Origin: a virus
Reading direction: 5' to 3' (one strand)
DNA length: 64,000 nt
Virus record (IMG/VR): IMGVR_UViG_3300029882_000268
Span: 1 to 64,000 of that record
The first letter of the stretch is position 1, and each line of letters opens with the position of its first letter. The notes beneath the pieces were generated by a model. That model had not been told where the DNA came from, ran no database searches, and saw only the letters and a program-made list of their open reading frames with translations. Both the position numbers and the translations under genes were made by a program. Shown here piece after piece: positions 1 through 64,000 of this stretch.

Positions 1-25
1 AAGGGCAGGGGCGAGCGTTCGCCAT
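1..25 (-). CDS. possible gene start running off the left edge
   Basis: An ATG at 25 on the minus strand opens a frame reading MANARPCP before the window ends. The MAN start resembles other genes here (MANVKK, MANQTK, MANLSR). An AGGTG lies upstream but about 15 nt away, which is long for a ribosome-binding site. Only eight codons are visible, so this is a suggestion, not a firm call. Confidence 0.25.
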
Positions 26-117
26 TCCAAAATTTAATCACCTACTCAAACCTAAGTATACCCGTCATCTATGTAACCCGGCTCTTGCTGGGTTTGCGGG
101 CATGGCCGCTCGCTGGG

Positions 118-179
118 ACTGTCATGACAGTTTCGGCACCTTGCACGGGCTGCGGCTGGCGGGCAGAAAGTCGCAGCCC
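118..179. other. palindrome and hairpin downstream of the glycan operon
   Basis: Bases 118-131 form a perfect 14-nt palindrome (ACTGTCATGACAGT). Bases 147-154 (GGGCTGCG) pair with 172-179 (CGCAGCCC), directly after the stop of the minus-strand gene at 181. No U-run follows the hairpin on the minus strand, so it is not a classical intrinsic terminator; it may be an mRNA 3'-end structure or operator. No credible gene is seen in 26-180. Confidence 0.4.
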
Positions 180-180
180 T

Positions 181-549
181 TTATACTCCCGCAGCTAAGC
201 CTTCTCCTACGGCAATATACTCATCCCCACAGTATATAGCAGCCGCCAACCGATGATAGCCATCGAACATCGAACCGCTGGCTTTCAGGGTAATTGGTGC
301 AGCGGCCTCGCGGTGCTTCACGAAATAGGCGATCCTGTAGACATGACTCTTGCGGCTGGATGTTTCATCCCTCGTCCAAGAACCGCAATGTTTCGTCCAT
401 GGTCGGCCCTGTTCGTCTAGTGCGGGGTCTTGAAGTGCTTGCTGAATCTCCTCGGAGGTAATCGGGTCGCGTCTCCATGACTGACTCCACGGAGGACGTT
501 GTAATGGGTCTTGTTTCTGCCTCAACGATTCTACGAGCACTCGGTTCAT
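181..549 (-). CDS. small protein with a ParB-like motif
   Basis: 122 residues. Near residue 95 it has FDGYHRLAAA followed by an I-A-V strand, the D-G-x-H-R-L-x-A signature of ParB/Srx-fold nuclease or CTPase domains. The N-terminal half is charged and unrecognised. The start is ATG at 549, overlapping the TGA of the upstream gene as ATGA, with GGAAG 5 nt before it. It is the last gene of the glycan operon. The motif suggests a ParB-fold domain, but too little of the fold can be checked to assign nuclease activity; it could be a small DNA-modification or partition-like orphan. Confidence 0.55.
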   Translation of the reverse strand: MNRVLVESLRQKQDPLQRPPWSQSWRRDPITSEEIQQALQDPALDEQGRPWTKHCGSWTRDETSSRKSHVYRIAYFVKHREAAAPITLKASGSMFDGYHRLAAAIYCGDEYIAVGEGLAAGV

Positions 550-1502
550 TTGATCTTCCTTCGGCTATCTGTGCCCCTATTATTGCGGTACAAAGCCCCT
601 TGACTCGGCTTCACGTGTCCCAAAAGAGCCCCCGACGCTGCCCTGTACACCTGTGCCGTTTGTGCTTTACGGGCGGGCGATGCCATCTTTTGCTCCATGG
701 TCGGTGGTGGGGGTGTGGGTCTCGGGGCTGCGGGCTGCTCTGGCGGTAGTATCGCCGCTGCCGCTTCGACCGGCCAAAGATCGGGGTGAAGCGACTTAAT
801 TCTCGCAATCAATTTCTGTCTGTTAGGGGTCGATGTCTTTCTATGCATCGAGTCGGGTCTCTCACGGTAGTGAAATAGTGGCTCGGGGACGATAACAAAC
901 CGCCAGCCACGCTCCGCAATGTCTAGCCACAGGTTCCAGTCCTCGTATCCGATGTGTTCCTTGTCGTATCCGCTTAGAGCGGGGTTGTACCCGCCGACTT
1001 CTTGAAGCACGCTACGTCGAATCAACGAACAAACGGGGATTGAATTGTCGGTTTTGAGTTGCTCAAGGGTCGGTGAGTATGTACGCCAGATGTAGTCCTT
1101 TATCCCGAAACAGGCGACGAGGGTGCCCACGACAGCCACACGTGTACCCTGCATCAGGGGCACCGTCTTTTTCAGATAGCTAGGGTCTATCCAATCATCG
1201 GCATCGAGCGGGAGAATGAACTCGTGCGGCTCCGCTGTCGAGACATTGATCCCCGTGTTCCTCGCGTAGGAGAGTCCCATGTTCTCCTGCGATATGACTT
1301 TCATGGTCGGCGATGCGGCGTGCTGACCATCCACCATCTCTTTGTAGCCTAAGGCGACGGCGAGTGAATTATCCGTCGAACCATCGTCCACCACGATCAC
1401 CTCAACGTTATCGTAATCCTGAGCGAGCGCCGACTGGATGGCCTGCGGGAGGTACTGTGCGAGGTTGTAGCACGGAATGATGATGGAAACTTTAGCTGCC
1501 AT
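546..1502 (-). CDS. family 2 glycosyltransferase (GT-A fold)
   Basis: 318 residues. The N-terminus is a textbook GT2 domain: VSIIIPCYNLAQYL, then VEVIVVDDGSTDNS, then LDADD (the metal-binding DxD) near residue 110, and an ED pair in YEDWNLW near 200. This inverting family transfers a sugar from a nucleotide donor onto a growing glycan in the cytoplasm. The last 80 residues are proline- and lysine-rich (PAAPRPTPPPP), atypical for the catalytic domain and perhaps a tether. I chose ATG 1502 because GGAG lies 7 nt upstream; a longer reading from 1532 would overlap the previous gene more. It overlaps that gene by 11 nt. Donor and acceptor cannot be read from sequence. Confidence 0.85.
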   Translation of the reverse strand: MAAKVSIIIPCYNLAQYLPQAIQSALAQDYDNVEVIVVDDGSTDNSLAVALGYKEMVDGQHAASPTMKVISQENMGLSYARNTGINVSTAEPHEFILPLDADDWIDPSYLKKTVPLMQGTRVAVVGTLVACFGIKDYIWRTYSPTLEQLKTDNSIPVCSLIRRSVLQEVGGYNPALSGYDKEHIGYEDWNLWLDIAERGWRFVIVPEPLFHYRERPDSMHRKTSTPNRQKLIARIKSLHPDLWPVEAAAAILPPEQPAAPRPTPPPPTMEQKMASPARKAQTAQVYRAASGALLGHVKPSQGALYRNNRGTDSRRKIK

Positions 1503-2133
1503 TGGTTGCTCCAATTTTCTGATAGTATTCATACATCATTTTGGGATCGTACTTTCTCTGCAACGCACTGGAGAAATGCAAAGAAACCATGTCTTTGTCC
1601 ACCGTTTCACCCGGACGCCATCTGTAGCCCCTGTGCCAAACGGGTAGAATTCCTTTATTCAGCAGCGCAATCGCCACAAACACATCCTCGGCATTCGTCA
1701 TTACCTCGGTGCTTGCGACGATTGCCATGGCTTTTTTACTCAACCAATACCCAGCCCCGCCGCTGGCAAACTGCACGGTCCTATTTCCCCAAGTGGGCAC
1801 TCTGTCGGCATTCTCACCCCCCATGTAGTCATGTTGTTCGAAGCCGCTGTGCAAGAAAGTCCACGGATTGACTAAGGTATCCGTATCGGTCTTGTGTATA
1901 AAATCGTAATCACACCCGTGCGCCCACGCGCACATCGCTCTGGTTTTATGGGAAAGGCCGAGATATCCGTCATCGACATCGAGAAACACTTCATCACTTT
2001 CTGGTTGCCCCGCAGGTCTCCCGAGGAAAAAGCGATAATCCACGTCCTTTAGGTCCTTCAACCACGTGTCTCGTTGGGCTTGATGGATCGAGCGATCCCT
2101 ATGGCAAGAAAGGATGGCGACTAAGATTTTCAT
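1492..2133 (-). CDS. GT31-like (beta-1,3-galactosyltransferase type) glycosyltransferase
   Basis: 213 residues with the order of GT31 landmarks: RDTW at the N-terminus, YRFFLGR, DEVFLDVDDGY, a KT pair before a Trp, the metal site KTDTDTLV (DTD instead of the usual DDD), GGAGYWLS, and EDVFVA. GT31 enzymes are inverting beta-1,3-galactosyl/N-acetylglucosaminyl transferases best known from animals. In animals they are Golgi-anchored; this copy has no membrane anchor and would be cytoplasmic. It is one of four paralogues in this operon, coupled to its neighbour by an ATGA overlap. Family call is fairly sure; donor sugar unknown. Confidence 0.75.
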   Translation of the reverse strand: MKILVAILSCHRDRSIHQAQRDTWLKDLKDVDYRFFLGRPAGQPESDEVFLDVDDGYLGLSHKTRAMCAWAHGCDYDFIHKTDTDTLVNPWTFLHSGFEQHDYMGGENADRVPTWGNRTVQFASGGAGYWLSKKAMAIVASTEVMTNAEDVFVAIALLNKGILPVWHRGYRWRPGETVDKDMVSLHFSSALQRKYDPKMMYEYYQKIGATNGS

Positions 2134-2924
2134 CTGGTGTGAATCTCCGGGATGTGGGTGGTTTTATACTCTACGGTTGGTGCCCCAAATTGGACTTCGG
2201 CGTTCGATCTGCAATCCTCATTACAGACGTGGGGAATCTGCATATACTGCGGTGTTGGCGATAATTGACCAATCGCCTCAAGAAAAAGGTGTGGCACTTC
2301 ATGGGGTTGCAACGCCCGGTAGTGCCCCGAACCATTATGCGGGAAGGGGTAATTGTCCGTATTACGCCCGTGCCGCAGGGCGACCATCATTTTTCCCACG
2401 GGAGCAATCGCTAGTTGATCCGCGAGACGGGCTTCTCTAGCAAAAACACTATCCTCCCCAAAGGACACGTTCGGGTACTGGTGCTGCTTCCACCACTGTT
2501 TCCAGTACATTTGGCTGGTGCCCGAAGCAAGGTATGGGGGTCCCCCCAAGTTCAACATGAACTTTTTATGAGTCACCTCATAAATCACAGTCTGGTTGTA
2601 CCCCGTAACGGACTTCCTCGAATTATGAAGACGCCGAACTTCGTCCTCTATCCTGTGAGGATGGCTCCAGTCATCGTCATCCCAATTAGCGATGATTTCA
2701 CTCGTGGCATTTTCCGCACCCAGATTTCTCTTAGCCCCCGTTGTTGTACGGGCGGTCAAATGAATATACCGTATTCGATCATCGTTGGGAATGGTCAAGG
2801 GCTCGGTCCCATCATCCACGATGATAAGCTCTAGATCGGGATAACCCTGCTGATAGAAACACCGAATCGCCATCGGGACATATTTTGCACGATTGTGGGT
2901 CGGCATAACTAAGCTGATTTTCAT
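2130..2924 (-). CDS. family 2 glycosyltransferase
   Basis: 264 residues. MKISLVMPTHNRAKYVPMAI, LELIIVDDGTEPL, the tract RNLGAENATSEIIANWDDDDW with the DDDD metal motif, and a later GEDSVFAR acidic pair form a complete GT2 core. The start is ATG 2924, which overlaps the upstream stop as ATGA and has AAGGGTG 8 nt upstream. A TTG-initiated form two codons longer is possible but less likely. It sits between GT10 and GT31 genes, consistent with a shared assembly line for one glycan. Specificity cannot be inferred. Confidence 0.85.
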   Translation of the reverse strand: MKISLVMPTHNRAKYVPMAIRCFYQQGYPDLELIIVDDGTEPLTIPNDDRIRYIHLTARTTTGAKRNLGAENATSEIIANWDDDDWSHPHRIEDEVRRLHNSRKSVTGYNQTVIYEVTHKKFMLNLGGPPYLASGTSQMYWKQWWKQHQYPNVSFGEDSVFAREARLADQLAIAPVGKMMVALRHGRNTDNYPFPHNGSGHYRALQPHEVPHLFLEAIGQLSPTPQYMQIPHVCNEDCRSNAEVQFGAPTVEYKTTHIPEIHTR

Positions 2925-3934
2925 TTCCAATCACCCTTAGTGACTGCTGATCGAATAATCACGAAATGGTCGAAACAAAAACCCCGCCCAACCAACGCGG
3001 GTGGTTGATCCGCTTCCCACTGCATGGTAGCGGGCTCGTGACAATCTTGGCCTGTCGAACCCCACCAGTCGGGAATGCCCGTACCTACGGCCTTGTAAAG
3101 TTCTGATGCCCATTCGCATCTTAATTTTCTATTGGTGGTAATAGCCCCCACCAAGAGCCCAATGCGATCTTTATATGCAAGAGCCTTCCGATAGTTTTCT
3201 TCTACTGCCGCCTGTACCTTTGATGAGTGATAGAAATCGGGTGTCAGGGAACCCAAAATCCCTTTGAGCCTCGTTGCCGTGGTATCACTGGGGGAAACGT
3301 CGCTAAAGGACAGTACGCCATCCAAGTTGAAAAACTGCCCAATGTTTGCACAACCCCAAAAAATCGGAATTGTTTTCGTGGCAAAACAGTCCAAAAGAAT
3401 TTCCGAGAAGTAATTGGGTTGTTGGGAGTTTTGAATCGAAATCGCATACTGAAAAGGCACCAGCATGTCGCGCTTGTCCTGTAGGTAAGGCGGCGACATG
3501 TGCATTTTGACGGGAAGGGGTAACTCACCTCCATCCCCCAACCATTGTTGTAGCTCTTTGAAAGTTGCAATGCGAAATCTATGTCCAGCACACATGGTTT
3601 TCGCGCTGGTTAAAAAAGAGACTTGAAACTTTTTTTGCGACGTGTCGCTTTCTTTAGTCCAAACCCCATTGTTAGAGAAGAGGACGGCGTTGGGGCATTT
3701 GCTGAGCACGCGACTGTTGTCGGTCAAAATCAAATCATAGAACTTGTGGTTCTTAATGAGCCTCTCCTCTGTCGGGATAATGTCTTCCGGCTCAAGCTGC
3801 CAAAAAACTTTGTACGGGGTGGTATCGGCAAGATTGAAACAGTCCACCGAGATAGACGTTTTCCAATTTAGCTCGGGAACGTTCAATTCGTAGTTGGCAT
3901 AAATCACGGGTTTGTACGTTTTACCTTCGGACAT
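2921..3934 (-). CDS. GT10-like fucosyltransferase
   Basis: 337 residues. The C-terminal half carries the Glyco_transf_10 core: YFSEILLDCFATKTIPIFWG followed by IGQFFNLDGVLSF, matching the family pattern Y-x-x-E-K-L-x(n)-P-I-Y-W-G ... F-N. The usual EK is EI here. GT10 enzymes transfer fucose from GDP-fucose in alpha-1,3/1,4 linkage (Lewis-type). ATG 3934 is chosen over a far longer reading because GGGGGAT lies just upstream and it starts 2 nt before the upstream stop codon. The extreme C-terminal 70 residues, rich in Trp, are unrecognised. A donor from the GMD branch of this operon, GDP-fucose or GDP-colitose, would fit. Confidence 0.65.
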   Translation of the reverse strand: MSEGKTYKPVIYANYELNVPELNWKTSISVDCFNLADTTPYKVFWQLEPEDIIPTEERLIKNHKFYDLILTDNSRVLSKCPNAVLFSNNGVWTKESDTSQKKFQVSFLTSAKTMCAGHRFRIATFKELQQWLGDGGELPLPVKMHMSPPYLQDKRDMLVPFQYAISIQNSQQPNYFSEILLDCFATKTIPIFWGCANIGQFFNLDGVLSFSDVSPSDTTATRLKGILGSLTPDFYHSSKVQAAVEENYRKALAYKDRIGLLVGAITTNRKLRCEWASELYKAVGTGIPDWWGSTGQDCHEPATMQWEADQPPALVGRGFCFDHFVIIRSAVTKGDWK

Positions 3935-3935
3935 T

Positions 3936-4184
3936 TTATCCCCCGTGTTCCTCGTACATACCGCGCATCCAATTGGAGGTGCTCGAATACCCAGTAACGG
4001 GGTCGGCAATTCCCTCTTCTCGGTAATGCCAAGCGGCTGCATGATGAAAATTATCTAGATTCTTGGCGGTGATTTCCCCCGATTTGATATACGGCCCCAA
4101 AACCTGCCCCACGTACTGGTCGCTAGTGCCAAAATAGTCGTCTTGGTTGCTGTTGACAACCAACTCCGATGCCTTACGACTCAT
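3936..4184 (-). CDS. C-terminal fragment of a frameshifted GT31-like gene
   Basis: 82 residues starting MSRKASELVV. It aligns with the C-terminal third of the intact neighbour at 4648-5352: MSRKA matches LSRRA, NLDNFHHAAAWHYREEGIADPV matches the LDHFWNETSWHYRAQGIIDPV region, and MRGMYEEHG matches MFDMYKKHG. Reading its frame upstream past its ATG keeps matching (a GTGWF just before MSRKA, like GGYF in the paralogue), so the ATG at 4184 is an internal Met, not a natural start. It is the tail of the gene interrupted at the C-tract 4274-4282. Whether it is translated separately is unknown; it overlaps the upstream stop as ATGA. Confidence 0.6.
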   Translation of the reverse strand: MSRKASELVVNSNQDDYFGTSDQYVGQVLGPYIKSGEITAKNLDNFHHAAAWHYREEGIADPVTGYSSTSNWMRGMYEEHGG

Positions 4185-4651
4185 GAACCACCCAGTGCCC
4201 GCATCCGCCGCTGCATAAGCTGGGCGCTTATAGAAGGGTTCATCGAAAGTCTCTCCCAGCGGTGCACGGTCGAGGGGGGGGGATAAAAGACCCCCGAATA
4301 ATCGTACTTTACAAAATCCGTTGTCTTAAGCTTGCTCGGAACAACGAATGTGTCATTGCAGCAGAGAAACGTGAAATCATAGCCCTGTTCTAAGGACCAA
4401 CGAAGCATCTCAATAGTCAATTCTTGGTAGTACAGGTTCCAAAGCAGCCAGTCAGCACCGCAAGCACGATTGGCTCGCTCAGGTAGCAGCACTTCATCCG
4501 ATACGGCCTTCCAACCGGGTGCGTCTCGATGCCCTATCATAAAGCGAAGGTCCCAAGGCGCTAGGTGCCCACCCCAAGTCTCACGAATCTTTTGGTGGTT
4601 CCCGTTGACGGAATCCCCCGTATGTGAATAAACAGCAACTAAAACTTTCAT
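4181..4651 (-). CDS. N-terminal part of a frameshifted GT31-like gene
   Basis: 156 residues. Up to about residue 125 it parallels the paralogue at 4648-5352 (MKVLVAVYSHTGD, IRETWG, LRFMIGHRD, YDFTFLCCNDTFVVPSKL, YDYSGVFY). After three prolines encoded by a nine-C run the frame changes to unrelated residues (STVHRWERLSM to a stop at 4181). Adding one C, or removing two, would join this frame to that of 3936-4184 and restore a protein of about 239 residues, close to the paralogue's 234. The apparent metal site is CNDTF instead of DDD. This could be a sequencing slip, a decayed copy, or a phase-variable gene. Confidence 0.6.
   Translation of the reverse strand: MKVLVAVYSHTGDSVNGNHQKIRETWGGHLAPWDLRFMIGHRDAPGWKAVSDEVLLPERANRACGADWLLWNLYYQELTIEMLRWSLEQGYDFTFLCCNDTFVVPSKLKTTDFVKYDYSGVFYPPPSTVHRWERLSMNPSISAQLMQRRMRALGGS
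4274..4282 (-). repeat. nine-base C homopolymer at a frameshift
   Basis: On the minus strand nine consecutive C residues follow GTCTTTTAT and precede TCGACC. This is exactly where homology to the neighbouring GT31-like gene switches frame. Such tracts are slippage sites for polymerases and for basecallers. Confidence 0.85.
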
Positions 4652-5352
4652 TGATCTGCTCCGTGTTTCTTATACATGTCGAACATCCAAGGAGAACCCA
4701 CGGGGTAGCCATCCCTAATCACTGGGTCTATAATCCCCTGCGCTCGGTAATGCCAAGAAGTCTCATTCCAAAAATGGTCAAGGGATTTGATCGCCATCTC
4801 CCCCCGCTCAGCCATAGGTCTCAACACATCACAAACAAGGTTTTCAAAGTGCAAATGGTCGGGGGTTGTTTTCAATACGGCCTCAGCCGCCCGTCGTGAA
4901 AGGAAATACCCACCGGGTTCCGCGTAGTAATAATCGGGCTTGTCTGCGTGAACGTACATCATCCAGCCAGAAAAATCATAGTTCTCAAAACCGAGTTTCA
5001 TCAACTTACGCGGGACGAGGAAAGTGTCATTTTCGGCGAGGAAGGTGTGGTCGTACCCGTTGCGAATAGACCAGTCCAGAATCCCCCGATACAGGACTTG
5101 CCAGTATTCTACACAGGTACACCCCGGCTCCGCGTGCCAATACGGATGCTGGCAGGTCCGCGTACCGTCTTCTTGCCAAGGGATCAGCGTTTCGTCGGGT
5201 TTCGGTTGATAGAATTTGTCGCGGCGACCTATAAAGAAGCGTAGGTCTGCGCCAGCGGGGGCAACGTCTTTACCCCAAGTCTGTCGAATCTTGTCGTGAT
5301 TTCCGTTTTCAGCATCTCCCTGAAAGGAGATGATGGCGATTAGAACTTTCAT
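4648..5352 (-). CDS. GT31-like glycosyltransferase
   Basis: 234 residues, intact paralogue of the frameshifted copy next to it. Landmarks: MKVLIAIISFQGD, IRQTWGKDV, LRFFIGRRD, YDHTFLAENDTFLVPRKL (ENDTF at the DDD position), GGYFLSRRAAEAV, and HFENLVCDVL near the ED position. The first metal residue of the canonical motif is not conserved, so metal dependence or activity may differ from 1492-2133 and 10504-11199. ATG 5352 has GGAGG 8 nt upstream and overlaps the preceding stop as ATGA. It also has Cys pairs (CQHPYW, CTCVEYW) absent from the other copies. Family call is moderate. Confidence 0.65.
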   Translation of the reverse strand: MKVLIAIISFQGDAENGNHDKIRQTWGKDVAPAGADLRFFIGRRDKFYQPKPDETLIPWQEDGTRTCQHPYWHAEPGCTCVEYWQVLYRGILDWSIRNGYDHTFLAENDTFLVPRKLMKLGFENYDFSGWMMYVHADKPDYYYAEPGGYFLSRRAAEAVLKTTPDHLHFENLVCDVLRPMAERGEMAIKSLDHFWNETSWHYRAQGIIDPVIRDGYPVGSPWMFDMYKKHGADQ

Positions 5353-6041
5353 TTTACAAACCTCCAACAACCACACCCGCCTTCACATTTTGCTACGAGG
5401 GCGGGATCGGCGTTGAGAATAAATTCCTGCGGATCATCAGTCCATAGGGCAAACTCGGCCACTTTGAGGGGATAAAACATGTCCACCACCATCTGGTACG
5501 AATAAACTCTCCCCATGTTGTAAATGAGACGTGGTTTTCCGCAAGGAACAGCCATGAGTAATTGACCCCCCGGCGCTAAGACGCGGACTAATTCCGCCGC
5601 CGCTTTTCTGTCCCCCGAAGCATCCACCGCGTCTCCATACCTGCCCAATCCGATGTGCTCAAGGGTGTGAAGGCTTGAAAGGGAATCTATTGAATTGTCG
5701 GCAAACGGAAGCGACGTAAGGTTGGCCTCACCGCAAACAAAACTGGACAATCCCTTACAGGGCATAGGGCGAAACTCATAGAACTCCATGGGAATGAAGG
5801 CCGACACCGCCACAGCCCAAAAATTCAAGGATGCAATATCGATGTGTTTAGCTGGTCGGGTAGCAGCGAGCACGCGGGATGCCCACCCCGTGTGATAGAT
5901 GTAGTGTTGGTCCCAAGTCAGTTGTTGCGTGTCCTCGTCTAACCGAGGAGACCAAATATCGCGGGAGGGAGTGAACCGCCCGTCAGCTTGAGACTCACTA
6001 CAAAGTTTCTGAAAATTCTGTTCGAAAGTTTCTGGCGTCAT
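5349..6041 (-). CDS. DUF268/SAM-methyltransferase-like protein
   Basis: 230 residues. The central part has HIDIASLNFWAV, GEANLTSLPFADNSIDSL, LHTLEHIGLGRYGD, and ELVRVLAPGGQLLMAVPCG, the pattern of a Rossmann class I methyltransferase of the DUF268 type often found in polysaccharide gene clusters. The glycine-rich SAM loop is poorly conserved (D-I-A-S in place of D-x-G-x-G). It ends in a Cys-rich CEGGCGCW. Operon context suggests it modifies a sugar of the glycan, but the substrate is unknown. ATGA overlap on both sides indicates coupled translation. Confidence 0.65.
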   Translation of the reverse strand: MTPETFEQNFQKLCSESQADGRFTPSRDIWSPRLDEDTQQLTWDQHYIYHTGWASRVLAATRPAKHIDIASLNFWAVAVSAFIPMEFYEFRPMPCKGLSSFVCGEANLTSLPFADNSIDSLSSLHTLEHIGLGRYGDAVDASGDRKAAAELVRVLAPGGQLLMAVPCGKPRLIYNMGRVYSYQMVVDMFYPLKVAEFALWTDDPQEFILNADPALVAKCEGGCGCWRFVK

Positions 6042-7210
6042 TTTAGGTACTCGTGCAAAACCTCTGAAACGTAGTGTATGTCGCTTGAGGTCAAGCCCTG
6101 ATGCATACCGATGAAGAAACCATTCTTAGCCAGATGCTCTGCGACTGGGTGATTGGCCGCTTCACCCGGGAACAATTTCTGATAGATCGGTTGGCTAAGG
6201 AGGGGAAAGAGATAGCGTGTCTCAATGCCCCGCTCTTCCAAGTACATCAGGAGTTTATCCCTACCGGAGACATCGAGCACCATGGGATACATCATAAACG
6301 AATGCTGATACCCCTCAGGCACGACGGGTAGCTGTAGCTCGGGGATATCGCTCAACAGACTCGTCAGTTCGGATGCATTAGTACGGCGGGTTAGGATGTT
6401 TTCTTCCCAACGTTCCAACTCGCTCAGGGCTATGGCAGCCTCCAGTTCCGTAGCGCGATAGGAGTAGCCCACACGTTCAAAACGATAGCGTCTCTCGATG
6501 ATTTGCTTTGAGAGTTCAATTGATTCGGGGTTGTCATCGTCATCAATGTTTGTGTAGATACTGTCACGTCCGTGTGCCATCAAGCTACGGCAAAGTCCGT
6601 CAAGCTCCGTGTTGCTGGTCGTTACGATACCACCCACACCGCCGACAATCAGGTGTGCGACATAGGTGGAAAAACAACCAAAGTCACCGAAAGACCCAAC
6701 AGACTGACCGTTTAGGTTCGCAAACATTGTCTCGCAGGAATCCTCGATTACCTGAAGCCCGCACCTACTCGCAATTTCCATGATAGCGGTCATATCAGCG
6801 GGCAGCCCAAACAGATGAACTGGAATGATACAGCGTGTGCGGGGGGTAACGGCCTCTTCGACCCTCGCGGGGTTTAGATTAAAGGTAAGGGGGTCAACGT
6901 CCACAAAGACGGGCTTCATGTTATTTTGGATGACGATATTGCTGGTAGCGATGAACGTGATCGCGGGAACGATCACTTCGTCCCCATCCTGATAGCCGTG
7001 GACTTCTTTGAGGGCCGCGAGCGCAACCTGTAGGGCACTGGTGCCGCTATTCATAAAAATGCCGTGCTTTGACCCGTGCAAATCAGCAAACCCCTTCTCA
7101 AAGGCAAGAGTGTACTCACCCTTTGATAGGCGATTGTTATTTAGGGCATCGTTGACGTACTGCTTGCCCTTCGTACTGATGTCCAGATTTCCTAGAGTTA
7201 TGGGCCTCAT
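6038..7210 (-). CDS. ColD-like PLP/PMP-dependent GDP-sugar 3-dehydratase (DegT/DnrJ/EryC1/StrS family)
   Basis: 390 residues with the full DegT fold: HGIFMNSGTSALQVAL near 50-65, DEVIVPAITFIAT, DVDPLTFN, VIEDSCETM, and GSFGDFGCFSTYVAHLIVGGVGG. In aminotransferases of this family that last segment carries the Schiff-base Lys; here the residue is His186 (codon 6653-6655). A His at this point is the hallmark of the dehydratases ColD (His188, 388 residues) and RfbH/SpnQ, which remove the C3 hydroxyl of a 4-keto-6-deoxy sugar. With GMD three genes upstream, the likely substrate is GDP-4-keto-6-deoxymannose. It starts as an ATGA overlap with the epimerase gene. Function is a strong inference, not proven. 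Confidence 0.8.
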   Translation of the reverse strand: MRPITLGNLDISTKGKQYVNDALNNNRLSKGEYTLAFEKGFADLHGSKHGIFMNSGTSALQVALAALKEVHGYQDGDEVIVPAITFIATSNIVIQNNMKPVFVDVDPLTFNLNPARVEEAVTPRTRCIIPVHLFGLPADMTAIMEIASRCGLQVIEDSCETMFANLNGQSVGSFGDFGCFSTYVAHLIVGGVGGIVTTSNTELDGLCRSLMAHGRDSIYTNIDDDDNPESIELSKQIIERRYRFERVGYSYRATELEAAIALSELERWEENILTRRTNASELTSLLSDIPELQLPVVPEGYQHSFMMYPMVLDVSGRDKLLMYLEERGIETRYLFPLLSQPIYQKLFPGEAANHPVAEHLAKNGFFIGMHQGLTSSDIHYVSEVLHEYLK

Positions 7211-7755
7211 AGGTGGAAAAACTCCTTCGCGGTTACGGCGTGTCGATCCCTATCCGACAAGATGGGGTGATCTTTTACAGGCCAGTCGATGCCGATAACA
7301 GGATCATCCCACAGGATTGCGTCATCGAATGCTTTATTGAAATGCCCCGAGCACTTGTACTGCACCTCGGAGTAATCCTCTAAAGCACAGAAACCCCGAG
7401 CAATGTCCGCCTCACCCCAAAGCTGAAGTTTGTCCCCCTCCTCCATAATGAGGCTGTAGTATTGTAGGAACGTGGGGGATTGTGGGTTAACATCAACCGT
7501 CACCATAAAAACTCTACCGCGTGGAACACGCATCAGCTTTGCCATGGGTGGTGTAGACTGAAAGTGCAGCCCTCGAACTACGTCCTTCATGGAGCGGGAG
7601 TGGAGATCGCGGACAAACGGCGGGAGACCCATTTCTTTCATCTCGTCATCGAGGTAAGTGATGTTAAAAAAGCCGCGACTATCCTCAAAACAGGTTGAGG
7701 ATATCAACTTCACACGCCCGCCAAACTTCTCGTCTTCTACCTTAAAGTGATTCAT
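7207..7755 (-). CDS. RmlC-like sugar 3,5-epimerase (cupin)
   Basis: 182 residues, typical RmlC length. Signatures: EDSRGFFNITY, VVRGLHFQSTPPMAKLMRV (with the catalytic His of RGLHFQ), VDVNPQSPTF, ARGFCALEDYSEVQYKC, and AILWDDPVIGIDWP. At the position where RmlC enzymes usually have the catalytic Tyr (an FY or YY pair after YKC) this protein reads HF, so the acid may be lost and the outcome may be a single epimerisation. ATG 7755 has AGGGGG 4-5 nt before it. Next to GMD and the ColD-like enzyme, it may epimerise C5 (or C3) of the GDP-keto-sugar on the way to an L-sugar. Confidence 0.75.
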   Translation of the reverse strand: MNHFKVEDEKFGGRVKLISSTCFEDSRGFFNITYLDDEMKEMGLPPFVRDLHSRSMKDVVRGLHFQSTPPMAKLMRVPRGRVFMVTVDVNPQSPTFLQYYSLIMEEGDKLQLWGEADIARGFCALEDYSEVQYKCSGHFNKAFDDAILWDDPVIGIDWPVKDHPILSDRDRHAVTAKEFFHL

Positions 7756-8755
7756 GTAGCCCCCTATGCCACGCGATTGTTCTCTTCAGACCCTCTTCCA
7801 GAGTGGTGTACTCGGTCTTTCCTAAGTCAGCCTCCATTAGAGAGATGTCCATCCGAGGCAGGGCGTGAGAACCGGGCAGTTCCTTATCCTCCTCTGGAAT
7901 TTGAATCGTTGACCCTGTAAGCCGAGCAACGATGGTTGCTAATTCGGCGATACTGGTTGTGGAACGCTCGCCAACGTTGTAAACGGGTTTTGTGCCGTGA
8001 AGGATAACCCTCCACAACATCGTCGCAACGTCTTTAGCGTAGCAGCATGTCCGCATCTCTTTACCTGAAAATTTCATCTCGATGTGATTGGCTGTTACTG
8101 CTTGATCGATAAATCCGCTTAGGGCTCGTTTGTCACCCTTACGAGCGCCGAGGCCATAGGTCAGGTTGAGGCGGGCAGACGCCGCGTTAACACCGTTCTT
8201 ACGGTAGGAGTGAGTAATTGCTTCGCCGCTCCGCTTTCCCTCAATGTAGCCCGCTCGTGGATGGTAGGGGGTGGTGGTTCCAATGTCTTCTTCCGTAGCG
8301 AACTCCTTGTGTAGACCGTGGTAAACTTCATTGGAACTCACAAAAAGGAAACGACCCCCCGAGTTGAGGGATTCCAACAGCCGTTCTGTAACGGCTGTGT
8401 TTACAAGAATGGTCGCTGCGGGGTTAGCCATGAAAATCATGGGTTGACCGTACCCCGCTGAGTGGATGATAACATCTGTTTGAGGCACCTTCATTGAATC
8501 GTGATAAAGATCGAACCCAGCAAGGGTCGCAAGCTCTTTGGTGTACGGCGCGGGTTCGCTGTGGTACTGTCCGAAACCCTCAATCTTGTACCCCTCCCGT
8601 TTGAGGACATAGAGAATCGTCAGGAGGTGCATACCGATTAACCCCGTAGCCCCCGAAATAAAAACACGAGCGCCATCGAGTGGTTTATAATCAACCACGC
8701 TTAGAGCTTCTTCAGCATCATGAATTAAGAGGTTAAGCATTTGAGTCGTTGTCAT
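7742..8755 (-). CDS. NAD(P)-dependent extended SDR (sugar epimerase/reductase)
   Basis: 337 residues. [13 protein letters not shown] is the Rossmann GxxGxxG; SSNEVY and YIEGKRSGE give the S...YxxxK catalytic set; [13 protein letters not shown] and [15 protein letters not shown] are the usual substrate-domain segments. It belongs to the dTDP-glucose dehydratase / UDP-glucuronate decarboxylase-like group rather than the GDP-fucose-synthase group, as far as motifs show. In context it is the best candidate for the final 4-keto reduction of the GDP-deoxysugar. The start is taken at 8755, where ATG overlaps the gmd stop as ATGA; a start at 8767 adds four residues. Confidence 0.75.
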
Positions 8756-9750
8756 TGCCAGTCCCATTCGTAAGGATTTCCACCATTAGGCCCACATTCT
8801 CTGCGAGCGTCCGCCATGTCCGCGTCAACCATCATGCGGACTAAATTTCGAAACTTCCACTGGGGTTCCCAACCCAGCATCCTTTTTGCCTTGGATGCAT
8901 CCCCGAGTAGGATATCTACTTCTGTGGGGCGATAGTATTTCGGATCGATCCCCACGTACTTGTTCCAGTCCAGTCCCAGATATTCAAATGTCTCATCCAG
9001 AAACTCCCGCACCGTGTGTGTTTCTCCCGTGGCAATAACGAAATCCTCGGGGGTGGGTTGCTGTAGCATGAGCCACATGGCTTCCACGTAATCTTTAGCA
9101 TATCCCCAGTCACGTTTAGCGTCAAGGTTTCCCAGCAAGAGTTCCTTTTGGAGTCCCACCTTGATCCTCGTCGCTGCTTTGGTAATCTTGCGCGATACGA
9201 AGGTTTCGCCACGCCGAGGAGACTCATGGTTGAACAGGATGCCGTTGCAGGCAAACATGCCCATTTCACGATAGTTCACGGTCGTCCAAAATGCAAACTG
9301 CTTGGCAATACCGTAAGGACTCCGAGGATAGAATGGGGTCTTTTCAGTCTGCGGCACTTCCAGCACCTTTCCGAACAATTCACTGGACGATGCTTGATAA
9401 AATTTGGCCGTAGGGCACTGTGCCTTGATTGCTTCGAGAAGCCGTAGCGTCCCCAAAGCATCTACATCGGCAGTGTACTCGGGGATGTCGAAGCTAACGC
9501 GCACATGGCTCTGTGCTCCCAAGTTGTACACCTCATCGGGTTGAATTTCCCCCACCAACCGACTCAGGGCACTACCGTCAGTCAAATCGCAGTAGTGGAG
9601 GTGGAGACGATCAAAAATGTGGTCAATTCGTCCAGTGTTGAAACTGCTTGATCGACGAATGACACCGTGGACTTCGTAGCCCTTCTCCAGCAGAAGTTCC
9701 GCCAAGTATGAACCATCCTGCCCCGTTATTCCTGTAATTAGAGCCTTCAT
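8752..9750 (-). CDS. gmd: GDP-mannose 4,6-dehydratase
   Basis: 332 residues, near the usual GMD length of about 345-370. It has [20 protein letters not shown] (NADP-binding), [48 protein letters not shown], and YxxxK in [10 protein letters not shown]: a full GMD signature. It converts GDP-D-mannose to GDP-4-keto-6-deoxymannose, the branch point to GDP-fucose, GDP-rhamnose, GDP-perosamine and GDP-colitose. ATG 9750, GGTGG upstream. It lies directly after the GT11 fucosyltransferase gene (4-nt overlap), tying donor and transferase together. No bifunctional GDP-fucose synthase is seen in the window. Confidence 0.93.
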
Positions 9751-10517
9751 ATTTTAATCCACCCGTCAGGTATGATGTCTCGACTGTCTAAATCCTTTGC
9801 AGAAAACCATCGTTTAGGTGCCACGACGATTTTATCTGGGTTCGGATTCAGCCACGCACCCCACCAACTGAAAGAACTGTTCACGATCACGTTGTGACGA
9901 CAGAGGGACATCAAGTGGAGGTCTTCAAACTTGCTTCCCGTTTCAATGACCGTCCCAGTCAGGTTATCCTCACACCATTTCGGGTCATCGGAAAAGATGA
10001 AGACCTTGGGGTTGGAAACCTTTTGTGAGATTGTACCAATGGCTGCCGTGTAATACGTTGGTTCCACCATTCCATGAAATGCGAGCAATTGCAGATAGTC
10101 GCCTCGGCGTACATGGAGGGAGATGCTTTCACAGCTTTGAATCTCCTTGGCAATTGCTTGAGCCTTTTCACTCAGCGAGGATTTCAGGGTCAATTCTTTA
10201 CGAATTGAGTCTTCGATGTTTAGGAAATACTTTTCTGTTTGAAAATAGCCGTAGACGATGGTAGGTTCGGGGATGTTAAGCATTCTCTCGTCAAAGGGTA
10301 GTCCGCTCTCGTAGAGTGGCGCTGCCCCAATAGGCGGGGGGTTGTGGAGCTTGACGATAGTATTGAAACCGTCTAGAGAATAGATGCGGTGGTCCGTAAC
10401 ATTGACAACCTGTATGTTCGTGAGATAGACCTCGCGACCCTGCGCTGCGAGTGCTCTACTGTAGGCGTATTGGAAAAGCTGATTCCCCAACCCTCCCATT
10501 AAATTAACTGTCACCAT
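9747..10517 (-). CDS. GT11 alpha-1,2-fucosyltransferase-like enzyme
   Basis: 256 residues. [20 protein letters not shown] is the GT11 N-terminal motif, HVRRGDYL near residue 137 is the GDP-fucose-binding HxRRxD motif, and [14 protein letters not shown] and [14 protein letters not shown] complete the family order. GT11 enzymes make the H-antigen linkage Fuc-alpha-1,2-Gal in animals and similar linkages in bacterial O-antigens. Some GT11 enzymes are reported to accept GDP-colitose, which fits the neighbouring ColD-like gene. ATG 10517, AGGAG 11 nt upstream; 14-nt overlap with the upstream GT31 gene. Cytoplasmic, no anchor. Confidence 0.88.
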
Positions 10518-11199
10518 GGATTTTCAACTCCTGAGCGTAGGTACGCATCATAGTAGGATCGCACGGATGAACGGCGATAAACTCGGAATTCCTCGGCATC
10601 GCGGCTACGCCTACGAATTTGCCAGCTATGGGATGATACCGCGTATCATGCTTTGGAATGATCCTAGCTTTACGCATCACCGACCCCACCCAGTGATCCT
10701 CTAATGTATTGTTTGGTTGCGCGGCTGCGACCAACCTAGCGGCCCTTGCGCTCAACCAGTACCCTAGTCCAGTCACGTAAAGGTTTTGAGGTGTATGAAC
10801 GCTGGCGGAACCCACATAGTCGTAAGCCTCAAACCCGCTCTTCATCAGGCGATCCACCCAAACAAAGGTGTCATCATCAGTCTTGAAGATGAAATCGTAT
10901 TGGCGCTCCCCTGACCATTGGCACACGCCTCTTGTCTTGTACGGCAGGCTTTTGTAGTCATCTGGAACGTCCAAAAACACTTCATCGGGTAGCGGCTGTC
11001 GATTCGCTCCGCGCCCATAGAAGAACCTCACATCGACATTGGGGTAAGCTGCAAAATCCTTGACCCAAGTCTCACGGCACGCCGCGATCTGTACGTCTAC
11101 GGGGATGGAATTGTGCTTCATCCTATTCGTCCAATCCCAGCCTTTACCCGGCATACCGACGTACCTATGGCAAGCCAAGATCGCTACCAGCACCTTCAT
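10504..11199 (-). CDS. GT31-like glycosyltransferase (canonical DDD)
   Basis: 231 residues; the most canonical of the four GT31-like copies. CRETWVKDF, VDVRFFYGRG, DEVFLDVPDDYKSLPYKT, a Trp, then FIFKTDDDTFVWVDRL near residue 105 with the DDD metal motif, GLGYWLSARAA and LEDHWVGSVM (the ED motif). These are the Galactosyl_T (PF01762) landmarks in order. An insertion near residue 15-35 (MPGKGWDWTNRMKHN) is not in the other copies. ATGA coupling to the GT6 gene upstream. In animals this family makes Gal-beta-1,3-GlcNAc, the acceptor for GT11 and GT6 enzymes. Confidence 0.8.
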   Translation of the reverse strand: MKVLVAILACHRYVGMPGKGWDWTNRMKHNSIPVDVQIAACRETWVKDFAAYPNVDVRFFYGRGANRQPLPDEVFLDVPDDYKSLPYKTRGVCQWSGERQYDFIFKTDDDTFVWVDRLMKSGFEAYDYVGSASVHTPQNLYVTGLGYWLSARAARLVAAAQPNNTLEDHWVGSVMRKARIIPKHDTRYHPIAGKFVGVAAMPRNSEFIAVHPCDPTMMRTYAQELKIHGDS

Positions 11200-11903
11200 G
11201 GCAAATTCCTCTGTTCAAATGGCTGCACCCCGTTCACGGCCGGGCGGTTGGGCGTACCCTTGGGGACACGCCAGATTTTGATGTCAGGAGTTTTAGTCCA
11301 GTTGTTGTACGGCAAGTCCAATTCCTTCGTCGGCGGGAATTCGTAGAAATAGCGATTGATGTGCGACTCATCATGCCATGTGGCGATAAAGTTGTTGGCG
11401 GTGTCGATATCGATCCTCTTGCTGATCGTTTCCGCCATGCTCAAGATTTTCTCAGTTGGTCCGCCCCAGAAACCGCCAATGTACATCTTACGGATGTCCC
11501 TCTTACTGAGGTAGGCGGTGGACTTCGGGTTCTCCTCGGGAGTGCAGTAACGCCCCTTGCTCAATTCGAACGAGGCGTGTACGCAAGCCGTGATGCCGTC
11601 AGAGAGGACTTCCGCCGCAGCTATCGGGCTCATCATGTTCATGCACACGTCCATGTAGAAAACGTACTTGTACTGGGACAGCCATTCCCGCTGGCTCAAT
11701 ATGGTATGGAATCGCATCAGTGTGGCGTTCGGCCATCCGGGATGCGGGTGCATCACCTGCTTGGCGACGGGAAACTGCTGAGGATTGTCCGTGAACAGAA
11801 GGATGTCGGCGGGAAAGAACGCACGCACCGAATCGACCGCCGCTTGGGTAAATTTCCAGTAGGCGGTGCCTGTACAGATGATTACGAGTGCTACGTCGCT
11901 CAC
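11196..11903 (-). CDS. GT6-family (ABO/alpha-1,3-Gal/GalNAc transferase-like) glycosyltransferase
   Basis: 235 residues. Family landmarks: VIICTGTAYWKF, ILLFTDNP, HPGWPNATLMRF, YKYVFYMDVCMNM, KMYIGGFWGG, and ATWHDESHINRYF near residue 178. The last two are diagnostic of GT6, which includes blood-group A/B transferases and alpha-1,3-galactosyltransferase. The catalytic DxD (DVD in mammals) reads DVC here, so metal binding may be altered; bacterial GT6 members are known with NxN. It lacks the stem and membrane anchor of animal forms. The start is GTG 11903, overlapping the upstream TGA as GTGA. Linkage is inferred from family only. Confidence 0.85.
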   Translation of the reverse strand: MSDVALVIICTGTAYWKFTQAAVDSVRAFFPADILLFTDNPQQFPVAKQVMHPHPGWPNATLMRFHTILSQREWLSQYKYVFYMDVCMNMMSPIAAAEVLSDGITACVHASFELSKGRYCTPEENPKSTAYLSKRDIRKMYIGGFWGGPTEKILSMAETISKRIDIDTANNFIATWHDESHINRYFYEFPPTKELDLPYNNWTKTPDIKIWRVPKGTPNRPAVNGVQPFEQRNLP

Positions 11904-12337
11904 GGCGTGACTCCCATACTAATCGGTTTGAGATACTGAATGGCTTTCGCAAGCAACTCGGGGGAGATTTTCAGCTTCTTCAGTCCCTCCATGCAGTCGG
12001 CACACAACAGCCCATGGACCCGCCCATCGCGGAAATCCACCAAAGTCTTCCTGTTATACAATACCAACGCCAAGTCACAGATCGGGCACTTTTTATCCTG
12101 AGCCCGCCAAAGGTCGAGGTACTGACCCGGGTGCATGTGGTATTCGCGTTCGAGGAAGGCGTCATAGGTGTGAACTTTCGTCCAAAACGTCCCACAATAG
12201 GTGTTGTGGCAGGTGCGGCAGTAGTAGGAGCGGCCACTGGCGGTGCGTTTGTTGAGGCCAAAAGCCGACAAGACGAGCCACTTTTCACACTTCCGACACC
12301 ATTTTGTTTTGTCGTTGAAGAGTCTTTTACGCCCCAC
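11900..12337 (-). CDS. endonuclease VII-type (HNH/ββα-metal) nuclease
   Basis: 145 residues if started at GTG 12337 (GAGGGGG 7 nt upstream, 11-nt overlap with the preceding gene); no ATG fits before the first zinc pair. N-terminal CRKCEKW and CRTCHN knuckles, then a recombination endonuclease VII-like core: QYLDLWRAQDKKCPICDLAL, VHGLLCADC and AKAIQYLK. In the place of the usual DHDH tract it reads VDFRDG, so the catalytic His may be lost. Probably a homing or free-standing nuclease inserted before the GT6 gene. Extending the frame upstream to 12742 gives implausible residues overlapping the HNH gene. Confidence 0.7.
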   Translation of the reverse strand: MGRKRLFNDKTKWCRKCEKWLVLSAFGLNKRTASGRSYYCRTCHNTYCGTFWTKVHTYDAFLEREYHMHPGQYLDLWRAQDKKCPICDLALVLYNRKTLVDFRDGRVHGLLCADCMEGLKKLKISPELLAKAIQYLKPISMGVTP

Positions 12338-12938
12338 TCGATGCCCCCTCTGTTTTCGGCTCCATGCAGGACGCACATCGAGATTGCTTGCCGTTTGGCA
12401 TACTAGCCTTATTTCCAAACATGTCGGGAACAAGCCACTGGCAACACCCGTTACACCAAATTGTTTGACCGTTAATTTTGCTGTAAGTCCCATCCGTGGC
12501 AACCCGATTTCGTCCACAATACGTGTCGGTTTGAGTGTGACAGTTGGGGCAAATTTTCTGTAGGTTTTCTCGGCGACAATCACCGCCATCGCCGTTTTTA
12601 TGGTCAATTTGAAACCGTAAGGGTCTACCATTCCAAATTGTCCCCTGTCCGCAGAGCATACAAGTGTCTGGTGTCTGTTTGTAAAACCGATTCTTAGCCG
12701 CCCATACGTGCTTAGAGTCTTGGCAAAAAACCTCCGCATCACTTAATTTACGACGACTTCGCCACTCACCTGTGAAATGATCTGTACTAAGCCCCAATTG
12801 TACGACCCATTTCTTCAAATTTGCCCCGTTATTGGCCTTTAACCCCAAAGCAAGGCACGCTCCCGTCCACGACTTTGCCTGTCGAACAGCTAGTGGGAGG
12901 TCTTCGAGTTTCCACTTTTTCGGTGTTTTTGGGGTCAT
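12327..12938 (-). CDS. HNH homing-type endonuclease
   Basis: 203 residues. The HNH core is CMLCGQG...LRFQIDHKNGDGGDCRRENLQ...CPNCHTQTDTYCG with two CxxC zinc pairs, the HNH-type DH and the N of EN. The N-terminal region (LPLAVRQAKSWTGACLALGLK ... NLKKWVVQLG) reads like a helix-turn-helix DNA-binding part. A second zinc pair (CNGC ... CASC) sits at the C-terminus. ATG 12938. It is the first gene of the minus-strand run that continues into the glycan operon and faces the plus-strand fibre gene at 13061. Mobile genetic element of the homing class. Confidence 0.82.
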   Translation of the reverse strand: MTPKTPKKWKLEDLPLAVRQAKSWTGACLALGLKANNGANLKKWVVQLGLSTDHFTGEWRSRRKLSDAEVFCQDSKHVWAAKNRFYKQTPDTCMLCGQGTIWNGRPLRFQIDHKNGDGGDCRRENLQKICPNCHTQTDTYCGRNRVATDGTYSKINGQTIWCNGCCQWLVPDMFGNKASMPNGKQSRCASCMEPKTEGASSGA

Positions 12939-13060
12939 ATCAGGTAATACCGCAATCCTCCTATTATTGACTCCTAAATAGAGAGTTTGCTAGTTAACAG
13001 ATTTTATTCGCTACCAAACCCATTGGATGTAGAGGATATTTCCTCCAAGGAACACTCACC

Positions 13061-15535
13061 ATGGGCGTACCAACAATCGGTCCAATTTTTACACTGACTC
13101 AGGTTGCCGCATCAGTTCTCCCCTATCCCGGGGCGACCACTGGCACCACAGTCTACACAGGAACCATCACTGGCGGGGCAGCCACGGCATCGCAGCCGAA
13201 CGGCGCTTACGCAGGCAAGGCTTTCAACATCACTGGCTTCGCCGCCCTCAATAACAACGGCGAATTCGTGTGCGTGCAGTCCTCCGCGACCACCCTTACC
13301 CTCAACAACCGCTACAGCACCGCTGTAGTTGCCGCAGGGCAGGCTCAGATATCCGTTGGGTACGGCAATCCTTCGCAGTACGCCTCCAAGGTCGAGAAAC
13401 TCCAGTCCAGCAACCAAGGCGATAACGTCTACGTGAGCCCGCAGGCTGGCGATACCCTCATTGCCATCGCATTCGGCCTCAAGAGCCTCGATCCATTCGA
13501 TCAGCTTCATGGCGCATCCCCGAGTTTCGGCTACCTTCAGGGCTTGAACGACTTCATGCCCACGGCTCCGACAATCTCGGACACCTCGAACGGCGGCAAT
13601 AGCCCCAATGCGGTCACCGCTGAGTTGGGCTCGGCGTCAGAGTATGCCATCCTCGCCTATGCGGGTATCACGAACACGGGCGCATCCGTAGTCTCTGGCG
13701 GCAACATCGGTTCTGCCCCGACAACTGGTCCTGAGGCGGGCTTCACGTTCGTTCCTCCAGCAGCAATTGATAATGCCAGCGCGGGTGCAGCACGCACTGC
13801 GGGCAATGCAGCATTCACCTATTACAGTGGATTAACCCCCACCCAGACTGGTCTCGCTAACCTCAGCACCAACAATGGTGGTGGTGGAGTAGGCGTCTAC
13901 CACGCAGGTGTCTTCTCTGGCGGTACTTTGGACATCCCGACTTCGATCACCCTCGATGCTCAGGGCAACCCGAACGCTTTGTTTGTGTTCATCGCAGCTT
14001 CGACTGTCACCCTTGAGAGCGGTGCATCTATCATCCTCGCAAACGGCGCACAAGCTGCGAACGTGGTCTGGGTCGTCGGAAGCTCCTTCACCTCTGTTTG
14101 GAATGGTATCTCATCGAACATGGTCGGCGTCATCCTCGCCTATACATCCATCACCCTTGGCGGCGGCACCCTCAACGGGCGTGCTCTTGCCGTAGGTGGG
14201 GGCGACGGGGCGGTCACTATCGCGTCGGCAACAGCTATCACGACAACCGCTGGCACGGGCACCGCTATCGTCAACAACTGGGTGCTTTTGGCACACATCA
14301 ACCTCGCGGACGCGGATTACAGCGGATACTCAATTCCTCCCGCTCCTAACTCCTCGTGGCCTGCCGCAGACTGGAGCCTCGACGGTTACTACCCGAGTCT
14401 CTACATCTGGGCTTGCTACTCCGCAAACGCAGGCACTTACGCCGTGAACCTCAATTCCGTCTATCAGGACGGTGTGACGGCTCCACTTGATCTGGCGGCT
14501 GGTAAGCCAGTATTCGATGGCGGCATCAACTTCCAAGTCATTGACTGGACGAACATGACGGGCGTATCGTTGGATGGGGTTTCAGTCGGCCTATCATCCG
14601 CTAACCCTGCGGTTGCACCAGCTTTCCAAACAACGCAGGCCAATGATCTAATCATCGCGGTCGGTCTTCAGAAGAGCGCGAACGGCTTGGGCGCTGGTGA
14701 AGGCTCGGCAATCAATACCAGCGGGCAACTGGGATCGGCTGGAAGCTACTCGATCCTCGCTGGCAGCGGCATCACCAATACTGGTGTGACCGTGGTCACG
14801 GGCGGCGTAGTTGGCTCATCCCCGACCACGACCATCGTGCCGGGTGTTGCTGTGTGGACAGTGGACAACGCTGACGCTCCTGCGGCTCAGGTCGCTGCAA
14901 CGTCCGCGTACAACTACTTCGCTGGACTGCCTGCAACGGTACTCAGCGCATCGTCGGCCAACCTTTCGACTCTGGGCAACTTGGGCGCAAGCCGCTATTC
15001 CGCTGGCGTCTACTCTGCTGGTTCCTCGATGGACATCCCAACGAGCATCACGCTGGATGCACAGGGTAACCCGAATGCGACCTTCGTGTTCATCGCTGGT
15101 TCAACGACCACACTTGAGAGCGGTGCATCCGTCCTCTTGGCTAACGGTGCCCAAGCTGGCAACGTTATCTGGATCGTGGGTAGTTCCTTCACGCAGGTGG
15201 GCGACAACAACACGATGGTCGGTACGATTATCGCTTACACGTCGATCACGCTGGACGGTGGAACCCTCAATGGACGTGCGCTGGCTCGCAACGGATCGGT
15301 CACCATCGCCGCAGCCGAGGCCATCAACACGGCAAACGCTACGGGTGCCGCAGGAATGAACATCATCTCCAACGGCAAGCTGGTGGGCTCTGAAGCTCAC
15401 TACTTGGTCACCTACGAAATTGGGGGCAGCCCAGTCGCAGGTTCCCCGCCAGTCGGCACTGGCGAGGTAATCGGCTTCGCCAACCCACTCGGTTACGAGA
15501 CTCTCGTAGCTGTGGTCGCCTTGCAACACAGCTAA
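13061..15535 (+). CDS. large virion-type protein with two DUF3494 (ice-binding-like) domains
   Basis: 824 residues. Two copies of a DUF3494 domain are visible at about 190-400 and 557-760. Each has GITNTG, DIPTSITLDAQGNPNA, FVFIA, TLESGAS, LANGAQA, V-x-W-x-VGSSFT, and TSITLxGGTLNGRALA. DUF3494 is the fold of many bacterial ice-binding proteins and of adhesin domains. No signal peptide; the flanks are Ala/Gly/Thr-rich beta-type sequence as in phage fibres. AAGGAA precedes ATG 13061, and a strong terminator follows, so it may be a single-gene unit. A related domain occurs in the tail-fibre-like protein at 26769-28613. Likely role: surface or receptor adhesion; ice binding is only a possibility. 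Confidence 0.8.
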   Translation: MGVPTIGPIFTLTQVAASVLPYPGATTGTTVYTGTITGGAATASQPNGAYAGKAFNITGFAALNNNGEFVCVQSSATTLTLNNRYSTAVVAAGQAQISVGYGNPSQYASKVEKLQSSNQGDNVYVSPQAGDTLIAIAFGLKSLDPFDQLHGASPSFGYLQGLNDFMPTAPTISDTSNGGNSPNAVTAELGSASEYAILAYAGITNTGASVVSGGNIGSAPTTGPEAGFTFVPPAAIDNASAGAARTAGNAAFTYYSGLTPTQTGLANLSTNNGGGGVGVYHAGVFSGGTLDIPTSITLDAQGNPNALFVFIAASTVTLESGASIILANGAQAANVVWVVGSSFTSVWNGISSNMVGVILAYTSITLGGGTLNGRALAVGGGDGAVTIASATAITTTAGTGTAIVNNWVLLAHINLADADYSGYSIPPAPNSSWPAADWSLDGYYPSLYIWACYSANAGTYAVNLNSVYQDGVTAPLDLAAGKPVFDGGINFQVIDWTNMTGVSLDGVSVGLSSANPAVAPAFQTTQANDLIIAVGLQKSANGLGAGEGSAINTSGQLGSAGSYSILAGSGITNTGVTVVTGGVVGSSPTTTIVPGVAVWTVDNADAPAAQVAATSAYNYFAGLPATVLSASSANLSTLGNLGASRYSAGVYSAGSSMDIPTSITLDAQGNPNATFVFIAGSTTTLESGASVLLANGAQAGNVIWIVGSSFTQVGDNNTMVGTIIAYTSITLDGGTLNGRALARNGSVTIAAAEAINTANATGAAGMNIISNGKLVGSEAHYLVTYEIGGSPVAGSPPVGTGEVIGFANPLGYETLVAVVALQHS

Positions 15536-15553
15536 GTCGCTGGTCAGACTCAT

Positions 15554-15584
15554 CGGGCTCCTCTCGGGGAGCCCGTTTTATTTT
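15554..15584 (+). terminator. intrinsic terminator
   Basis: CGGGCTCC (15554-15561) pairs with GGAGCCCG (15568-15575), followed by TTTTATTTT. It lies 19 nt after the stop of the DUF3494 gene. Confidence 0.9.
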
Positions 15585-15627
15585 GGAAAAACCTCAAAAA
15601 ATTACGTGGGGTTTAGTATTATAACAC

Positions 15628-16233
15628 ATGGTCGGTGTTTACTGCTGGGTAAATGTTGAAAACGGAAAGGTTTACATCGGGTCAACAACCGATGTGATTC
15701 GGCGGAAATATCACCACACCCGTCTTTTGAAAGTCCAAAAACACCCCAATGTGCACCTTCAAGCCGCTTGGCTCAGATATGGGGCCAACGCTTTTGAGTT
15801 CGAACTTCTAGAACAAGTCGATGATCTTGTATGGCTTCGTGCCCGAGAACAGGCTTGGATCACCCGGCTTCAAGCGTGTGATCGAGAATTCGGTTACAAC
15901 GTCACCAGTGACGCATGGGCACCCGTAACCTCGCCTGAGACCATCGCCAAGATGAAGAAGGCTTGGATCGCACGAAAGGCTCGTGGGGACTACTACAAAT
16001 TCACGACGGCGGATACTGTGAAAGGCAAGGCGGCTTCTGGCAAGAAAAACAAGGCTCGCTGGCAAGACCCTAAAATCAGAGCCGAAATGCAAGAAGCACA
16101 AAAGGCTGGTTGGACACCCGAGGTCCGAGCCGCACAAGCAAAACGTTTTGAACAACAAATCCTGAAAGACCCTACAATGCTCAGTCGAGGCGGCATCAAA
16201 GGCTCCGCTGTGCGTTGGGGAAAGGTGAACTAA
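15628..16233 (+). CDS. GIY-YIG endonuclease
   Basis: 201 residues. GVYCWVNVENGKVYIGSTTD holds the GVY and YIG strands; the catalytic Arg and Glu region follows (RRKYHHTRLLK; FEFELLEQVDD, ARE-QAWI). The C-terminal half has a NUMOD-like repeat style (SPETIAKMKKAW, KGKAASGKKNKARW), typical DNA-binding tails of homing endonucleases. TATTAT sits 5 nt before ATG 15628 and no Shine-Dalgarno sequence is present, suggesting a leaderless mRNA. Selfish element or host-DNA nuclease. Confidence 0.85.
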   Translation: MVGVYCWVNVENGKVYIGSTTDVIRRKYHHTRLLKVQKHPNVHLQAAWLRYGANAFEFELLEQVDDLVWLRAREQAWITRLQACDREFGYNVTSDAWAPVTSPETIAKMKKAWIARKARGDYYKFTTADTVKGKAASGKKNKARWQDPKIRAEMQEAQKAGWTPEVRAAQAKRFEQQILKDPTMLSRGGIKGSAVRWGKVN

Positions 16234-16282
16234 AATTTCGGAAAACACGCCCTACTTCGACTCCATCACTTCTGCCCGCGCA

Positions 16283-16978
16283 ATGCTCCTAACCGATGAA
16301 GAGGCCCTCGAAGGGCAGACCCTTCTCAGTGCAGAGAGCGACCCCAAGAAGAAAGAGGACCAGAAAATCCTCACCTACATTCAGGAGAATTTCCCAATGT
16401 TCCTGAAGATTTTACGTCTTCTGAAGAAGGAGGATCAGGAACTCCTGCTGAGCTACTACCTGCTGAGCAAGACCCAAAACACACTGGCGATCATCCACCG
16501 CAGCACGCAGACGGTCTGCTCCTTCCGCATCCGCATGGCGGTCAAGGTGCTATGCGCGTTCATCCTGTATGGGGAGGAGTTCACCGAGGAGAAGATGAAG
16601 AACGTGTTGGTGCAGTCGAAACTTGAGAACAGCATCAAGAGCGTGCCCCTGAGCACGATCATTGACCTGTACATCAAAACCCGGAGCTTCCAGCGTGTTG
16701 CCGAAATTCACAAGCTCCACCGCCCTGACATCCGCCGTGCGATGAGTCGGTCAAGCAAGCAACTGCTGGAATCCAAAGACCCTGAAGAGAAGGCGTTGGG
16801 AGCGTTCATCCATTCTCTCATTGATAAAGCCAACCCAAGCGGCACGGGATTCTCGAAGCGGAAGGTTCAAAAATTGGGGAATATTTACCGAACCGATCCC
16901 GCAATCCTTGGGGACTTCCGAGTGAAAATCACAGACCCCGATTTTGACCACATGTTCGTAAGTCGGGCAAATCGGTAG
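16283..16978 (+). CDS. unrecognised helical protein, possible DNA-binding regulator
   Basis: 231 residues from ATG 16283. An ATT codon at 16235, right after the previous stop and about 10 nt after GGGGAAAGG, would add SENTPYFDSITSARA and looks protein-like, so the true start may be ATT 16235. Mostly alpha-helical, highly charged. Two segments resemble helix-turn-helix units: TQNTLAIIHRSTQTVCSFRIRMAVK near 70 and SFQRVAEIHKLHRPDIRRAM near 140, somewhat like sigma-factor region 4 or a MerR-type helix pair. No family recognised. Its neighbours are a nuclease and two small genes. Confidence 0.6.
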   Translation: MLLTDEEALEGQTLLSAESDPKKKEDQKILTYIQENFPMFLKILRLLKKEDQELLLSYYLLSKTQNTLAIIHRSTQTVCSFRIRMAVKVLCAFILYGEEFTEEKMKNVLVQSKLENSIKSVPLSTIIDLYIKTRSFQRVAEIHKLHRPDIRRAMSRSSKQLLESKDPEEKALGAFIHSLIDKANPSGTGFSKRKVQKLGNIYRTDPAILGDFRVKITDPDFDHMFVSRANR

Positions 16979-16985
16979 TATTAAA
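16978..16985 (+). promoter_or_regulatory. -10-like GTATTAAA box
   Basis: TATTAA at 16979-16984 lies exactly 5 nt before ATG 16990. The same 13-mer GTATTAAACAGTA occurs in front of the plus-strand gene at 59216. No ribosome-binding site separates it from the gene. Confidence 0.45.
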
Positions 16986-16989
16986 CAGT

Positions 16990-17145
16990 ATGGCGATTCG
17001 AAAGTGGCACACGACCGAGGTCAAGGACAACGATCTGGAAGACAGACTCAACAGCCTTCAAAGCCAAAGCTACACGATCTTCTCGGTAGTCAAGTCAGGA
17101 CGTGGCGGCTTCAGCGAGTATTTCATGATCGTCTATTACGAATAA
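16990..17145 (+). CDS. 51-residue small protein
   Basis: A short reading frame MAIRKWHTTEV ... FMIVYYE ending TAA at 17145. Codon use matches its neighbours, and the sequence alternates charged and hydrophobic residues like a small alpha/beta domain (YTIFSVVKSG, FSEYFMIVYYE as strands). A GTATTAAA box sits 5 nt before its ATG. The next gene starts 23 nt downstream with its own AAGGAG. Function unknown. Confidence 0.6.
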   Translation: MAIRKWHTTEVKDNDLEDRLNSLQSQSYTIFSVVKSGRGGFSEYFMIVYYE

Positions 17146-17168
17146 GGAATTACGAATAAGGAGTAGGT

Positions 17169-17354
17169 ATGGATCAACTCACAGTCGATAAAATCATTCA
17201 ACTTGGCCACGCCGGGAAGACTCAGTATGGCATCGCCACTGGTCTCAAGCTGTCGCAGACCGTGGTCGCTTATGTTCTCAACGAGGATTTACGCGGCACG
17301 AAGGCAACCAAGATCACCGAAGCCCTCAACAAGCAAGAAGCCCGTCTTGCCTAA
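17169..17354 (+). CDS. small helix-turn-helix protein
   Basis: 61 residues. VDKIIQLGHAGKTQYGIATGL followed by KLSQTVVAYVLNEDL reads as a tri-helical HTH of the Hin/resolvase or Trp-repressor-like type (I-x-x-L...G-x-S-x-x-x-V-x-x-x-L). AAGGAG lies 6 nt before ATG 17169. Small DNA-binding regulator is a reasonable guess. Its 3' end lies against a minus-strand hairpin-terminator. Confidence 0.6.
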   Translation: MDQLTVDKIIQLGHAGKTQYGIATGLKLSQTVVAYVLNEDLRGTKATKITEALNKQEARLA

Positions 17355-17424
17355 AAAGAAATAGGGTGCGGCTCTAGGCTCGCACCCCGATACTGGTTTT
17401 TCCGCGCTCACCAGCAAAACTATC
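17350..17424 (-). ncRNA. candidate small RNA between a promoter motif and a terminator
   Basis: On the minus strand a promoter-like pair (17431-17465) would start transcription near 17424. About 40 nt later comes a 7-bp GGGTGCG/CGCACCC hairpin (17364-17387), then TATTTCTTTTT, a good intrinsic terminator. No minus-strand gene lies between or beyond for several kilobases, so the product would be an RNA of about 70 nt, antisense to the 3' end of the gene at 17169-17354. Inferred only from signals. Confidence 0.4.
17353..17387 (-). terminator. intrinsic terminator
   Basis: Minus strand: GGGTGCG (17387-17381) pairs with CGCACCC (17370-17364); the loop AGCCTAGAGC adds an inner GC pair; then TATTTCTTTTT. 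On the plus strand the U-run is weak. Confidence 0.65.
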
Positions 17425-17430
17425 ACTTAC

Positions 17431-17465
17431 ATTATACCCTATCGGGGCTCGAAAAGGATAGGAAT
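17431..17465 (-). promoter_or_regulatory. bipartite promoter motif
   Basis: ATTCCTA (17465-17459), 22 nt, TATAAT (17436-17431), minus strand. Spacing and both boxes match sites at 18442-18476, 59997-60031 and 63112-63146. Confidence 0.6.
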
Positions 17466-17476
17466 CCGAACTATTT

Positions 17477-17620
17477 TTAGAGCAGGTCGATGCGAGTATC
17501 GGCGTCCACCGCGTGCCAGCCGCCGTTGATGAAGCCCTCGTAGCCCAACCACTGGACCTCCAGCGGAGTCTTGCCATCCCGCTTCTTGCCTACACGGGCA
17601 GCGATGATGCGGGTCTCCAT
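17477..17620 (-). CDS. small protein with uncertain start
   Basis: The frame ending TAA at 17477 has clear coding character: KTPLEVQWLGYEGFINGGWHAVDADTRIDLL at its end (no single stretch is a known motif). The only ATG is at 17620, giving 47 residues with a poor ribosome-binding site. Coding-like sequence (VKAAEHGLVATST, LKKAVVRQHG) continues upstream without a start codon, right back to the TAA of the secreted protein at 17702 in the same frame. The real start may be non-standard, or the TAA may be read through or recent. Function unknown. Confidence 0.5.
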   Translation of the reverse strand: METRIIAARVGKKRDGKTPLEVQWLGYEGFINGGWHAVDADTRIDLL

Positions 17621-17701
17621 TCCGTGCTGGCGGACAACCGCTTTCTTGAGTTTCGTGCTCGTAGCGACCAGCCCATGCTCCGCAGCTTTGACATTGCACC
17701 A

Positions 17702-18001
17702 TTAGTTCGTCACCTTTGCTTCGAGTTCTACTTCTGCGTCAAACCTATCGTTGCTGGTAATCTTCGCGGCCTTGGGTGCGGCGGCGTGCTGCGCTCGAAT
17801 CTGGCGGGCGTACTCGCCAAGAGAAATTCTCAGGATCGGGAGCGCCGTGGGCAGGACCGATGGCTTGTCCATGCACTCGCCGCTGATGACAGTCACGTCA
17901 TGGGTAGCGGCGGCAACGGGGTCCGCTGGTTTGATAGGCGTGCGCGGCTCTTGCGCGAAGGCTGGAACCGCAAGCATCAGGCTGAAAAGCAATATCCGCA
18001 T
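17702..18001 (-). CDS. secreted small protein (Sec signal peptide)
   Basis: 99 residues. MRILLFSLMLAVPAFAQEP is a classic type I signal peptide with cleavage expected after AFA; mature part about 82 residues, charged, with one Cys. AGGAG 7 nt before ATG 18001. A periplasmic protein from a phage points to a Gram-negative host and a role at the envelope, such as exclusion or lysis control, but no family is recognised. The frame stays open after its TAA (see 17477-17620). Confidence 0.7.
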   Translation of the reverse strand: MRILLFSLMLAVPAFAQEPRTPIKPADPVAAATHDVTVISGECMDKPSVLPTALPILRISLGEYARQIRAQHAAAPKAAKITSNDRFDAEVELEAKVTN

Positions 18002-18010
18002 GTCAGTCTC

Positions 18011-18214
18011 CTAGTTGAGTAAGGAAGCGATTTCGACGTTCTGTTCCTGCCCAAACTGCCGCAGGTTGGCGACGGCGATGCTCAGGGATTTCTTCGGCAT
18101 CCGTAGTTGGTAGCCGTAGCGACCGTTGGCTTTGAGTTCATCCAGCCGAGCCAATTTCGCGATGTAGGCCGCGTACAGTGCTTCGAACGTGTTGACCTTC
18201 TCGATGAACGTCAT
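18011..18214 (-). CDS. 67-residue hypothetical protein
   Basis: MTFIEKVNTFEALYAAYIAKLARLD begins an amphipathic helix; the remainder (MPKKSLSIAVANLRQFG) is likely helical. ATG 18214 overlaps the TGA of the preceding gene. Part of a three-gene cluster of tiny proteins led by the promoter motif at 18442-18476. No function assigned. Confidence 0.65.
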   Translation of the reverse strand: MTFIEKVNTFEALYAAYIAKLARLDELKANGRYGYQLRMPKKSLSIAVANLRQFGQEQNVEIASLLN

Positions 18215-18435
18215 TTCGCCTCCACTGCGAAGTAAAGGTCACCCCGCTTCGTGAGTTTTCTTGCGGCAACCAGAGCCGACATGACCTGCTCAAATTGTTC
18301 GAGGGAGCAGCCATGCGTCATCAGGGCTGCATAAAGAGTTCCAGCAGGCGTACCAAGTTTTCCGCTGGATGCCACAACCGCGATCAACGCATCGCAAATC
18401 TCTTTCAGGGCATTCGTTACTTGGGTGCTTGTCAT
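18211..18435 (-). CDS. 74-residue hypothetical, winged-helix-like
   Basis: Helical N-terminus (VTNALKEICDALIAVVAS), then LYAALMTHGCSLEQFEQVMSALVAARKLTKRGDLYF, which reads like a small winged helix (helix, HTH, beta hairpin). The ATG at 18435 lies 6 nt after a TATAAT box, so its mRNA may be leaderless. ATGA overlap to the next gene. Possibly a small regulator; not recognised. Confidence 0.65.
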   Translation of the reverse strand: MTSTQVTNALKEICDALIAVVASSGKLGTPAGTLYAALMTHGCSLEQFEQVMSALVAARKLTKRGDLYFAVEAK

Positions 18436-18441
18436 GTCCCT

Positions 18442-18476
18442 ATTATACCCAAAAATGGGTCAGAAACGATAGGAAT
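18442..18476 (-). promoter_or_regulatory. bipartite promoter motif, leaderless start
   Basis: ATTCCTA (18476-18470), 22 nt ending GGG, TATAAT (18447-18442), then AGGGAC and the ATG of the gene at 18435. A start site about 7 nt after TATAAT would fall on the A of ATG. Confidence 0.7.
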
Positions 18477-18507
18477 TTTGGACTATATTTGGTTTGTTTT
18501 CAACAGG

Positions 18508-18768
18508 TTATACGCCGTGGTAGCCTTCGCCGCCTGCGGCGGGAACGGCTTGACGTTTCTCTTCGTAGGGGTCGTAAGTGGTTAAGTCTTTGATGGAGCC
18601 TTCTTCGACTATCTTCAGGGAGGAGGTATCGACGATGTGATACCAATCGTCGTTGCCCATCACGGATTCCACTTTGGCACGGGCTGCCTCAATGGTGTCG
18701 GCTGTGCCTTGGAAATCACTCCAGCCGCCGCCCGGGTAGTATTCTTCACCTGTGAAGACGAAGAACAT
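18508..18768 (-). CDS. 86-residue hypothetical protein
   Basis: MFFVFTGEEYYPGGGWSDF, then AARAKVESVMGNDDWYHIVDTSSLKIVEEG: a small alpha/beta protein with a beta strand, a helix and a strand that recalls tiny phage orphans of the type found in host-takeover regions. ATG 18768 follows the previous gene's TAA directly (ATG-TAA-ATG). Not recognised. Confidence 0.65.
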   Translation of the reverse strand: MFFVFTGEEYYPGGGWSDFQGTADTIEAARAKVESVMGNDDWYHIVDTSSLKIVEEGSIKDLTTYDPYEEKRQAVPAAGGEGYHGV

Positions 18769-19842
18769 TTACATGCCTTCAGCGGGAGCAGTCGTGATCG
18801 GTGCGGGACGCGACTTACGCGGCTGTCCAATCGGCTTTACTGCACCGCCGCTCGGACCATTCTCGCCCATCACGTAGCCCATGAAGCGTTCCTTCATGAA
18901 ACGTGGGTTGGATGCGCGTAGTGTGCTGCACAATCCCTCGGCGATGTTGCGCTTCTCATCGGGACCGACGCTCATGTTCTTGATTGCGTCTGCCAGAGCG
19001 ATGAAATCCTTCTTGCTCATCGCGGAAAGCTTGTTGCCAGCTTCTTTACCCTGAGCCTGCGGAATTTCCTTCACGAACTTCTCAGCACTTTCGGAGTGCG
19101 GTGCGATGGTGTACTTCTGCTTGGTCGGTTCCTGTGCACCAGAACCCTGTTTGTTGCCCTCAGCCTCGCCCTGAGCCTGCGGCATCTTGGCCTTCTGCGG
19201 TGCCTTGGGGTTGCCGGATGGGTCACGGTCGGTGCTGAAAGCGTCGGAGCCAGAGGCGGCTTCCTTCTCTGCTTCAGGTTCCGCGTCGTCGGCGGGTTCG
19301 GCTGCGGCTTCAGCTTCAGTCTCTTCCTTGGCTTCAAAATCGGGACCTTCGGACTCGGCTACAGCTTCGCCCTTGTCTTCACCAAGCTCAAGTTCGTGCT
19401 TGCCTTCGTCGGTAAATGCCTTCTCAGCAGGCGTGGCACCCAAGTCGATACCCAGAGCTTCGGCGGCGATTTCCATCGCGGCTGCCTGCTCATCCAAGCC
19501 CTTATAGGCTTGCTGGAGGGCGTCAGCCAGAATATCTGGCTGCTCTTCGGCGATACGGATGAACTTCTTGCCGTACTTTTGGGCGGCTGCAACGCGGATT
19601 TTGGCGGGAGCATCCTTGGCGATTCTCGCGAGACCGAGGTTGTGACGGAGGGCTTCCATGCTGTCAGCCTGACGAGCGGTCTTGGCGACAAGCTCGTCGA
19701 GGACCTTGGCGAACTTCGCCGGGGACTTCGCTGTTTCACGCATTTTCGCGTATTGAGCCACTTTTTCGGTCTTACGGGCTTCGCGGCGGGCTACAATAGC
19801 CTTGCGAACTGCCTCACGGTCTGCCTTCTTTACGTTTGCCAT
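18769..19842 (-). CDS. acidic, alanine-rich protein, possible virion or core component
   Basis: 357 residues from ATG 19842 (GAGAGGG 9 nt upstream); an in-frame longer form to 19995 would overlap the giant gene and is rejected. Residues 1-130 are helical and basic; 140-200 are very Glu/Ala-rich; then a motif STDRDPSGNPKAPQKA also found in the protein at 43531-44997. Two short repeats PQAQGxEAGNK follow. The C-terminal 80 residues look folded (DFIALADAIKNMSVGPDEKRNIAEGLC). Composition and location at the end of the structural region suggest a scaffold or internal head protein. Not recognised. Confidence 0.6.
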   Translation of the reverse strand: MANVKKADREAVRKAIVARREARKTEKVAQYAKMRETAKSPAKFAKVLDELVAKTARQADSMEALRHNLGLARIAKDAPAKIRVAAAQKYGKKFIRIAEEQPDILADALQQAYKGLDEQAAAMEIAAEALGIDLGATPAEKAFTDEGKHELELGEDKGEAVAESEGPDFEAKEETEAEAAAEPADDAEPEAEKEAASGSDAFSTDRDPSGNPKAPQKAKMPQAQGEAEGNKQGSGAQEPTKQKYTIAPHSESAEKFVKEIPQAQGKEAGNKLSAMSKKDFIALADAIKNMSVGPDEKRNIAEGLCSTLRASNPRFMKERFMGYVMGENGPSGGAVKPIGQPRKSRPAPITTAPAEGM

Positions 19843-19916
19843 GGTGTTTCCCTCTCTACAATAGGTGTTTGGTAGGCGTGTTTTTCCAAGTATTCTGCGG
19901 CTAATCGTTCCATGGT

Positions 19917-22900
19917 TTATTCTCCAGAGACGGGGGTTTCCTTCATGGCGCGAGCCACGCTGAGTACCAAACCCTGCTTCGTCTTGGTGCCCCATGCCGT
20001 CTGCACACGATCTTTGTTCGACGGGTCACGTTTCAGGGAGCCCCACAGCATTTCGATCAGTGGGTGGTTCTCGTACTGATTCTGCACGTCGCGTTGGAGT
20101 CCGCCGTCGCCGGGTGCTGCCTGCTTCTCTTCGCTACCCTTACGCTTTGCGGGCGGCTTTGGCTGCTTGGCTTTAGCTGCGGGCTGATCGAGCACGCTCA
20201 TGGCGGCATCGACCGCCGCGTTGGTGTCTTCCCACCAGAACGGCTCGCTGAGCTTCTGATTGTCCTCATTGTAGACCTGAAGCTCCGCTCCGTCGCCGCC
20301 TTCTGTCGCTTGAATCCATAGACGGACGGTGCCCTTCATCGGAATGGCAGGGGCATAGGTGCCCTGTCCGCGAATCTCGGAGCCCACAAGGACATACGGA
20401 CCCTGATACTGGTCGAACGCCTTGACTGTGCCGCCCAGTGCCTTCGCGATGGCGTGGTGCATCGGCCATGCTTCGGCGTCATCGGCTTCAGACTGGCTCA
20501 TCTCGCCCGTGGCTTCCTTTTTATTCGGACCAAACGAATCGGCTTCCCGCTTGTGTTCTTTCCACTGTTCGAAATTCAGTTTGGTGTCGCCGTTGGCAAC
20601 TTCATACTGCCAGTCTTTATGGTCAGTGTCCTCGGACGAACTCGTTGGGCTGAACTTATCCGCTTCTTCTTTGTACATTTTCCAGTCCTCGAAATTAAGC
20701 TTCGTGTCGCCATTAGCGACCTCATACTGCCAGTCTTTGTAGTCGGTGTCCTCAGCGGAAGACTGAAGTGGAAGGTCCATCTGATTCGGATCAGGTTCGG
20801 CAGGCGGGGCAATCTCGCTGCCCTCGTCCATTTCGAACAGGTTGCCGCCGTACTGCAAGTTGACCTTGTTGCCATTCATCAGTTCTTCAACCATGTCCTC
20901 GATCTGGTAACGCTCGTGCCAGTAGACGTTACCGTCTTGGTCGCTCATGAGTTCGCCGGATGTCAGTGCTCCAATGTCCTCGGGGTTGACCATCTCCCAG
21001 CCATTGGTGAAGAAGTCCTCCATGAGTTCGAAGATATTCGGCTTGTTAATCATCTCGCCGATACCCTGCACATCGCTGAGCAGGTTGGCGGTGGGCTCCA
21101 GCGTGATGCCGTACTTGTTGTAGACGACCTTGACGTTGAACCCCTCGTCTTCGCCAGACGTGGGCTGTTCAGTCGCCGCTACTTTGTCCTCGCTGCTGTG
21201 ACGAGGTGGGATTCCCTCGTTAGCCAGATCGAGGTCTGACTTTTCGGTGAGACCCAACTGTGCGGGGGTCTTGAGCTTGCCGCCGCGTTGCGGCATTGCG
21301 TTGATCTTGTCCGATGCGTCGGATGATTCATGTTCTTGCATGTCCTTCTCCTCAGGATGATACCCGTAAAAGTCCATCCATTCCTTAATGTGTGGCTCAT
21401 CGCCGCGACCCTTCGCCAGAGCCTCGTCAACCATCGACTGCATGTACGTCTGACCGTCCGTGGTCAATGGGTTCTCAAGGAAAATGTGGCAACCAGAGCA
21501 GTGCTCGGGTGCATCGGATTCTTCCTCGAAGAACGGCCCTTTCGGGTAGTTGTCCGAATCATACGAAGCCTCGTCCATCACGTTAGGCGGCGTCTTACCC
21601 TCCGCGTCCAGCGTGGCAGCAATTTCTGTCGCACACTTCTCGCACCACACGTCCGCTTGATAGATGTACGTGCCGTCGTTGGAACCACGGATACCACTGT
21701 TGGCACCCGGCTCGAACGCTTTCTTTTTCTTTCCAATTACACCAAGACCCCTCAGACGGGTTTTATCGGCTTCGCCGAACTCAGGTGTCTCAATGGGTAC
21801 ATCGGGCTGAGGTATAACTTCTTCGACACCAGCGGCTTCCAACAATTCCACATCGCCGGGATCAATGTAGTCGGCAAGGCCCTGTAATTCCATCAACTCT
21901 CCCTGACTGATCCGCTCGGCGCGGAGTTCGCCTCGGAGGTATTCCAAACGACCCTGAATTTCCGATGTCTCCTCCTCATCAAGCCACGCTTTCTTCGCCG
22001 AACCAGTCTTGGCGCATGGAGCTTTCGAGGCTTCCTGCATACTCATACCGCAACGCTTGCAGTGACCATCGGTGTCAGTGTCCAGATCGTGAGTGCTGAT
22101 GTTAGTCAAGCGTGCTCCGTCCGCTTCCTTCTCGATAGAAGCCTCAATCACGTTCTCTGCCTTCGTCGCCAGCGATGACGGGATGGGGAGGGTGGAAGAC
22201 TCATGGAAATTTTCTTGGCAAGAGTCGTCGCCGTTGTCAATCTGTTCGAGATCAAGATCGCCTTCGTCGCCCATGTGGTGACCTACGTCAACAACCGACC
22301 ACGTGGCTCCGCACGGCCCACAAACAATCCACCACTGCCCGTGCTCAAAGTACGGATTGCAGTTCTCGTGAATCTCGGTCTCGGGGTGCGTCTGTGCCAA
22401 CTGTGCTACGCGAGCTTCCATCTCTGGCGTGTTCTGTTCGGTCAGCAATCCCGCACTCACCTTGTTGGGCGTCTCAGTAACACCGCCGCTTGATCTCTCG
22501 GTATGACCCTGCTCGGTATAGTTCGGGTCGTCGCCGACAATTTCACGCAGGGCGTTCTCCGCGTCTTCACGATAGTCGTCGATGTCGCTCAGCGAGCCGT
22601 CCTCTTCGCGGCGGAAAGCGTACTCAAAATCCATCATGAGCTTGGAGCAGGCGATGTACTTGTCTTCGCCCTTGCCCGTGCGGGTGTAACGCTCGTTGAA
22701 CACGTCCGCCAGCCCGCCCTCCTTCTTGCCTTCCATGAAATACTCGAAGGCATCTTCGAGAATGCTTGCTGTTTTGCTGGTCATGTGCCACTTCTTTCCG
22801 GGAAGTTCGGGTACAACTGTCTTCCGCATTGGTTTCTCGTCTTCGGTCGTTGGTTGCTGACCCGGCAGAGCAACGGCCGTTCCGGGTGGTGGAGCTACTA

Positions 22901-25823
22901 CTGTCTGTGGTGCGGCGGCAGGTGCGGCGGGACGTGCTGCGGGAGCCGCTGCCGCTGGAGCCGCTGTCTTCCTCGCAATAGTCATCGATACAACCTTCTC
23001 GCCTTCCTTCATGTACTTTTTCACGGCACGTTCGGCAGAACCGTAGTCCACACCTGAAACCTGCTGTTCACGTTGCTGACCCTTGGGATCACGCAGGAGG
23101 ACTTTCCATTTACCCGCTACCTTCGGTCCCGCCGTGCCTGATGGGTACAGCTTACCGAGTGTATCATTCCAAACCTTTTCCTTCTGCGGACAATCGATCT
23201 TGTGGTGATTCGTGACCGACCCGCAGCACTCTAACGTCTTCAATGATGTCGCAATCTTTGGAGGAGCCCCAGCCGAGCCGCCTTCTTGATAAAATTCTTC
23301 ACGCCACAGATCGCCTGCTCCGCGCACATCGTCCGACCCGCCCCCACGCCCAGCGAGTTCCGCAGCCTCTTTCGATCCTTGCGTGCGTCCATGAGGCAGG
23401 CGTCCAGTGTCACCCGGCGTAATGCTGGGACGAATCGCATCCTGATCGGCGTTCACGAAGTCGTGCCCGATCATGCCTTCTTTTTCAAAGCCGGGGTCAG
23501 TCCACTCCGCACCCTCAGTTTCAAACTCTTGAAGCGTCAATTGCTGCCCATCGTCTTTCATGACGGGTTGAGGTGTGTGCCCCTTGGCATACGGGATCAT
23601 CGCTTCGACCGTGGGCTGAGGCTTCGTTGTGTCCTCACCGAAAGCGTTTGGAATCTCTCCCCACTCGTACCACATCTCCGTATTGTAAACCCACATGTGC
23701 TCCGTGGTCTCATCCGTCACATAAATAAACCAGTCCTCGGCGAGCACAACGCGCAATCCGGGAGCCGCGTACTGAGGACCTGCCGCGATAGGCTTAAAGC
23801 CGCCCTCACTGGGAAGCTTTTGAAGGGTGGGCTGCTCTTCACCGTCCGCTTTCTTCAGGGTCTCATCAATGGACTCGCCACGACGAGCTTCCATCTTCTT
23901 GATTTTATCGCCGTACTTGCTTGCGTTCTTGTTCTCGGGGCAATCACAGCCCTCGCAGATGCAGTTCTTTTTCAGTCTATCGCAACCATCGCAGTATGGC
24001 TCCTGTACAGAAGATAAAATCTTGACCGTATTGTCAGCATCACCCGTGCCTTGTTCCAGACGGATGTACTCGATAGTCGCATCGGTGCATGGCTGGCAGT
24101 AGCGAGTCTTGTATCCGTAAATCTCAAGCATGTGAGCGGCGGGGTTCGGACATCCGCCCGCCTTGTGACCCAGCGGGCACTCTTCCCACTCACAGGAGCA
24201 TCGACCGAGGTCAGCCGCCGTGTGTTTGGAATTGTAATTCCGCAGAGCTTGGAAAGCCGTATCGTAATTGCGCTTCGCCGCCTGCCACTCGGGGGTAGCT
24301 TTGGTAGCATCGGGCGTCATGCCCGTTGGCCCTTTGGGGAACTTCTTGAGTTCCTTGCTGAAACGATCTACGTCCTGTTCCAGCTTCGTCTGTTCCTCAT
24401 TGATCGGTCTGTCGGCGTGTCCGTAAGCAGCTTCCTTCGGATCGTTGATACCCTTGACAATGCCGTGCTCCCAGTTCTTGCCGCACTTGTTGCACTTGGC
24501 GGTCTCGAAGTCCGTGGGCATCAAGCCGTAATCGTCAGAGCCGCAATGGGGGCACTTCGGCTTTTCCGCAGCCGTGCGACAGTTGGAGCAGGAGTTCACG
24601 TTGAAAGCAATCTTCGGAGCCGAGCAACGGCAGGTCTGAACGCTACCACACTTGCACACTTGCTTGCGGTGGTGGTTCGAGGCCGTCTTATCGCCTCGTG
24701 TCTCACCGTCCAGCAAATCTGCTTTGTTCGGGCAATAGCAGCCGTTCTCATCGTTGCCGCATTGCGGACAATACTCGGATGCGATGCACCCAGCAGCCTT
24801 AAACTTGACCTTCTCGGACGAAGCCTTGGCGGGACGTGCCTTCGCCTTTGGCGGCGGTGGGAACATGTGTTGCAACAGGTCCGCAAGCTGGTAGGAGTTG
24901 CCCAGTTGAGTCTTGTTCTCGTAAACGAAGTCGCGGAGCAAGCCGCCGATCTTGTCTCGGTACTGCTTCAGGGAATCGAAGCTCAAACCTGTGCGGTGAA
25001 TCCACTCTTGAGTCAGGTCGCTGATCTTAACGTCGCCACTCTCGGTTTGCTGAGCTTGATCCCAGTAAATCTTGAGCAGGGCGGCGTAATTGGGGGCGGA
25101 CTTCGGAGTCTCCTTGGTCTTCACCCACGCTTCGAACTTCTCGATAAACTGATTGATGTCGCGGTCGGACTCGGACTGACCGACGCCCGGGGTTGTAGCG
25201 TGCTCTTCGGTGTCGAGGATGTTGTAGGTCTCGCCCTCTTCTCCGGGTTGTTCCATGCTCATCTCTTCGGGGCGAATCAAAGCAATCGCGTCCTGCTTCG
25301 CGTGATCCTTGGCGTAGTAAATGAACGTGCTCTTGAGGTAGGAACTGACCTGCTCAGCGATGGGCTTCTTCTGGGTTTCCTTGTCGAAGCCTTTGACCTT
25401 CTCGGCAAAGTTTTCCAGCAGCTTCTTGCCGTTCTTCTGCGTCCGCTCGAACAGAAGGGAGACGACCGCTCGGTAGATCACCTCATCCTGAATGTCTTGG
25501 TCTTGGGTTACGGAGTTGAGAATCGACGAGTAGATTTTGGTGAGGTACTTCGCCCAGTCCATCTTGGGGTCAGTGGGTAACCCCGCCTGCTCGATGAGCG
25601 AGTTGACAATCGCGGTCAGGTCTTTGTTGAAGGCAAACTTCAGGAGGGACGCGAAATGCATCCAAGCCCCGGCAATCGGGGAGAAGTTTGCGGGGGTTGA
25701 ACACGGTCGCCCCTGAAGGTCGGCCAATTTGAAGGCACACTCTCCCGCTATTTTCAGCGTAGACGAAATGCGGTAGGCTTTTCCATCAACACCGTACACG
25801 ATTTGTCCTGCGTTAAGGCGCAC
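19917..25823 (-). CDS. 1968-residue multi-zinc-ribbon protein of unknown function
   Basis: GTG start at 25823 with AGAGGTG 7 nt before it. Residues 1-330 are helical, with SYLKSTFIYYAKDHAKQDA and ISDLTQEWIHRTGLSFDSLKQYRDKI, vaguely like sigma-factor regions 2 and 4. From about 350 to 1440 there are at least nine Cys/His clusters (CPQCGNDENGCYC, CKCGSVQTCRC, CPHCGSDDYG, CNKCGKNW, CDGCDRLKKNCIC, HCKRCGMSM, CEKCATEI, HCSGCHIF). An Ala/Pro linker lies near 955-995. A 40-residue tandem repeat occurs near 1690-1770 and a folded C-terminus follows. Gene position suggests a virion or DNA-associated protein; no family recognised. Confidence 0.7.
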   Translation of the reverse strand: MRLNAGQIVYGVDGKAYRISSTLKIAGECAFKLADLQGRPCSTPANFSPIAGAWMHFASLLKFAFNKDLTAIVNSLIEQAGLPTDPKMDWAKYLTKIYSSILNSVTQDQDIQDEVIYRAVVSLLFERTQKNGKKLLENFAEKVKGFDKETQKKPIAEQVSSYLKSTFIYYAKDHAKQDAIALIRPEEMSMEQPGEEGETYNILDTEEHATTPGVGQSESDRDINQFIEKFEAWVKTKETPKSAPNYAALLKIYWDQAQQTESGDVKISDLTQEWIHRTGLSFDSLKQYRDKIGGLLRDFVYENKTQLGNSYQLADLLQHMFPPPPKAKARPAKASSEKVKFKAAGCIASEYCPQCGNDENGCYCPNKADLLDGETRGDKTASNHHRKQVCKCGSVQTCRCSAPKIAFNVNSCSNCRTAAEKPKCPHCGSDDYGLMPTDFETAKCNKCGKNWEHGIVKGINDPKEAAYGHADRPINEEQTKLEQDVDRFSKELKKFPKGPTGMTPDATKATPEWQAAKRNYDTAFQALRNYNSKHTAADLGRCSCEWEECPLGHKAGGCPNPAAHMLEIYGYKTRYCQPCTDATIEYIRLEQGTGDADNTVKILSSVQEPYCDGCDRLKKNCICEGCDCPENKNASKYGDKIKKMEARRGESIDETLKKADGEEQPTLQKLPSEGGFKPIAAGPQYAAPGLRVVLAEDWFIYVTDETTEHMWVYNTEMWYEWGEIPNAFGEDTTKPQPTVEAMIPYAKGHTPQPVMKDDGQQLTLQEFETEGAEWTDPGFEKEGMIGHDFVNADQDAIRPSITPGDTGRLPHGRTQGSKEAAELAGRGGGSDDVRGAGDLWREEFYQEGGSAGAPPKIATSLKTLECCGSVTNHHKIDCPQKEKVWNDTLGKLYPSGTAGPKVAGKWKVLLRDPKGQQREQQVSGVDYGSAERAVKKYMKEGEKVVSMTIARKTAAPAAAAPAARPAAPAAAPQTVVAPPPGTAVALPGQQPTTEDEKPMRKTVVPELPGKKWHMTSKTASILEDAFEYFMEGKKEGGLADVFNERYTRTGKGEDKYIACSKLMMDFEYAFRREEDGSLSDIDDYREDAENALREIVGDDPNYTEQGHTERSSGGVTETPNKVSAGLLTEQNTPEMEARVAQLAQTHPETEIHENCNPYFEHGQWWIVCGPCGATWSVVDVGHHMGDEGDLDLEQIDNGDDSCQENFHESSTLPIPSSLATKAENVIEASIEKEADGARLTNISTHDLDTDTDGHCKRCGMSMQEASKAPCAKTGSAKKAWLDEEETSEIQGRLEYLRGELRAERISQGELMELQGLADYIDPGDVELLEAAGVEEVIPQPDVPIETPEFGEADKTRLRGLGVIGKKKKAFEPGANSGIRGSNDGTYIYQADVWCEKCATEIAATLDAEGKTPPNVMDEASYDSDNYPKGPFFEEESDAPEHCSGCHIFLENPLTTDGQTYMQSMVDEALAKGRGDEPHIKEWMDFYGYHPEEKDMQEHESSDASDKINAMPQRGGKLKTPAQLGLTEKSDLDLANEGIPPRHSSEDKVAATEQPTSGEDEGFNVKVVYNKYGITLEPTANLLSDVQGIGEMINKPNIFELMEDFFTNGWEMVNPEDIGALTSGELMSDQDGNVYWHERYQIEDMVEELMNGNKVNLQYGGNLFEMDEGSEIAPPAEPDPNQMDLPLQSSAEDTDYKDWQYEVANGDTKLNFEDWKMYKEEADKFSPTSSSEDTDHKDWQYEVANGDTKLNFEQWKEHKREADSFGPNKKEATGEMSQSEADDAEAWPMHHAIAKALGGTVKAFDQYQGPYVLVGSEIRGQGTYAPAIPMKGTVRLWIQATEGGDGAELQVYNEDNQKLSEPFWWEDTNAAVDAAMSVLDQPAAKAKQPKPPAKRKGSEEKQAAPGDGGLQRDVQNQYENHPLIEMLWGSLKRDPSNKDRVQTAWGTKTKQGLVLSVARAMKETPVSGE
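20520..20760 (-). repeat. two-copy 120-nt tandem repeat inside the giant gene
   Basis: Two units offset by exactly 120 nt encode DTDxKDWQYEVANGDTKLNF followed by xxWKxxKxEADxF. TCGAAATT recurs at 20569 and 20689. Synonymous differences between copies show the repeat is not an assembly duplicate. Confidence 0.85.
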
Positions 25824-26424
25824 AGTTCACCTCTCGCCGACCCTTGTTCCAAGGGACTCTACCTTGAGCAGCCGACTTCATTTTCTGTATCGTGCTTTCG
25901 GAGTGCCTTCTGTCTTTGAACCTAGTACCGAGGTTTGCTATTAGCTGCTCTTTTGAAGTTACACAGGGCATTTCACTAAGGGTTTTGCTGATCTTATCGC
26001 AAACATCTTGGGGAACAGTGCGCCCAAACATCGACTTGCTAATCTTGTCACGAACAGCTTGGGGGATGGGCTTTCTGTACTGGTGATGGTTTACCCCGCT
26101 CATCTTCCGACGAGTCTCTTCATTGGGGATTAACCCGTCACCCCCCATCGTCAGGTTATAGCCGTTCTCAGGTTTATGGGATTGATGCAGGATAATGAAG
26201 AAGGTCTCCATTTTACGGAGTTCTTCCTTGGTCTTGGCTTGGTGCAAGACCTCGACGGTAAAAGCCTCTGCACCGTACTTGCGGATGGCGTTGTGAAAGT
26301 AGAATGGACTACCCCTGCGGGCTCTGTACCGATGCTCTTTCCACCGACGATTAACGCTGGAGCCTTCCCACTTGCCGATGTAGACCTTGCCGTTGACCGT
26401 ATTTGTAATGCGGTAAACAAGCAT
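25813..26424 (-). CDS. GIY-YIG homing endonuclease with NUMOD3 tail
   Basis: 203 residues. VYRITNTVNGKVYIGKW is the GIY-YIG core strand pair, RRWKEHRYRA supplies the Arg, EAFTVEVLHQA the next element, and METFFIILH the catalytic Glu helix. The C-terminal half has NUMOD3-type repeats (EETRRKMSGVNH, DKISKSMFG, STIQKMKSAAQG, PWNKG). GGAG 9 nt before ATG 26424. It ends with an 11-nt overlap into the giant zinc-ribbon gene. Selfish nuclease. Confidence 0.88.
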   Translation of the reverse strand: MLVYRITNTVNGKVYIGKWEGSSVNRRWKEHRYRARRGSPFYFHNAIRKYGAEAFTVEVLHQAKTKEELRKMETFFIILHQSHKPENGYNLTMGGDGLIPNEETRRKMSGVNHHQYRKPIPQAVRDKISKSMFGRTVPQDVCDKISKTLSEMPCVTSKEQLIANLGTRFKDRRHSESTIQKMKSAAQGRVPWNKGRREVNCAP

Positions 26425-26439
26425 TGCCAGACTCCAAAG

Positions 26440-26673
26440 TTAGTCAGTGATCGGATCGTTAGGGTCGCCGCCAGTCTTTTCGTCTTCCTTCAGGACTGAC
26501 TCAAGGGTCTTCATGTAGTCTTCGTGATCCTCGAACGCCTGAGGATCGTGGGACTGCCCTGCGGCTGAGTCCTTTGCGTCCTTCTGTGCTACCTTGAGGC
26601 CTAGACGACCGAGTTCGCCCTTGTAGAGCGAGTTCATTGCTGATGCGTCTGCTGCTGCGATTTTCTTTGCCAT
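26440..26673 (-). CDS. 77-residue hypothetical protein
   Basis: MAKKIAAADASAMNSLYKGELGRLGLK, then an acidic helical tail (DHEDYMKTLESVLKEDEK). ATG 26673 has GGAG 7 nt upstream; reading further upstream to 26757 has no such signal. Small charged protein between a fibre-like gene and a homing nuclease, possibly a virion accessory or chaperone. Not recognised. Confidence 0.6.
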   Translation of the reverse strand: MAKKIAAADASAMNSLYKGELGRLGLKVAQKDAKDSAAGQSHDPQAFEDHEDYMKTLESVLKEDEKTGGDPNDPITD

Positions 26674-26768
26674 TTTAAGCTCCGAAGGGAGGAATACCCC
26701 CTGCAAAGGGGGACTGTAGTTGAGTTTCGTTATACTTGCGAAGGTACGCTGTCTCATGACGACCTTCC

Positions 26769-28613
26769 TTAAACGCTAAACATTACAACAGGCACGACTG
26801 GCTCTCCCCCGAACGAGAATGGCGTAATCGTGCCCAGAGTGGTGGGCATAACCCCACCGCCTGTGATTGCATTTGCGGCTGAACCAAATCGGACGGGTGG
26901 GACTGGAGACGAGTACGGAAACGACCATTGATTCAGGAGGTTCGCCATCGAAGAGGAATCCTGATGGCTGAACACGGAACCGCCGTTTGAGGCATCGTAA
27001 CTCCCCCACGCGAACCAGTAAATTCCCGAAGGGAGAGTGACAGGCCCAACCGCAACCTGTTTAGTCCATTGGCTGTGATTTGACGTGTCGAGAAAATTTG
27101 CTCCCGCGTCAATCAGTTTCGTATTTCCATCCGCTGAGTAGAGAGCACACGTCATCCAACCGCCAGCACCCGAACCTGTGACCGTGGTAGCCGTGACGTG
27201 GGATATGACAAACTCAACTTCGAGAATGACTTGGATTACATTCACGACATTGTTAGTGTGAATGCTTCCGCTAGTCCCAACTGTGCTATAGTCCTGACCG
27301 CCAAGAAACCAACCCAGTCCTGCTGTCTGGAACTTTGACCCACCACCTGCCGCCGTTTCCCACGCGGGTACACCTGCAACCACCGTCAATACTTGACCAG
27401 AAGTACCGATTGGTAGTCGCTCGGGGCCGAGCACGGCTGGGGAACCAGTCAAGCCCTCGTAGATCATATCCCCAACGGTGGTCATGGGGTTTGCAAAACC
27501 TGAACTCGGAACCGTAGCAACGAATTCAGTTCCGTTGAAAGTAAGGACAGCCCCAGTCGGTATTCCTGATGGTGGGGCGGTGATGGTGGTAGCAGTATTC
27601 ATGGTAACGGCGGCGTTGGCTAGTGCCCGGCCTGCCAACGACCCACCGCCCAATGTAATCGACGAGACAGCGAGAATGTTACCCACAGTAACAGCACCCG
27701 GACCAATCGTTGTCCATGAGCTTCCAACGACCCAAACTACGTTAGCAGCTTGAGCACCATTGGCTAGTGTGATCGTTCCAGCAATAGCCTGAGTGATTGT
27801 CGAAGCGGTCGCGTAGAATACGAACACAGCGTTCGGACTGCCCTGTGCATCAAGAATGATTGGTGTGCTGATTGCAAGGCTCGATCCACTCTTATAATTG
27901 CCCGCATAGTAGGTGCCAGTCGGAGCACCCGCTGAATGCTGGGTGCCCATGTCTGCTGTAGTGAGTGTCTGGATGAAGGTCAAACCTTCGTAATGAGTGA
28001 TTGCCGTGTTGAGGTCCGTCAAGGCTTGAGATGCGACAGGCGAGATAACTGTCGTAGGCGGTGTCAAAGTCCATGGCGGGGTGCCTGCGGTGATGGTTGT
28101 GCCTCCGACATTTCCACCGCTGATGACCGTGCCCGCACCATCCGAGTTCGTGACCGTGGTTCCCAGTACGGCGTAAGTTGCTGCCGTAGCTAATTGCGTG
28201 GTGACGGGAGACGAAGGGCCTGAGGGAAGGGACACATCGGACAACGAAGCCAAAGTCGTAGTAGCCCAAGCTCCGTTATTAAAAATGTAAAGCGCGTTTC
28301 CGCTGCCCACAGCCCAACCATTTTTCGGTGTGTAGTATTCCCATTCACCGCTTGGAACCGCTGGATTGTCGGTTGACCAGTAGGCGAGATTGTTAGCTTG
28401 AGCCGACCACACACCCGTAGGACTGCTTCCAATGATGTAGGAGTCTCCGTTGGCGGGGGACACGGGCGGTGTGTTCAACCCGACGCTGATAACGTTCGAC
28501 TCAACGAGTGCCTGAAGCCCGCGCAGCAACGCTTCGCCTGCGGTGTAATAGCCGTCACCGAGGGCTGCGCTAACGAATAACTGCGGAATTTTGGGGCCGA
28601 AGTGGATGCTCAT
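26769..28613 (-). CDS. tail-fibre-like protein: DUF2793, DUF3494, fibre repeats
   Basis: 614 residues. Residues 45-120 match DUF2793 (PPVSPANGDSYIIG, TGVWSAQ, W-x-YYTPKNGWAV, FNNGAW), a domain of phage tail proteins. Residues 140-350 are a DUF3494 ice-binding-like domain (VTNSDG, ISTPIILDAQGSPNA, LANGAQAANVVWVVGSSW, SSITLGGGSLAGRALA). Near 375-420 is the fibre signature FANPMTTVGDMIYEG ... LPIGTSGQVLTVVAGVPAW. The C-terminal 180 residues form a beta-rich receptor-type tip. A host-recognition fibre is the likely role. GAGGAC before ATG 28613. Confidence 0.82.
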   Translation of the reverse strand: MSIHFGPKIPQLFVSAALGDGYYTAGEALLRGLQALVESNVISVGLNTPPVSPANGDSYIIGSSPTGVWSAQANNLAYWSTDNPAVPSGEWEYYTPKNGWAVGSGNALYIFNNGAWATTTLASLSDVSLPSGPSSPVTTQLATAATYAVLGTTVTNSDGAGTVISGGNVGGTTITAGTPPWTLTPPTTVISPVASQALTDLNTAITHYEGLTFIQTLTTADMGTQHSAGAPTGTYYAGNYKSGSSLAISTPIILDAQGSPNAVFVFYATASTITQAIAGTITLANGAQAANVVWVVGSSWTTIGPGAVTVGNILAVSSITLGGGSLAGRALANAAVTMNTATTITAPPSGIPTGAVLTFNGTEFVATVPSSGFANPMTTVGDMIYEGLTGSPAVLGPERLPIGTSGQVLTVVAGVPAWETAAGGGSKFQTAGLGWFLGGQDYSTVGTSGSIHTNNVVNVIQVILEVEFVISHVTATTVTGSGAGGWMTCALYSADGNTKLIDAGANFLDTSNHSQWTKQVAVGPVTLPSGIYWFAWGSYDASNGGSVFSHQDSSSMANLLNQWSFPYSSPVPPVRFGSAANAITGGGVMPTTLGTITPFSFGGEPVVPVVMFSV

Positions 28614-28652
28614 GGTTTAACCGTCCTCAAGTAAGAATTCGTTAGTCCTCGT

Positions 28653-29366
28653 TTAGACTACAGTGATGGTCGCGGTAACGGGGGCGAGACCAGCAATCGG
28701 GAGACCCAAATCGGCGTTTGTAGCGGTCGCAGGATAGCCATTCATCGTCAGGGTGATGGTGCCTAAAGCCAATCCGCTGCCCCAACTCACCCCCCACTGC
28801 TGACCCCATCCGGGTCCAAACACTATATCCAAAATGTATACGCCACTCGGTCCTAAGAGCATCGTATTAAGTCCATTTGTATCCGTTATGACGACTTGTG
28901 GTACACCCTCAGTCAACCACAACAAAAATACGGAGTTAGGTACTGGTGAGCCAGCGATGTCATTAACAATGTTAGGATCGGCGACCAGCGACATGAACGG
29001 GCTTACAACGTCACCAGTGGGAATGTAGGTGGCAACCAGTGCAAATCCGGGTACAAATAGGGCGCTGACTGGCGACCCCGATAAAAATGCTACAAAAGGC
29101 GGGTTGGGCACGTGATGAACGACTTGAACGAAGCCCTGAGGGTCTATGGCTTGAACCAGATATATCAGGTAGCGGTTGTTGGTTCCGTCGAACGCCCACG
29201 ATTGCACGGTCTGAAGTGACCCGTCCACGTAGATGCTCAGGTCGCGAGCGGGATTGAATGCACCAAGAGGTCCAATCTGCATGAACGGGCCAAAGTACGG
29301 CGAGTTCACTACAAGCTGAATTCTATTCGGGTACGGCCCGTTCGTGAGTGCCTGAACTATTTGCAC
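28653..29366 (-). CDS. hypothetical virion protein, beta-rich
   Basis: 237 residues, GTG start at 29366 with AGAGGG about 11 nt upstream. Rich in Pro, Gly, Val and aromatic residues with no charged helices (NSPYFGPFMQIGPLGAF, SIYVDGSLQTVQSWAF), as in phage baseplate or fibre subunits. Immediately upstream of the DUF2793/DUF3494 fibre gene, so a fibre connector or hinge is plausible. No family recognised. Confidence 0.6.
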   Translation of the reverse strand: MQIVQALTNGPYPNRIQLVVNSPYFGPFMQIGPLGAFNPARDLSIYVDGSLQTVQSWAFDGTNNRYLIYLVQAIDPQGFVQVVHHVPNPPFVAFLSGSPVSALFVPGFALVATYIPTGDVVSPFMSLVADPNIVNDIAGSPVPNSVFLLWLTEGVPQVVITDTNGLNTMLLGPSGVYILDIVFGPGWGQQWGVSWGSGLALGTITLTMNGYPATATNADLGLPIAGLAPVTATITVV

Positions 29367-29370
29367 GTGG

Positions 29371-30396
29371 TTATTTGCCCTCTTCGCTTACGGCTAGTTC
29401 TTTTGCGCGGTCCTTAACGTACTTCCAGACCTTTCGAAGTTTTTCCATGTATTCCGGTGATTTCTTTTCCTTCACGTGTTTTCTCTCAGTTTCCTCGTAT
29501 GGCAAGCCCTGATGCAGATGCGGCTCGCCCTTACGGTGCTTCTCTTCAATACTCTTCTGCTCGCTCTGATAAAGGTTCTGAATCGCTTCTTCCTCACCTT
29601 TTGGAGCGGGCTTCGGTGCTGGAGCGGGTGCTGGGGCAGGCTTCGGTTCTTCCTCGGCTGGCTCCGTCGATGGGTGATCGCGGTGCACCACGGGCTCTAC
29701 CTGATCCTCCAGTTCCTCTTCGTGCATCAGGCGGGCTTCCTCCTGCTCACGCAGGGCTTCGTACAGCTTGTCCTGAACCTCCTTGTCCTTGACCTTCCTG
29801 ATCTTCTCCAGTTCCTTCTTTTTCTTCATCTCCTCCTGTTTCTCTTGGAGGCGTTCGGGCGTCTTGTCCAGTTCGTCCTTCTTCTCCTGCATCGCCCGCT
29901 CGCGGAGAATCTTCACGATGTTGTGTTGGACGGAAGGCAGGATGCGTTCGAACACCGCATGAACGTGTTTGCAGATAACGAAGTTCCCCCGGAGGTCAAG
30001 CTGCTCAGAAGGTGCCTGCAATTGCGGTCTAGGCGTCCCTAGCAGCCCATCTCGCTGATGGAGGTTCCACTGGGCACCCCAATACAAGAACGCGGGGCAG
30101 GAGCAGCTAATCTGCACATCGAGGTCTTTCGCTTGGCTCGACTCCTGTACCTTTGTCGTGTCAAATTGAACGCGCACATCGTGCCCTGCTGGGTCTGAAT
30201 CCTCCTTGTTGCACTTCACGTTGTAGTGGAGGAACAGGGCTTTGGGGTTCGAATCGAGCAGCGATGGCGTGCATCCCGGGCGATACTTTTTCGAGAAGGC
30301 GTTCGTCTGGCGGACGAGATCAGGCAGTGAAATCGCAGTCTTTACCCCGAATTTCACGTACAGCCTAGATAGGGGAATGGTGACAGTCACGCTCAT
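29371..30396 (-). CDS. SWIM-type zinc-finger, coiled-coil protein
   Basis: 341 residues. Residues 90-150 have ISCSCPAFLYW ... NFVICKHVHAVF, a CxC...CxH SWIM zinc finger. Residues 160-230 are a long highly charged coiled coil (KKDELDKTPERLQEKQEEMKK), then a Pro/Ala linker with PAPAPAPAPKPAP and a charged C-terminus. SWIM fingers bind DNA or proteins. It sits inside the structural operon, between fibre genes and an HNH gene, so it may be a DNA-binding virion protein. Function unknown. Confidence 0.65.
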   Translation of the reverse strand: MSVTVTIPLSRLYVKFGVKTAISLPDLVRQTNAFSKKYRPGCTPSLLDSNPKALFLHYNVKCNKEDSDPAGHDVRVQFDTTKVQESSQAKDLDVQISCSCPAFLYWGAQWNLHQRDGLLGTPRPQLQAPSEQLDLRGNFVICKHVHAVFERILPSVQHNIVKILRERAMQEKKDELDKTPERLQEKQEEMKKKKELEKIRKVKDKEVQDKLYEALREQEEARLMHEEELEDQVEPVVHRDHPSTEPAEEEPKPAPAPAPAPKPAPKGEEEAIQNLYQSEQKSIEEKHRKGEPHLHQGLPYEETERKHVKEKKSPEYMEKLRKVWKYVKDRAKELAVSEEGK

Positions 30397-30430
30397 TTTA
30401 GACAGAAGCCCTCATCTGAGAAATTGAAAG

Positions 30431-30769
30431 TCAGTAGCCTAGCACGGAGTCATATCCCTCTCCGTAAAACACTATCTTCAAACGACTTAGACCGTCCCCG
30501 ATGTAACCCAGTGAGATGAGGTTACGGACGACCCTCATTTTAACCAGCTTCCTGAACTCGGAAACTGTTTGATTGTCCTTCAGGCGATTGCAGTATTCGC
30601 AGGCGGGCAGGAGGTTCCACTCGGCGTTCGGTCCACCTCGGCTGGCGGGCTTTGCATGGTCTACGGTGAGGTCACAAAGCTCGGCGGGAGCGTAACCACA
30701 GTACCAGCACCGCCCATCGCACTTGCGAACGGTCCTCCACCACTGGGTTTTGCGGGGCGTGCGGGGCAT
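30431..30769 (-). CDS. HNH endonuclease
   Basis: 112 residues. CWYCGYAPAELCDLTVDHAKPASRGG ... EWNLLPACEYCNRLK is a complete HNH motif with two CxxC zinc pairs and the DH and N residues. Compact, without a separate specificity domain, similar to free-standing phage HNH proteins. The TAATG overlap with the upstream gene implies coupled translation. Confidence 0.88.
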   Translation of the reverse strand: MPRTPRKTQWWRTVRKCDGRCWYCGYAPAELCDLTVDHAKPASRGGPNAEWNLLPACEYCNRLKDNQTVSEFRKLVKMRVVRNLISLGYIGDGLSRLKIVFYGEGYDSVLGY

Positions 30770-31248
30770 TACAGGTCTTTAGGCTTGAGACCGAGGCCGA
30801 GACGTTTACGCACCACCGGATCAGTGAGGTCCTCGCCGTCTTTGAGACCCATCCGCTCACGGAACTCCGGGTCATCCAGACTGACCTCGGTCGGCTGAGC
30901 TTTCTTCCGCTTCTGCTTAATCTCTTCCTGTGTCGGTTTTTGCGGTGTTGATGGGGTTTTTGGTAGGTCGGGCGTGAGCTTGGGATGGGAAAGCTTGAGC
31001 AACCTCGCGCACTCGGTGGGGTCAATCGGTCGCGGTTGGGGCTTCTCGATCACTTCTTCGGCGGATTTGTCCTTGACAAAGGCGCTCATACCCAGCGAGG
31101 ACTGCTTCAGGGTCTTGACGATCTGTCCATTGCGGTACACCGTGAGGCGCTGGGCGGTCGTATCGTGGACGAGAATGTCCCCGGCGTTGACTCGGAAGCT
31201 AAATTGAACAAAATTGATCGGACTCTTGGCTACGTAGCTACGTTGCAT
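30769..31248 (-). CDS. hypothetical protein in the structural operon
   Basis: 159 residues. The N-terminus (INFVQFSFRVNAGDILVHDTTAQRLTVYRNGQIV) looks like a small beta barrel; the rest is charged and proline-rich, with LDDPEFRERMGLKDGEDLTDPVVRKRLGLG near the end. ATG 31248 with GGAGG 4 nt upstream; 11-nt overlap with the upstream endonuclease gene. Not recognised. Confidence 0.6.
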   Translation of the reverse strand: MQRSYVAKSPINFVQFSFRVNAGDILVHDTTAQRLTVYRNGQIVKTLKQSSLGMSAFVKDKSAEEVIEKPQPRPIDPTECARLLKLSHPKLTPDLPKTPSTPQKPTQEEIKQKRKKAQPTEVSLDDPEFRERMGLKDGEDLTDPVVRKRLGLGLKPKDL

Positions 31249-31642
31249 CCTGCCTCCACTTACTTAAATACTCAATCGCCTTGTAAAATAAGGCCACATC
31301 ATCTTTGAATGTGCCCAAAATGCGATTACACCGTCCGCACAGTAAATCTCGATTGATGCCCGTAGCGTGGTCGTGGTCTACGGCTAAAAGTATTACTTTT
31401 CCTCTTCGGGTTATTGTTTCTGGTTGCCCGCACAAAGCACACAGACCTTTTTGCTTTTCGAATTTTTGATTGTAGCCATCCAGCGACAATCCGAACTTTT
31501 TCTTCAGATAATATCGTTTCATGGTCTGTGGGTAGTAAACGCGATTGCGCTGATAATATTGCTTAGCGGATTCAGCGCACGCTTCGCACTTTGTTTTCCC
31601 GGGACGAGCGGGTCTAGTGCATGAACCACTGGCACATTGCAT
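31238..31642 (-). CDS. endonuclease VII-type nuclease
   Basis: 134 residues. CTRPARPGKTKCEAC is an N-terminal zinc pair; FGLSLDGYNQKFEKQKGLCALCGQPE and VDHDHATGINRDLLCGRCNRILG is the recombination endonuclease VII motif with intact DHDH; AIEYLSKW closes the domain. A GTATTAAG box and GAGGAG lie upstream of ATG 31642, just past the MCP terminator, so this gene heads a new transcription unit. Confidence 0.86.
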   Translation of the reverse strand: MQCASGSCTRPARPGKTKCEACAESAKQYYQRNRVYYPQTMKRYYLKKKFGLSLDGYNQKFEKQKGLCALCGQPETITRRGKVILLAVDHDHATGINRDLLCGRCNRILGTFKDDVALFYKAIEYLSKWRQDAT

Positions 31643-31662
31643 ATATCCAAATATCTCCTCTA

Positions 31663-31670
31663 CTTAATAC
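31663..31670 (-). promoter_or_regulatory. -10-like GTATTAAG box
   Basis: GTATTAAG on the minus strand, 20 nt before ATG 31642, right after the MCP terminator. The 13-mer GTATTAAGTAGAG is shared with the site at 33449. Confidence 0.45.
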
Positions 31671-31701
31671 TTGGATATTTGGTTATTATTGGGGAAAAAG
31701 G

Positions 31702-31728
31702 AAAAAGGGCTCGGATTGCTCCGAGCCC
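31702..31728 (-). terminator. intrinsic terminator of the MCP gene
   Basis: GGGCTCGGA (31728-31720) pairs with TCCGAGCCC (31715-31707) around a GCAA tetraloop, followed by TTTTTCCTTTTT on the minus strand. Confidence 0.93.
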
Positions 31729-31754
31729 TAAGGTTAACCGCGACAACGAGAGGT

Positions 31755-32714
31755 TTAGTTCTCGCCGTAGTTGGCGGTCGCGTTGAAGCGGCCATTGACT
31801 GTGAGACGCTGGACACCTGATGGGTTGAACACCAAGAAGCCCAAGTTCTCGAAGATGCTGAAACCGATCTGACGGAGGTCAGGACGGTCGGCAGACATCA
31901 CGGTCAACGGAATACGTTCTGGGATTACGCCGAGGAACTCAGCGTCCGCCAGAATGTAGATGCAGCCGTAGCCGACCTTACGAGACTGGAGGAGCGTTGC
32001 GCCCCAGAGATAGCCCATGACGCCCGTCTTCAACAGCTTGCGCTGTGTTTCACGGTCGATGTTTTGCTGCGTCCACTTCAACAGGTCCGTGTAGTCACGC
32101 GGATTGAAGAAGATGAAAGCAACCGACAGATCGTGGCGTGCAACCTGACCAAAGCCGTCTGCCAACGAGTTGATGTCGATGGGAGCGTTGATGGCGATGT
32201 CGGGGTTGTAAACCGGATCGTTGGGTGGGTGGCCGACTGCGCCTGCCGCAACACCGTCAAACAGGTTGAACACGTAACCATCTTCCGCTGCGCCTACTTC
32301 AGCCTTTGCGAGGTTGAGTGAACGAGCGACGAGATCGAAACGACGTTCCTTGATCTGCGTGATCGGAATCATCGGGTTGGACACGATTTCAAACGTCGGA
32401 ACCGTGACGCGCTTTGGCTTGGTGACGCGCACGATGTCGCCGCCTTCTTCACCTACCACAAAGGCCTCAACGAAGGACGAGCCCGGGGTGGAACCCACGG
32501 TCATCGCGCTTACATCAAATTCCTTATCGTAGATGGGCAGAGCGCCATCGGGAAGAGTTTCAACCATAAGAGCCTTGCGAGCAATGCTCATATAGTCACG
32601 ACGACGACGGAGGGACGGTCCCAACGAAGCCGCAAGTTTCTGACGACCACCCGCAGTCTTGAGCAACTGTCCGAGCATAGCCGTCTGCTGTTGTGTACGA
32701 GAAAGGTTTGCCAT
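31755..32714 (-). CDS. major capsid protein (HK97-fold type)
   Basis: 319 residues from ATG 32714 (AAGGAG upstream); the frame extends further upstream but without a signal. Late motifs fit phage MCPs: AFIFFNPRDYTDLLKWTQQNIDRETQRKLLKTGVMGYLWGA in pieces, LLQSRKVGYGCIYILADAEFLGVIPE, MSADRPDLRQIGFSIFENLGFLVFN, and a C-terminal beta strand. It is followed by a strong terminator and preceded by a probable decoration gene; protease and scaffold genes lie upstream. The charged N-terminal 50 residues could be a delta domain removed by the prohead protease. Confidence 0.75.
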   Translation of the reverse strand: MANLSRTQQQTAMLGQLLKTAGGRQKLAASLGPSLRRRRDYMSIARKALMVETLPDGALPIYDKEFDVSAMTVGSTPGSSFVEAFVVGEEGGDIVRVTKPKRVTVPTFEIVSNPMIPITQIKERRFDLVARSLNLAKAEVGAAEDGYVFNLFDGVAAGAVGHPPNDPVYNPDIAINAPIDINSLADGFGQVARHDLSVAFIFFNPRDYTDLLKWTQQNIDRETQRKLLKTGVMGYLWGATLLQSRKVGYGCIYILADAEFLGVIPERIPLTVMSADRPDLRQIGFSIFENLGFLVFNPSGVQRLTVNGRFNATANYGEN

Positions 32715-32731
32715 GTTGTTCTTTTTCTCCT

Positions 32732-33301
32732 TTACAGTAACGACGCTACGCCGAGCCAAGCTTCGGTCGTGGTTGGAACGTGGGTGCAAATACCGACAGC
32801 GGGCGAAGCAGCGTGGCTGCGTGCCGCCGAGGTGTACTGTCCGATGTTCGCGGAAGTGGCGCAGCCACAATACAGATACGCACCGAGTGTGAACGCTGCG
32901 CTCGTATCATAGCAATTTCCGTCCGAGTTACCCACCATTCCCTGCCACATGGCACGGACAACGGGGGCTTTCTTGGAACCGGAAGGCCCAATAGCGCCAG
33001 CGAATTCGCCGCCGTTGTTGAGCAGAGTTGCGAAGGGAGTGCCAGCGTTTCCAGACCCATAGTAAGTCGCGTCCGTGTCGCATGGAGCGATGTTACCGAT
33101 TTGTCCGAAAGCAGGTTGGTTGGGAGGTTGAATCGGGTATGCAGCGTTCGTGCTTGCACCAAGAATGGCTACAATCACGCCGCCGACGTATCCGCCAGCC
33201 TTCAACGTCTGTTGGTCAGTTCCCGGATCGCCAGTGAGGAATACCGCTGGGGTGCAGTTAACGGAATCGTTCTGACCCAGATAGTGTAATTTCACACTCA
33301 T
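32732..33301 (-). CDS. probable capsid decoration/virion protein
   Basis: 189 residues starting at ATG 33301 with TGGAG 8 nt upstream. Gly/Ala/Pro-rich and beta-type (LKAGGYVGGVIVAILGAST, GNAGTPFATLLNNGGEFAGAIGPSG), with six Cys, unusual for a cytoplasmic phage protein. It lies directly before the MCP gene, the usual place of a decoration or head-stabilising protein. No family recognised; assignment rests on position and composition. Confidence 0.5.
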   Translation of the reverse strand: MSVKLHYLGQNDSVNCTPAVFLTGDPGTDQQTLKAGGYVGGVIVAILGASTNAAYPIQPPNQPAFGQIGNIAPCDTDATYYGSGNAGTPFATLLNNGGEFAGAIGPSGSKKAPVVRAMWQGMVGNSDGNCYDTSAAFTLGAYLYCGCATSANIGQYTSAARSHAASPAVGICTHVPTTTEAWLGVASLL

Positions 33302-33448
33302 TTTGGTTTCTCCAGTTTTGTGTACGAGAGTTTGATTATTCTTCCCAATCCGGCCTTTTGGGGGCTCAGGACTATAGGTTGAACGACTCTCACATAAGAC
33401 ATGCGTATCAAATTTTTTCACTAACTAGCGATTTTTGTCGATTTGACC

Positions 33449-33456
33449 GTATTAAG
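33449..33456 (+). promoter_or_regulatory. -10-like GTATTAAG box
   Basis: GTATTAAGTAGAG lies 13 nt before the ATG at 33469, with GAGAGG as ribosome-binding site. It matches the minus-strand site at 31663-31670. Confidence 0.45.
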
Positions 33457-33468
33457 TAGAGAGGTTTT

Positions 33469-34218
33469 ATGTTTGTCTATCTGGTAACCAGCTTGGTTGA
33501 CGGGAAGATGTACATCGGCAAAACCGAAAAGACCATTCGAGGAAGATGGCGTGAACACCTGAAGAACGCAAAACAACCAAAGCGCCATCAAGAGTACCTG
33601 TACCGCGCTCTTCGCAAACACGGCCCCGAAAATTTCCACGTGCAGCAATTAGCGAAAGCAACCACAACCGAAGAACTCAACCAACTTGAACAGTTATGGA
33701 TTTTGCTTCTTAAAACCCTGTCGCCCGATGGCTACAACATGACGGCAGGCGGGGATGGCGTACCAGCAACGCCGGAAATACGTGAAAAATTACGCATAAA
33801 AGCATTGGGAAGAGTTTCAACGAAACGGCAAAGAGAGACCACCAGTCTGCTATTCAAAGGCAAACCCAAGCCCGCTACTCAACGCGCAAAAATAGCGGCA
33901 AGTTGGAATGATGACCGTCGTAACAAGATGAGCAAACTCTCCACAGCCGTCAACAAAATAGAAAACTCCAAGCTTAGAGATTTTACCTGTCCAGATTGCG
34001 GCACAGAATTTAAGCAAGTCGCCAAGGGTGTCTACGGCGGTCATCGACGCTTCTGCCTACATTACGGCGGATTGTACAAAGTCTGGTTAACATGGGAAGG
34101 GACTGTCGCTGAGTTTGTTGAACTCTATGGCGTCAATCGATCCACGGTGTATAACTGGAAAAACGAAAGAAATTTTGTGGTGTTTAGCACACCACCCCCA
34201 TTGAGCCCATCGGCATAA
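33469..34218 (+). CDS. GIY-YIG endonuclease with zinc and HTH tail
   Basis: 249 residues. VYLVTSLVDGKMYIGKTEK and RGRWREHLK form the GIY-YIG core, ENFHVQQLAKA the third element, LEQLWILLLK the catalytic Glu. Later come a zinc knuckle CPDCGTEF ... FC and, at the C-terminus, VAEFVELYGVNRSTVYNWK, an HTH. It is on the plus strand inside the minus-strand structural region and its last 35 nt overlap the convergent gene at 34184. Homing-type selfish element. Confidence 0.88.
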   Translation: MFVYLVTSLVDGKMYIGKTEKTIRGRWREHLKNAKQPKRHQEYLYRALRKHGPENFHVQQLAKATTTEELNQLEQLWILLLKTLSPDGYNMTAGGDGVPATPEIREKLRIKALGRVSTKRQRETTSLLFKGKPKPATQRAKIAASWNDDRRNKMSKLSTAVNKIENSKLRDFTCPDCGTEFKQVAKGVYGGHRRFCLHYGGLYKVWLTWEGTVAEFVELYGVNRSTVYNWKNERNFVVFSTPPPLSPSA

Positions 34219-34822
34219 TTAAATTTGCGGGCAGTGCGGCAAAGAATGATACCGCAAGCTCGGCTCCACCATTGCCTCCCACGGTCCAACCCGAGTTACT
34301 AAGAGTTGCTGCCGTGGTTTGAATTTGATAGGCACTACAACCGACACCATAATCGTATCGGTTTTCGGGATTGGGATATGCTGGGTTCCATGGTGAACTC
34401 GCACCGACAGTTGGATAGGATGCCCCCGAATATGATTGTGTTGTAAAAAGCACCAATTCATTATCCACAGTCGGAGTCAAGCTGATGGCATACGCAGAGG
34501 AATACCAATAGCCAGAATTGGTTTGATCGAGGGCGGACGTTGCGGCTACCCCGCTAAATTCCCAAATTGTACCGAACGTAGCGGGAAAACTTACGGTGTT
34601 CGACCCCGCCTTGCAATTCATGGCGTAGAAAATAGAGGCTGAACCAGACTGAATCGCCAAATCCCATGTGTTCCCTTGACCGTCTGATACACCGCTGGTG
34701 ATACCCCCTGTGTAGGATATAAAAATGAGAAGATCACCAACAGTGTTGTTGCTTCCGTAGGTAAGACTTGAAGCTTGGGAACCGCCAGTTGTGCTCGTGT
34801 ACTGTACCTCTGCGATTGACAT
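34184..34822 (-). CDS. hypothetical virion protein, lectin-like beta sandwich
   Basis: 212 residues. VGDLLIFISYTGGITSGVSDGQGNTWDLA, TVSFPATFGTIWEFSGVAATSALDQTNSG, and ELVLFTTQSYSG follow the pattern of jelly-roll domains seen in phage structural proteins and in secreted bacterial beta-sandwich proteins. The extreme C-terminus (IMPMGSMGVVC) overlaps the convergent GIY-YIG gene by 35 nt; it may be a recent extension. Likely exposed head or fibre component. Confidence 0.6.
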   Translation of the reverse strand: MSIAEVQYTSTTGGSQASSLTYGSNNTVGDLLIFISYTGGITSGVSDGQGNTWDLAIQSGSASIFYAMNCKAGSNTVSFPATFGTIWEFSGVAATSALDQTNSGYWYSSAYAISLTPTVDNELVLFTTQSYSGASYPTVGASSPWNPAYPNPENRYDYGVGCSAYQIQTTAATLSNSGWTVGGNGGAELAVSFFAALPANLIMPMGSMGVVC

Positions 34823-34834
34823 TATGCCGTCCCC

Positions 34835-35425
34835 TTATGCGTAGAAGAATAGTACATCGGAAGTTGCCGACGTGGAACCCGTTCGGGTCGTGGTGCAAGC
34901 AATGGTGATGCCCGTGCTCATAGCGATACCGAGATCAATCGCCTGAACTAGCCCAGCACCGTTCGTGCCTGATGCTGGAGCGGGGACAGGAATCACAAAG
35001 TCTGGAGTCGTAGTACCTACTGTGACGTTCGTGCTGAGCTTGTTGAAGACCTGAACGTAACAAAGGGCCGACCCGTTGTTCATGATTGTCCAGCCGTAAA
35101 TTTGCCCGGCCGAACCCTTAACCTGCTCTTTAGTGCTCGTTAATGAAGCAGAGTAGGGTAGACCCATACCACCCGAGGTTTCCGGGACTTGCTGCACAGC
35201 AACAGTTGCGGCAATACTCACGGGTTGAGTTGTCTGCCAGAAAGTTCCTGTGACTGCAACGGAGCCCGAGACGGCAACCGTCCACGATCCTGATTGTGTG
35301 ACCGCGACCGTACCTGATACAGAAATGGCGTTCTCAACGTTGACGCCTATATTGCCTGAGCCGTCCTGATTGGTCGCGAGGGCGAATACGCCGCCTGCTT
35401 CGAGAATGATTGTGCTGAGTGACAT
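34835..35425 (-). CDS. hypothetical virion protein with short beta repeats
   Basis: 196 residues. The N-terminal 80 residues have degenerate repeats (AISVSGTVAVTQSGSWTVAV, SGSVAVTGTFWQTTQPVSIA) of the V-S-G-T-V-A-V type found in phage head fibres and beta-prism stalks. The C-terminal domain (GQIYGWTIMNNGSALCYVQVFN) is typical of head-fibre tips. It probably works with the gene just downstream, 12 nt away. AAGGAG before ATG 35425. Confidence 0.65.
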   Translation of the reverse strand: MSLSTIILEAGGVFALATNQDGSGNIGVNVENAISVSGTVAVTQSGSWTVAVSGSVAVTGTFWQTTQPVSIAATVAVQQVPETSGGMGLPYSASLTSTKEQVKGSAGQIYGWTIMNNGSALCYVQVFNKLSTNVTVGTTTPDFVIPVPAPASGTNGAGLVQAIDLGIAMSTGITIACTTTRTGSTSATSDVLFFYA

Positions 35426-35532
35426 GATGGACTCCTTACTGAAGTGACCCGTAAGCAGTGAATTAGTAACTCAGGAGGAATTTCCCAATGGGATTGGGTT
35501 ATCGGGGAAATTTCACTTGCGATTTTCTAAGC

Positions 35533-35568
35533 CGCAGAAAATAAAGCCTCAGTTTTATCCGAGGCTTT
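35533..35568 (-). terminator. intrinsic terminator
   Basis: AAAGCCTC/GAGGCTTT stem (35543-35550 with 35561-35568), loop of 10 nt, then TATTTTCT on the minus strand. Downstream of the small gene ending at 35591. Confidence 0.85.
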
Positions 35569-35590
35569 GAATTTCACGACGTTGTTGAGA

Positions 35591-35788
35591 TTATGAAATC
35601 AGCTTTGGGTAGCTTTTCGAGCCTCGATAGAGAGCGCACGCTTTTATCAACAGAGCGTTGACTTCCTCAGAGACGGGCTCGTAGTGGGTGTCCCAGTAAC
35701 CCAGTCCATAGCCTCTCCAGCACAGCAGACTGATGGTGTGGCTTAGCTTGGGGCGACCGCATTTGACACACCGGGGCTCAAAGACCAT
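35591..35788 (-). CDS. 65-residue Cys-containing small protein
   Basis: MVFEPRCVKCGRPKLSH begins with a CxxC knuckle and a later single Cys (LLCWRG); one zinc site is possible. A TATAAT box lies 5 nt before ATG 35788, so the mRNA may be leaderless. Divergent from the plus-strand gene at 35820 and followed by its own terminator. Function unknown. Confidence 0.6.
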   Translation of the reverse strand: MVFEPRCVKCGRPKLSHTISLLCWRGYGLGYWDTHYEPVSEEVNALLIKACALYRGSKSYPKLIS

Positions 35789-35793
35789 CCCCC

Positions 35794-35799
35794 ATTATA
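35794..35799 (-). promoter_or_regulatory. TATAAT box 5 nt before a start codon
   Basis: Minus strand GGTATAATGGGGG-ATG. The ATTCCTA upstream box of the main promoter family is not present here. Confidence 0.5.
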
Positions 35800-35819
35800 C
35801 CACTACTCAAATCTTTAGT

Positions 35820-36356
35820 ATGGCGACACCTCCAGCGAAAATTCTAGCAGTGCAGATGCAGACCCCAGAGGTTATCCAACTGCCTACAGGCGGCGGGACG
35901 GAACAAACTGGATACCGATGCATCCTCGCCGTCTCTTCCATCTTAGCTAAAGTTCAAACCACAGTCCTATTTGGCCGCGACCTGTACGGCATTGGTCTGA
36001 TGAGCAACTTTCCTGAAGAACAAATCTTCCCGCGTTTCGTGAATTCGTTCAAGGACAGACCGTGGAAGTGGGCGCAGTTGAACGCGATTCCCAATCCCGC
36101 CGTCCCATACCCACAGCAGCTTCCTCCCGCGCAGCCTCCCGTCGCCACGGGTGTCATCACCGTTCTGAACTCCGGTTGGGATGCCATGTTCGGGTACTGG
36201 ATCGAGTTCAAGGGCAACTACTGGCTGCATTTTCCCCTGTTTAAGGATTGGGCGAGCCTCGTTATTCGTGACGGCCCAAACTACAAAGGGTTCCAGCCAT
36301 CCGTGGGCTCAGGACGAGGCGGCTCGGGGTCTGGATCGGGAAATTGTAATTGCTAG
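35820..36356 (+). CDS. hypothetical protein with Gly/Ser tail ending in NCNC
   Basis: 178 residues from ATG 35820; no ribosome-binding site, preceded by TCTTTAGT. Middle part: TTVLFGRDLYGIGLMSNFPEEQIFP and FGYWIEFKGNYWLHFPLFKDW, aromatic and beta-like; a Pro linker VPYPQQLPPAQPP; then a flexible GSGRGGSGSGSGNCNC end. The C-terminal CxC could bind metal or cross-link. One of the few plus-strand genes in the structural region. Function unknown. Confidence 0.65.
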   Translation: MATPPAKILAVQMQTPEVIQLPTGGGTEQTGYRCILAVSSILAKVQTTVLFGRDLYGIGLMSNFPEEQIFPRFVNSFKDRPWKWAQLNAIPNPAVPYPQQLPPAQPPVATGVITVLNSGWDAMFGYWIEFKGNYWLHFPLFKDWASLVIRDGPNYKGFQPSVGSGRGGSGSGSGNCNC

Positions 36357-36362
36357 AAAATG

Positions 36363-36388
36363 AAGGGGCCGCTTTTAGGCGACCCCTT
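36363..36388. terminator. bidirectional terminator between convergent genes
   Basis: AAGGGGCCGC pairs with GCGACCCCTT (one mismatch), loop TTTTAG. On the minus strand it is followed by CATTTTCT; on the plus strand the U-run is short. Confidence 0.75.
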
Positions 36389-36413
36389 TGGTGATGCACT
36401 CGGTTGAGATTGA

Positions 36414-36728
36414 TTACTCGTCGTCGCCAAATACGGCGCGACTAATTTCGTCGGGGCCGTAAAAGGCTTTCTTTCGCGGAGGGTAGACACATACGCCCCA
36501 TGGTGTCATACTTCCACTGAGGATCGTATCTGGGTGAGACCCCGTGCCGGGTAAAATAAAGGCCCCGAAATGGGCGTACCAATCACCCTCGGGTACATCG
36601 GGGTTGCTGGCTCTCCACTCGACAAACTTGGCAACATCCGCATCAGTGGCTTTCGAGGCACGCCTCTCCTCTAGAATTCGTTGGTGGAATTTCTTCCGAT
36701 CAATTGAATTCCAATTGATTTTCGGCAT
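36414..36728 (-). CDS. 104-residue hypothetical protein
   Basis: Starts MPKINWNSIDRKKFHQRILEERR, a helix, then DWYAHFGAFILPGTGSHPDTILSG and a C-terminus RAVFGDDE. That last tetrapeptide set (FGDDE) is also the end of the scaffold-like protein at 37041-39239, which may be a shared binding peptide. Terminator downstream, small gene upstream. Not recognised. Confidence 0.6.
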   Translation of the reverse strand: MPKINWNSIDRKKFHQRILEERRASKATDADVAKFVEWRASNPDVPEGDWYAHFGAFILPGTGSHPDTILSGSMTPWGVCVYPPRKKAFYGPDEISRAVFGDDE

Positions 36729-36736
36729 GAGGAGTT

Positions 36737-36931
36737 CTAGACCCCGAAGATCAATCGGTCGAGTTCTGCGTACACGGAGTTCTGCTCTGGCGAGCCCTCG
36801 GTAGTAGCCGCAAGACGATCATATAGGTCGGTAATTTGCTTCTGCAAAGGAGCAGAAGCGGGAGCACTTGAAGACGTTCGTCCCATCGCTGTTCCAGCCG
36901 CAGGGGACATCAACATCGTTGTCTTGTCCAT
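36737..36931 (-). CDS. 64-residue hypothetical protein
   Basis: MDKTTMLMSPAAGTAMG, a Ser/Ala linker, then a helix QKQITDLYDRLAATTEG ... NSVYAELDRLIFGV. ATG 36931 is preferred (AAGG 8 nt upstream); a GTG three codons earlier is possible. The helical end suggests a coiled-coil partner in head assembly. First gene after the scaffold terminator. Confidence 0.55.
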   Translation of the reverse strand: MDKTTMLMSPAAGTAMGRTSSSAPASAPLQKQITDLYDRLAATTEGSPEQNSVYAELDRLIFGV

Positions 36932-36949
36932 AATCTCCACCTTATTTAT

Positions 36950-36957
36950 CTTAATAC
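36950..36957 (-). promoter_or_regulatory. -10-like GTATTAAG box
   Basis: Minus strand AGTATTAAGATAAATAAGG, about 18 nt before ATG 36931 and just after the terminator at 36984-37022. Confidence 0.45.
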
Positions 36958-36983
36958 TGCTTTTCCTTCTTGTCTAGTCTAAA

Positions 36984-37022
36984 ATTGAAAAGGGGCAAGG
37001 GTTGTGTAAACCCCTGCCCCTT
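36984..37022 (-). terminator. intrinsic terminator of the scaffold-like gene
   Basis: AAGGGGCAGGGGTT and AACCCTTGCCCCTT arms pair with one bulge around ACAC-rich loop; TTTTCAATTTT follows on the minus strand. It lies 18 nt after the stop at 37041. Confidence 0.88.
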
Positions 37023-37040
37023 CAATCATGTTGCAAAGGA

Positions 37041-39239
37041 TTACTCGTCGTCGCCGAACAGCGCAGTGGCGATGTCAACGGGCTTCGGTGAGGCTACGAC
37101 CGGGCGGACACGCTTGATGCTGCCCTTCGGGTCTGCCTTGGCTGCGGTTTTTGCGGCTGCGGACTTCGGAGACTGCAACTGAGGAACCGCATCCTGAGGA
37201 GTGCGCTTTGCGCCCTGCTCTTCAGGCTTGATATCCTTCATTGCTTCCACGAAGAGGTCCTCGTCGTGGTCAGACTCGTTGTCGCGGTCTTCCGCACCGG
37301 CCTCGTTCTGCTTCAGCTTGTTGGCAACTTCGCCAGTAAACGATTCCAGAACGTCAAAGCCTTCAACGTTCATTGCAACCTTCTCTTCGGAAGCAATGAG
37401 GCTGTAAAGTGGATCGGCGTCAGAGCCCTGCATATCGAAATAGCTCTCGATACTGGCTACCTGCATACCGCTGTCGTCAAGCACAGATTCCATGCCTGCG
37501 GCAGATGTTGGGGCGAAGAAGCTGTCGCCGTCATCGGCTGCCTGATGCTCGTCGCCTTCGTTGGCAAGTGACGCGGCTTTGTCTTCCATCTCGTCCTGAT
37601 CGAACACAGACGAAAGGTCAAGCTCTTCCTCGGAAGGCTCACCCTCTTCAAGAGCGAGAGGAACTTCCTCTTCGTTCTCTTCAAGGATTTCCTGCTCAAG
37701 GGCCTTGACAGCCTCGTTGACTTCCTCGATCTTTTCCTGAACGACCATCTTCTTCTCGTCGGTCAGAATTGCGCCTGCTTCGTCAGCGGGAGCTTCTGCA
37801 TCCATCGGAGGAGCGTCCAGCCCTGCATCGCCTGCGGGAGCGGCCATATCCATCGGTGGGGCATCGCCTGCGGGTGCGTCAATCGGCGCATCCATTGGCG
37901 GCTCATCGGCCTTCTTTGCCTTGGCAGCAACGGCTTTGGCAGAGGCGCACTTGCATTCGCCTTTGCACTTGTCGCACTTCTTCTCAGCAGCCTTCTTGTC
38001 GGAAGCGGACTTGCAGCTATCGCAGCCAGCACACTTCTCGCCGTCCTTGCACTTCGCGTTCTTCGCGGATGCGGACTTGCCGTCGCTGAGGTTCACGGTC
38101 TGACCCGGCTTCTCACCAGCGTCGGGACGTTCGGCAGCCTTAGCTGCGTCCATTTCCTTCGGCTCGGAGTGAGTGCCGCCGCCGCATCCACGACCGTCGT
38201 TGTACGTATCGGTCTGCGGACCAGCGTCCTTGCGGTCATCGGCCTTCTTCGAGGTAGCCGACTTCGCGTCACCCTTGATTTCCTTTTCGACAGCCGAACG
38301 CTCGGACTTCAGAACGGACGGGTCCTCAAGGAGATCATTGAGTTCGACTTTGTGGACTTCTTTGAATTGTTCGGCGACCTTGGAGTAGTGGGCGTTGATC
38401 GCGGTTTGACGGAGGGCAGCAACGAGAGCTTTGGTGTCGTTACCTTGGAGCAGCGAAGAGGCGAATGCCTGACGCTTTTCGACGGGGGCACCCGGAAGCA
38501 TCGTATTGGCGATTGTATACGCCGCAGCGGTGCGAACCTGTGCTTCCCTCTTGATCGTCTCGCGCTTCGTTTTCAGTTCTGCAAGCTTCTCTTTCAAGTT
38601 CGAGGGCTTGGTAGCTGTAGGAGTTGCCATGGTTGAGCCTTCCTTTTTCATCTCGGGAGAGGCAGAATTGCCCCTCTTTTGAGAGGTTTGATAGTTATTT
38701 TTCTTGTTTACTGCGGATTTTGCGCTCGCCATAGGAGGTTCCAAGGCAGGTGCAGGTGCTTCTGGTGGGGCTGCTGGTGCGTCTAGTGCCGCATCTGGGG
38801 CTGGGGCGGCTTCTGGAGCCACGTCGCCCGCTGGTGCTGCTAAAGCGTCGGGAGCAGGGGGTGGAGCTAGGGGATCGCCCAACGGGGCTCCCATATCTGG
38901 ACCTACGCCCATACCCGGCTCGACGGCATCGCCGCCAGCGATATTGGCGATTTCTGAGTCGAGGCCGTCCAACTGGGACCGAATGCCTTCCGACCACTGT
39001 CCGCCCTTCAGTTTCTCCCATTCGGAGATAAACTGAACGCCTTCGCGCATCGTGCGAATCTCTTCTTCAAGCTCTTCGCGCTTCGCGGTGAGGAGGTCAA
39101 ATTCGGGGGTCGCGGGAAGATCGGAGGGGATACCGGAGTCCAGACCCATGATCTGGTCGTCAATAGCGTCTAAATCCGCCTGTTTGCGGCTGAGTGCCGC
39201 TTTTGCGGCTGCGAGCTTCGATTTCGTTTGGTTTGCCAT
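37041..39239 (-). CDS. scaffold/prohead-core-like acidic protein with internal in-frame start
   Basis: 732 residues, very Ala/Asp/Glu/Pro-rich. 1-115 coiled coil (LAAAKAALSRKQADLDAIDD, KREELEEEIRTMRE), then a Pro/Ala/Asp linker to about 175. Near 204 a second start, ATG 38630, has AAGGAAGG 7 nt upstream and opens MATPTATKPSNLKEKLAELK; an independent 530-residue product is likely. Residues 396-436 hold a Cys-rich patch (KCKDGEKCAGCDSCK, CDKCKGECKC). C-terminus ALFGDDE. Position between protease and capsid genes and composition suggest a scaffold; nested start recalls lambda C/Nu3. TAATG overlap with the protease gene. Confidence 0.6.
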   Translation of the reverse strand: MANQTKSKLAAAKAALSRKQADLDAIDDQIMGLDSGIPSDLPATPEFDLLTAKREELEEEIRTMREGVQFISEWEKLKGGQWSEGIRSQLDGLDSEIANIAGGDAVEPGMGVGPDMGAPLGDPLAPPPAPDALAAPAGDVAPEAAPAPDAALDAPAAPPEAPAPALEPPMASAKSAVNKKNNYQTSQKRGNSASPEMKKEGSTMATPTATKPSNLKEKLAELKTKRETIKREAQVRTAAAYTIANTMLPGAPVEKRQAFASSLLQGNDTKALVAALRQTAINAHYSKVAEQFKEVHKVELNDLLEDPSVLKSERSAVEKEIKGDAKSATSKKADDRKDAGPQTDTYNDGRGCGGGTHSEPKEMDAAKAAERPDAGEKPGQTVNLSDGKSASAKNAKCKDGEKCAGCDSCKSASDKKAAEKKCDKCKGECKCASAKAVAAKAKKADEPPMDAPIDAPAGDAPPMDMAAPAGDAGLDAPPMDAEAPADEAGAILTDEKKMVVQEKIEEVNEAVKALEQEILEENEEEVPLALEEGEPSEEELDLSSVFDQDEMEDKAASLANEGDEHQAADDGDSFFAPTSAAGMESVLDDSGMQVASIESYFDMQGSDADPLYSLIASEEKVAMNVEGFDVLESFTGEVANKLKQNEAGAEDRDNESDHDEDLFVEAMKDIKPEEQGAKRTPQDAVPQLQSPKSAAAKTAAKADPKGSIKRVRPVVASPKPVDIATALFGDDE

Positions 39240-40141
39240 TAGCGTATTAGTCTCCCGTGCAGGTCCGCGTTCATTAAAGCATCACCTAAATCAAGGGTTT
39301 CGAATTCATCATTTCCACTGGCAATTTTTGCTATCTTCCCAGCGGTCGATGACTTGGTGTACTTGGTGCGTGGTCCGACCCACTCTTCAGCCACGGTATT
39401 GCGCTTCGCGGCACCCGGGAAAGCCGGGGTAGCAACCCACGACGCTTCCACGAACTTCACGCCGCCGTTAGCCATTGTCTTGTGTCCGCAAAGCTCAGCC
39501 ACGCGGCGAGCAATGCCGTCGTCGTCCGTAAGGAACATGCCCTTCTGGTACGACAGGTGGTTGCAGTAGGTGTTTTGATCGGTTACGCGAGCACCGCAAT
39601 AGCTGCAAATAACGAGGTCCGTCACGCAGCCCATTGAAAGGTACTTGACCTTCTCGCTGCGAATGTCATTGATGAGCTTCTCGTGTCCGAGGTCCGTGGC
39701 AACAAGGATATCGCAGAAATAGACCCACACGGAGCCGTCACCATTGAGCTTGATCTTGCGGAGGATGGCGTCGAGGATGTGCCCCTTCGCGTACTTGGAA
39801 TTCTGGAAGTGCTCTACGAAGTTGAAGGCACCAACAAAACTACTGTGGCTGAGCTTCAGAACTTCATTCGTCCATGCGTCGTCGTTGTTGTTGACGAGGT
39901 GAGCGCATTCCGGCTTGATGAGGTAATCGTAGGGGTCGGCCTCGACCATAACGCTCGCCATAATGGTGCAGTGCGACAACAGGTATTTCGATGTGTCGGC
40001 GGACTTGCGGAAGGTTTGCGCGGCGGCTGTACCCGAGGCGGACTTCTGCCCAAACACGTGCTTTCCGTGCAGCTTGATCCAGTCCTCGGGGGCGATGACT
40101 GGTTCCTGCAAAGCGGCATTTGCTATCTTCGTAAAGGGCAT
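39239..40141 (-). CDS. probable prohead protease / head maturation protein with zinc insert
   Basis: 300 residues from ATG 40141 (AGGAA upstream). Conserved-looking segments: YLLSHCTIMASVMVE, SSFVGAFNFVEHFQNSKYAKGHILDA, VYFCDILVATDLGHEKLI, KVKYLSMGCVTDLVICSYCG ... YCNHLSYQKG (zinc insert), RRVAELCGH, and VEASWVATPAFPGAAKRN. I recall this arrangement from proteins next to scaffold genes in other large phages, where they are taken as prohead proteases; the catalytic His/Ser can be guessed (H in VEHF, S in LSMGC) but not proven. The gene order protease, scaffold, capsid supports it. Confidence 0.55.
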   Translation of the reverse strand: MPFTKIANAALQEPVIAPEDWIKLHGKHVFGQKSASGTAAAQTFRKSADTSKYLLSHCTIMASVMVEADPYDYLIKPECAHLVNNNDDAWTNEVLKLSHSSFVGAFNFVEHFQNSKYAKGHILDAILRKIKLNGDGSVWVYFCDILVATDLGHEKLINDIRSEKVKYLSMGCVTDLVICSYCGARVTDQNTYCNHLSYQKGMFLTDDDGIARRVAELCGHKTMANGGVKFVEASWVATPAFPGAAKRNTVAEEWVGPRTKYTKSSTAGKIAKIASGNDEFETLDLGDALMNADLHGRLIR

Positions 40142-40167
40142 AGAGTTCCTATTTAAGAGGGCTGTAG

Positions 40168-41823
40168 TTAGTAAAAGCTCCCGCAGGTAAGGCATTCCTG
40201 CAAGCTTACCCCACCGTCTGTACCGTCCTCGACGGGTTTCCCCTTCGTACTCTTACAGTTAGGGCACTTCAATCCCTCATAGACTTCAATCGATCCCTGC
40301 TTGGAATAGGCCGAAATGTAGTAGTTCTCAGTGAAAGCTCCACCGACCTCATCCCACAGTTCGTCCATGCTCATACCTGCATCCTGAGCCTCTTGCTGCA
40401 TGGCGGCGTCCAGCATGAACGCATCCTTGGCTTCGGCTTTCATGCTGTCAACTTTGTCCAAGTAAAATTCGTTTGCCTGATCGTCCGAGGCGGCGGTCTT
40501 GTCATCTTTCACGCCATCCATCACGCCTTCCATTACCTCGTCTTGCACCTGTTCATCGAGGTGCCGACGCACATCGTCACGAGGTGGGAGAAACTTCGGC
40601 GTCTCGTGAATGCCAACCAGTGCCGTCTTTGCGGCTGCGGTTTTATCATCTTCGTCATCTTCGATGTCCACGCTTGGGTCGTTCGGGGTGCCGCCCGGAG
40701 GCGTGCCCGTGCCATAGGTCTTGGTGACAGCCGCCTCTTTCGGGGCGGATTTCTTCTTGATTTCTTCCCCAGTCTTCGGGTCGTACAAATGCCAGCCTTC
40801 CGGCCAATCATCGGGGAGAGTTGCTTCGCTTTCTTCCGCAGCGTTGACACCAATCTGATCGCCAACCCCCGCGTTTTCGAGAGTTTTCTGAGCCTGCATC
40901 ACTTCGTCATCGGAAGGCTCTGGCGGTGCTTCGGGCTGTTTCCCAGTAGCATTATCGACTTTATTTTCGAACACAGCGTGGGGAGACGGACGAATAGCGC
41001 CCGTCTTATCCTGACCGAGTTGCTTCTTCAAAGCTCTATGAAAATCTTCGGCAGACGCGATATGCTTGAGTTGGTCAACGGGGCACTCCGATTCAACTTT
41101 CCCGTTCCTCAGGTACGAAACGTTCCCAGTCTTGGGATTAAACGAAAGCCGCTCACTGTTCCCCCTGAACCACAACGTAGTTCCGTCCGTAACGTGTCCC
41201 CCATAGCGGAACCCACTACCTGCGGCAACGGCATTGATCTTCTCTTCGGTAGGCGAAAATTGATCGGACATGGGATCACTCTCCTTGAAGAATGTTGCAT
41301 CACTGGGATCGACTGGGGCTGGAGCACTGGGCATCGAGGTGACGTGCGGGTTGTCCTCGTCACTTGAGAATCGACGCGCTTTGCCATTCTTGTACTCTTC
41401 GGCGAACTGGCGTAAGTCGGCGGCGGTCATCTGGGCGCAGCCCTGAATGTCTTGGCTCGAAGGAATCTTAGCGAGCACGTCGAGGGCTGTCAGAGCGCGG
41501 TTTAACGCCTCATCATATTCAGCGGGCTGAGTCTCTTCGTGCAGTTCCCTGTCTTGCTGTCCCTCTTGCTCTAACTCGCGATAGAAGTCGTCGTCGTTGT
41601 CGGCGGTCTTGCCAGTTTTACCGAGTTCGATGGACAGGAGATCGGCGGGAATACCGTCTTGAAGCGCACCACCCTCATTCTCAGTGGAGCCGCGACCCGC
41701 GTAATCCTTGCCGTTTTGGGTAGAGTAACCGGGGTCAGAGTGGTGCTGATGCTCAGCGTAATCGGGCTCGTTGATTTGTTCAAACCAAGGGTCGAGAGCT
41801 TTCTTTCGAAAAAGAGGGTTCAT
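40168..41823 (-). CDS. hypothetical acidic protein with C-terminal zinc ribbon
   Basis: 551 residues, low complexity acidic regions (NDDDFYRELEQEGQQDRELHEE; DIEDDEDDKTAAAKT). Residues 195-260 may be a small folded domain (GSGFRYGGHVTDGTTLWFRG, GNVSYLRNGKVES). Residues 500-551 end in CPNCKSTKG ... CLTCGSFY, a zinc ribbon. Short recurring DDKTAA pieces occur. It lies upstream of the protease and is coupled to an endonuclease by ATGA. Possibly a head-core or internal protein; not recognised. Confidence 0.6.
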   Translation of the reverse strand: MNPLFRKKALDPWFEQINEPDYAEHQHHSDPGYSTQNGKDYAGRGSTENEGGALQDGIPADLLSIELGKTGKTADNDDDFYRELEQEGQQDRELHEETQPAEYDEALNRALTALDVLAKIPSSQDIQGCAQMTAADLRQFAEEYKNGKARRFSSDEDNPHVTSMPSAPAPVDPSDATFFKESDPMSDQFSPTEEKINAVAAGSGFRYGGHVTDGTTLWFRGNSERLSFNPKTGNVSYLRNGKVESECPVDQLKHIASAEDFHRALKKQLGQDKTGAIRPSPHAVFENKVDNATGKQPEAPPEPSDDEVMQAQKTLENAGVGDQIGVNAAEESEATLPDDWPEGWHLYDPKTGEEIKKKSAPKEAAVTKTYGTGTPPGGTPNDPSVDIEDDEDDKTAAAKTALVGIHETPKFLPPRDDVRRHLDEQVQDEVMEGVMDGVKDDKTAASDDQANEFYLDKVDSMKAEAKDAFMLDAAMQQEAQDAGMSMDELWDEVGGAFTENYYISAYSKQGSIEVYEGLKCPNCKSTKGKPVEDGTDGGVSLQECLTCGSFY

Positions 41824-42275
41824 GAAAACTGCTCCAAGTATACAACCGCTTCTTTGAGAAGTTGTAGACTGTCTCTAAAGTGTCCTAAAGCCAAATTACA
41901 CGTCCTACACAATAGGCCACGCACTTGCCCCGTCTCGTGATCGTGGTCAATACAGGACGCCGAATTATTACAAGACGGTAGGTAGCACTTCCCGTCTTGA
42001 GCATCCCACATCTCCTTGTATTGCTCTGGAGTCAATCCGTATTGTTCGACTCTCAAACGAAGTGCGTTTTCTTGTCGCCATTTTCGGCGAGTAGCTCGAT
42101 ACTTGGGCGAGCTTTCTTTAGCGTAGTTCGTTCGATTCCTTTTGTTAATGCATTCCTTGCAGTAGACGGCAAAGCCATTTCGACGAGGATCGCCGCATCT
42201 GTTAAACCTCTTGTGCAATTTCCACTTTTTACAACCGTTACACCACTTTTTCGTGCTCGTTATTTTGCGGTTCAT
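41820..42275 (-). CDS. endonuclease VII-type nuclease
   Basis: 151 residues. N-terminal zinc knuckles CNGCKKWKLHKRF ... CKECINKR, linker helix, then YGLTPEQYKEMWDAQDGKCYLPSC and CIDHDHETGQVRGLLCRTCNLALGHF with the intact DHDHETG core of recombination endonuclease VII proteins; AVVYLEQF ends it. ATG 42275 with a weak AGG directly before it. ATGA overlap to the next gene. Homing-type insertion downstream of a tRNA-like element and terminator. Confidence 0.88.
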   Translation of the reverse strand: MNRKITSTKKWCNGCKKWKLHKRFNRCGDPRRNGFAVYCKECINKRNRTNYAKESSPKYRATRRKWRQENALRLRVEQYGLTPEQYKEMWDAQDGKCYLPSCNNSASCIDHDHETGQVRGLLCRTCNLALGHFRDSLQLLKEAVVYLEQFS

Positions 42276-42300
42276 CCTATTAAAGAGCGCAAAAGCCTAA

Positions 42301-42336
42301 AAACAAAGCAAAAGGGCGACTCTTTCGAGTCGCCCC
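42301..42336 (-). terminator. intrinsic terminator after the tRNA-like element
   Basis: GGGCGACTC/GAGTCGCCC stem (42314-42322 with 42327-42335), tetraloop, then TTTTGCTTTGTTTTT on the minus strand. Confidence 0.9.
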
Positions 42337-42408
42337 TTCTAATGCCTTCAAACTTTGAAGACACGCCTTGGGAAGATTGTGGACAGACAAGCCCTTGGGA
42401 AAACAGAT

Positions 42409-42496
42409 TGGCGGAAAGCACCGGGGTTGAACCGGGCAGGTTACCCTGCTACACCTTCCCAAGGCGCATCTATTAACCGCAATAGCACTGCTTTCC
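42409..42496 (-). tRNA. tRNA-Ser-like element with a GGG anticodon loop
   Basis: 88 nt ending in encoded CCA. Acceptor GGAAAGC/GCTTTCC with G73; T-loop TTCAACC in a CCGG/CCGG stem; long variable arm GCAGG-GTAA-CCTGC; anticodon arm GCGCC-TTGGGAA-GGTGT, so the anticodon reads GGG. Long arm, GGA-type acceptor and G73 are serine-tRNA traits, while GGG would read proline codons. The D-arm is imperfect (CTAT/ATAG with four linker bases, A8 in place of U8). Could be a genuine odd tRNA, a decayed tRNA or a tRNA mimic. Confidence 0.5.
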
Positions 42497-42570
42497 GCAG
42501 ATACGCCTTGTCCGTCTTATTCATAATACTCAGCTTTTGGAGAAAAGTCCAGACCGTTCTCCAGAATTCG

Positions 42571-43236
42571 TTAGGTGCTGTAGAGGAGTGAACGTCCCGT
42601 GGCATCGCCCTTGTTGAGACCTGCGTCAAGGAACTCGCCGTAGACAGAGCCAGCGACATCGAAAATGTCGGTGACGGTAACGGTGCAATCTTCAGTGACG
42701 GCGGCGGTGTCAACCGTGAACGCCGTGTTGTAAGACTCCATCCAGCAACCTTCATACACTGTCGCCACGGCAAGCAAGCCGGGGTTGCCAGTGTTGTTCA
42801 AACCACCTTCGTTTGGAATGTCAGCCAGAGTTGCCTGCCCGACGTTCGGGTCTTCAGTTGCAAGCTGGGAGAATACAATCTCCTGCTTGATATCGAACGG
42901 CCAGCGGTGATGCTTGAGGGAGCGGACAGCACCGCTCACGCCCGCCTTGTAGCCGACGACCTGCATGAGGTTCGCCAGATACAGACAGGTACGAGTGATT
43001 GAGATGCTGAGCGGCTGAGTCACGCCGGGAACGAGTTCCGCGACCTGATCGCCGTAGCCGAGGCCGCGAACCGCATCGACAGTCTTCGATTCTGAGTATG
43101 TGAAGGACGAGGTTACGCCCAGCTTTACGAACTTGCCGACATCAACGGCATCCGTAAAGATTTTGAACCGAGACGAGATTACAGTCTCAGTGTTGGGTGA
43201 TGTACCCTGCCGATATACGTATCCACCTTCGGACAT
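42571..43236 (-). CDS. probable tail tube protein
   Basis: 221 residues; DFKIFTDAVDVGKFVKLG-like N-terminus (SSRFKIFTDAVDVGKFVKLGV in two parts), VPGVTQPLSISITRTCLYLANLMQVVG, WPFDIKQEIVF, GCWMESYNTAFTVDTAAVTEDCTVTVTDIFD. This pattern (anchoring strand, ITR/L-x-L-x-N, late GxW-x-S-x-x) is that of myovirus tube subunits, and the gene lies downstream of the sheath gene as usual. GGTGGGAGG before ATG 43236 predicts high expression; a structured leader precedes it. Confidence 0.7.
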   Translation of the reverse strand: MSEGGYVYRQGTSPNTETVISSRFKIFTDAVDVGKFVKLGVTSSFTYSESKTVDAVRGLGYGDQVAELVPGVTQPLSISITRTCLYLANLMQVVGYKAGVSGAVRSLKHHRWPFDIKQEIVFSQLATEDPNVGQATLADIPNEGGLNNTGNPGLLAVATVYEGCWMESYNTAFTVDTAAVTEDCTVTVTDIFDVAGSVYGEFLDAGLNKGDATGRSLLYST

Positions 43237-43305
43237 GTTTGCCTCCCACCTTAAAAAGGGGTTTCTACACTACAATTGCGAAATCCAGAAAACTGAAATT
43301 ACAAC

Positions 43306-43409
43306 TCGGGGAACGTAACTACCTTCGTTCCAATTCATCGCTCGTAACCTTAACGGACCTAAGGCAGTGAAATTCACCACACGATGACCCAGCGTTTTTC
43401 GTTCCCCGA
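43306..43409 (-). ncRNA. candidate structured leader upstream of the tail tube gene
   Basis: In the 294-nt gap before the tail tube gene, a 10-bp closing helix (43306-43315 with 43400-43409, TCGGGGAACG/CGTTCCCCGA) encloses a 6-bp helix (43335-43340 with 43382-43387) and two hairpins (CCTTA/TAAGG; GTGAA/TTCAC). An alternative local hairpin GGAACG/CGTTCC (43310-43315 with 43325-43330) would disrupt the closing helix, so two exclusive folds exist. The rest of the gap (43410-43530) has a CCGAG/CTCGG hairpin and no credible gene. Inferred by eye, no covariation tested. Confidence 0.4.
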
Positions 43410-43530
43410 ATCTTCGCGAGCCGAGCATTCACCTCGGTGCTTACAAGCGGCTATTCAATTTGCCACTCATCCCGTACTGACCCACAGGCGGCTTTACCCG
43501 GTTAGTGGGGATTTCTGGATGCTCGCAAAC

Positions 43531-44997
43531 TTATTCAGCCGAAGCTACCAGCGCCAAGCCCCTGAAAGAAGACTTCTTATTACCCTTCTCCCGGACCTTC
43601 GCAGCCGCTTCTTCGGACTCTTCCTGCATGACCTGCTTGTTCAAGGTCTTGACGGCCTCATCAGCCATCGCACCTGCGCGGAAGATACTCTCTACAAACT
43701 CGCGAACTGGACGGCTATCGTTCACCGTGCAGATCGACTTGGCGTCAAGGTAGGTCTGTTTTAGTTCCTGACCCAGCCTTTCCGCCTCCTTTACAGCTTT
43801 TTGAGCCGTCATCTCGCCAGCTAATTTGATCGGGAGCGTCGTCGTAGGACGATCCAGATGGGCGGGAGCTTCATCAATCTTGCTGTGTGCTTCGCCGATT
43901 TCTGGTGTACGTCCACCAGATTCGGTCACATCGCCTGTTGACTGATCCCACGAGAAGAAACCAGCGGCGGCGAACTTTGCGATGACCTGATGAGCGGCTC
44001 GGAGAGCGCCCTTCTTGTCACCCTTGTTGTAGCTGGCCCACGCCACGGCGTAAGGGTTGTCTACGTTCTCGTTCTTGAGTGCCTTCACCTGATCTTCACG
44101 ACCCGGAGGAGCCACAGCGACCTTCTCGGCTGCCACGAACCTCAGACCACCGAAGGATGCTTCCTTCTTGTCGTCCTTCTTTTCGTCCTTCTTGCCGAAC
44201 GGAGGAGCTTGCTTACCACCGAAATCGCCGCCCTTCTTTGAAGAGGCGACTACGCCGGGAGCGGCAGGAGCAGGAGCGGCCTCAACTGGGCGCTGTTGGA
44301 GCTTCCCAGCCAGATTCTCAACGGCTGCCTGTACGTCCTTGTCCTGTTCGAAACCTTCGAGGCTGGTCAGCTTCTTCACCAGATCGGCGAGGAAGTCGGA
44401 CGGCAGCTTGGCGAAGAGAGCATCAAGCGATCCACCGCCAGCGGCGGGGGCTGCGGGTGCGGCGGCAGGGGGAGCGACTGGAGGAGCGTCGGGCTGTGCT
44501 TCCTTTTTCTTTGCGGCAAGACGGGGAACTTCGGCTTTTTCAGGAGCCTTGGGGTTGCCCTGTTCGTCACGGTCAGTCGTGTATGCGTCATTGCCAGCGG
44601 CGGATGTCTTCTCATCGGAAGCCATCTGCGGCTGGGCGGCGGGAGCCTGTACTGGTGCCTTCTGAGTTACTTGTGCGGGACGTTGTTCCCTGCGCTTGGT
44701 TGCGATCATATCTACCTCATTCTTGGCTTGACGTGCCACTTCAGGCAGAACGGCATCGTCGAAATAATCTTCGACACTCATTGCGCCTTCGGACTGCATC
44801 TGGTCTGGCTGGCTGTGAAGCAGCGTGTCCAAATGCTTTACGGCTTGTTCCAACTGCTGGTCGTTCTTACCTTCGGCTTGAAGAGCATTGAGGACGGATT
44901 TCCCGATGTTAACCGCATCCTGCGCCGTCTCAACGGACAAGAGAATGGTTGACTTCTTTGTCTGTGCCGCTTTGCGTTGTTCCATCAACTTGCTCAT
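43531..44997 (-). CDS. Ala/Pro/Lys-rich structural-region protein
   Basis: 488 residues. 20-110 helical (VETAQDAVNIGKSVLNALQAEG). Near 155 is the motif AYTTDRDEQGNPKAPEKA shared with 18769-19842. Pro/Ala linkers then a short folded part (SLDALFAKLPSDFLADLVKKL), a Gly/Lys patch (KKGGDFGGKQAPPFGKKDEKK), and a folded C-terminus with ENVDNPYAVAWASYNKGDKKGALRAAHQVI. Possibly a scaffold-like or tail-assembly protein. It lies between the small gene at 45008 and the tail tube. Not recognised. Confidence 0.6.
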   Translation of the reverse strand: MSKLMEQRKAAQTKKSTILLSVETAQDAVNIGKSVLNALQAEGKNDQQLEQAVKHLDTLLHSQPDQMQSEGAMSVEDYFDDAVLPEVARQAKNEVDMIATKRREQRPAQVTQKAPVQAPAAQPQMASDEKTSAAGNDAYTTDRDEQGNPKAPEKAEVPRLAAKKKEAQPDAPPVAPPAAAPAAPAAGGGSLDALFAKLPSDFLADLVKKLTSLEGFEQDKDVQAAVENLAGKLQQRPVEAAPAPAAPGVVASSKKGGDFGGKQAPPFGKKDEKKDDKKEASFGGLRFVAAEKVAVAPPGREDQVKALKNENVDNPYAVAWASYNKGDKKGALRAAHQVIAKFAAAGFFSWDQSTGDVTESGGRTPEIGEAHSKIDEAPAHLDRPTTTLPIKLAGEMTAQKAVKEAERLGQELKQTYLDAKSICTVNDSRPVREFVESIFRAGAMADEAVKTLNKQVMQEESEEAAAKVREKGNKKSSFRGLALVASAE

Positions 44998-45007
44998 CGC
45001 TATCCTC

Positions 45008-45442
45008 TTAAATTGTTGTATCTATAAGCGTCGGCACCAGCATCTTCTGCCGCAAAATGTTCATCGACTGCTGAATACGCGATGTCATAACTGAGTACCA
45101 AGCTTCCGCTGCTTCGCTCGGGTTCAGCGTGACACAATCCAACTCGCCCTGAATCGGTGCTGGCTGATTCGGGTTCGACTTAGTTGGCAGAGCCAGCATA
45201 AAGCGTGCCGTCTTCGAACTCATCTGCGTCGTGATCCCCACAATTATGTCAGTGGCGGGGAACAAGAACGTAAACGCAGGGTTCAACGGGTCTTGAAATG
45301 TTCCTGCAAGGTTCACTTGCGGATCACCGAAGGCCGCGATATTCGCTTTGTCGCTCGCATCAGTCGGATCACCAACAAACGTGGCTATTAGCTTCACGCT
45401 GATGATGCCGTTCGCCTGTGATACCTGCGGATGTAGTTGCAT
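45008..45442 (-). CDS. hypothetical tail-region protein
   Basis: 144 residues, probably beta-rich N-terminally (GIISVKLIATFVGDPTDAS, AGTFQDPLNPAFTFLFPATDIIVGI) with a helical end (EAAEAWYSVMTSRIQQSMNILRQK). It follows the sheath gene, interrupted by an endonuclease gene with a TAATG junction. Position between sheath and tube suggests a tail assembly component, but no family is recognised. Confidence 0.6.
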   Translation of the reverse strand: MQLHPQVSQANGIISVKLIATFVGDPTDASDKANIAAFGDPQVNLAGTFQDPLNPAFTFLFPATDIIVGITTQMSSKTARFMLALPTKSNPNQPAPIQGELDCVTLNPSEAAEAWYSVMTSRIQQSMNILRQKMLVPTLIDTTI

Positions 45443-45876
45443 TATGCCACTGCTCCTAATGTCTTTTGAAATTTTCGCAAGTACGTCTCAAGCTGGTGTA
45501 AGCGTTCGATGGAATCCTTCACCATACCTAAAGCCACGTTGCACGGGGTGCATAGAATCCCGCGTATTTCATCCGTTTCATGGTTATGGTCTATCGCCCA
45601 CCCCTTTTTACTTCCGGGTTCGGTGTTGCCACAACTGGCGCACGTTCGACCTTGTGATTCAAAAATACGTTCTCGTTCTTCCAACGAGATGCCGTATACA
45701 CGTTTAGTACGTAGTCTCTTATCTTGCATCAAAACAGCATCCCTTGTTTCAGGGCTATCCCTACGGATTTTATTCTGGGTGTGCTGACACGACCTGCACC
45801 AAGCTTGAAACCCAGACCGCCTGCGATTGTCTCGATTGCACTCGTCAATTGTCCCGCATTTTGTACAAACTGCCAT
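45442..45876 (-). CDS. endonuclease VII-type nuclease
   Basis: 144 residues. CTKCGTIDECN and CRSCQHTQ zinc pairs, YGISLEERERIFESQGRTCASCGNTE, then AIDHNHETDEIRGILCTPCNVALGMV: the endonuclease VII core with DHNHET. Inserted between the tail sheath (9 nt gap) and the next tail gene. ATG 45876. Homing-type element, fourth of this type in the window. Confidence 0.88.
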   Translation of the reverse strand: MAVCTKCGTIDECNRDNRRRSGFQAWCRSCQHTQNKIRRDSPETRDAVLMQDKRLRTKRVYGISLEERERIFESQGRTCASCGNTEPGSKKGWAIDHNHETDEIRGILCTPCNVALGMVKDSIERLHQLETYLRKFQKTLGAVA

Positions 45877-45885
45877 GTATCCCCT

Positions 45886-48800
45886 TTATGATAGTTGGGT
45901 TTGAACAATGAACGTGACCGACACATACAAGAGACAGAACATCGGCTTGAAGGTGACGGTAACGTCGGCCTGTGTCGGATCGGTCGGGTCTTGCACAACC
46001 GACAAGTTCTGGTAACCGCTGATGATCTGCTGGTTAACCAAGGACGACAGGCGGGCGTTGCAGACCACCTGAATGTCGGTAACAAGCGAGTCGAGCAGCT
46101 TGCGACCGATGAACTGGTTGAGGTCGGAACGGAACACCTGCGAAACGTAGTCCGAGATCGTGGTGACTGTCGGCTCGCTGGTGAGCGGGTTCGACGGGTC
46201 AGTGGTCTTGTAGTGACGGATGAGCAGGGCACCGTTGTTGTTCAACAGGTCCGTCAAGCCATCTGACGCCATCGCGTCCAGCGTTGGGTCGTCGTAAACC
46301 ACGAGCAAGCGGCTGAAGCCGACCAAGTTCTGGAACGTGAGGGACTGTGCCACATCGTTCGATGGGTTTGCGTTCAAGCCCATCATGGCGGCTGCCATGA
46401 ATTCGCCACTTACCGCGTATTCCACCGCCACACCCGTGTTCGGGTCGGTGATGAGGATACCTGCGACTGGGGCACCGATTGCGATCATACGCTGATTCAA
46501 CAGACCGCGAGCGTTTGCACGCATCGTGCTTGGCGTCTGGAACTGATCGTAGCCGACGAAGCCGATTGCCTCGCCCTTGTAGCGAATGTTCGCCATGGTG
46601 GTCAACTGACGGCTCAAGAACTGGTGAACAGTCGGGTCAGTGCTCAGCGGGCAGATGATGTTTGCTTTCTGGTTGGTGCCCGGGAGGTTCATGGTGAGCG
46701 TCTGGATTGCGTTCATGAAGTCCTGCGAAGTTCCCTGATTGGTGCCGGGAACCACTGGGACTTGGATGACGCCGAAGGTCTGCACGCCGTTCGCGGCCAT
46801 CAACTGGATGCCGAGAGAGACGCGGTTGACCGTGTTCGGAGTACCGTAGATGGCGTAAGCAACCTTTGGGTCGGTGTAAAGATGAATCGCGTAATCAGCC
46901 GCAGTCTTCGCGGTCGTGTACGAGACGTAGTAGAACTCACCGATGCTCGGGTCGTTGCCGCTCTTGTTGAACGTGCTGATAATCACGGAGTCGCCAGCGG
47001 TCGAACCGAAGTTCGAGATGACCGTGGTGTCGAGACCCTGAATTGCGATCAGGTTGTTCGCCTGTGCTGGGGCAATGCCGGGTGTACCAGCGTTGCGGAC
47101 GGCAGCGTTTGCGCCTGTTGCGTCAGCGTACACGTTGAAGATGAGTTTGTCGCCGGGTTCGAAGTTGTAAGCTGATGGAATGTTCGGCACACCGTAACCT
47201 GCGTGGTCGGTGGGATTGACAACCGTCACACGGAACCCAGTTGCAAGGTCCTCATAGGTCTGGTCGAGGTAGCCGATGTTGTTCAGCGAGCCCGAACCCT
47301 TCGAGTTGGGCGAAGAGACCGTATAGCTGTGCGTGACGGGGGAGGTGATTGCGTTGGTGCCGCCAGACAAATTCGTAGCGCCCGTGATTGCGGCGTTGCC
47401 TGAGGTCGTACCAGACGCGGTGCAAAGAATCTGCCCACCATCAATCGTTTCGCCCGATGGGAACAAAGCTGCAATCGCGGCGAGGGACAGGGGCGTGCCA
47501 GCCCAGCTTGAGTAGATGGTAACGATGTCACCATTGATCGATACTGGGTCGGCATTCAGGTCCGTAGCGTCAATCACGATTTGGACGAGGTTGCCGCCGA
47601 TACCCGGGGTGGTCGCATGGAACGTCAGCGTGCCGGGACCGAACGACAGTGCCAGACTTGCTTGAACAGCGGGAACGATAGTCGCGTTGCCGTCGTTCTT
47701 GAAGGTCAGGGTAACTGTTTCATCAACCGCTGCACCTGCCTGAGCCTGTGCATCGGAGAAGTCGTTCGGGTAAACCACGCCCGTGTCTTGGAACGGCCCA
47801 TTCTGAGCAACAGTGCTGGCGGCTAGGTTAAATTCCACAAGCGGAGCAACGCGGTCAAGCTCATCGGTGATGATGAACGTACCGTTGCCCGCGTATCCCG
47901 GGTTGACAACCGTGACGCTATACTGATGGTCAGCCAACTGGCTGCGGTAGTACGAAGCGTACACGTTGCTGCCCGACGCTGGGGGATTGTACAGGGTCAC
48001 AAGCTGGTTTGCACCAGAGAGAGTAGCCACACGTACAGCGCCCGCAAGGAAAGCTTCCAGCGGATCGGAGCCGACGTAAACCTGAACCAACGCAGGATTG
48101 TCGGTCGTGACGCTGAGTCCGCTACCATCCACTGGTACATCGGGGAGGGTGAAGACCGTGTTCTTGCCGTTTACAGCGCCCGCGAGCGGACGGAGATAAA
48201 CTTGATCGTCCCTCAGTGCGGTGGTGATCTCAGCGGCGGTGAAGTTCGCGGATTCGCCAGCGGCGGATTGACCGATAGCCGAGGATACCGAGGCACCCCA
48301 GTTGATGGTCTGGACTGTGGAGCCATCGGGAGCAAGGATGCTGCCGAGAACGTAGTCCGTCCCCTGAACAAAGTCCGCACGATTCGGGCCGAGACCGACC
48401 TGAGTGATGGAGGAAATGTTCTGACCGGGAAGCAGATCATACGTGTTCTGCCACGAGTTGAAGTAATATTGGATCGTGAAGGACGTGGTAGTTCCGCCCA
48501 ACGCGACTGGCGCGGAGACGGGCGAAGCCAGCGTGAAGGTCCCCGCCGCACCATTCAAGGATGCGACTGCGACGTTGTTGCCGTTCACCTGAACGATGAC
48601 CTTGGTTACGTCGGTCGTGACCACGCCGCCGTTGGTCCCATCTACGATGGGGGTGTGGGCGGTTTTGAATACTGTGTTGCTGTTGCCGCCAACGCCGCCC
48701 GTGAATGGCGTTGCACCTGCGCTCACCGTCAGCGGAGCAGTGAGGTTGCCCGTGGTCGTTGTGACCGTCAGGTAGCCGCCGTCGAGCGTCGGAATACCTG

Positions 48801-49551
48801 CGTTGACGAGGCTGACGAGACTGGCAAGGGTACGGGTGCCGCTCGGTCCATTGATGTTGATCGTGATGGCATCGGTGCCTGCACCACCAACCGCCTGAGC
48901 GTCTGGGACAGGCGAGGGGCTGGAAACGAACTGGAGGGTAACGAGGTTACCTGTCTGGCCGGGGGTCGAGAGACCCAACACAACCGTCTGGTTTCCCGGA
49001 GGCGAGCCGCCGCCGTCAAGCACAGTCAGAGTTGCCGTGCTCGGAATCTGTGGCAGAAGATTTTCTGGGACATTGTACGGAGCCACACCACCGATGCCGA
49101 TGAACGTGTCACCGCGCTTGAAGAAGTAAGTGATGAGGATTTCGTAGCCCGTGGGGATGATGAGTTGCGTTGTGAACGTACCCGTTGCGCCGTTCAGTGA
49201 AATCACTGTTACGGGAACGATGTTACCGTTCTGGTCAATCGACTCAACCTGAACGTCGGCGGGGTTGTTCGAAATCACGCCCTTGCCAGTACCGTCCGTG
49301 ACCGGGAAAAAGCTGGTCTGGAATGTGCGGGTCAACCCTGTGACTTGGTTCGAAATGTTCTCGCTGACCGACTGGTCATCCTGAACTGAGGAGGAACCAC
49401 GGAACAACTCAACGTTGTTGTTGCTGAAAAACTGTTGACCTTCACCGATAATCACGGGAATACGGGCAGTCCCCAGCGTAGGAGCCGCGTTGGTTTGCAG
49501 AACTACTTGAGTGTAGACGCCCGGTGGTGCGTAGGATGTGAACAGTGCCAT
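45886..49551 (-). CDS. giant contractile tail sheath protein
   Basis: 1221 residues, about twice a usual sheath. N-terminus MALFTSYAPPGVYTQVVLQT and TARIPVIIGEG are sheath-like. Three related beta modules follow at about 80, 300 and 470 (VTDGTGKGVISNNPADVQV, VDGTNGGVVTTDVTKVIVQV, VDGSGLSVTTDNPALVQVYV), each later with LNGAxGTFT-like strands. From about 760 the sheath core runs to the C-terminus: VGYDQFQTPSTMRANARGLL, YAVSGEFMAAAMMG, VTTISDYVSQVFRSDLNQFIG, LVNQQIISGYQNLSV, VTVTFKPMFCLLYVSVTF. The extra modules probably decorate the outside of the tail. GAGGG before ATG 49551. Confidence 0.88.
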   Translation of the reverse strand: MALFTSYAPPGVYTQVVLQTNAAPTLGTARIPVIIGEGQQFFSNNNVELFRGSSSVQDDQSVSENISNQVTGLTRTFQTSFFPVTDGTGKGVISNNPADVQVESIDQNGNIVPVTVISLNGATGTFTTQLIIPTGYEILITYFFKRGDTFIGIGGVAPYNVPENLLPQIPSTATLTVLDGGGSPPGNQTVVLGLSTPGQTGNLVTLQFVSSPSPVPDAQAVGGAGTDAITININGPSGTRTLASLVSLVNAGIPTLDGGYLTVTTTTGNLTAPLTVSAGATPFTGGVGGNSNTVFKTAHTPIVDGTNGGVVTTDVTKVIVQVNGNNVAVASLNGAAGTFTLASPVSAPVALGGTTTSFTIQYYFNSWQNTYDLLPGQNISSITQVGLGPNRADFVQGTDYVLGSILAPDGSTVQTINWGASVSSAIGQSAAGESANFTAAEITTALRDDQVYLRPLAGAVNGKNTVFTLPDVPVDGSGLSVTTDNPALVQVYVGSDPLEAFLAGAVRVATLSGANQLVTLYNPPASGSNVYASYYRSQLADHQYSVTVVNPGYAGNGTFIITDELDRVAPLVEFNLAASTVAQNGPFQDTGVVYPNDFSDAQAQAGAAVDETVTLTFKNDGNATIVPAVQASLALSFGPGTLTFHATTPGIGGNLVQIVIDATDLNADPVSINGDIVTIYSSWAGTPLSLAAIAALFPSGETIDGGQILCTASGTTSGNAAITGATNLSGGTNAITSPVTHSYTVSSPNSKGSGSLNNIGYLDQTYEDLATGFRVTVVNPTDHAGYGVPNIPSAYNFEPGDKLIFNVYADATGANAAVRNAGTPGIAPAQANNLIAIQGLDTTVISNFGSTAGDSVIISTFNKSGNDPSIGEFYYVSYTTAKTAADYAIHLYTDPKVAYAIYGTPNTVNRVSLGIQLMAANGVQTFGVIQVPVVPGTNQGTSQDFMNAIQTLTMNLPGTNQKANIICPLSTDPTVHQFLSRQLTTMANIRYKGEAIGFVGYDQFQTPSTMRANARGLLNQRMIAIGAPVAGILITDPNTGVAVEYAVSGEFMAAAMMGLNANPSNDVAQSLTFQNLVGFSRLLVVYDDPTLDAMASDGLTDLLNNNGALLIRHYKTTDPSNPLTSEPTVTTISDYVSQVFRSDLNQFIGRKLLDSLVTDIQVVCNARLSSLVNQQIISGYQNLSVVQDPTDPTQADVTVTFKPMFCLLYVSVTFIVQTQLS

Positions 49552-49629
49552 GGGTTTTCCCTCTTAAAATTGACTTCAATCTAGGAGACTGGAAGTCGAT
49601 TTCTCTCGTTAATCTAAGATTTTCAGCCC

Positions 49630-49968
49630 TTACTTTCCGTTTGTCGGAACAAAATCGAGCGGCCTATTGTGGGCTTTGTACTCGTCTTGTCCAACCTTCG
49701 TCAGTGCGGGTTTACCGCTTTCCTTGCGAACCTTGTCGCGAACTTCTTGCCGCTTGTTGATGCGATCCCATCGTTTCTCAGCGTCACGCCCGATTACAAC
49801 ATCCAAAGAAGCCTGACCCATACCACTCGTCGCTACATACGGTGCATAGATCGTTTGTTCGCACCGCTTACCGCACTTCGGACATTTCTTATAGCTCGGC
49901 TGCTCCCCTATCGGGCAAAGATGCTCCAGAACGAGGTCGCAGTCGTGGCATTTGAATTCATAAGTCAT
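49630..49968 (-). CDS. FmdB-type zinc-ribbon protein
   Basis: 112 residues. MTYEFKCHDCDLVLEHLCPIGEQPSYKKCPKCGKRC is the FmdB/CxxC_CxxC_SSSS zinc-ribbon start (Y-E-x-x-C-x-x-C ... C-P-x-C-G). The remaining 70 residues are a basic helix and a loose tail. Such small ribbons are common in phage structural operons; role unknown, perhaps DNA or protein binding during assembly. Confidence 0.75.
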   Translation of the reverse strand: MTYEFKCHDCDLVLEHLCPIGEQPSYKKCPKCGKRCEQTIYAPYVATSGMGQASLDVVIGRDAEKRWDRINKRQEVRDKVRKESGKPALTKVGQDEYKAHNRPLDFVPTNGK

Positions 49969-50023
49969 TGAAAACTCCCCAGAAAACGTCTCTGATTGTG
50001 GCTTCTAAAGTCCATTTTTCCGC

Positions 50024-52063
50024 TTACACATAACTCGGGATGAACATCGTCGCACCGAATGCCTCTACCCGTGGCGTGGCTTGGAGGTTTCCACCCCAGC
50101 TACCTACCGTGGGCTTGTTGACAATCTCGAAGCTGACCAATCTCGTCACCAGCGGCTTGTATACCTTCCAGTCTGCGGAAGCCGTCACGGTCACGTTGTA
50201 GATGTAGTTTGACGCCGTACCCGATGCGTCACGGGCTTCGCCCACGTAGTCGCGAGTCGCCTCGAAGATCGTTAAGCCGTCCGCCTCCACGTTCTTGCGG
50301 CTAGTGATAAGGAGGTGCTGCTTAATCATCTCGGCCAGATCGGATGAGGTCTGAAGGTCGTTGGACTTGATCTCCAACGTGAAAGTCAGGTTCTCCTTTG
50401 ATCCGTATACTTGGTAAGTCTCTGTTAATGAAGGACTTATGATGATTGCCGACTGATCGCCGACGACGGCTATGTCACCAAACGCCAACCACAAACCCGG
50501 GAAAACGTAGGCTCGATTGCCGTTTTGGTCGAGCAGCGGCTTCCCAGCCGAGGTCTGGACAACCCCCACCAGTGAACTCGGATCGGCATCAGCTACCCAC
50601 TCGGCGGATACGGGGCTCCACTTACCTTCTTGATTCGGATCGGGCTTCGCCCACTCGATTGTCATAGGATCGACGATCACTAAGCTGTTGATTTCCCATT
50701 TCTTGGCGATAGCCTTAAACGTGCCCGCGTCGATACGGATGTCGTACCGATACGTGTCCCCCGGCTGAAGCAGGACGGGAAGTGTGATCGTGCCATCGGA
50801 GTTCACGGTCGGATCGGTGAAGTTCCCTTGCGTGGTGTGGATGAACACCTGATTCGGAGCCAAACTCTGACTCGGCAGCATTCCGATGTTGATGATGTTT
50901 TCGGGATTGACGGGCGGCGTCGTGTAGGGGTTGAGCTTCGCTATCATGTTCGCCGTGATGGTACTCCCGGGCGGCGACTGGGACGCAAGCTGGATGTACT
51001 GGGGGCTGCCATAAAAGCGGAAGTCGATGCCGGGGCGAAGCTGATAGCCGTTCTGATCGGTGAAAGTCACCGTCACGTACTGGCCTGAAATGCCCAGAAC
51101 CTCTTGTCCGCCTACGGTGGACTTGCAAATCAACTCGGTGACCGGCCGCTCGTACCAGTAATCGGTGTTGGGATTGAGCGCGGTGCCGTTAGAGAAGGTA
51201 AGCCAAAGCTGGGTGCACGGGTTGATGAGGGTGATCGTGCCGCCGAACGACGAGTTCATGGCATTGAAAGCCACGGCTAAGCCCGTTGACGGGTCCGTCG
51301 CTATCAGCGTGTTCAAGTCTACTAGCTGGGACACTTGGGTTACGGCGGTGCCCGTGTCGTTACTGAGGTTGGTGTAGTTTGGGCCGAGGAAGTTTGCTGT
51401 AAATTGTGACGGGCTGGCGTTCAAAATCGTCACCGTTTGCCCATTCAAAAAGGGTTCCACAGCGCCATCGAGGGTCACTTTCATTCCCGCCTGAAAATTG
51501 TTAGTAGCTAAAACGGTGAGTATACCTGCTTGCGGCGGCGAAGCCACGGACCCTTTGATCGACGTACCCGTAATGTTTGCTGTCAAGGTGACTGGGGTTG
51601 GGTCTACAATGTTCGGGCGGAATGTAACCACCGAACCCATCGCCTCGCCCTGACCTTTGCCTTCGACCCAGATGTATTTCTGAACAGTCAAGCCGATGTC
51701 GCGAGTCTCCTCGCTCACATAGTCGATGTTCATGTAATAGACGCCCGCTTGGGGAGTCTTTTGCGTGGGGTCAACCTCTTTCGTCCATTCGACGAAGAGA
51801 CCGTCCTTGTCGGCTACCTTACAAAGGATGGCTCGACCACGCTGGGTGCACATGTAGTAATCGAAGGATAATCTGTTTCCAGAGGTGGTGACAGTCTTGA
51901 CGATGACCTGAAGGTCTTTCCACCGCAGAGCAGTCGTGGGATTGCTCATGGCGGGGATAGTCACATCGCCCAGAGCGTTGCGGAACCTTGGGTTCTTCTC
52001 AACAATTGGACGGATGAGTCGTTGCAGATACGCAACTAAGTTCGCGCCTGTGAGATCAATCAC
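50024..52063 (-). CDS. large virion structural protein (neck/baseplate-type)
   Basis: 679 residues, GTG start at 52063 with AGAGGG upstream. N-terminal helix LVAYLQRLIRPIVEKNPRF, then long beta-rich stretches: PTTALRWKDLQVIVKTVTTSGNRLSFDYYM, VQKYIWVEGKGQGEAMG, Ig-like middle (GSVASPPQAGILTVLATN), and a folded C-terminus (YQVYGSKENLTFTLEIKSNDLQ, SDLAEMIKQHLLIT). It precedes the sheath gene and resembles connector or neck proteins in composition. No specific family. Confidence 0.65.
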   Translation of the reverse strand: MIDLTGANLVAYLQRLIRPIVEKNPRFRNALGDVTIPAMSNPTTALRWKDLQVIVKTVTTSGNRLSFDYYMCTQRGRAILCKVADKDGLFVEWTKEVDPTQKTPQAGVYYMNIDYVSEETRDIGLTVQKYIWVEGKGQGEAMGSVVTFRPNIVDPTPVTLTANITGTSIKGSVASPPQAGILTVLATNNFQAGMKVTLDGAVEPFLNGQTVTILNASPSQFTANFLGPNYTNLSNDTGTAVTQVSQLVDLNTLIATDPSTGLAVAFNAMNSSFGGTITLINPCTQLWLTFSNGTALNPNTDYWYERPVTELICKSTVGGQEVLGISGQYVTVTFTDQNGYQLRPGIDFRFYGSPQYIQLASQSPPGSTITANMIAKLNPYTTPPVNPENIINIGMLPSQSLAPNQVFIHTTQGNFTDPTVNSDGTITLPVLLQPGDTYRYDIRIDAGTFKAIAKKWEINSLVIVDPMTIEWAKPDPNQEGKWSPVSAEWVADADPSSLVGVVQTSAGKPLLDQNGNRAYVFPGLWLAFGDIAVVGDQSAIIISPSLTETYQVYGSKENLTFTLEIKSNDLQTSSDLAEMIKQHLLITSRKNVEADGLTIFEATRDYVGEARDASGTASNYIYNVTVTASADWKVYKPLVTRLVSFEIVNKPTVGSWGGNLQATPRVEAFGATMFIPSYV

Positions 52064-52100
52064 GGTTAAATCCCTCTGTTATTGCAACAGAAAGTCCGTT

Positions 52101-52622
52101 TTACCAACCGCCCGAACCACCACGGTTCGGATGGCCTGTAGACAGATCGTCCACAGCGCCGAAGTCTTCGTGATCGACGATGGTGACGGGCTGTGCGTCG
52201 TAATTGACGCCCGGAGGAGGCGGTGGAACCGTCTGCTGGATAGGCTCGATCCACTGGTCAATGGAGCGGCGAACGTCGTAAACGCTAACCTGAGCGTGAA
52301 TGCGTGGATACCAGCGGTTCTCGATTTCAACCTGACCACGGTAGTCGTAGCCCAAAATCCACCACTGGCTGCCGTCATGTGCTTGGAAGATCGCACCCGG
52401 CATCATGTAGGCGAAGAAAACTTCATCACCTTCGATAGGCGACAGGGGGTTAGGCATGAGCAAGTTGCCCGGATTTGGAGCAAACTGAGCGAAGGTAGAG
52501 GTACGGAAGTCGTCAGGGTCACCGACCATCTTCTGGAGTTCGGGGTTCCCGTTCGGCAGGTCTTCTTCGGTCAGGATACGAGCGGTCTTGGCGACCGCGC
52601 TTGCTAGTGCGTTTGCGTCCAT
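52101..52622 (-). CDS. hypothetical virion protein
   Basis: 173 residues. LTEEDLPNGNPELQKMVGDPDDF, PIEGDEVFFAYMMPGAIFQAHDGSQWWILGYDYRGQVEIENRWYPRIHAQV in parts reads as a compact beta barrel with tryptophans, then a Pro linker (PPPPPGV) and a Gly-rich tail. The N-terminal domain shape suits a head-tail connector. It is between two structural genes transcribed the same way. Function not recognised. Confidence 0.6.
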   Translation of the reverse strand: MDANALASAVAKTARILTEEDLPNGNPELQKMVGDPDDFRTSTFAQFAPNPGNLLMPNPLSPIEGDEVFFAYMMPGAIFQAHDGSQWWILGYDYRGQVEIENRWYPRIHAQVSVYDVRRSIDQWIEPIQQTVPPPPPGVNYDAQPVTIVDHEDFGAVDDLSTGHPNRGGSGGW

Positions 52623-52655
52623 GGTATGCCCTCTAAATAGGTCTCCGAAAGTCCG

Positions 52656-54023
52656 TTAAGTTTGGATTTTTCCAAACGTTGGAGTACGTCCAATCGGGAT
52701 GTTGGGGTTCTCCCAGTCCTTGCCCGGGACAGTGCGCGGGTCAAAGATGGGCTCGCCGCTGCCCGTGGGATTCGGGCCACCTGATGGTCCTTTGTTCCCG
52801 ATAAACGGACCCGCTTCGCCATCATTTGGATCGGGACGGACGACCGGGTTGTAGATCGTGGGTAGGCCAGTATTGATCGGGATCAAGTACCGCGTATCCC
52901 CTTCATCCAAAAGGGATGACATGAACTCCTGCTGGAGGAGGATACCTCTCGGGTTCTTGGAAACCACGTTATTGATGACCAACCGCTCCGCGTTGCGACG
53001 AACGATCAGATCACCAGCCTGAATGATGGGGGTGGGACCGAGGTAGCTGCGGGAGTCTCTGGTCACCTTCCTGCCGCCTTCGTTGAGTTCCACACTCATT
53101 GCGGTGTCGGGAGAGATGTAGATGAAGTCGTAAGGACCGTAGTAGCCGCCCACGATACCCACGCCGAAGCAGGATGGGCACGTGCTGCGGGCTTGACCCA
53201 ACCCAGTCTCGGAGCAACCACAGAGCTTCCCACGAGTCTTTTTGAACATCAGGTAAGCGGGCTCACCCACTTCTTCGAAAATCCACTGGTTACGGCGGAC
53301 CATCTCCTGATACTCCCACGTGATCTTGTCAACTTCCATCGTGTTGACGATCATCGAATCTCTTTCACCCGGCTTGTGGAGTTCGCCATTTTCTCCCACG
53401 GGTACAATCGTGTAAAAGGTCCTGACCATCGACTCGTAAATCTCTACGAAGTTGTGGAGCTTCTTGTATCTGACTTGAAACTTCTGCACCCCAGAATAGT
53501 CAGCCTGCCACACCACACCATCCGACTTCAGCGGGTAAGCACTCACCGCACCACCGAGGGGCAGCGTGTTGTCCATCTGTAGCCAAATGGTTTTGTCCAG
53601 CCCGGACACCTGAGCGGGTTTGAACTCCTGCCCGTCGAGGATGACAGTAATGATGAGGGAGCCATTGGGTCCGTAGGGGCTATTTGCCAGCACTGGGCGA
53701 CCCTGTACCACATCGGAGTACGGGAAATCGGGGATGCGGAAAACCCAACTGCCCTGACCGCGATTTATGGATGACCCGTTATAGGGCGTGCCTCGTGCGA
53801 GCCAATCCTTAGGTTCAATCGTGTAGAGCACCTCTTCGAGAGCCGACTGGTCCCGATAGAAATGTCCGGGCCAAGGGTATGAGTTGAGCTTCACCCAGTT
53901 GGTGGGATAGTCAAAAGCGCGGTAGATGTTGTAGCCCTTCTTGCCTTGACGGTCGTCATCCACCCACCACAGATCGCGGCTGCCGACGTAGCTCGAATTC
54001 ATCACCAGCAGATTAGTTATCAT
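52656..54023 (-). CDS. virion structural protein with a DnaJ-like zinc module
   Basis: 455 residues. Beta-rich N-terminal two-thirds (DLWWVDDDRQGKKGYNIYRAFDYP, SLIITVILDGQEFKPAQVSG, KFQVRYKKLHNFVEIYESMVRTFYTI). Residues 265-300: GKLCGCSETGLGQARSTCPSCFGVGIVGGYYGPY, a CxC...CxxC-x-GxG zinc module like DnaJ hairpins. C-terminal Pro/Gly-rich tail. Likely a connector or baseplate part; it ends with a 31-nt gap before the next gene and its ATG overlaps the upstream gene by 11 nt. Confidence 0.65.
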   Translation of the reverse strand: MITNLLVMNSSYVGSRDLWWVDDDRQGKKGYNIYRAFDYPTNWVKLNSYPWPGHFYRDQSALEEVLYTIEPKDWLARGTPYNGSSINRGQGSWVFRIPDFPYSDVVQGRPVLANSPYGPNGSLIITVILDGQEFKPAQVSGLDKTIWLQMDNTLPLGGAVSAYPLKSDGVVWQADYSGVQKFQVRYKKLHNFVEIYESMVRTFYTIVPVGENGELHKPGERDSMIVNTMEVDKITWEYQEMVRRNQWIFEEVGEPAYLMFKKTRGKLCGCSETGLGQARSTCPSCFGVGIVGGYYGPYDFIYISPDTAMSVELNEGGRKVTRDSRSYLGPTPIIQAGDLIVRRNAERLVINNVVSKNPRGILLQQEFMSSLLDEGDTRYLIPINTGLPTIYNPVVRPDPNDGEAGPFIGNKGPSGGPNPTGSGEPIFDPRTVPGKDWENPNIPIGRTPTFGKIQT

Positions 54024-54189
54024 TCAAACGTCCTTCCAAATTTTTCTTCAGCCACGCGGAAACCTTTTCGATGGTCTCTTCAACGCTGTCAACGCACAGG
54101 CGACCCGAATGGAATTGGGGATTGTCTGTAATCGTGATGTGCAGACTTGGATACTCCGTGTGCCCCTGATACATTGCGATCTTCTTCAT
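54013..54189 (-). CDS. 58-residue hypothetical protein
   Basis: MKKIAMYQGHTEYPSLHITITDNPQF, then an amphipathic helix SVEETIEKVSAWLKKNLEGRL. ATG 54189 is 2 nt before the upstream stop; a TTG three codons earlier is unlikely. A small beta-alpha protein inserted between two structural genes. Unknown role. Confidence 0.6.
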   Translation of the reverse strand: MKKIAMYQGHTEYPSLHITITDNPQFHSGRLCVDSVEETIEKVSAWLKKNLEGRLNDN

Positions 54190-54190
54190 G

Positions 54191-55144
54191 TTAACCAAGC
54201 AGCCAGCGTTGCTGGCGCAAGCCCACGCTCATCGGACGGTTGGCTGTCACGAGTGGAGCCATCGTGTTGAACTGTGTCATGTACGAATCGCCTAAGCCGC
54301 CGTACAGATCGGCCTTATTGATATCCAAGCTCACACCGTTCAGTGAGTAGCTGAACTGATCGGCTGCCCAGCGGTTGCCTTCCTGCTTAAGACAGAGCCC
54401 AGCGGCACCGAGGGCGGCGATGCGACCCCAATCCAACGGGATCGTGTCAAGCGTGTAGTTGTAGACGTTCATCGGGTTGTACCAGTTCAACATGCTGATC
54501 GCCATGTCCAGTTGCATCAAAATTTCCGCATCCAACCAGATGTAGCCTACGCGAGTGTTGTAACCTGCGACCACACGGCTCGGCGTCGGCGGGCGGAAGT
54601 GGTAATTACGGTCGGGGTTCGTATCCGACAAGAGCGTGCGGACGTACATCACCGCCTTGGCAAACATGGCGGGGGTAGTCATCCCAGAATTGACAATGGA
54701 CTCTGGAACGGCGATGATAACCGATGGGGCTTCGAATCCCGGGTTGGTTGGGTCAATGCCCTGAACAACGAATACTTCGACCACGGTGTCCAGCGGGCAG
54801 TCGGGATACATCTGGATGTTCCACACCAGACGGTAGACGCCCTTCCACGTGGTGGGAATGGTGATCGGCACGTAGTATGCGCCCTGCGACACGCGGGTGG
54901 GAATCGCCTGCGGGCAGCCAGCAAGCTGCACGTTCTCTTGCGGCAACGGAGGTCCGCCAGCCATGTTCTGGGGCTGGTGCAGGTCGTACTCATACGCCTG
55001 CGTGACCTTCATGGGTATCTGATCGGTGACGTGGAAAATCGTGTAGTTGATGAGAGTGGGGTCCACCAAAGCCCCTGTCGCATCCCGTACTAGGATGCTG
55101 AGGTTACTTGCTCCCAACGTCATGCCTTGAGTGAACGTGACCAC
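54191..55144 (-). CDS. head-tail connector-like structural protein
   Basis: 317 residues, GTG start at 55144 inside TAGTG. N-terminal beta domain (LGASNLSILVRDATGALVDPTLINYTIFHVTDQ, TTWKGVYRLVWNIQMYPDCPLDTVVEVFVV), then a helical part (AMFAKAVMYVRTLLSDTNPDRNY, LDAEILMQLDMAISMLNWYNP, WGRIAALGAAGLCLKQEG). The mixed fold is seen in virion adaptor proteins, and it follows an HNH gene. Assignment by composition only. Confidence 0.6.
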   Translation of the reverse strand: MVTFTQGMTLGASNLSILVRDATGALVDPTLINYTIFHVTDQIPMKVTQAYEYDLHQPQNMAGGPPLPQENVQLAGCPQAIPTRVSQGAYYVPITIPTTWKGVYRLVWNIQMYPDCPLDTVVEVFVVQGIDPTNPGFEAPSVIIAVPESIVNSGMTTPAMFAKAVMYVRTLLSDTNPDRNYHFRPPTPSRVVAGYNTRVGYIWLDAEILMQLDMAISMLNWYNPMNVYNYTLDTIPLDWGRIAALGAAGLCLKQEGNRWAADQFSYSLNGVSLDINKADLYGGLGDSYMTQFNTMAPLVTANRPMSVGLRQQRWLLG

Positions 55145-55716
55145 TATGCACCTACCTGTTTACGATGGGTTTCCACCCAGTTTTTCTGAGGCAGGATGCG
55201 GCGAAGCACGGGGCTCAACTCCATCATGTCCTCATAAGAGAGATAGTTATTCTTAATTCGATTGCAAACGATACAGGCGACGACGCAGTTCTCTTTTGAA
55301 TACCCCAAAGCGTTGTTTTTTCGATCAAGGTTTGTGCGGGCGTTTCCCCTTCCTTGATTGTGATCCGTCCATAAAATAGTCGAGCCGCAATAATGGCATT
55401 CGGCGATTTGGGTAAACTCCAAAAACTCTTCGTATGTCAGCATCACGGTCAGACCGCGCTTGGAGGAGATGTGGCGCAGTCTGTTCAGCAGCCACTCAAA
55501 CGGGCGTTTGCGGAGACCCCTCTTGCGTGGAAGGATGGCTTGAATCCCGTCACGGCTGCAACAAGACCGACAGAACCCTCCGTGGGTCGGCAGTTTGCTC
55601 GGGTCAATCCAGAGGTCCTTTCCGCAACCCGCACAGCGGTACAGACACATGGTTTTGTTCTGCTTTCCCTGCGGGCGAAGTTCCATTCGAACGGCATCTG
55701 TGATTTGCAAACTCAT
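55144..55716 (-). CDS. HNH-like endonuclease
   Basis: 190 residues. Two zinc pairs near the N-terminus (CAGCGKDL ... CRSCCSRDG), then CHYCGSTI, NLDRKNNALGYSKENCVVACIVCNRIKNNYL, and SYEDMMEL. The DRKNN...ENCV...C-x-x-C-N pattern is the HNH variant of phage AP2/HNH homing nucleases. It opens the minus-strand structural operon, just across from the divergent plus gene at 55760. AGAGAG before ATG 55716. Confidence 0.8.
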   Translation of the reverse strand: MSLQITDAVRMELRPQGKQNKTMCLYRCAGCGKDLWIDPSKLPTHGGFCRSCCSRDGIQAILPRKRGLRKRPFEWLLNRLRHISSKRGLTVMLTYEEFLEFTQIAECHYCGSTILWTDHNQGRGNARTNLDRKNNALGYSKENCVVACIVCNRIKNNYLSYEDMMELSPVLRRILPQKNWVETHRKQVGA

Positions 55717-55748
55717 GGATTCTCTCTAGAGAAGAGTTCAAAAGTCAG

Positions 55749-55754
55749 TATTCA
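55749..55754 (+). promoter_or_regulatory. -10-like TATTCA box 5 nt before a start codon
   Basis: AGTATTCATAAAT-ATG: no ribosome-binding site, with the same spacing as at 15617 and 16979. The six-base match to TATAAT is weak on its own. Confidence 0.35.
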
Positions 55755-55759
55755 TAAAT

Positions 55760-56332
55760 ATGAGCTTTGGACCGAGCAAAATCGCAGCGGACATACGACA
55801 GCTTCATGCCGCTTTGACCGTCAGAGGGATGTTGAACTGGGCGACCGACCCAAATCTGTCGATGTTCGCAACGGCGATCTTCACTCGTCTTCAATATCTT
55901 GATAACAAACAAATTACGAAGGAGAACGTGCCCTCGCTCCTACCGCAGGTCGGCCCGAGGAAGAAATATCCGAAGATCAGCCGCGTTTTGCAGGGCGCTG
56001 ACGATCTTGATTGTGTCCCTGCAACGATAGCGTGTCTGACGGGCAGCACATTGATTGAGGTTTTGGAGGCAGTGAAGAACGATGCGATTGGTGGTGCGGA
56101 TAAGTTCGCCTACGACAAGGGCATGAGGCTGATAGACATGGTGCAAGAGCCTGAACTTGGGAGACGATATTTGGCTCTTGTGGTTGGCGGCAACGAGGAG
56201 AAACCCGGCCACGCCACGGTCTTAGATTACGACGGTACGTTTGTGGACCCGTCACCCTTCCTCGCGGATCGCATCCCTTTCGACATCTACCCACTCCCGT
56301 TTATCGTCTTCGCCGAGGTCGATTATGTTTGA
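55760..56332 (+). CDS. cysteine-peptidase-like protein
   Basis: 190 residues. DDLDCVPATIACLTGSTLIEVLEAV then, about 70 residues later, GHATVLDYDGTFVDPSPFLADRIPF: a Cys near 84 followed by a His and an Asp, the order of papain/C39-type folds, and similar to small phage proteins with DCVxRA...GHA. Whether it cleaves anything is open. No ribosome-binding site before ATG 55760. It heads a three-gene plus-strand unit with a small protein and a P-loop NTPase. Confidence 0.55.
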   Translation: MSFGPSKIAADIRQLHAALTVRGMLNWATDPNLSMFATAIFTRLQYLDNKQITKENVPSLLPQVGPRKKYPKISRVLQGADDLDCVPATIACLTGSTLIEVLEAVKNDAIGGADKFAYDKGMRLIDMVQEPELGRRYLALVVGGNEEKPGHATVLDYDGTFVDPSPFLADRIPFDIYPLPFIVFAEVDYV

Positions 56333-56384
56333 TTCAGTTATGACAACCATAGATAAGGAAACATTTCAAAAGGAAGGCTCCAAC

Positions 56385-56531
56385 ATGGCAAATCACATTT
56401 CTGAACTTCCCCTTGGCGCGAGTACGGGCACTTCTGCGAAGAAGATAGAGGCTAAACCCGTTGATAACGCGGCTTGGGTTCAACTCGGGCGGATGCTCTC
56501 ACCCTTGAAGATCAGGGTGCGACGTTCCTAA
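56385..56531 (+). CDS. 48-residue small protein
   Basis: MANHISELPLGASTGTSAKKIEAKPVDNAAWVQLGRMLSPLKIRVRRS in outline: polar N-terminus and a basic C-terminal end. AAAAGGAAGG lies 8 nt before ATG 56385, nearly identical to the internal start signal at 38630 of the scaffold-like gene. A start at 56325 overlapping the previous stop would add 20 residues. Unknown function. Confidence 0.5.
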   Translation: MANHISELPLGASTGTSAKKIEAKPVDNAAWVQLGRMLSPLKIRVRRS

Positions 56532-56554
56532 CAAATCTACTTGGGGACAAGCGA

Positions 56555-57145
56555 ATGGTGCTTTTCAATTTGTGCGGGGGTCCGGGAGCGGGAAAGACCA
56601 CATTTGGATACTATCTGGCGTATCGGCTTAAAAAGGCGGGGGTTAGGGCGGATTTGCTGTACGAGCCCGCCCGTGATCTCATCTACGGCGGCGTACCCAA
56701 CACGGTGCCGCCACAACTTCTCGACAACCAAATCCTCATGGTCGGACAGACCTATGAGCGGGTGCTGCGGCTCCAGCGGCACGGCTTCGAGGCGGTCGTA
56801 AGCGACTCCCCCATCATCCAGTGCCTACTTTACTGCAAGGGTCACATCTACTACGACAACCTCAAAAAGGCCATCCGCGATATCGAACCAAATTTCGATA
56901 CCTTTAACGTCTTCATCCATCCGCGACCCGGAAGTTACGACCCCGAGTCCCGCACGCAGCGGACGGAGGCGGACGCACGGGCTCTCGACACAACTGTGCG
57001 CGATCTAGTTGGGGATTTTTGGTTGGAGATTAACTGGGATCAGGAGAGTCTTCTGGGGGATCGGGCTGTAGAGCTAGTTCTTTCCACTCGGCAATCTCTT
57101 CCGGCGTCGGCGGCTTCTTCCACCAAGGCTCCTTCACGGGAGTGA
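56555..57145 (+). CDS. P-loop NTPase/kinase-like protein
   Basis: 196 residues from ATG 56555 (GGGGA 8 nt upstream). LFNLCGGPGAGKTTFGYYLAYRL is the Walker A; DLLYEPARDL and FEAVVSDSPI (Walker B-like DSP) follow; RTEADARALD may be the sensor/lid. The order fits the AAA_28/NadR-kinase-like ATPases that phosphorylate small substrates. NAD genes lie 3-5 kb away, so a nicotinamide riboside kinase-like role is conceivable, but unproven. The last 116 nt overlap the convergent gene at 57030. Confidence 0.65.
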   Translation: MVLFNLCGGPGAGKTTFGYYLAYRLKKAGVRADLLYEPARDLIYGGVPNTVPPQLLDNQILMVGQTYERVLRLQRHGFEAVVSDSPIIQCLLYCKGHIYYDNLKKAIRDIEPNFDTFNVFIHPRPGSYDPESRTQRTEADARALDTTVRDLVGDFWLEINWDQESLLGDRAVELVLSTRQSLPASAASSTKAPSRE

Positions 57146-57389
57146 CGTACTTCCCATCAACGGGAAGCTCGGTGAGGCAAAGAGAACAAGTCGGAGGTTC
57201 AGGGTCAACTTCACCTTCCGCGAGAAATGCCTTGTACAAATCCACGAGCGTGTCGTCGTGGCCGTGCTTCATGCAGTAGATGGAATTCCACACGTGAACG
57301 ATGGCGTGTTTGAGCCATTCGGGTGCCCAAGGTATCCAGCCGTGTTTCCAGCCGTAGCAGAAGTAGCCATCATGGAGCACCAGCCCCAT
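57030..57389 (-). CDS. 119-residue hypothetical with CxxC
   Basis: MGLVLHDGYFCYGWKHGWIPWAPEWLKH, Trp-rich; then CSLCLTELPVDG, a single zinc pair, and a Pro/Glu-rich end (WWKKPPTPEEIAEWK). A start at 57443 would overlap the preceding gene by 47 nt, so ATG 57389 is preferred. The 3' third overlaps the convergent P-loop gene by 116 nt. Not recognised. Confidence 0.55.
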   Translation of the reverse strand: MGLVLHDGYFCYGWKHGWIPWAPEWLKHAIVHVWNSIYCMKHGHDDTLVDLYKAFLAEGEVDPEPPTCSLCLTELPVDGKYVTPVKEPWWKKPPTPEEIAEWKELALQPDPPEDSPDPS

Positions 57390-57396
57390 CTTGTGT

Positions 57397-57807
57397 CTAC
57401 GTCTCCAGCCAGCCCTCTTTGAGTTCTTGGTCGGTGAATTCATACGTTTCAGATCGAATCTTGCTGTTAAGCCGATACCCCATCATCTCGGAATAGTGGT
57501 GTCGTCTATGTTTCAGGTATTTCAGATTTCGCTGCCAGTGCAAGTGTGGGCGTTTTGTTTCTTCCGAGGCGACAGACCATTCTTCGTTTGTTAAGGAAGC
57601 TGGTTTGATCTCTTCCAATCGCTGCATCGCGTGGACGAAACATTGCTCCAAGAAAACGCCCAGCGAGCGGGCAAGGCCCGCATCCGTGTGTTCGTCACTC
57701 AACGGAAAGCGAGTTCGCAGTTCGTTGAACAACGGACCAACGGTATCGTTGAACCGCATGATGGGCAGTAGGAATTCCTCAGCGGGCAGTTTGATTGGCG
57801 AGGACAT
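57397..57807 (-). CDS. 136-residue hypothetical protein
   Basis: Helical, basic and His-rich: NDTVGPLFNELRTRFPLSDEHTDAGLARSLGVFLEQCFVHAMQRLEE in pieces, then RPHLHWQRNLKYLKHRRHHYSEMMG. The C-terminus EFTDQELKEGWLET may bind a partner. ATG 57807 overlaps the upstream gene by 29 nt. Clustered with other small metabolic-region orphans. Unknown. Confidence 0.55.
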   Translation of the reverse strand: MSSPIKLPAEEFLLPIMRFNDTVGPLFNELRTRFPLSDEHTDAGLARSLGVFLEQCFVHAMQRLEEIKPASLTNEEWSVASEETKRPHLHWQRNLKYLKHRRHHYSEMMGYRLNSKIRSETYEFTDQELKEGWLET

Positions 57808-58084
57808 TTTTAGCGTGTTCTCCGACGATGCCGATCAACCACTGTGCTGCCAAGAGATCGCCCTGCGTTTTCTTGTTGGTGCTGATGATGCCCACGGGCT
57901 CAATTTCGTACTGCGCGGGAACCTTCTTACGGGCCGCGTCGGTTGCTTCAAACATGTAGTTGACGACCTCAAGCCCACCCTTTAGGTGCTTGGCGACGAT
58001 CTTGAGATTGGGGTCGTTGGATTTGCGGAGCGTGGCTGCCGCTTTGCGGATCAGTTCGGATTGCTTCTTTGTCAGTTTTCTCAT
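57779..58084 (-). CDS. 101-residue helical hypothetical protein
   Basis: MRKLTKKQSELIRKAAATLRKSNDPNLKIVAKHLKG is a strongly basic helical start; later VPAQYEIEPVGIISTNKKTQGDLLAAQWLIGIVGEH. Basic N-terminus suggests nucleic-acid contact. ATG 58084. No known family; part of the run 57030-59177. Confidence 0.55.
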   Translation of the reverse strand: MRKLTKKQSELIRKAAATLRKSNDPNLKIVAKHLKGGLEVVNYMFEATDAARKKVPAQYEIEPVGIISTNKKTQGDLLAAQWLIGIVGEHAKNVLANQTAR

Positions 58085-58087
58085 AGA

Positions 58088-58432
58088 TTAACCATGTGCT
58101 TGTATTGTATCAGGCGCATGGTTTGCTGGCAAGGCTCTTCCCATCTGGGATATTTGGGCGCTGGCGGCGGAATACTCGGGTACGTCGCCGTTCTGTTTGA
58201 GCTTCAAGTCCTCGTATGGGCGGGTGACACGCTCGTCGAACTCAGCCATTGCCTTCTGGAGGACGCCCGCGACGGAATTGATGTTACCGTAGTCGATGCC
58301 CTTATCGAGGAGCCACTGCATGAAAAGGCGAGTAATGGCGTAGTTGAGATCGCCCGGGCTGTGAAGCTGCTCGGCGAGCGGGGTGATGAAGGGGTCAATG
58401 GCCTCGCGGCTAGACTCGTGAATGTACGGCAT
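58088..58432 (-). CDS. DUF6899-like small phage protein
   Basis: 114 residues. MPYIHESSREAIDPFITPLAEQL, PGDLNYAITRLFMQWL, NSVAGVLQKAMAEFDERVTRPYEDLKLKQNGDVPEY. I recognise this pattern (MPYI...LDPxIxxLA...GxLNYxITxL...xxxEFxRRVxxPYEDxKxxENGDV) from a widespread small phage protein family of unknown role, listed as DUF6899. It overlaps the upstream Nmad1 gene by 23 nt, suggesting joint work in nucleotide metabolism. Confidence 0.75.
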   Translation of the reverse strand: MPYIHESSREAIDPFITPLAEQLHSPGDLNYAITRLFMQWLLDKGIDYGNINSVAGVLQKAMAEFDERVTRPYEDLKLKQNGDVPEYSAASAQISQMGRALPANHAPDTIQAHG

Positions 58433-59177
58433 GGGTTACCTCCTCAGGCAGAGAGACTTCCAGAATGAGGCTCCACGCGATTACGCAGTAGCCCAACAAA
58501 TCCTTGATCGCGTCCGCCTTCGGTTCGTAGTTTGCTGTCCTGCCCAGAGCACTCAATTGGGCGTAGCGAGCCATCTTGTCCCAAATGCGAGGGACGGTGC
58601 CTTGTAGCCCGTGGCGGCGGAAGCTCTCGCCGTAGTCGGCGGTCTTGCTCAGGAGGGTCTCCGTGATCTTTTGAATTTTGAACTGCACCATCGGCAGGAG
58701 ATCGACCATGCCTTCTTTGGTTGGGGCTCCCTTGATTACTCCATCTTCGAGTAGGCACATGACCGCCGAGATGTACACCATGAAGTGCAAGGTCTGCTCG
58801 ATCATTTGGAGCATCCCCTGCGACCATTGTGCGAGTGGAGTCTCGCGGTAGCCGTCGCCCACACCTTCGAGGATGTAGTAGTGATACATCCATTGGAGGA
58901 ACAACGCTTCTTGGTTATAGTGGTAGTCTGGAGGCAGTGCCTCGGCGAGGATGGCAGCGTTGGGAGTAGTATCAACAGGCTTCCCACGGATGATCGCGTG
59001 TCCAGTGAAACCTGAGGCGAGTAGCTGTTCGTTAGTTTGAAGCCCCCGAGCAACTAACTCGGTATCAATCATTTCAGGGAGCGCCAAGAGTGATTTACGC
59101 CACTCGTAATCACGTATCACAAAGAGGCCGGTGCGGACTTCTTGCCAGAAAGGAGAGCCTTTGAAAATGTCGTCCAT
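58410..59177 (-). CDS. Nmad1/DUF1599-like nucleotide-metabolism protein
   Basis: 255 residues from ATG 59177. C-terminal third: LSKTADYGESFRRHGLQGTVPRIWDKMARYAQLSAL ... DAIKDLLGYCVIAWSLI, the KxADYGxSxRxxGxxGxxxRxxDKxxR...DxLxDLxxY signature of Nmad1/DUF1599 proteins associated with modified nucleotides. The N-terminal 130 residues are unrecognised (FRIP-like absent). A longer reading to 59249 lacks a start signal. Probably acts on dNMPs or base-modification precursors; activity not shown. Confidence 0.7.
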   Translation of the reverse strand: MDDIFKGSPFWQEVRTGLFVIRDYEWRKSLLALPEMIDTELVARGLQTNEQLLASGFTGHAIIRGKPVDTTPNAAILAEALPPDYHYNQEALFLQWMYHYYILEGVGDGYRETPLAQWSQGMLQMIEQTLHFMVYISAVMCLLEDGVIKGAPTKEGMVDLLPMVQFKIQKITETLLSKTADYGESFRRHGLQGTVPRIWDKMARYAQLSALGRTANYEPKADAIKDLLGYCVIAWSLILEVSLPEEVTHAVHSRV

Positions 59178-59200
59178 GACTATAAATACTGCGATTTTGG

Positions 59201-59208
59201 GTATTAAA
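59201..59208 (+). promoter_or_regulatory. -10-like GTATTAAA box
   Basis: GTATTAAACAGTAGC-ATG. The 13-mer GTATTAAACAGTA is shared with 16978. TATTAA is 8 nt from ATG 59216. Confidence 0.4.
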
Positions 59209-59215
59209 CAGTAGC

Positions 59216-59596
59216 ATGGCGAAAAAGAGATCGCACCCCGTAGAGGCACCCAAGCCGAGGCCTGTCCAAACGGAAGAACCCGTCGAGGTCCACGTATCAG
59301 TACCGCGAACAGGGTTCCCCGAACGGTTCAAGGTTTACGTCAACAGAAACGGACAGCAGACCGAGAACAGCTACTCGCAGACGCAGATGGAAGGACTCTA
59401 CGAGCAGGCGTGTGCTTTGAGCACGACGAGTGGGCTGGCGAACTGTCACACGTGGGTGGAAGGCTTGAAGATCGACTATGCCGCCGCCGTGTGGATCATG
59501 GACATCATGGAGTACCGGGGGAGGGTTAAACCTATCGTGTACAAAGACGGGGTAGCCGAATCCAGCGAACCCCGAAAGTTTACTGCGTCTTCCTAA
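59216..59596 (+). CDS. 126-residue hypothetical protein
   Basis: Basic proline-rich N-terminus (MAKKRSHPVEAPKPRPVQTEEP), then GFPERFKVYVNRNGQQTENSYSQTQMEGLYEQACALS and a C-terminal strand region. No family recognised; the body may be a small beta-alpha domain. No ribosome-binding site. Divergent from the Nmad1-like gene and convergent, with 17-nt overlap, to the TonB-C gene. Confidence 0.6.
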   Translation: MAKKRSHPVEAPKPRPVQTEEPVEVHVSVPRTGFPERFKVYVNRNGQQTENSYSQTQMEGLYEQACALSTTSGLANCHTWVEGLKIDYAAAVWIMDIMEYRGRVKPIVYKDGVAESSEPRKFTASS

Positions 59597-59990
59597 ACTT
59601 TACCCGACCTTCCGCACTCGTAGGTGCGCCGTTGCACTTACCGGGACGAAACCTCCATCCGCGCATGGCTTGCAGTACGGCTCGGACATCAGGATCGTTT
59701 ACAGAGCCCTCCAGCACGAACGGGCTGTACACCGCACCATCCCACCCCACGATAAAGTCCACCACCACGAGAGATGGGCCGTTCAACAGCGGGTTCGGCG
59801 TGTTCACTGGCGTTGGATTGACCGTATCGTAGCAGGCGGCAAGCCCGCTGCGGTCGCCGTAGCCTGTGTTGGCTACGGTTTTGTACTCTTCGATGCGGCT
59901 GACGAACCCAAAATTGGGAGTTCGTGGGGCTGGTGTCTGAGCTTGAGCGACCATCGACAACAGCAAAACGGCGATAAATGAGTGAGCCAT
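59580..59990 (-). CDS. secreted TonB C-terminal-domain protein
   Basis: 136 residues. Residues 1-18 MAHSFIAVLLLSMVAQAQ form a Sec signal peptide. Residues 70-135 fit a TonB_C domain: LVVVDFIVGWDGAVYSPFVL, SVNDPDVRAVLQAMRGWRFRPG, and GRVKFRK. In bacteria TonB C-terminal domains in the periplasm engage TonB boxes of outer-membrane transporters. A phage copy with no TM-linked ExbB/D partner could plug or divert TonB-dependent receptors, for example to block superinfection. This role is inferred. Start codon lies within a 13-bp hairpin and 6 nt after a TAGAAT box. Confidence 0.75.
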   Translation of the reverse strand: MAHSFIAVLLLSMVAQAQTPAPRTPNFGFVSRIEEYKTVANTGYGDRSGLAACYDTVNPTPVNTPNPLLNGPSLVVVDFIVGWDGAVYSPFVLEGSVNDPDVRAVLQAMRGWRFRPGKCNGAPTSAEGRVKFRKTQ

Positions 59991-60015
59991 GAGGCTATTC
60001 TACCTCATGGCTCAC
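59982..60015 (-). promoter_or_regulatory. 13-bp inverted repeat covering the start codon
   Basis: GTGAGCCATGAGG (59982-59994) is a perfect complement of 60003-60015 around CTATTCTA. On the minus strand the right half contains the ATG of the TonB-C gene, and the loop contains the TAGAAT box. If transcription starts at the ATG only half is in the mRNA, so a DNA operator is more likely than an mRNA hairpin. Confidence 0.6.
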
Positions 60016-60031
60016 GAATTCAGCTAGGAAT
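59997..60031 (-). promoter_or_regulatory. bipartite promoter motif
   Basis: ATTCCTA (60031-60025), 22 nt ending AGG, TAGAAT (60002-59997), then AGCCTC and ATG 59990. About 25 of the 39 bases match the site at 63112-63146. Confidence 0.7.
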
Positions 60032-60052
60032 TTCCCCAACAGAATCAACTAC

Positions 60053-61489
60053 TTATGCGTACACTTCCAACGGCACTTCCGCAAGCTGCCGAATTTCAGG
60101 GAATTTCTGGAACCGCAGGACCTCGCCGTTCAGGTACGCTGGTTCAAGAATGTCAAACGGGTAGCCCATCTTGCCGTCACCCCTGTACTGCATGGAGTGA
60201 TAGCCGCCCTGCTGGTCGTCCAGAAGGGCCTGCCGCCCGCGCTTCGATGCCTTGCCGGGATCGGTGATCGGGTCTTTCCAGATTTCAATCTGCTGACCGT
60301 TGATGACAGCGTTGCAGCACTTGATTGCAACCTTCTGCGTATCTCGGTTCAATTTCTGGAGCAGCCCACCACCCATACCAAACACGATGTTGGCTGCGGA
60401 CCACTTGGCGTCCTTCATTGCCTGCAAAATCTTGCGGATGCCGTAGTGGTCGATGCCGTCGCCCCAGAGGACGCCGACGCAAGGCGGAAGCAGCTTGTAG
60501 CCGTTGCTCGTCTCGCGGATGCCGAACTTCTCGCCCAGAATTTCCAGCACGCGAAGAGTGATCGCTACTGGATCACCGGAGTCGGGACGGACCACAACCT
60601 TGCCGTTACGGTTGCGGATGCGTTCGCGATACGTGCCGCCGATGATGTTGGCAGTGAAGTTGAAAATGTCGTAGGAATCGCCAACGAGGGAGAGAATACC
60701 CGTGGGCACTTCATCCAGTGCGTTCTCGACAAACTTTGATTCGTACTCACGGCCCCACATAGTGGTGACGGAGTGCTCAGACGCGAATACGGAGTAACCC
60801 GGCATTTCGCCGCCGAACTTCCCGAATCCGTAGAACTGCTCGATGTAGTCAATTCCGGGCAGTGTGTCCGTGCCTTGGAAGTTGACAAGGTGAGCCGCAG
60901 CACCGATACCCATTTGCTCGACGCAAGTGACGCCGCGACCGCCGAAATCGTGAAGCTGATACGGCAACGTGGAGAAATCATCAGCCGTCTCCGCGAGGAA
61001 CTCAGCGAGGATTTGCTTGGTATAGCGAGACCGCGTGACGACAGCCGAGGGATACCACACGTGCTCCAGAATTGTTTCCGTCCAGCCCGGAACCCACGCA
61101 CATTGATCGCAGGTGTTCTTCATCGTCCACATGACGTTCTTCACGGGGATCGGGAGACCTTCCTTGACCGCACGGATGTCCAGCGGTAGGTAGCCGCCAT
61201 GTGCGTTGATGACGTGCCGCCAGCCTTCCTTGTTGAAGGCGCGGTCGTTCATGAAGTGCAGGCCCGCTTTGTACTCCGCTTCCTCAACATCAGTCAGCGT
61301 AGCGAACTTGCCCTCGATGTTGCGGATCATGTTGCCCTGCAAATCGAACAGGACGGTGTACGGGTACTCGCCGCCGCGAGCCTCATAGTAATACAGCATT
61401 TCCGTGGTGCCCGGAACGATGAACCGCCAGTGACCGACCTTGTAGCTGTCAGTCTTATGTAGTGGACGCGGTTTGAATGGACGTGGCAT
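60053..61489 (-). CDS. nadV: nicotinamide phosphoribosyltransferase (NAMPT/NadV)
   Basis: 478 residues, the usual NAMPT length. LHKTDSYKVGHW, YYYEARGG, HDFGGRG near 180, GTDTLPG, ASEHSV with the active-site His near 238, VVRPDSGDP near 300, and VFGMGGGLLQ: all landmark segments of NAMPT. It makes NMN from nicotinamide and PRPP in the cytoplasm. The NMN adenylyltransferase gene lies just upstream with 35-nt overlap, giving a two-step NAD+ route. Its start at 61489 is ATG; no close alternative. Confidence 0.93.
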   Translation of the reverse strand: MPRPFKPRPLHKTDSYKVGHWRFIVPGTTEMLYYYEARGGEYPYTVLFDLQGNMIRNIEGKFATLTDVEEAEYKAGLHFMNDRAFNKEGWRHVINAHGGYLPLDIRAVKEGLPIPVKNVMWTMKNTCDQCAWVPGWTETILEHVWYPSAVVTRSRYTKQILAEFLAETADDFSTLPYQLHDFGGRGVTCVEQMGIGAAAHLVNFQGTDTLPGIDYIEQFYGFGKFGGEMPGYSVFASEHSVTTMWGREYESKFVENALDEVPTGILSLVGDSYDIFNFTANIIGGTYRERIRNRNGKVVVRPDSGDPVAITLRVLEILGEKFGIRETSNGYKLLPPCVGVLWGDGIDHYGIRKILQAMKDAKWSAANIVFGMGGGLLQKLNRDTQKVAIKCCNAVINGQQIEIWKDPITDPGKASKRGRQALLDDQQGGYHSMQYRGDGKMGYPFDILEPAYLNGEVLRFQKFPEIRQLAEVPLEVYA

Positions 61490-62396
61490 TTTGTGCCTCC
61501 TTGAATTTCTTGAGATAATTCTGCAACATGACGAGAAGCTCCATGTGTTCCACCATCATGTCAAATGCCGTGAGTTTATCGAGACGGAACCAGCGAACAT
61601 CCTTCACGTCGTCCTTCGCCACGGCCCCCATGTTACTGACACGTCCTGCGTAGAATGCGGTCAGCACGCTGCGGTCGGCAACACGGTAACGCCAGTCGTC
61701 GATGATGGCGGACCCGATGTACTCTTGGTCAATCAGGTCGCAGCCCGTCTCTTCAATGGCTTCGAGCCGAGCGTTCTTTTCGATGTTGCCCTTTCGAGCT
61801 TCAACGTGCCCGCCTGCGAATCGCCATTTGTTTTCACCGGGCTTTTGAGCGAGAAGAACCTCGCTACGGTCATAGCTCAGGATGGCGATATCGACCATCA
61901 TAAGCGTTACAGGCCACAGATGGTGAATAGCGTAGATCATGCCCGCACGGAAATCGGAAGATTCGAGCACCTTATCAGAATGTTCCTTGCGGTTAGCCGT
62001 TGCACTAATGGAGGCATCAACGGAGAGAGCCAATTCAACAGGCTTGAATCTGCCGTGGTAGTGCGGGACAAAAGAGTCGCGTCCGCCGTACAGTGTAACG
62101 TCGGCGAAATCGGCACACGAGGAAATGGCGTAATCCAGTTGCTCGCTCCAAGACTCATCGTCTCGGGTATCGCGGAGTGGGAGCACGATGAACTCGGGGA
62201 ATTTGGCTTGGATCATAGCCTTCCGCGTCGGGAAGTCCAGAGGGTGGTTCTGTGTGAGACTTGCGGGTGCCACACCGACGAACACGATTACAGTTTTGTG
62301 ATTCCGTCGAACCTGACGGAATAGCTCCATGTGCCCTTCGGTTAAATCGGTGACTTGGAACCGTCCGACGATGACGCCGTAGCTCGGTTTAATCAC
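61455..62396 (-). CDS. nadM: bifunctional NMN adenylyltransferase / Nudix protein
   Basis: 313 residues. Residues 1-165: VIVGRFQVTDLTEGHMELF (GRFxxxxxGH adenylyltransferase motif), NPLDFPTRKAM-like segment NHPLDFPTRKAMI, then YGGRDSFVPHYHG and ISATANRKEH near the ATP site (IS-x-T-x-x-R). Residues 170-300: a Nudix domain with WRFAGGHVEARKGN ... LEAIEETG; the box is degenerate, with Leu in place of the Arg of REx2EE and a short insertion. Makes NAD+ from NMN; the Nudix half may hydrolyse ADP-ribose. 4-nt overlap with the preceding gene. Confidence 0.88.
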   Translation of the reverse strand: MIKPSYGVIVGRFQVTDLTEGHMELFRQVRRNHKTVIVFVGVAPASLTQNHPLDFPTRKAMIQAKFPEFIVLPLRDTRDDESWSEQLDYAISSCADFADVTLYGGRDSFVPHYHGRFKPVELALSVDASISATANRKEHSDKVLESSDFRAGMIYAIHHLWPVTLMMVDIAILSYDRSEVLLAQKPGENKWRFAGGHVEARKGNIEKNARLEAIEETGCDLIDQEYIGSAIIDDWRYRVADRSVLTAFYAGRVSNMGAVAKDDVKDVRWFRLDKLTAFDMMVEHMELLVMLQNYLKKFKEAQNATSIQTASTT

Positions 62397-62701
62397 TTTG
62401 TTGGCTCCTGTTCTTTTGATGCTTTCAGGTCGGCGAGAGGCACATTTTCTTTCACGCCGAATCGCGGTTTACGGTTGGCCTTGTGCATTTCTGTGTTGCG
62501 TATAAGGCAGGTCTCGGCTTCGAGTATGGTGACGGAGCCGATCATCTCGTGAGCAATCTGACGGAGAGGGTAACCTTCCACCAGATACTTTTCCATGATC
62601 GGTCTGAGAGCACTTAGGGATTCGTCAAAGAGGCGGTTGCCTTCCTCGGTGCTCACTTCCCAATCATTATAGAGACTTCGGTTTGGTACTTTCGCTTCCA
62701 T
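62393..62701 (-). CDS. 102-residue hypothetical protein
   Basis: MEAKVPNRSLYNDWEVSTEEGNRLFDESLSALRPIMEKYL then VEGYPLRQIAHEMIGSVTILEAETCLIRN, which reads as a helix followed by an HTH-like pair. GAGG 10 nt before ATG 62701. It overlaps the upstream gene by 35 nt and the NadM gene by 4 nt, so it is in the NAD operon. Could regulate it; no family recognised. Confidence 0.6.
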   Translation of the reverse strand: MEAKVPNRSLYNDWEVSTEEGNRLFDESLSALRPIMEKYLVEGYPLRQIAHEMIGSVTILEAETCLIRNTEMHKANRKPRFGVKENVPLADLKASKEQEPTK

Positions 62702-62864
62702 TGAGTGCGTCCTCAATCACTTTCATGCGGCGTTGCTGCTCCGCGTTCGACAGGAAATTTGGCATTCGCACGCTCATTCTACCGTCTGGCGTGTCCATGT
62801 AAAACTCGGTCGTCCACCGTTCGGTGTCCATGACCTGTTCAGCCTGCGTGTAGCCTTTAGCCAT
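62667..62864 (-). CDS. 65-residue hypothetical protein
   Basis: MAKGYTQAEQVMDTERWTTEFYMDTPDGRMSVRMP ... EQQRRMKVIEDALNG. Beta hairpin followed by an amphipathic helix. ATG 62864, 8-nt overlap with the gene above. Small operon member, not recognised. Confidence 0.55.
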   Translation of the reverse strand: MAKGYTQAEQVMDTERWTTEFYMDTPDGRMSVRMPNFLSNAEQQRRMKVIEDALNGSESTKPKSL

Positions 62865-63093
62865 TAGGGAAGAGTTCCTTCTCCAAGTCTGATGCGACGA
62901 TGGGGTTGTTCAGGCGAAACGAACAGACCGAATCCCACCGTTCTTGCAGGATGATGGCCTGTTTCCGCTTAAACTCTGGCAACCCGTTTTCGTATTTCAG
63001 ACCATGGAGAAAATTCGCCATCTGAGTTCCGATGAAATCGAGACGGCTGACCTGCGAGCGTTTCGCCCGCTTCTTAGCGACGGCTGTTGGCAT
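62857..63093 (-). CDS. 78-residue basic hypothetical protein
   Basis: Very basic N-terminus (MPTAVAKKRAKRSQVSR), then FIGTQMANFLHGLKYENGLPEFKRKQAIILQERWDSVC. First gene after the promoter motif at 63112-63146, with GGAGGGG 6 nt before ATG 63093, so this one is not leaderless. Heads the NAD operon. Unknown role. Confidence 0.6.
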   Translation of the reverse strand: MPTAVAKKRAKRSQVSRLDFIGTQMANFLHGLKYENGLPEFKRKQAIILQERWDSVCSFRLNNPIVASDLEKELFPNG

Positions 63094-63111
63094 TGTACCC
63101 CTCCGTAGACT

Positions 63112-63146
63112 ATTCTACCTAGTGTACACTGATTTCGGCTAGGAAT
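63112..63146 (-). promoter_or_regulatory. bipartite promoter motif of the NAD operon
   Basis: ATTCCTA (63146-63140), 22 nt ending AGG, TAGAAT (63117-63112). It lies within and just after the 3' end of the helicase gene and 18 nt before ATG 63093. Confidence 0.7.
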
Positions 63147-64000
63147 CTAGAGGGTTTTAGCATAATTACGTTGGGGGAGTCGGGCTGCTGGTACATGGCG
63201 GGGACGCACAAATTGAGGTAGTCCCGTGCCCGCGTGCAAGCTACGTAAAACAAACGTCTTTCTTCTTCAATCTCGTCCTCAGACCCCATGGAGAACTTGT
63301 GGGGAAGGGAGCTTTCCACGACGTTTGCCACGTAGACCCGCTTCCATTCGAGCCCCTTGGCGCTGTGGATAGTGCTGATGGTGACCGCGCCTGACTCGTC
63401 ATCATCCTTCGGGCGATCAAGCGTAAGCTGGAAAATAATGTCCTCGGCGGTCATCTTGTTGTCGGCGACCATCCCCTCAAGAAGCTGGGCGAACCGATCC
63501 AAATTTTCGAGTTTGGTTTTAACCTTGTTGCTGTCTCTTTTGTACTTCTCGGCAAGGTAGGTCGTATACTGGGTCAGGGCGAGCGTCCGTTCCAGCATAG
63601 CAACTGGGTCTTCACCAAACTGGGATATGAGCCTGACGATCCCGCCGAACGATGCTATCTTGGCGTTCTTGTCGCCCTCCGCTGCGGCGATCAGATCACC
63701 ATCATGTTTGTCGTTGGCGATGGCACGAATCTTTTCCAATGCCACTTCGCCACACCCCCTACGCGGCACGCTTGCAGCCCGCACGAATGCCATGAAATCC
63801 CTATGGTTGGTCGCCAGCCTCATATACGACAGTACGTCTCGCACTTCTTCGGTCTGCAAAAGCCCCCGCCCGCCGCGCACGACATACGGGATTTTGCGTC
63901 TCACCAACTCAGCTTCAATGTCACGAATCTGAATCGCCGCCCGAACTAAGATGCAGTTCTCACGGTAGGAGATCGGCCTAGCCGCCGACTCTCGGGGTTT
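63119..64000 (-). CDS. UvrD/PcrA-type SF1 DNA helicase, C-terminal part
   Basis: The frame is open to the right edge, so only the last ~293 residues are present. Upstream of the first internal Met it reads SYRENCILVRA ... IRDIEAELVRRKIPYVVRGG, the typical UvrD lead to domain 2B. Then TISTIHSAKGLEWKRVYV (motif V/VI-like), LPH, EEERRLFYVACTRARDYL (motif VI with the QTxR-like VACTRA). The ATP-binding Walker A is outside the window. Replication or recombination helicase. Confidence 0.9.
   Translation of the reverse strand, partial: KPRESAARPISYRENCILVRAAIQIRDIEAELVRRKIPYVVRGGRGLLQTEEVRDVLSYMRLATNHRDFMAFVRAASVPRRGCGEVALEKIRAIANDKHDGDLIAAAEGDKNAKIASFGGIVRLISQFGEDPVAMLERTLALTQYTTYLAEKYKRDSNKVKTKLENLDRFAQLLEGMVADNKMTAEDIIFQLTLDRPKDDDESGAVTISTIHSAKGLEWKRVYVANVVESSLPHKFSMGSEDEIEEERRLFYVACTRARDYLNLCVPAMYQQPDSPNVIMLKPSRFLAEISVH

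Follow-up and report, generated by a model that had tools for sequence, protein, structure and literature searches.

The question raised by this locus was whether a phage encodes the enzymes for a glycan of the histo-blood-group type and, if so, which sugars such a glycan would contain. An earlier note on the DNA had recognized, in a minus-strand gene run, the glycosyltransferase (GT) families of the ABO/Lewis pathway together with GDP-mannose 4,6-dehydratase (GMD), and had suggested that a histo-blood-group-like glycan may be built.

Organization of the operon

The operon occupied positions 546-11903 of the window, which is the whole 64,000-nucleotide stretch that was analysed, and belonged to a 90-kb phage record (G000) with kinship to a phage of Acidobacteriota. 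It consisted of 14 genes in 15 ORFs, one gene being split. The following features were distinguished:

181-549, minus strand: predicted 122-aa ORF, overlaps GT2a; 99% identical in L006
546-1532, minus strand: GT2 glycosyltransferase a, Pro-rich linker and C-terminal tail GHVKPSQGALYRNNRGTDSRRKIK; PF00535 116.7 bits
1492-2133, minus strand: GT31d; PF01762 28 bits, cut-off 23; KTDTDTLV and AEDVFVA; 37.5% to GT31a
2130-2930, minus strand: GT2 glycosyltransferase b; PF00535 77.6 bits
2921-3934, minus strand: GT10-like fucosyltransferase; PF00852 15.2 bits, cut-off 23.9; ORF open from 4042, start probably the Met at 3934
3936-4184, minus strand: GT31c, second part, in another frame; BLAST E 1.5e-18 to GT31b residues 159-240
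4181-4651, minus strand: GT31c, first part of the split paralogue; BLAST 46% to GT31b, E 1e-30
4274-4282, no strand assigned: G9 tract (C9 on the coding strand), close to the frame change in GT31c
4648-5376, minus strand: GT31b, divergent paralogue; BLAST E 4.9e-15 to GT31a, 2e-30 to GT31c
5349-6041, minus strand: methyltransferase, DUF268/Methyltransf_11; PF03269 48 bits, PF08241 31 bits
6038-7210, minus strand: DegT-family enzyme, His replacing the PLP Lys (FSTYVAHLIVGGVGG); PF01041 323 bits
7207-7755, minus strand: RmlC-like sugar 3,5-epimerase; TIGR01221 159 bits, cut-off 155.75; PDB RmlC E 2.5e-32
7742-8767, minus strand: NAD-dependent epimerase/dehydratase (SDR), not Fcl-like; PF01370 111.5 bits
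8752-9750, minus strand: GMD; TIGR01472 519 bits, cut-off 415
9747-10517, minus strand: GT11, alpha-1,2-fucosyl/colitosyltransferase family; PF01531 113.5 bits, cut-off 23.9; HVRRGDYL
10504-11199, minus strand: GT31a, beta-1,3-galactosyltransferase-like; PF01762 39.7 bits, cut-off 23; KTDDDTFV and LEDHWVG
11196-11903, minus strand: GT6 glycosyltransferase (ABO/BoGT6a family); PF03414 70.7 bits, cut-off 25

Each listed operon ORF overlapped the next by 4-41 bases, as counted from mechanically set ORF starts, with the exception of the GT10 gene, whose likely start lay one base beyond the preceding ORF; the single coupled run described earlier was thereby confirmed. GT31a and GT11 shared 14 bases. 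Its boundaries (1492-11903) had to be moved, since the run continued 3' through the GT2a gene and the ORF at 181-549. The 5' end was overlapped by an EndoVII-like ORF. The RmlC-like epimerase, the DegT enzyme, the second SDR and the DUF268-type methyltransferase had not been mentioned in the earlier note.

Three further records (L002, L003 and L005) contained positions 1199-16500 at 99.96-100% identity, and diverged versions of the operon were found in L146 and L149; therefore, the arrangement was not a product of chance. The glycan-related ORFs were apparently soluble, the highest 19-residue Kyte-Doolittle mean, a crude measure, being 1.71, in the SDR.

The glycosyltransferases

The earlier assignments of GT6, GT11 and GMD were all upheld by the profile scores listed above. 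The HVRRGDYL stretch of GT11 matched the HxRRxD hallmark of that family. The GT6 protein retained WHDESHIN, including the catalytic Glu, and its best PDB match was BoGT6a (4ayj, E 1.3e-24), with an E value of 3.5e-19 for the best ABO chain. However, the metal motif in the clade of the window was DVC where DXD, as in animal and phage enzymes, or NXN, as in many bacterial ones, was expected. Among 56 distinct viral GT6 rows that were ungapped at this site, 53 kept DXD and none carried NXN, the three rows lacking DXD being the window clade and L006; the bacterial GT6 domains carried either DXD (39/83) or NAN (44/83) at the nucleotide-sugar site. Family membership of the window protein rests on its score, and its metal mode is uncertain as judged from the sequence: since DVC is a half-lost metal site, the enzyme may work differently or poorly.

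Members of GT31 are recognized by an Asp-rich metal motif and an ED[VHY] motif. Of the four GT31 copies proposed earlier, GT31a and GT31d carried both (DDD/EDHWVG and DTD/EDVFVA, respectively) and exceeded the Pfam cut-off, whereas GT31b and GT31c gave no match to the Pfam GT31 models up to E 1 and had END and CND in place of the metal motif. The latter two were nevertheless paralogues, because GT31b and the ORF at 4181-4651 matched GT31a and GT31d by BLAST with E values of 3e-8 to 5e-15. The C9 tract in GT31c was equally long in L002, L003 and L005. A structure of GT31a was predicted with a pLDDT of 84.6. In the second-look alignment, B3GalT5 (Z 22.1 over 203 residues) and B3GalT6 (Z 21.8) were the top two human enzymes, but Foldseek placed B3GNT2, a GlcNAc transferase, first and above B3GalT5. 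A capsid transferase of PBCV-1 also appeared among the GT-A neighbours, far down the list (Z 12.8).

The Lewis-type GT10 call stood in part. The window protein scored below the PF00852 cut-off, while four of the six relatives tested exceeded it (L189, 47.4; L206, 40.5; L149, 30.2; L146, 29.3) and two did not (L152, 22.4; L151, 20.2). A conserved Glu-Lys belongs to the donor site of GT10, and its Lys was lost from the window protein: of 13 aligned rows, 12 had TEK or SEK at the position of YFSEI in the window. Foldseek ranked an alpha-1,3-fucosyltransferase first for the predicted model (E 2.5e-7, TM 0.41); the VIA alignment gave a Z of 14.7 for FUT9, yet other GT-B enzymes reached 14.0. Only through its relatives and, tentatively, its modelled fold can the protein be placed in the family. 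The C-terminal tail noted for GT2a recurred on differing terminal transferases.

Recurrence of the transferase genes

A GT11 gene was located on the same strand in 44 of the 50 viral GT6 loci. Five of the six exceptions (L004, L017, L025, L041 and L051) had GT6 close to the contig end, and the record of the sixth, L031, carried GT11 elsewhere. After clustering of the viral GT6 proteins, GT11 accompanied 18 of 20 clusters at 70% identity and 5 of 7 at 50%. The association was also observed among 80 loci picked by GMD, independently of GT6: both genes occurred in 13, GT11 only in 13, GT6 only in 1 and neither in 53 (Fisher P 3.8e-7, with relatedness left in). Of 187 bacterial GT6 loci, the best 80 were inspected, and GT11 lay within 10 kb in 48 of them and within 100 bases in 25; GT31, searched for with a phage-made profile, was found in none of these 80.

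The order GT6-GT31-GT11 was common to the window, L149 and L311. GT31 and GT6 formed a single ORF in L006 and L309, directly followed by GT11 in L006. Among eight lineages around that of the window that carried GT31 and GT11 (the window, L006, L146, L148, L149, L150, L158 and L311), the GT11 ORF overlapped the preceding GT31 ORF in seven, the gap in L150 being about 600 bases. The otherwise similar operon of L146 had no GT6, so an A/B-like end would be optional, and GT31 was not found in L012, L013, L050 and L165, despite the presence of GT6 and GT11. It was this recurrent GT6-GT11(-GT31) unit, more than the family names, that supported a blood-group-like logic.

The L-sugar donor

Fucose, the sugar implied by the earlier note, was not supported. 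No GDP-fucose-synthase-like (Fcl) gene was found, the best score being 35 bits in the operon and 32 bits in G000, a possibly incomplete record; of a GDP-fucose pathway of GMD plus Fcl, GMD alone was thus detected. The 35 bits belonged to the SDR (cut-off 500), whose best PDB match was UDP-glucuronate decarboxylase (E 1.1e-25) and which we infer to be a C4 reductase. Fcl scores elsewhere were 279-328 bits in L148, L150, L151, L152 and L158, with two cyanophages at 422-462; the curated 500-bit cut-off was not reached in any of 13 phage records. The RmlC-like protein passed the dTDP-rhamnose model.

The His of the DegT enzyme aligned with His-type rows and was retained in L146, L149, L150 and L158; its position was equated with ColD His188 via ColD mutant chains in the PDB. 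The best NCBIfam model was RfbH, with 226.8 bits far under the cut-off of 423. In the PDB, perosamine synthase (199.6 bits) outscored the His-type E1 (171.6) and ColD (151.2), so that, the His aside, ColD was not the closest kin. For these two reasons the protein would work like ColD rather than be one, and its sequence suggests an NDP-4-keto-6-deoxyhexose 3-dehydrase. Of 34 viral rows with a His-type DegT, 12 from three lineages had no Fcl-like gene (>200 bits to an in-house profile), and all 12 carried RmlC and SDR; in the 22 with an Fcl-like gene, the window-type SDR occurred in none and RmlC in two. Because an Fcl-like gene was missing and the DegT His was that of 3-dehydrases, a colitose-type (3-deoxy-fucose) donor was considered likelier than fucose, and the L-sugar of the operon is probably not fucose. 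In related phages, routes to fucose or L-galactose seem to take its place.

Proposed assembly and alternative explanations

We tentatively propose, with a little less than even confidence, that the enzymes of the operon assemble, in the cytosol, a branched oligosaccharide with a blood-group A/B-like end that contains a modified L-sugar. In this scheme, a beta-1,3-linked Gal would first be placed on an acceptor sugar by GT31a. That Gal would receive an L-fucose-like sugar in alpha-1,2 linkage from GT11 and afterwards, from GT6, a GalNAc or Gal in alpha-1,3 linkage. The donor of the L-sugar would start at GDP-mannose, converted by GMD to GDP-4-keto-6-deoxymannose; the His-type DegT would remove O3, and the RmlC-like epimerase and SDR reductase would stand in for the bifunctional Fcl/ColC, giving GDP-colitose or a close 3,6-dideoxy-L-hexose. 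GT10, the GT2 enzymes and the other GT31 copies may extend or branch the chain, the acceptor of which would be either a protein of the virion or a lipid-linked glycan of the host. Thus, the blood-group-like terminal glycan of the earlier note was favoured by the GT11-GT6 recurrence, the GT31-GT11 coupling, the GT31-GT6 fusions and the B3GalT5-like fold of GT31a, but its fucose and its weak GT10 component were not. Against an A/B-type reading stand the half-lost metal site of GT6, the Lys missing from GT10, the metal motifs missing from two GT31 copies, the likeness of DegT to perosamine synthase, the match of RmlC to the dTDP-rhamnose model and the Foldseek preference for B3GNT2; GT11 and GT31 members can also form other linkages.

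The destination of the glycan allows two further explanations. Soluble transferases might assemble the chain in the cytosol, with a structural protein of the phage as acceptor, as happens with the chlorovirus capsid protein; we regard this as a serious possibility short of a probable one. The apparent solubility of the ORFs, the absence of the searched lipid-carrier genes from the records and the distant PBCV-1 neighbour of GT31a are consistent with it, and the shared C-terminal tail could serve as a docking tag; however, the analysis yielded neither an acceptor protein nor a glycosylation site, and in L146 the structural genes, as inspected by eye, were not beside the operon. Alternatively, genes acquired from O-antigen or capsule loci of bacteria might remodel host LPS or exopolysaccharide in the course of infection, the ABO/Lewis likeness being one of family membership, with other linkages. 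Bacterial loci do pair GT6 with GT11, related phages shuffle gene content in the style of O-antigen loci, and a cyanophage paper assigns such genes to cell-wall synthesis and modification (PMC9602691). We find this explanation less likely than not: since GT31 was absent from the 80 bacterial loci examined, the cassette was not simply copied from them, and neither an initiating sugar-phosphate transferase (PF02397 in 0 of 10, PF00953 in 0 of 11 records, this and related) nor a Wzx flippase (PF01943 in 0 of 10) was detected, while control profiles matched in 9, 12 and 13 of 14 records; the host could provide these functions, and the records are possibly incomplete.

It is similarly doubtful that host GDP-fucose feeds GT11 and GT10 while DegT, RmlC and SDR make another sugar, such as a branched or amino one, for a GT2. 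Perosamine synthase was the best PDB match of DegT, and GMD without Fcl would then supply the trio only. Furthermore, the trio adjoined two subunits of thiamine-enzyme type (recognized as E1_dh and Transket_pyr in L146, and alike in L149 by eye) and may for that reason yield a branched sugar rather than colitose. On the other hand, GMD was the sole 4,6-dehydratase recognized in the operons of the window, L146 and L149, and the same DegT subtype adjoined either an Fcl-like gene (L150, L158) or RmlC and SDR (window, L146, L149), the two replacing each other. DNA glycosylation occurs in some phages, and the transferases might decorate modified bases of the phage genome. This we hold to be highly improbable, as no base-modifying enzyme was recognized among the operon ORFs scanned and a set of GMD, GT6, GT11 and GT31 makes, to our knowledge, oligosaccharide ends, unlike known DNA transferases.

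Beyond the proposed A/B-like assembly line, a more speculative extension, which we would not rate as likely, is that phages have their own blood-group machine of modular design, with a conserved GT31-GT11-GT6 core (GT31 and GT6 being fused at times) and an exchangeable L-sugar slot. One antigen-like sugar would be varied on virions or infected cells in the arms race with the host, and the poly-C tract might act as an additional switch. The slot would be filled with L-fucose by GMD and Fcl, with L-galactose by GDP-mannose 3,5-epimerase, or with 3-deoxy-fucose by GMD and the His-type DegT together with either Fcl/ColC or RmlC and SDR. If the blood-group-like reading is right, the ABO order of addition (galactose, alpha-1,2 L-sugar, alpha-1,3 GalNAc/Gal) would be a widespread viral and bacterial module, phages would offer natural variants with another L-sugar in the ABO-type position, and the destination of phage glycans would become testable. 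DXD-type GT6 and soluble GT31 enzymes would be usable for glycan synthesis, and RmlC plus SDR would represent a second enzyme route to colitose-type donors.

Comparison with known systems

At least one member each of GT6, GT11, GT31 and GT10 links the operon to the human ABO, Secretor, B3GALT5 and Lewis pathway, the enzymes of which are Golgi-anchored. In contrast, the phage proteins had low identity to them and were apparently soluble and cytosolic, and their donor is probably not GDP-fucose; a shared ancestry of the families is no evidence that their linkages are shared. Chloroviruses and mimiviruses encode their own nucleotide-sugar and transferase sets and glycosylate outside the secretory pathway. 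They resemble the operon in having a virus-encoded sugar set, but are eukaryotic viruses with unrelated transferases.

The GT6 and GT11 families are shared with the bacterial blood-group-mimic enzymes BoGT6a, H. mustelae BgtA, E. coli WbnI (presumably of O86) and E. coli O55 WbgN, which we take to be a GT11 member. BoGT6a-type bacterial GT6 has NXN, whereas phage GT6 proteins keep DXD, DVC in the window, and the phage operon contains GT31. WbgN is described as an alpha-1,2-colitosyltransferase with GDP-colitose as the natural donor, GDP-fucose being tolerated and the type-1 acceptor alone fucosylated (PMC12723683), and colitose as a sugar that naturally replaces fucose on the type-1 chain (PMC12723683; PMC3961637).

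By its major head protein, the nearest named phage was Tunturiibacter phage Tunturi_5 (PP885688; 69% over 86% of the query). Its gp300 and gp301 are annotated as 'galactosyl transferases', and no operon of the window type was annotated in two stretches within 222-302 kb. A tblastn search of the phage collection with GT31a gave no match. Cyanophages P-SSM2 (AY939844) and ACG-2014f (KJ019091) cluster GMD, a GDP-fucose-synthase-like SDR, GT11 and GT6, partly as in the window, and ACG-2014f also has a ColD-like His-type DegT (PDB ColD E 5.7e-51). Their clusters differ in having the Fcl-like gene where the window has RmlC and SDR and GT6 proteins of other tree clades; GT31 was not found in these cluster stretches. 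GT11 and GT6 in a phage are therefore not a novelty, both having been deposited and annotated by family in these cyanophages; new here are the coupling to GT31 and the swappable L-sugar.

Operon organization and the phage

The window makes up the first 64 kb of a record of 90,118 bases. Its phage encodes a major head protein (phrog_2522) and a tail sheath protein (phrog_2839) and is therefore contractile-tailed. The closest named phage by head protein was Tunturiibacter phage Tunturi_5 (69% identity, 86% of the query covered), and since Tunturi_5 grows on an Acidobacteriota host, the phage of the window likely infects Acidobacteriota too, as judged from sequence. One tRNA-Pro (GGG) gene was located at 42409-42496 (-).

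The glycan operon was found to be transcribed from the minus strand in the following order.

Operon ORFs in transcription order
two endonuclease-like ORFs (-)
11196-11903 (-), GT6
10504-11199 (-), GT31a
9747-10517 (-), GT11
8752-9750 (-), GMD (GDP-mannose 4,6-dehydratase)
7742-8767 (-), SDR
7207-7755 (-), RmlC-like
6038-7210 (-), DegT
methyltransferase (-)
4648-5376 (-), GT31b
4181-4651 and 3936-4184 (-), GT31c in two frames
2921-3934 (-), GT10
2130-2930 (-), GT2b
1492-2133 (-), GT31d
546-1532 (-), GT2a
122-aa ORF (-)

Neighbouring ORFs, as listed, overlap by 4-41 bases, the sole near-abutment lying just before GT10. GT6, GT11, GMD and two GT31 proteins scored above curated cut-offs and GT10 below.

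Endonuclease-like ORFs flank the operon at 11900-12938 and 15628-16233 (EndoVII-like, HNH-like below the cut-off, and GIY-YIG-like by eye) and could possibly move the glycan cassette. An Ice_binding (DUF3494) ORF of 824 aa with two such stretches adjoins the operon at 13061-15535 (+). Another ORF, at 26769-28613 (-), combines DUF2793 with Ice_binding and also matched tail-fibre PHROGs; no phage-encoded Ice_binding protein was found by title among the literature matches listed.

Pairing of GT11 with GT6

Profiles of GT6, GT11, GT31, GT10, GMD, DegT, RmlC, SDR and Fcl (GDP-fucose synthase) were built from the collected loci, and distant members may be missed. The sets consisted of 50 viral GT6 loci (at least 50 exist), the best 80 of at least 600 loci fetched with GMD and the best 80 of 187 bacterial GT6 loci.

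GT11 was detected by profile search in 44 of the 50 viral GT6 loci, always on the strand that carries the closest GT6. The six exceptions were five loci with GT6 near a contig end (L004, L017, L025, L041 and L051) and L031, in which GT11 lies elsewhere in the record. When GT6 was clustered, GT11 accompanied 18 of 20 clusters at 70% identity and 5 of 7 at 50%. The 80 GMD-fetched loci held both genes in 13 cases, GT11 only in 13, GT6 only in one (L196, which ends at the contig end) and neither in 53, giving an association P of 3.8e-7, a value that is too small because the rows are related. In the best 80 bacterial loci, GT11 lay within 10 kb of GT6 in 48 and was absent from that range in 32, some of them shortened by contig ends.

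The gene order varied. GT11 stands immediately before GT6 in most loci of a large cyanophage-like clade, GT6 comes first with GT31 in between around the window, and four further loci (L012, L013, L050 and L165) have GT6 first with no GT31 found. Hence, the pair persists across more than one gene order.

Properties of GT6

Among solved structures, the window GT6 came closest to BoGT6a of Bacteroides (E 1.3e-24) and to the human ABO transferases (3.5e-19 for the best chain), and the viral GT6 of L009, with a DVD motif, matched BoGT6a at 4e-33 and a human ABO transferase at 3e-32. Position 268 of the human A/B enzymes, which we take to decide between GalNAc and Gal, is Gly in A; Gly is also present at the equivalent position of the window GT6 (YIGGFWGG), which hints weakly at GalNAc as the donor sugar.

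The metal motif was read in 57 distinct viral rows as DAD (39), DVD (12), DVC (3), DSD (1), DGD (1) and a gap (1), that is, DXD in 53 of the 56 rows with letters there; the DVC rows belonged to the window clade and L006, a viral relative. Among 83 bacterial domains from the best 80 of 187 loci, 44 had NAN and 39 were DXD types, with Chlamydiota and Dependentiae contributing many of these. A 2014 account (PMC3961637) lists GT6 from 36 bacteria and two cyanophages, with DXD substituted in all bacterial proteins except one or two, whereas the DXD share was larger here, in a set chosen with phage sequences.

Viral sequences were placed at several points of the GT6 tree, with at least four forced changes. 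A GT6 on a Planctomycetota MAG contig (L227, 8500-9234), the neighbours of which looked chromosomal by eye (DNA polymerase I-like, UvrB-like), was nested in the clade of the window GT6. L006 (10001-10705 and 10705-12471) encodes a GT6 protein 97% identical to that of the window, when most of the surrounding operon is different, which suggests an exchange of single transferase genes.

GT31 copies and their coupling to GT6

Four GT31 copies of one kind had been proposed. Two good members stood, and the count was an overcall for GT31b and GT31c, which were identified by BLAST as paralogues of the good copies with the Asp motif replaced by END and CND, GT31c being split as well. The GT31c frames change near a tract of nine C on the coding strand (4274-4282), the only C/G run of at least eight in the window. 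The tract is no more than suggestive of phase variation, and a sequencing or assembly fault common to near copies is a possible explanation of the frame change; the tract was nine long in all four records holding it (the window and its near-identical copies L002, L003 and L005), with no length change seen.

The predicted structure of GT31a (pLDDT 84.6) was aligned best with B3GalT5 (Z 22.1, rmsd 2.5, 203 aligned) in a second-look structural alignment, followed by B3GalT6 (21.8), chondroitin synthase (20.8), B3GNT2 (~20), C1GalT1 (18.5) and Fringe (17.6), and after a gap the next neighbour had 14.5. The assignment of the modeled protein to GT31 is firm, yet for the transferred sugar galactose is no more than favoured over GlcNAc, since Foldseek ranked B3GNT2 on top.

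In the window, as in L149 and L311, GT31 separates GT6 from GT11. A single ORF holds both GT31 and GT6 in L006 (588 aa, profile scores of 294 and 207 bits, GT11 directly after) and in L309 (575 aa, 117 and 192 bits). The GT11 ORF overlaps the upstream GT31 ORF in 7 of 8 lineages of the window's group, with a gap of ~600 bases in L150 instead, and in L221, of the cyanophage-like kind, GT31 is ~3 kb distant from GT11. No GT31 was found in the best 80 of 187 bacterial GT6 loci with the phage-derived profile, which distant members may escape. Neither a phage GT31 nor a phage GT31-GT11-GT6 unit was described in titles or abstract openings among the open-access literature matches listed, the matching for GT31 depending partly on that exact word.

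GT10

Six GT10 relatives were scored against the PF00852 cut-off of 23.9 bits; L189 (47.4), L206 (40.5), L149 (30.2) and L146 (29.3) were above it, L152 (22.4) and L151 (20.2) below. The predicted structure of the window protein (pLDDT 76.4) gave an alpha-1,3-fucosyltransferase as the Foldseek top (E 2.5e-7, TM 0.41) and FUT9 in the second-look alignment (Z 14.7), where further GT-B enzymes followed from 14.0 downwards; such a listing, in which GT-B chains score almost equally, is unable to exclude a family. The Lys of the EK pair, presumably donor-binding, is Ile in the window and retained by the remaining 12 of 13 aligned rows. With a score under the cut-off and this Lys lost, the Lewis-type reading was an overcall and was dropped, the family call alone being retained.

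The L-sugar donor

Fucose had been taken as the L-sugar, which was likely a wrong inference, as the window has GMD and a His-type DegT and no Fcl-like gene (best score in the whole record, 32 bits); fucose as donor is unsupported there, and GDP-fucose from the host was kept as a rival. In the window DegT, a His aligned with His188 of ColD takes the position of the PLP Lys, a change which we take to mark 3-dehydrases of the ColD/RfbH kind. Viral loci contained 34 His-type rows (copies of the same contigs included), 7 Lys rows and one unreadable row. Twelve of the 34, from three lineages (nine rows of the window clade, L146/L147 and L149), had no Fcl-like gene, and all twelve had RmlC and SDR. 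Among the other 22, with an Fcl-like gene, none had the window-type SDR, and RmlC was also present in L007 and L016; in L150 and L158 the window's DegT subtype clustered with an Fcl-like gene. Because the Fcl-like gene and RmlC+SDR alternate beside the His-type DegT, RmlC+SDR appears to substitute for Fcl/ColC, and the predicted product would be a GDP-3,6-dideoxy-L-hexose.

A simple colitose reading is opposed by DegT being closer to perosamine synthase and by two small thiamine-diphosphate enzyme subunits adjoining SDR-RmlC-DegT in L146 (3570-4690; E1_dh and Transket_pyr, Pfam) and L149 (6092-7242, by eye); such subunits were not seen in the window's operon. Phage-made colitose was not described in titles or abstract openings among the open-access matches listed ("ColD" also matched "cold").

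Related phages would use other routes. In L148, L151 and L152, GMD is accompanied by an Fcl-like gene, and the stretch yielded no DegT. All phage Fcl-like proteins scored below the curated 500-bit cut-off (best 462), and the best solved relative of the ACG-2014f protein was E. coli GDP-fucose synthase (1.9e-91). L006 encodes a GDP-mannose 3,5-epimerase (PDB E 2.5e-92; a close copy in L309 by eye), which would lead to GDP-L-galactose.

Destination of the glycan

The operon products looked soluble by a crude hydropathy measure, and no Bac_transf, WecA-type or Wzx protein was found in the 10-11 records searched. Polysaccharide export found no support, there being no initiating transferase or flippase among those records, and together these results fit a protein or a host-made lipid-linked molecule as the acceptor.

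A C-terminal tail, KPSQGxLYRN...RKxx, was followed in four related-phage lineages on three transferase kinds: GT2a of the window (546-1532), the GT31-GT6 fusions of L006 (12403) and L309 (~4180) and a GT2-GT2-GT31 protein of L149 (14036), the GT2 parts of which were recognized from BLAST matches to GT2b and by eye. A Cys/His-rich stretch, CNRH...CSVC, precedes the tail in L006, L309 and L149. The tail may, at a guess, be a docking tag that tethers the final transferase to a shared partner.

Comparison with known systems

The earlier note described a true operon and named its families correctly; it made two overcalls (the GT31 count and GT10), and fucose was the likely error. Its A/B-like logic is better supported than could then be known, the linkages and activities being predicted.

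GT11 and GT6 are both named in the GenBank entries of P-SSM2 and ACG-2014f. Galactosyl transferases are listed for Tunturi_5 in PMC11924767. Cyanophage S-SCSM1, as described in PMC9602691, has GMD, GDP-fucose synthase, GDP-mannose 3,5-epimerase and an alpha-1,2-fucosyltransferase, which were read as cell-wall synthesis and modification. According to PMC11987014, L-colitose on bacterial O-antigens is a structural analogue of L-fucose, and PMC12723683 presents WbgN of E. coli O55 as an alpha-1,2-colitosyltransferase tolerant of GDP-fucose but strict in requiring a type-1 acceptor.
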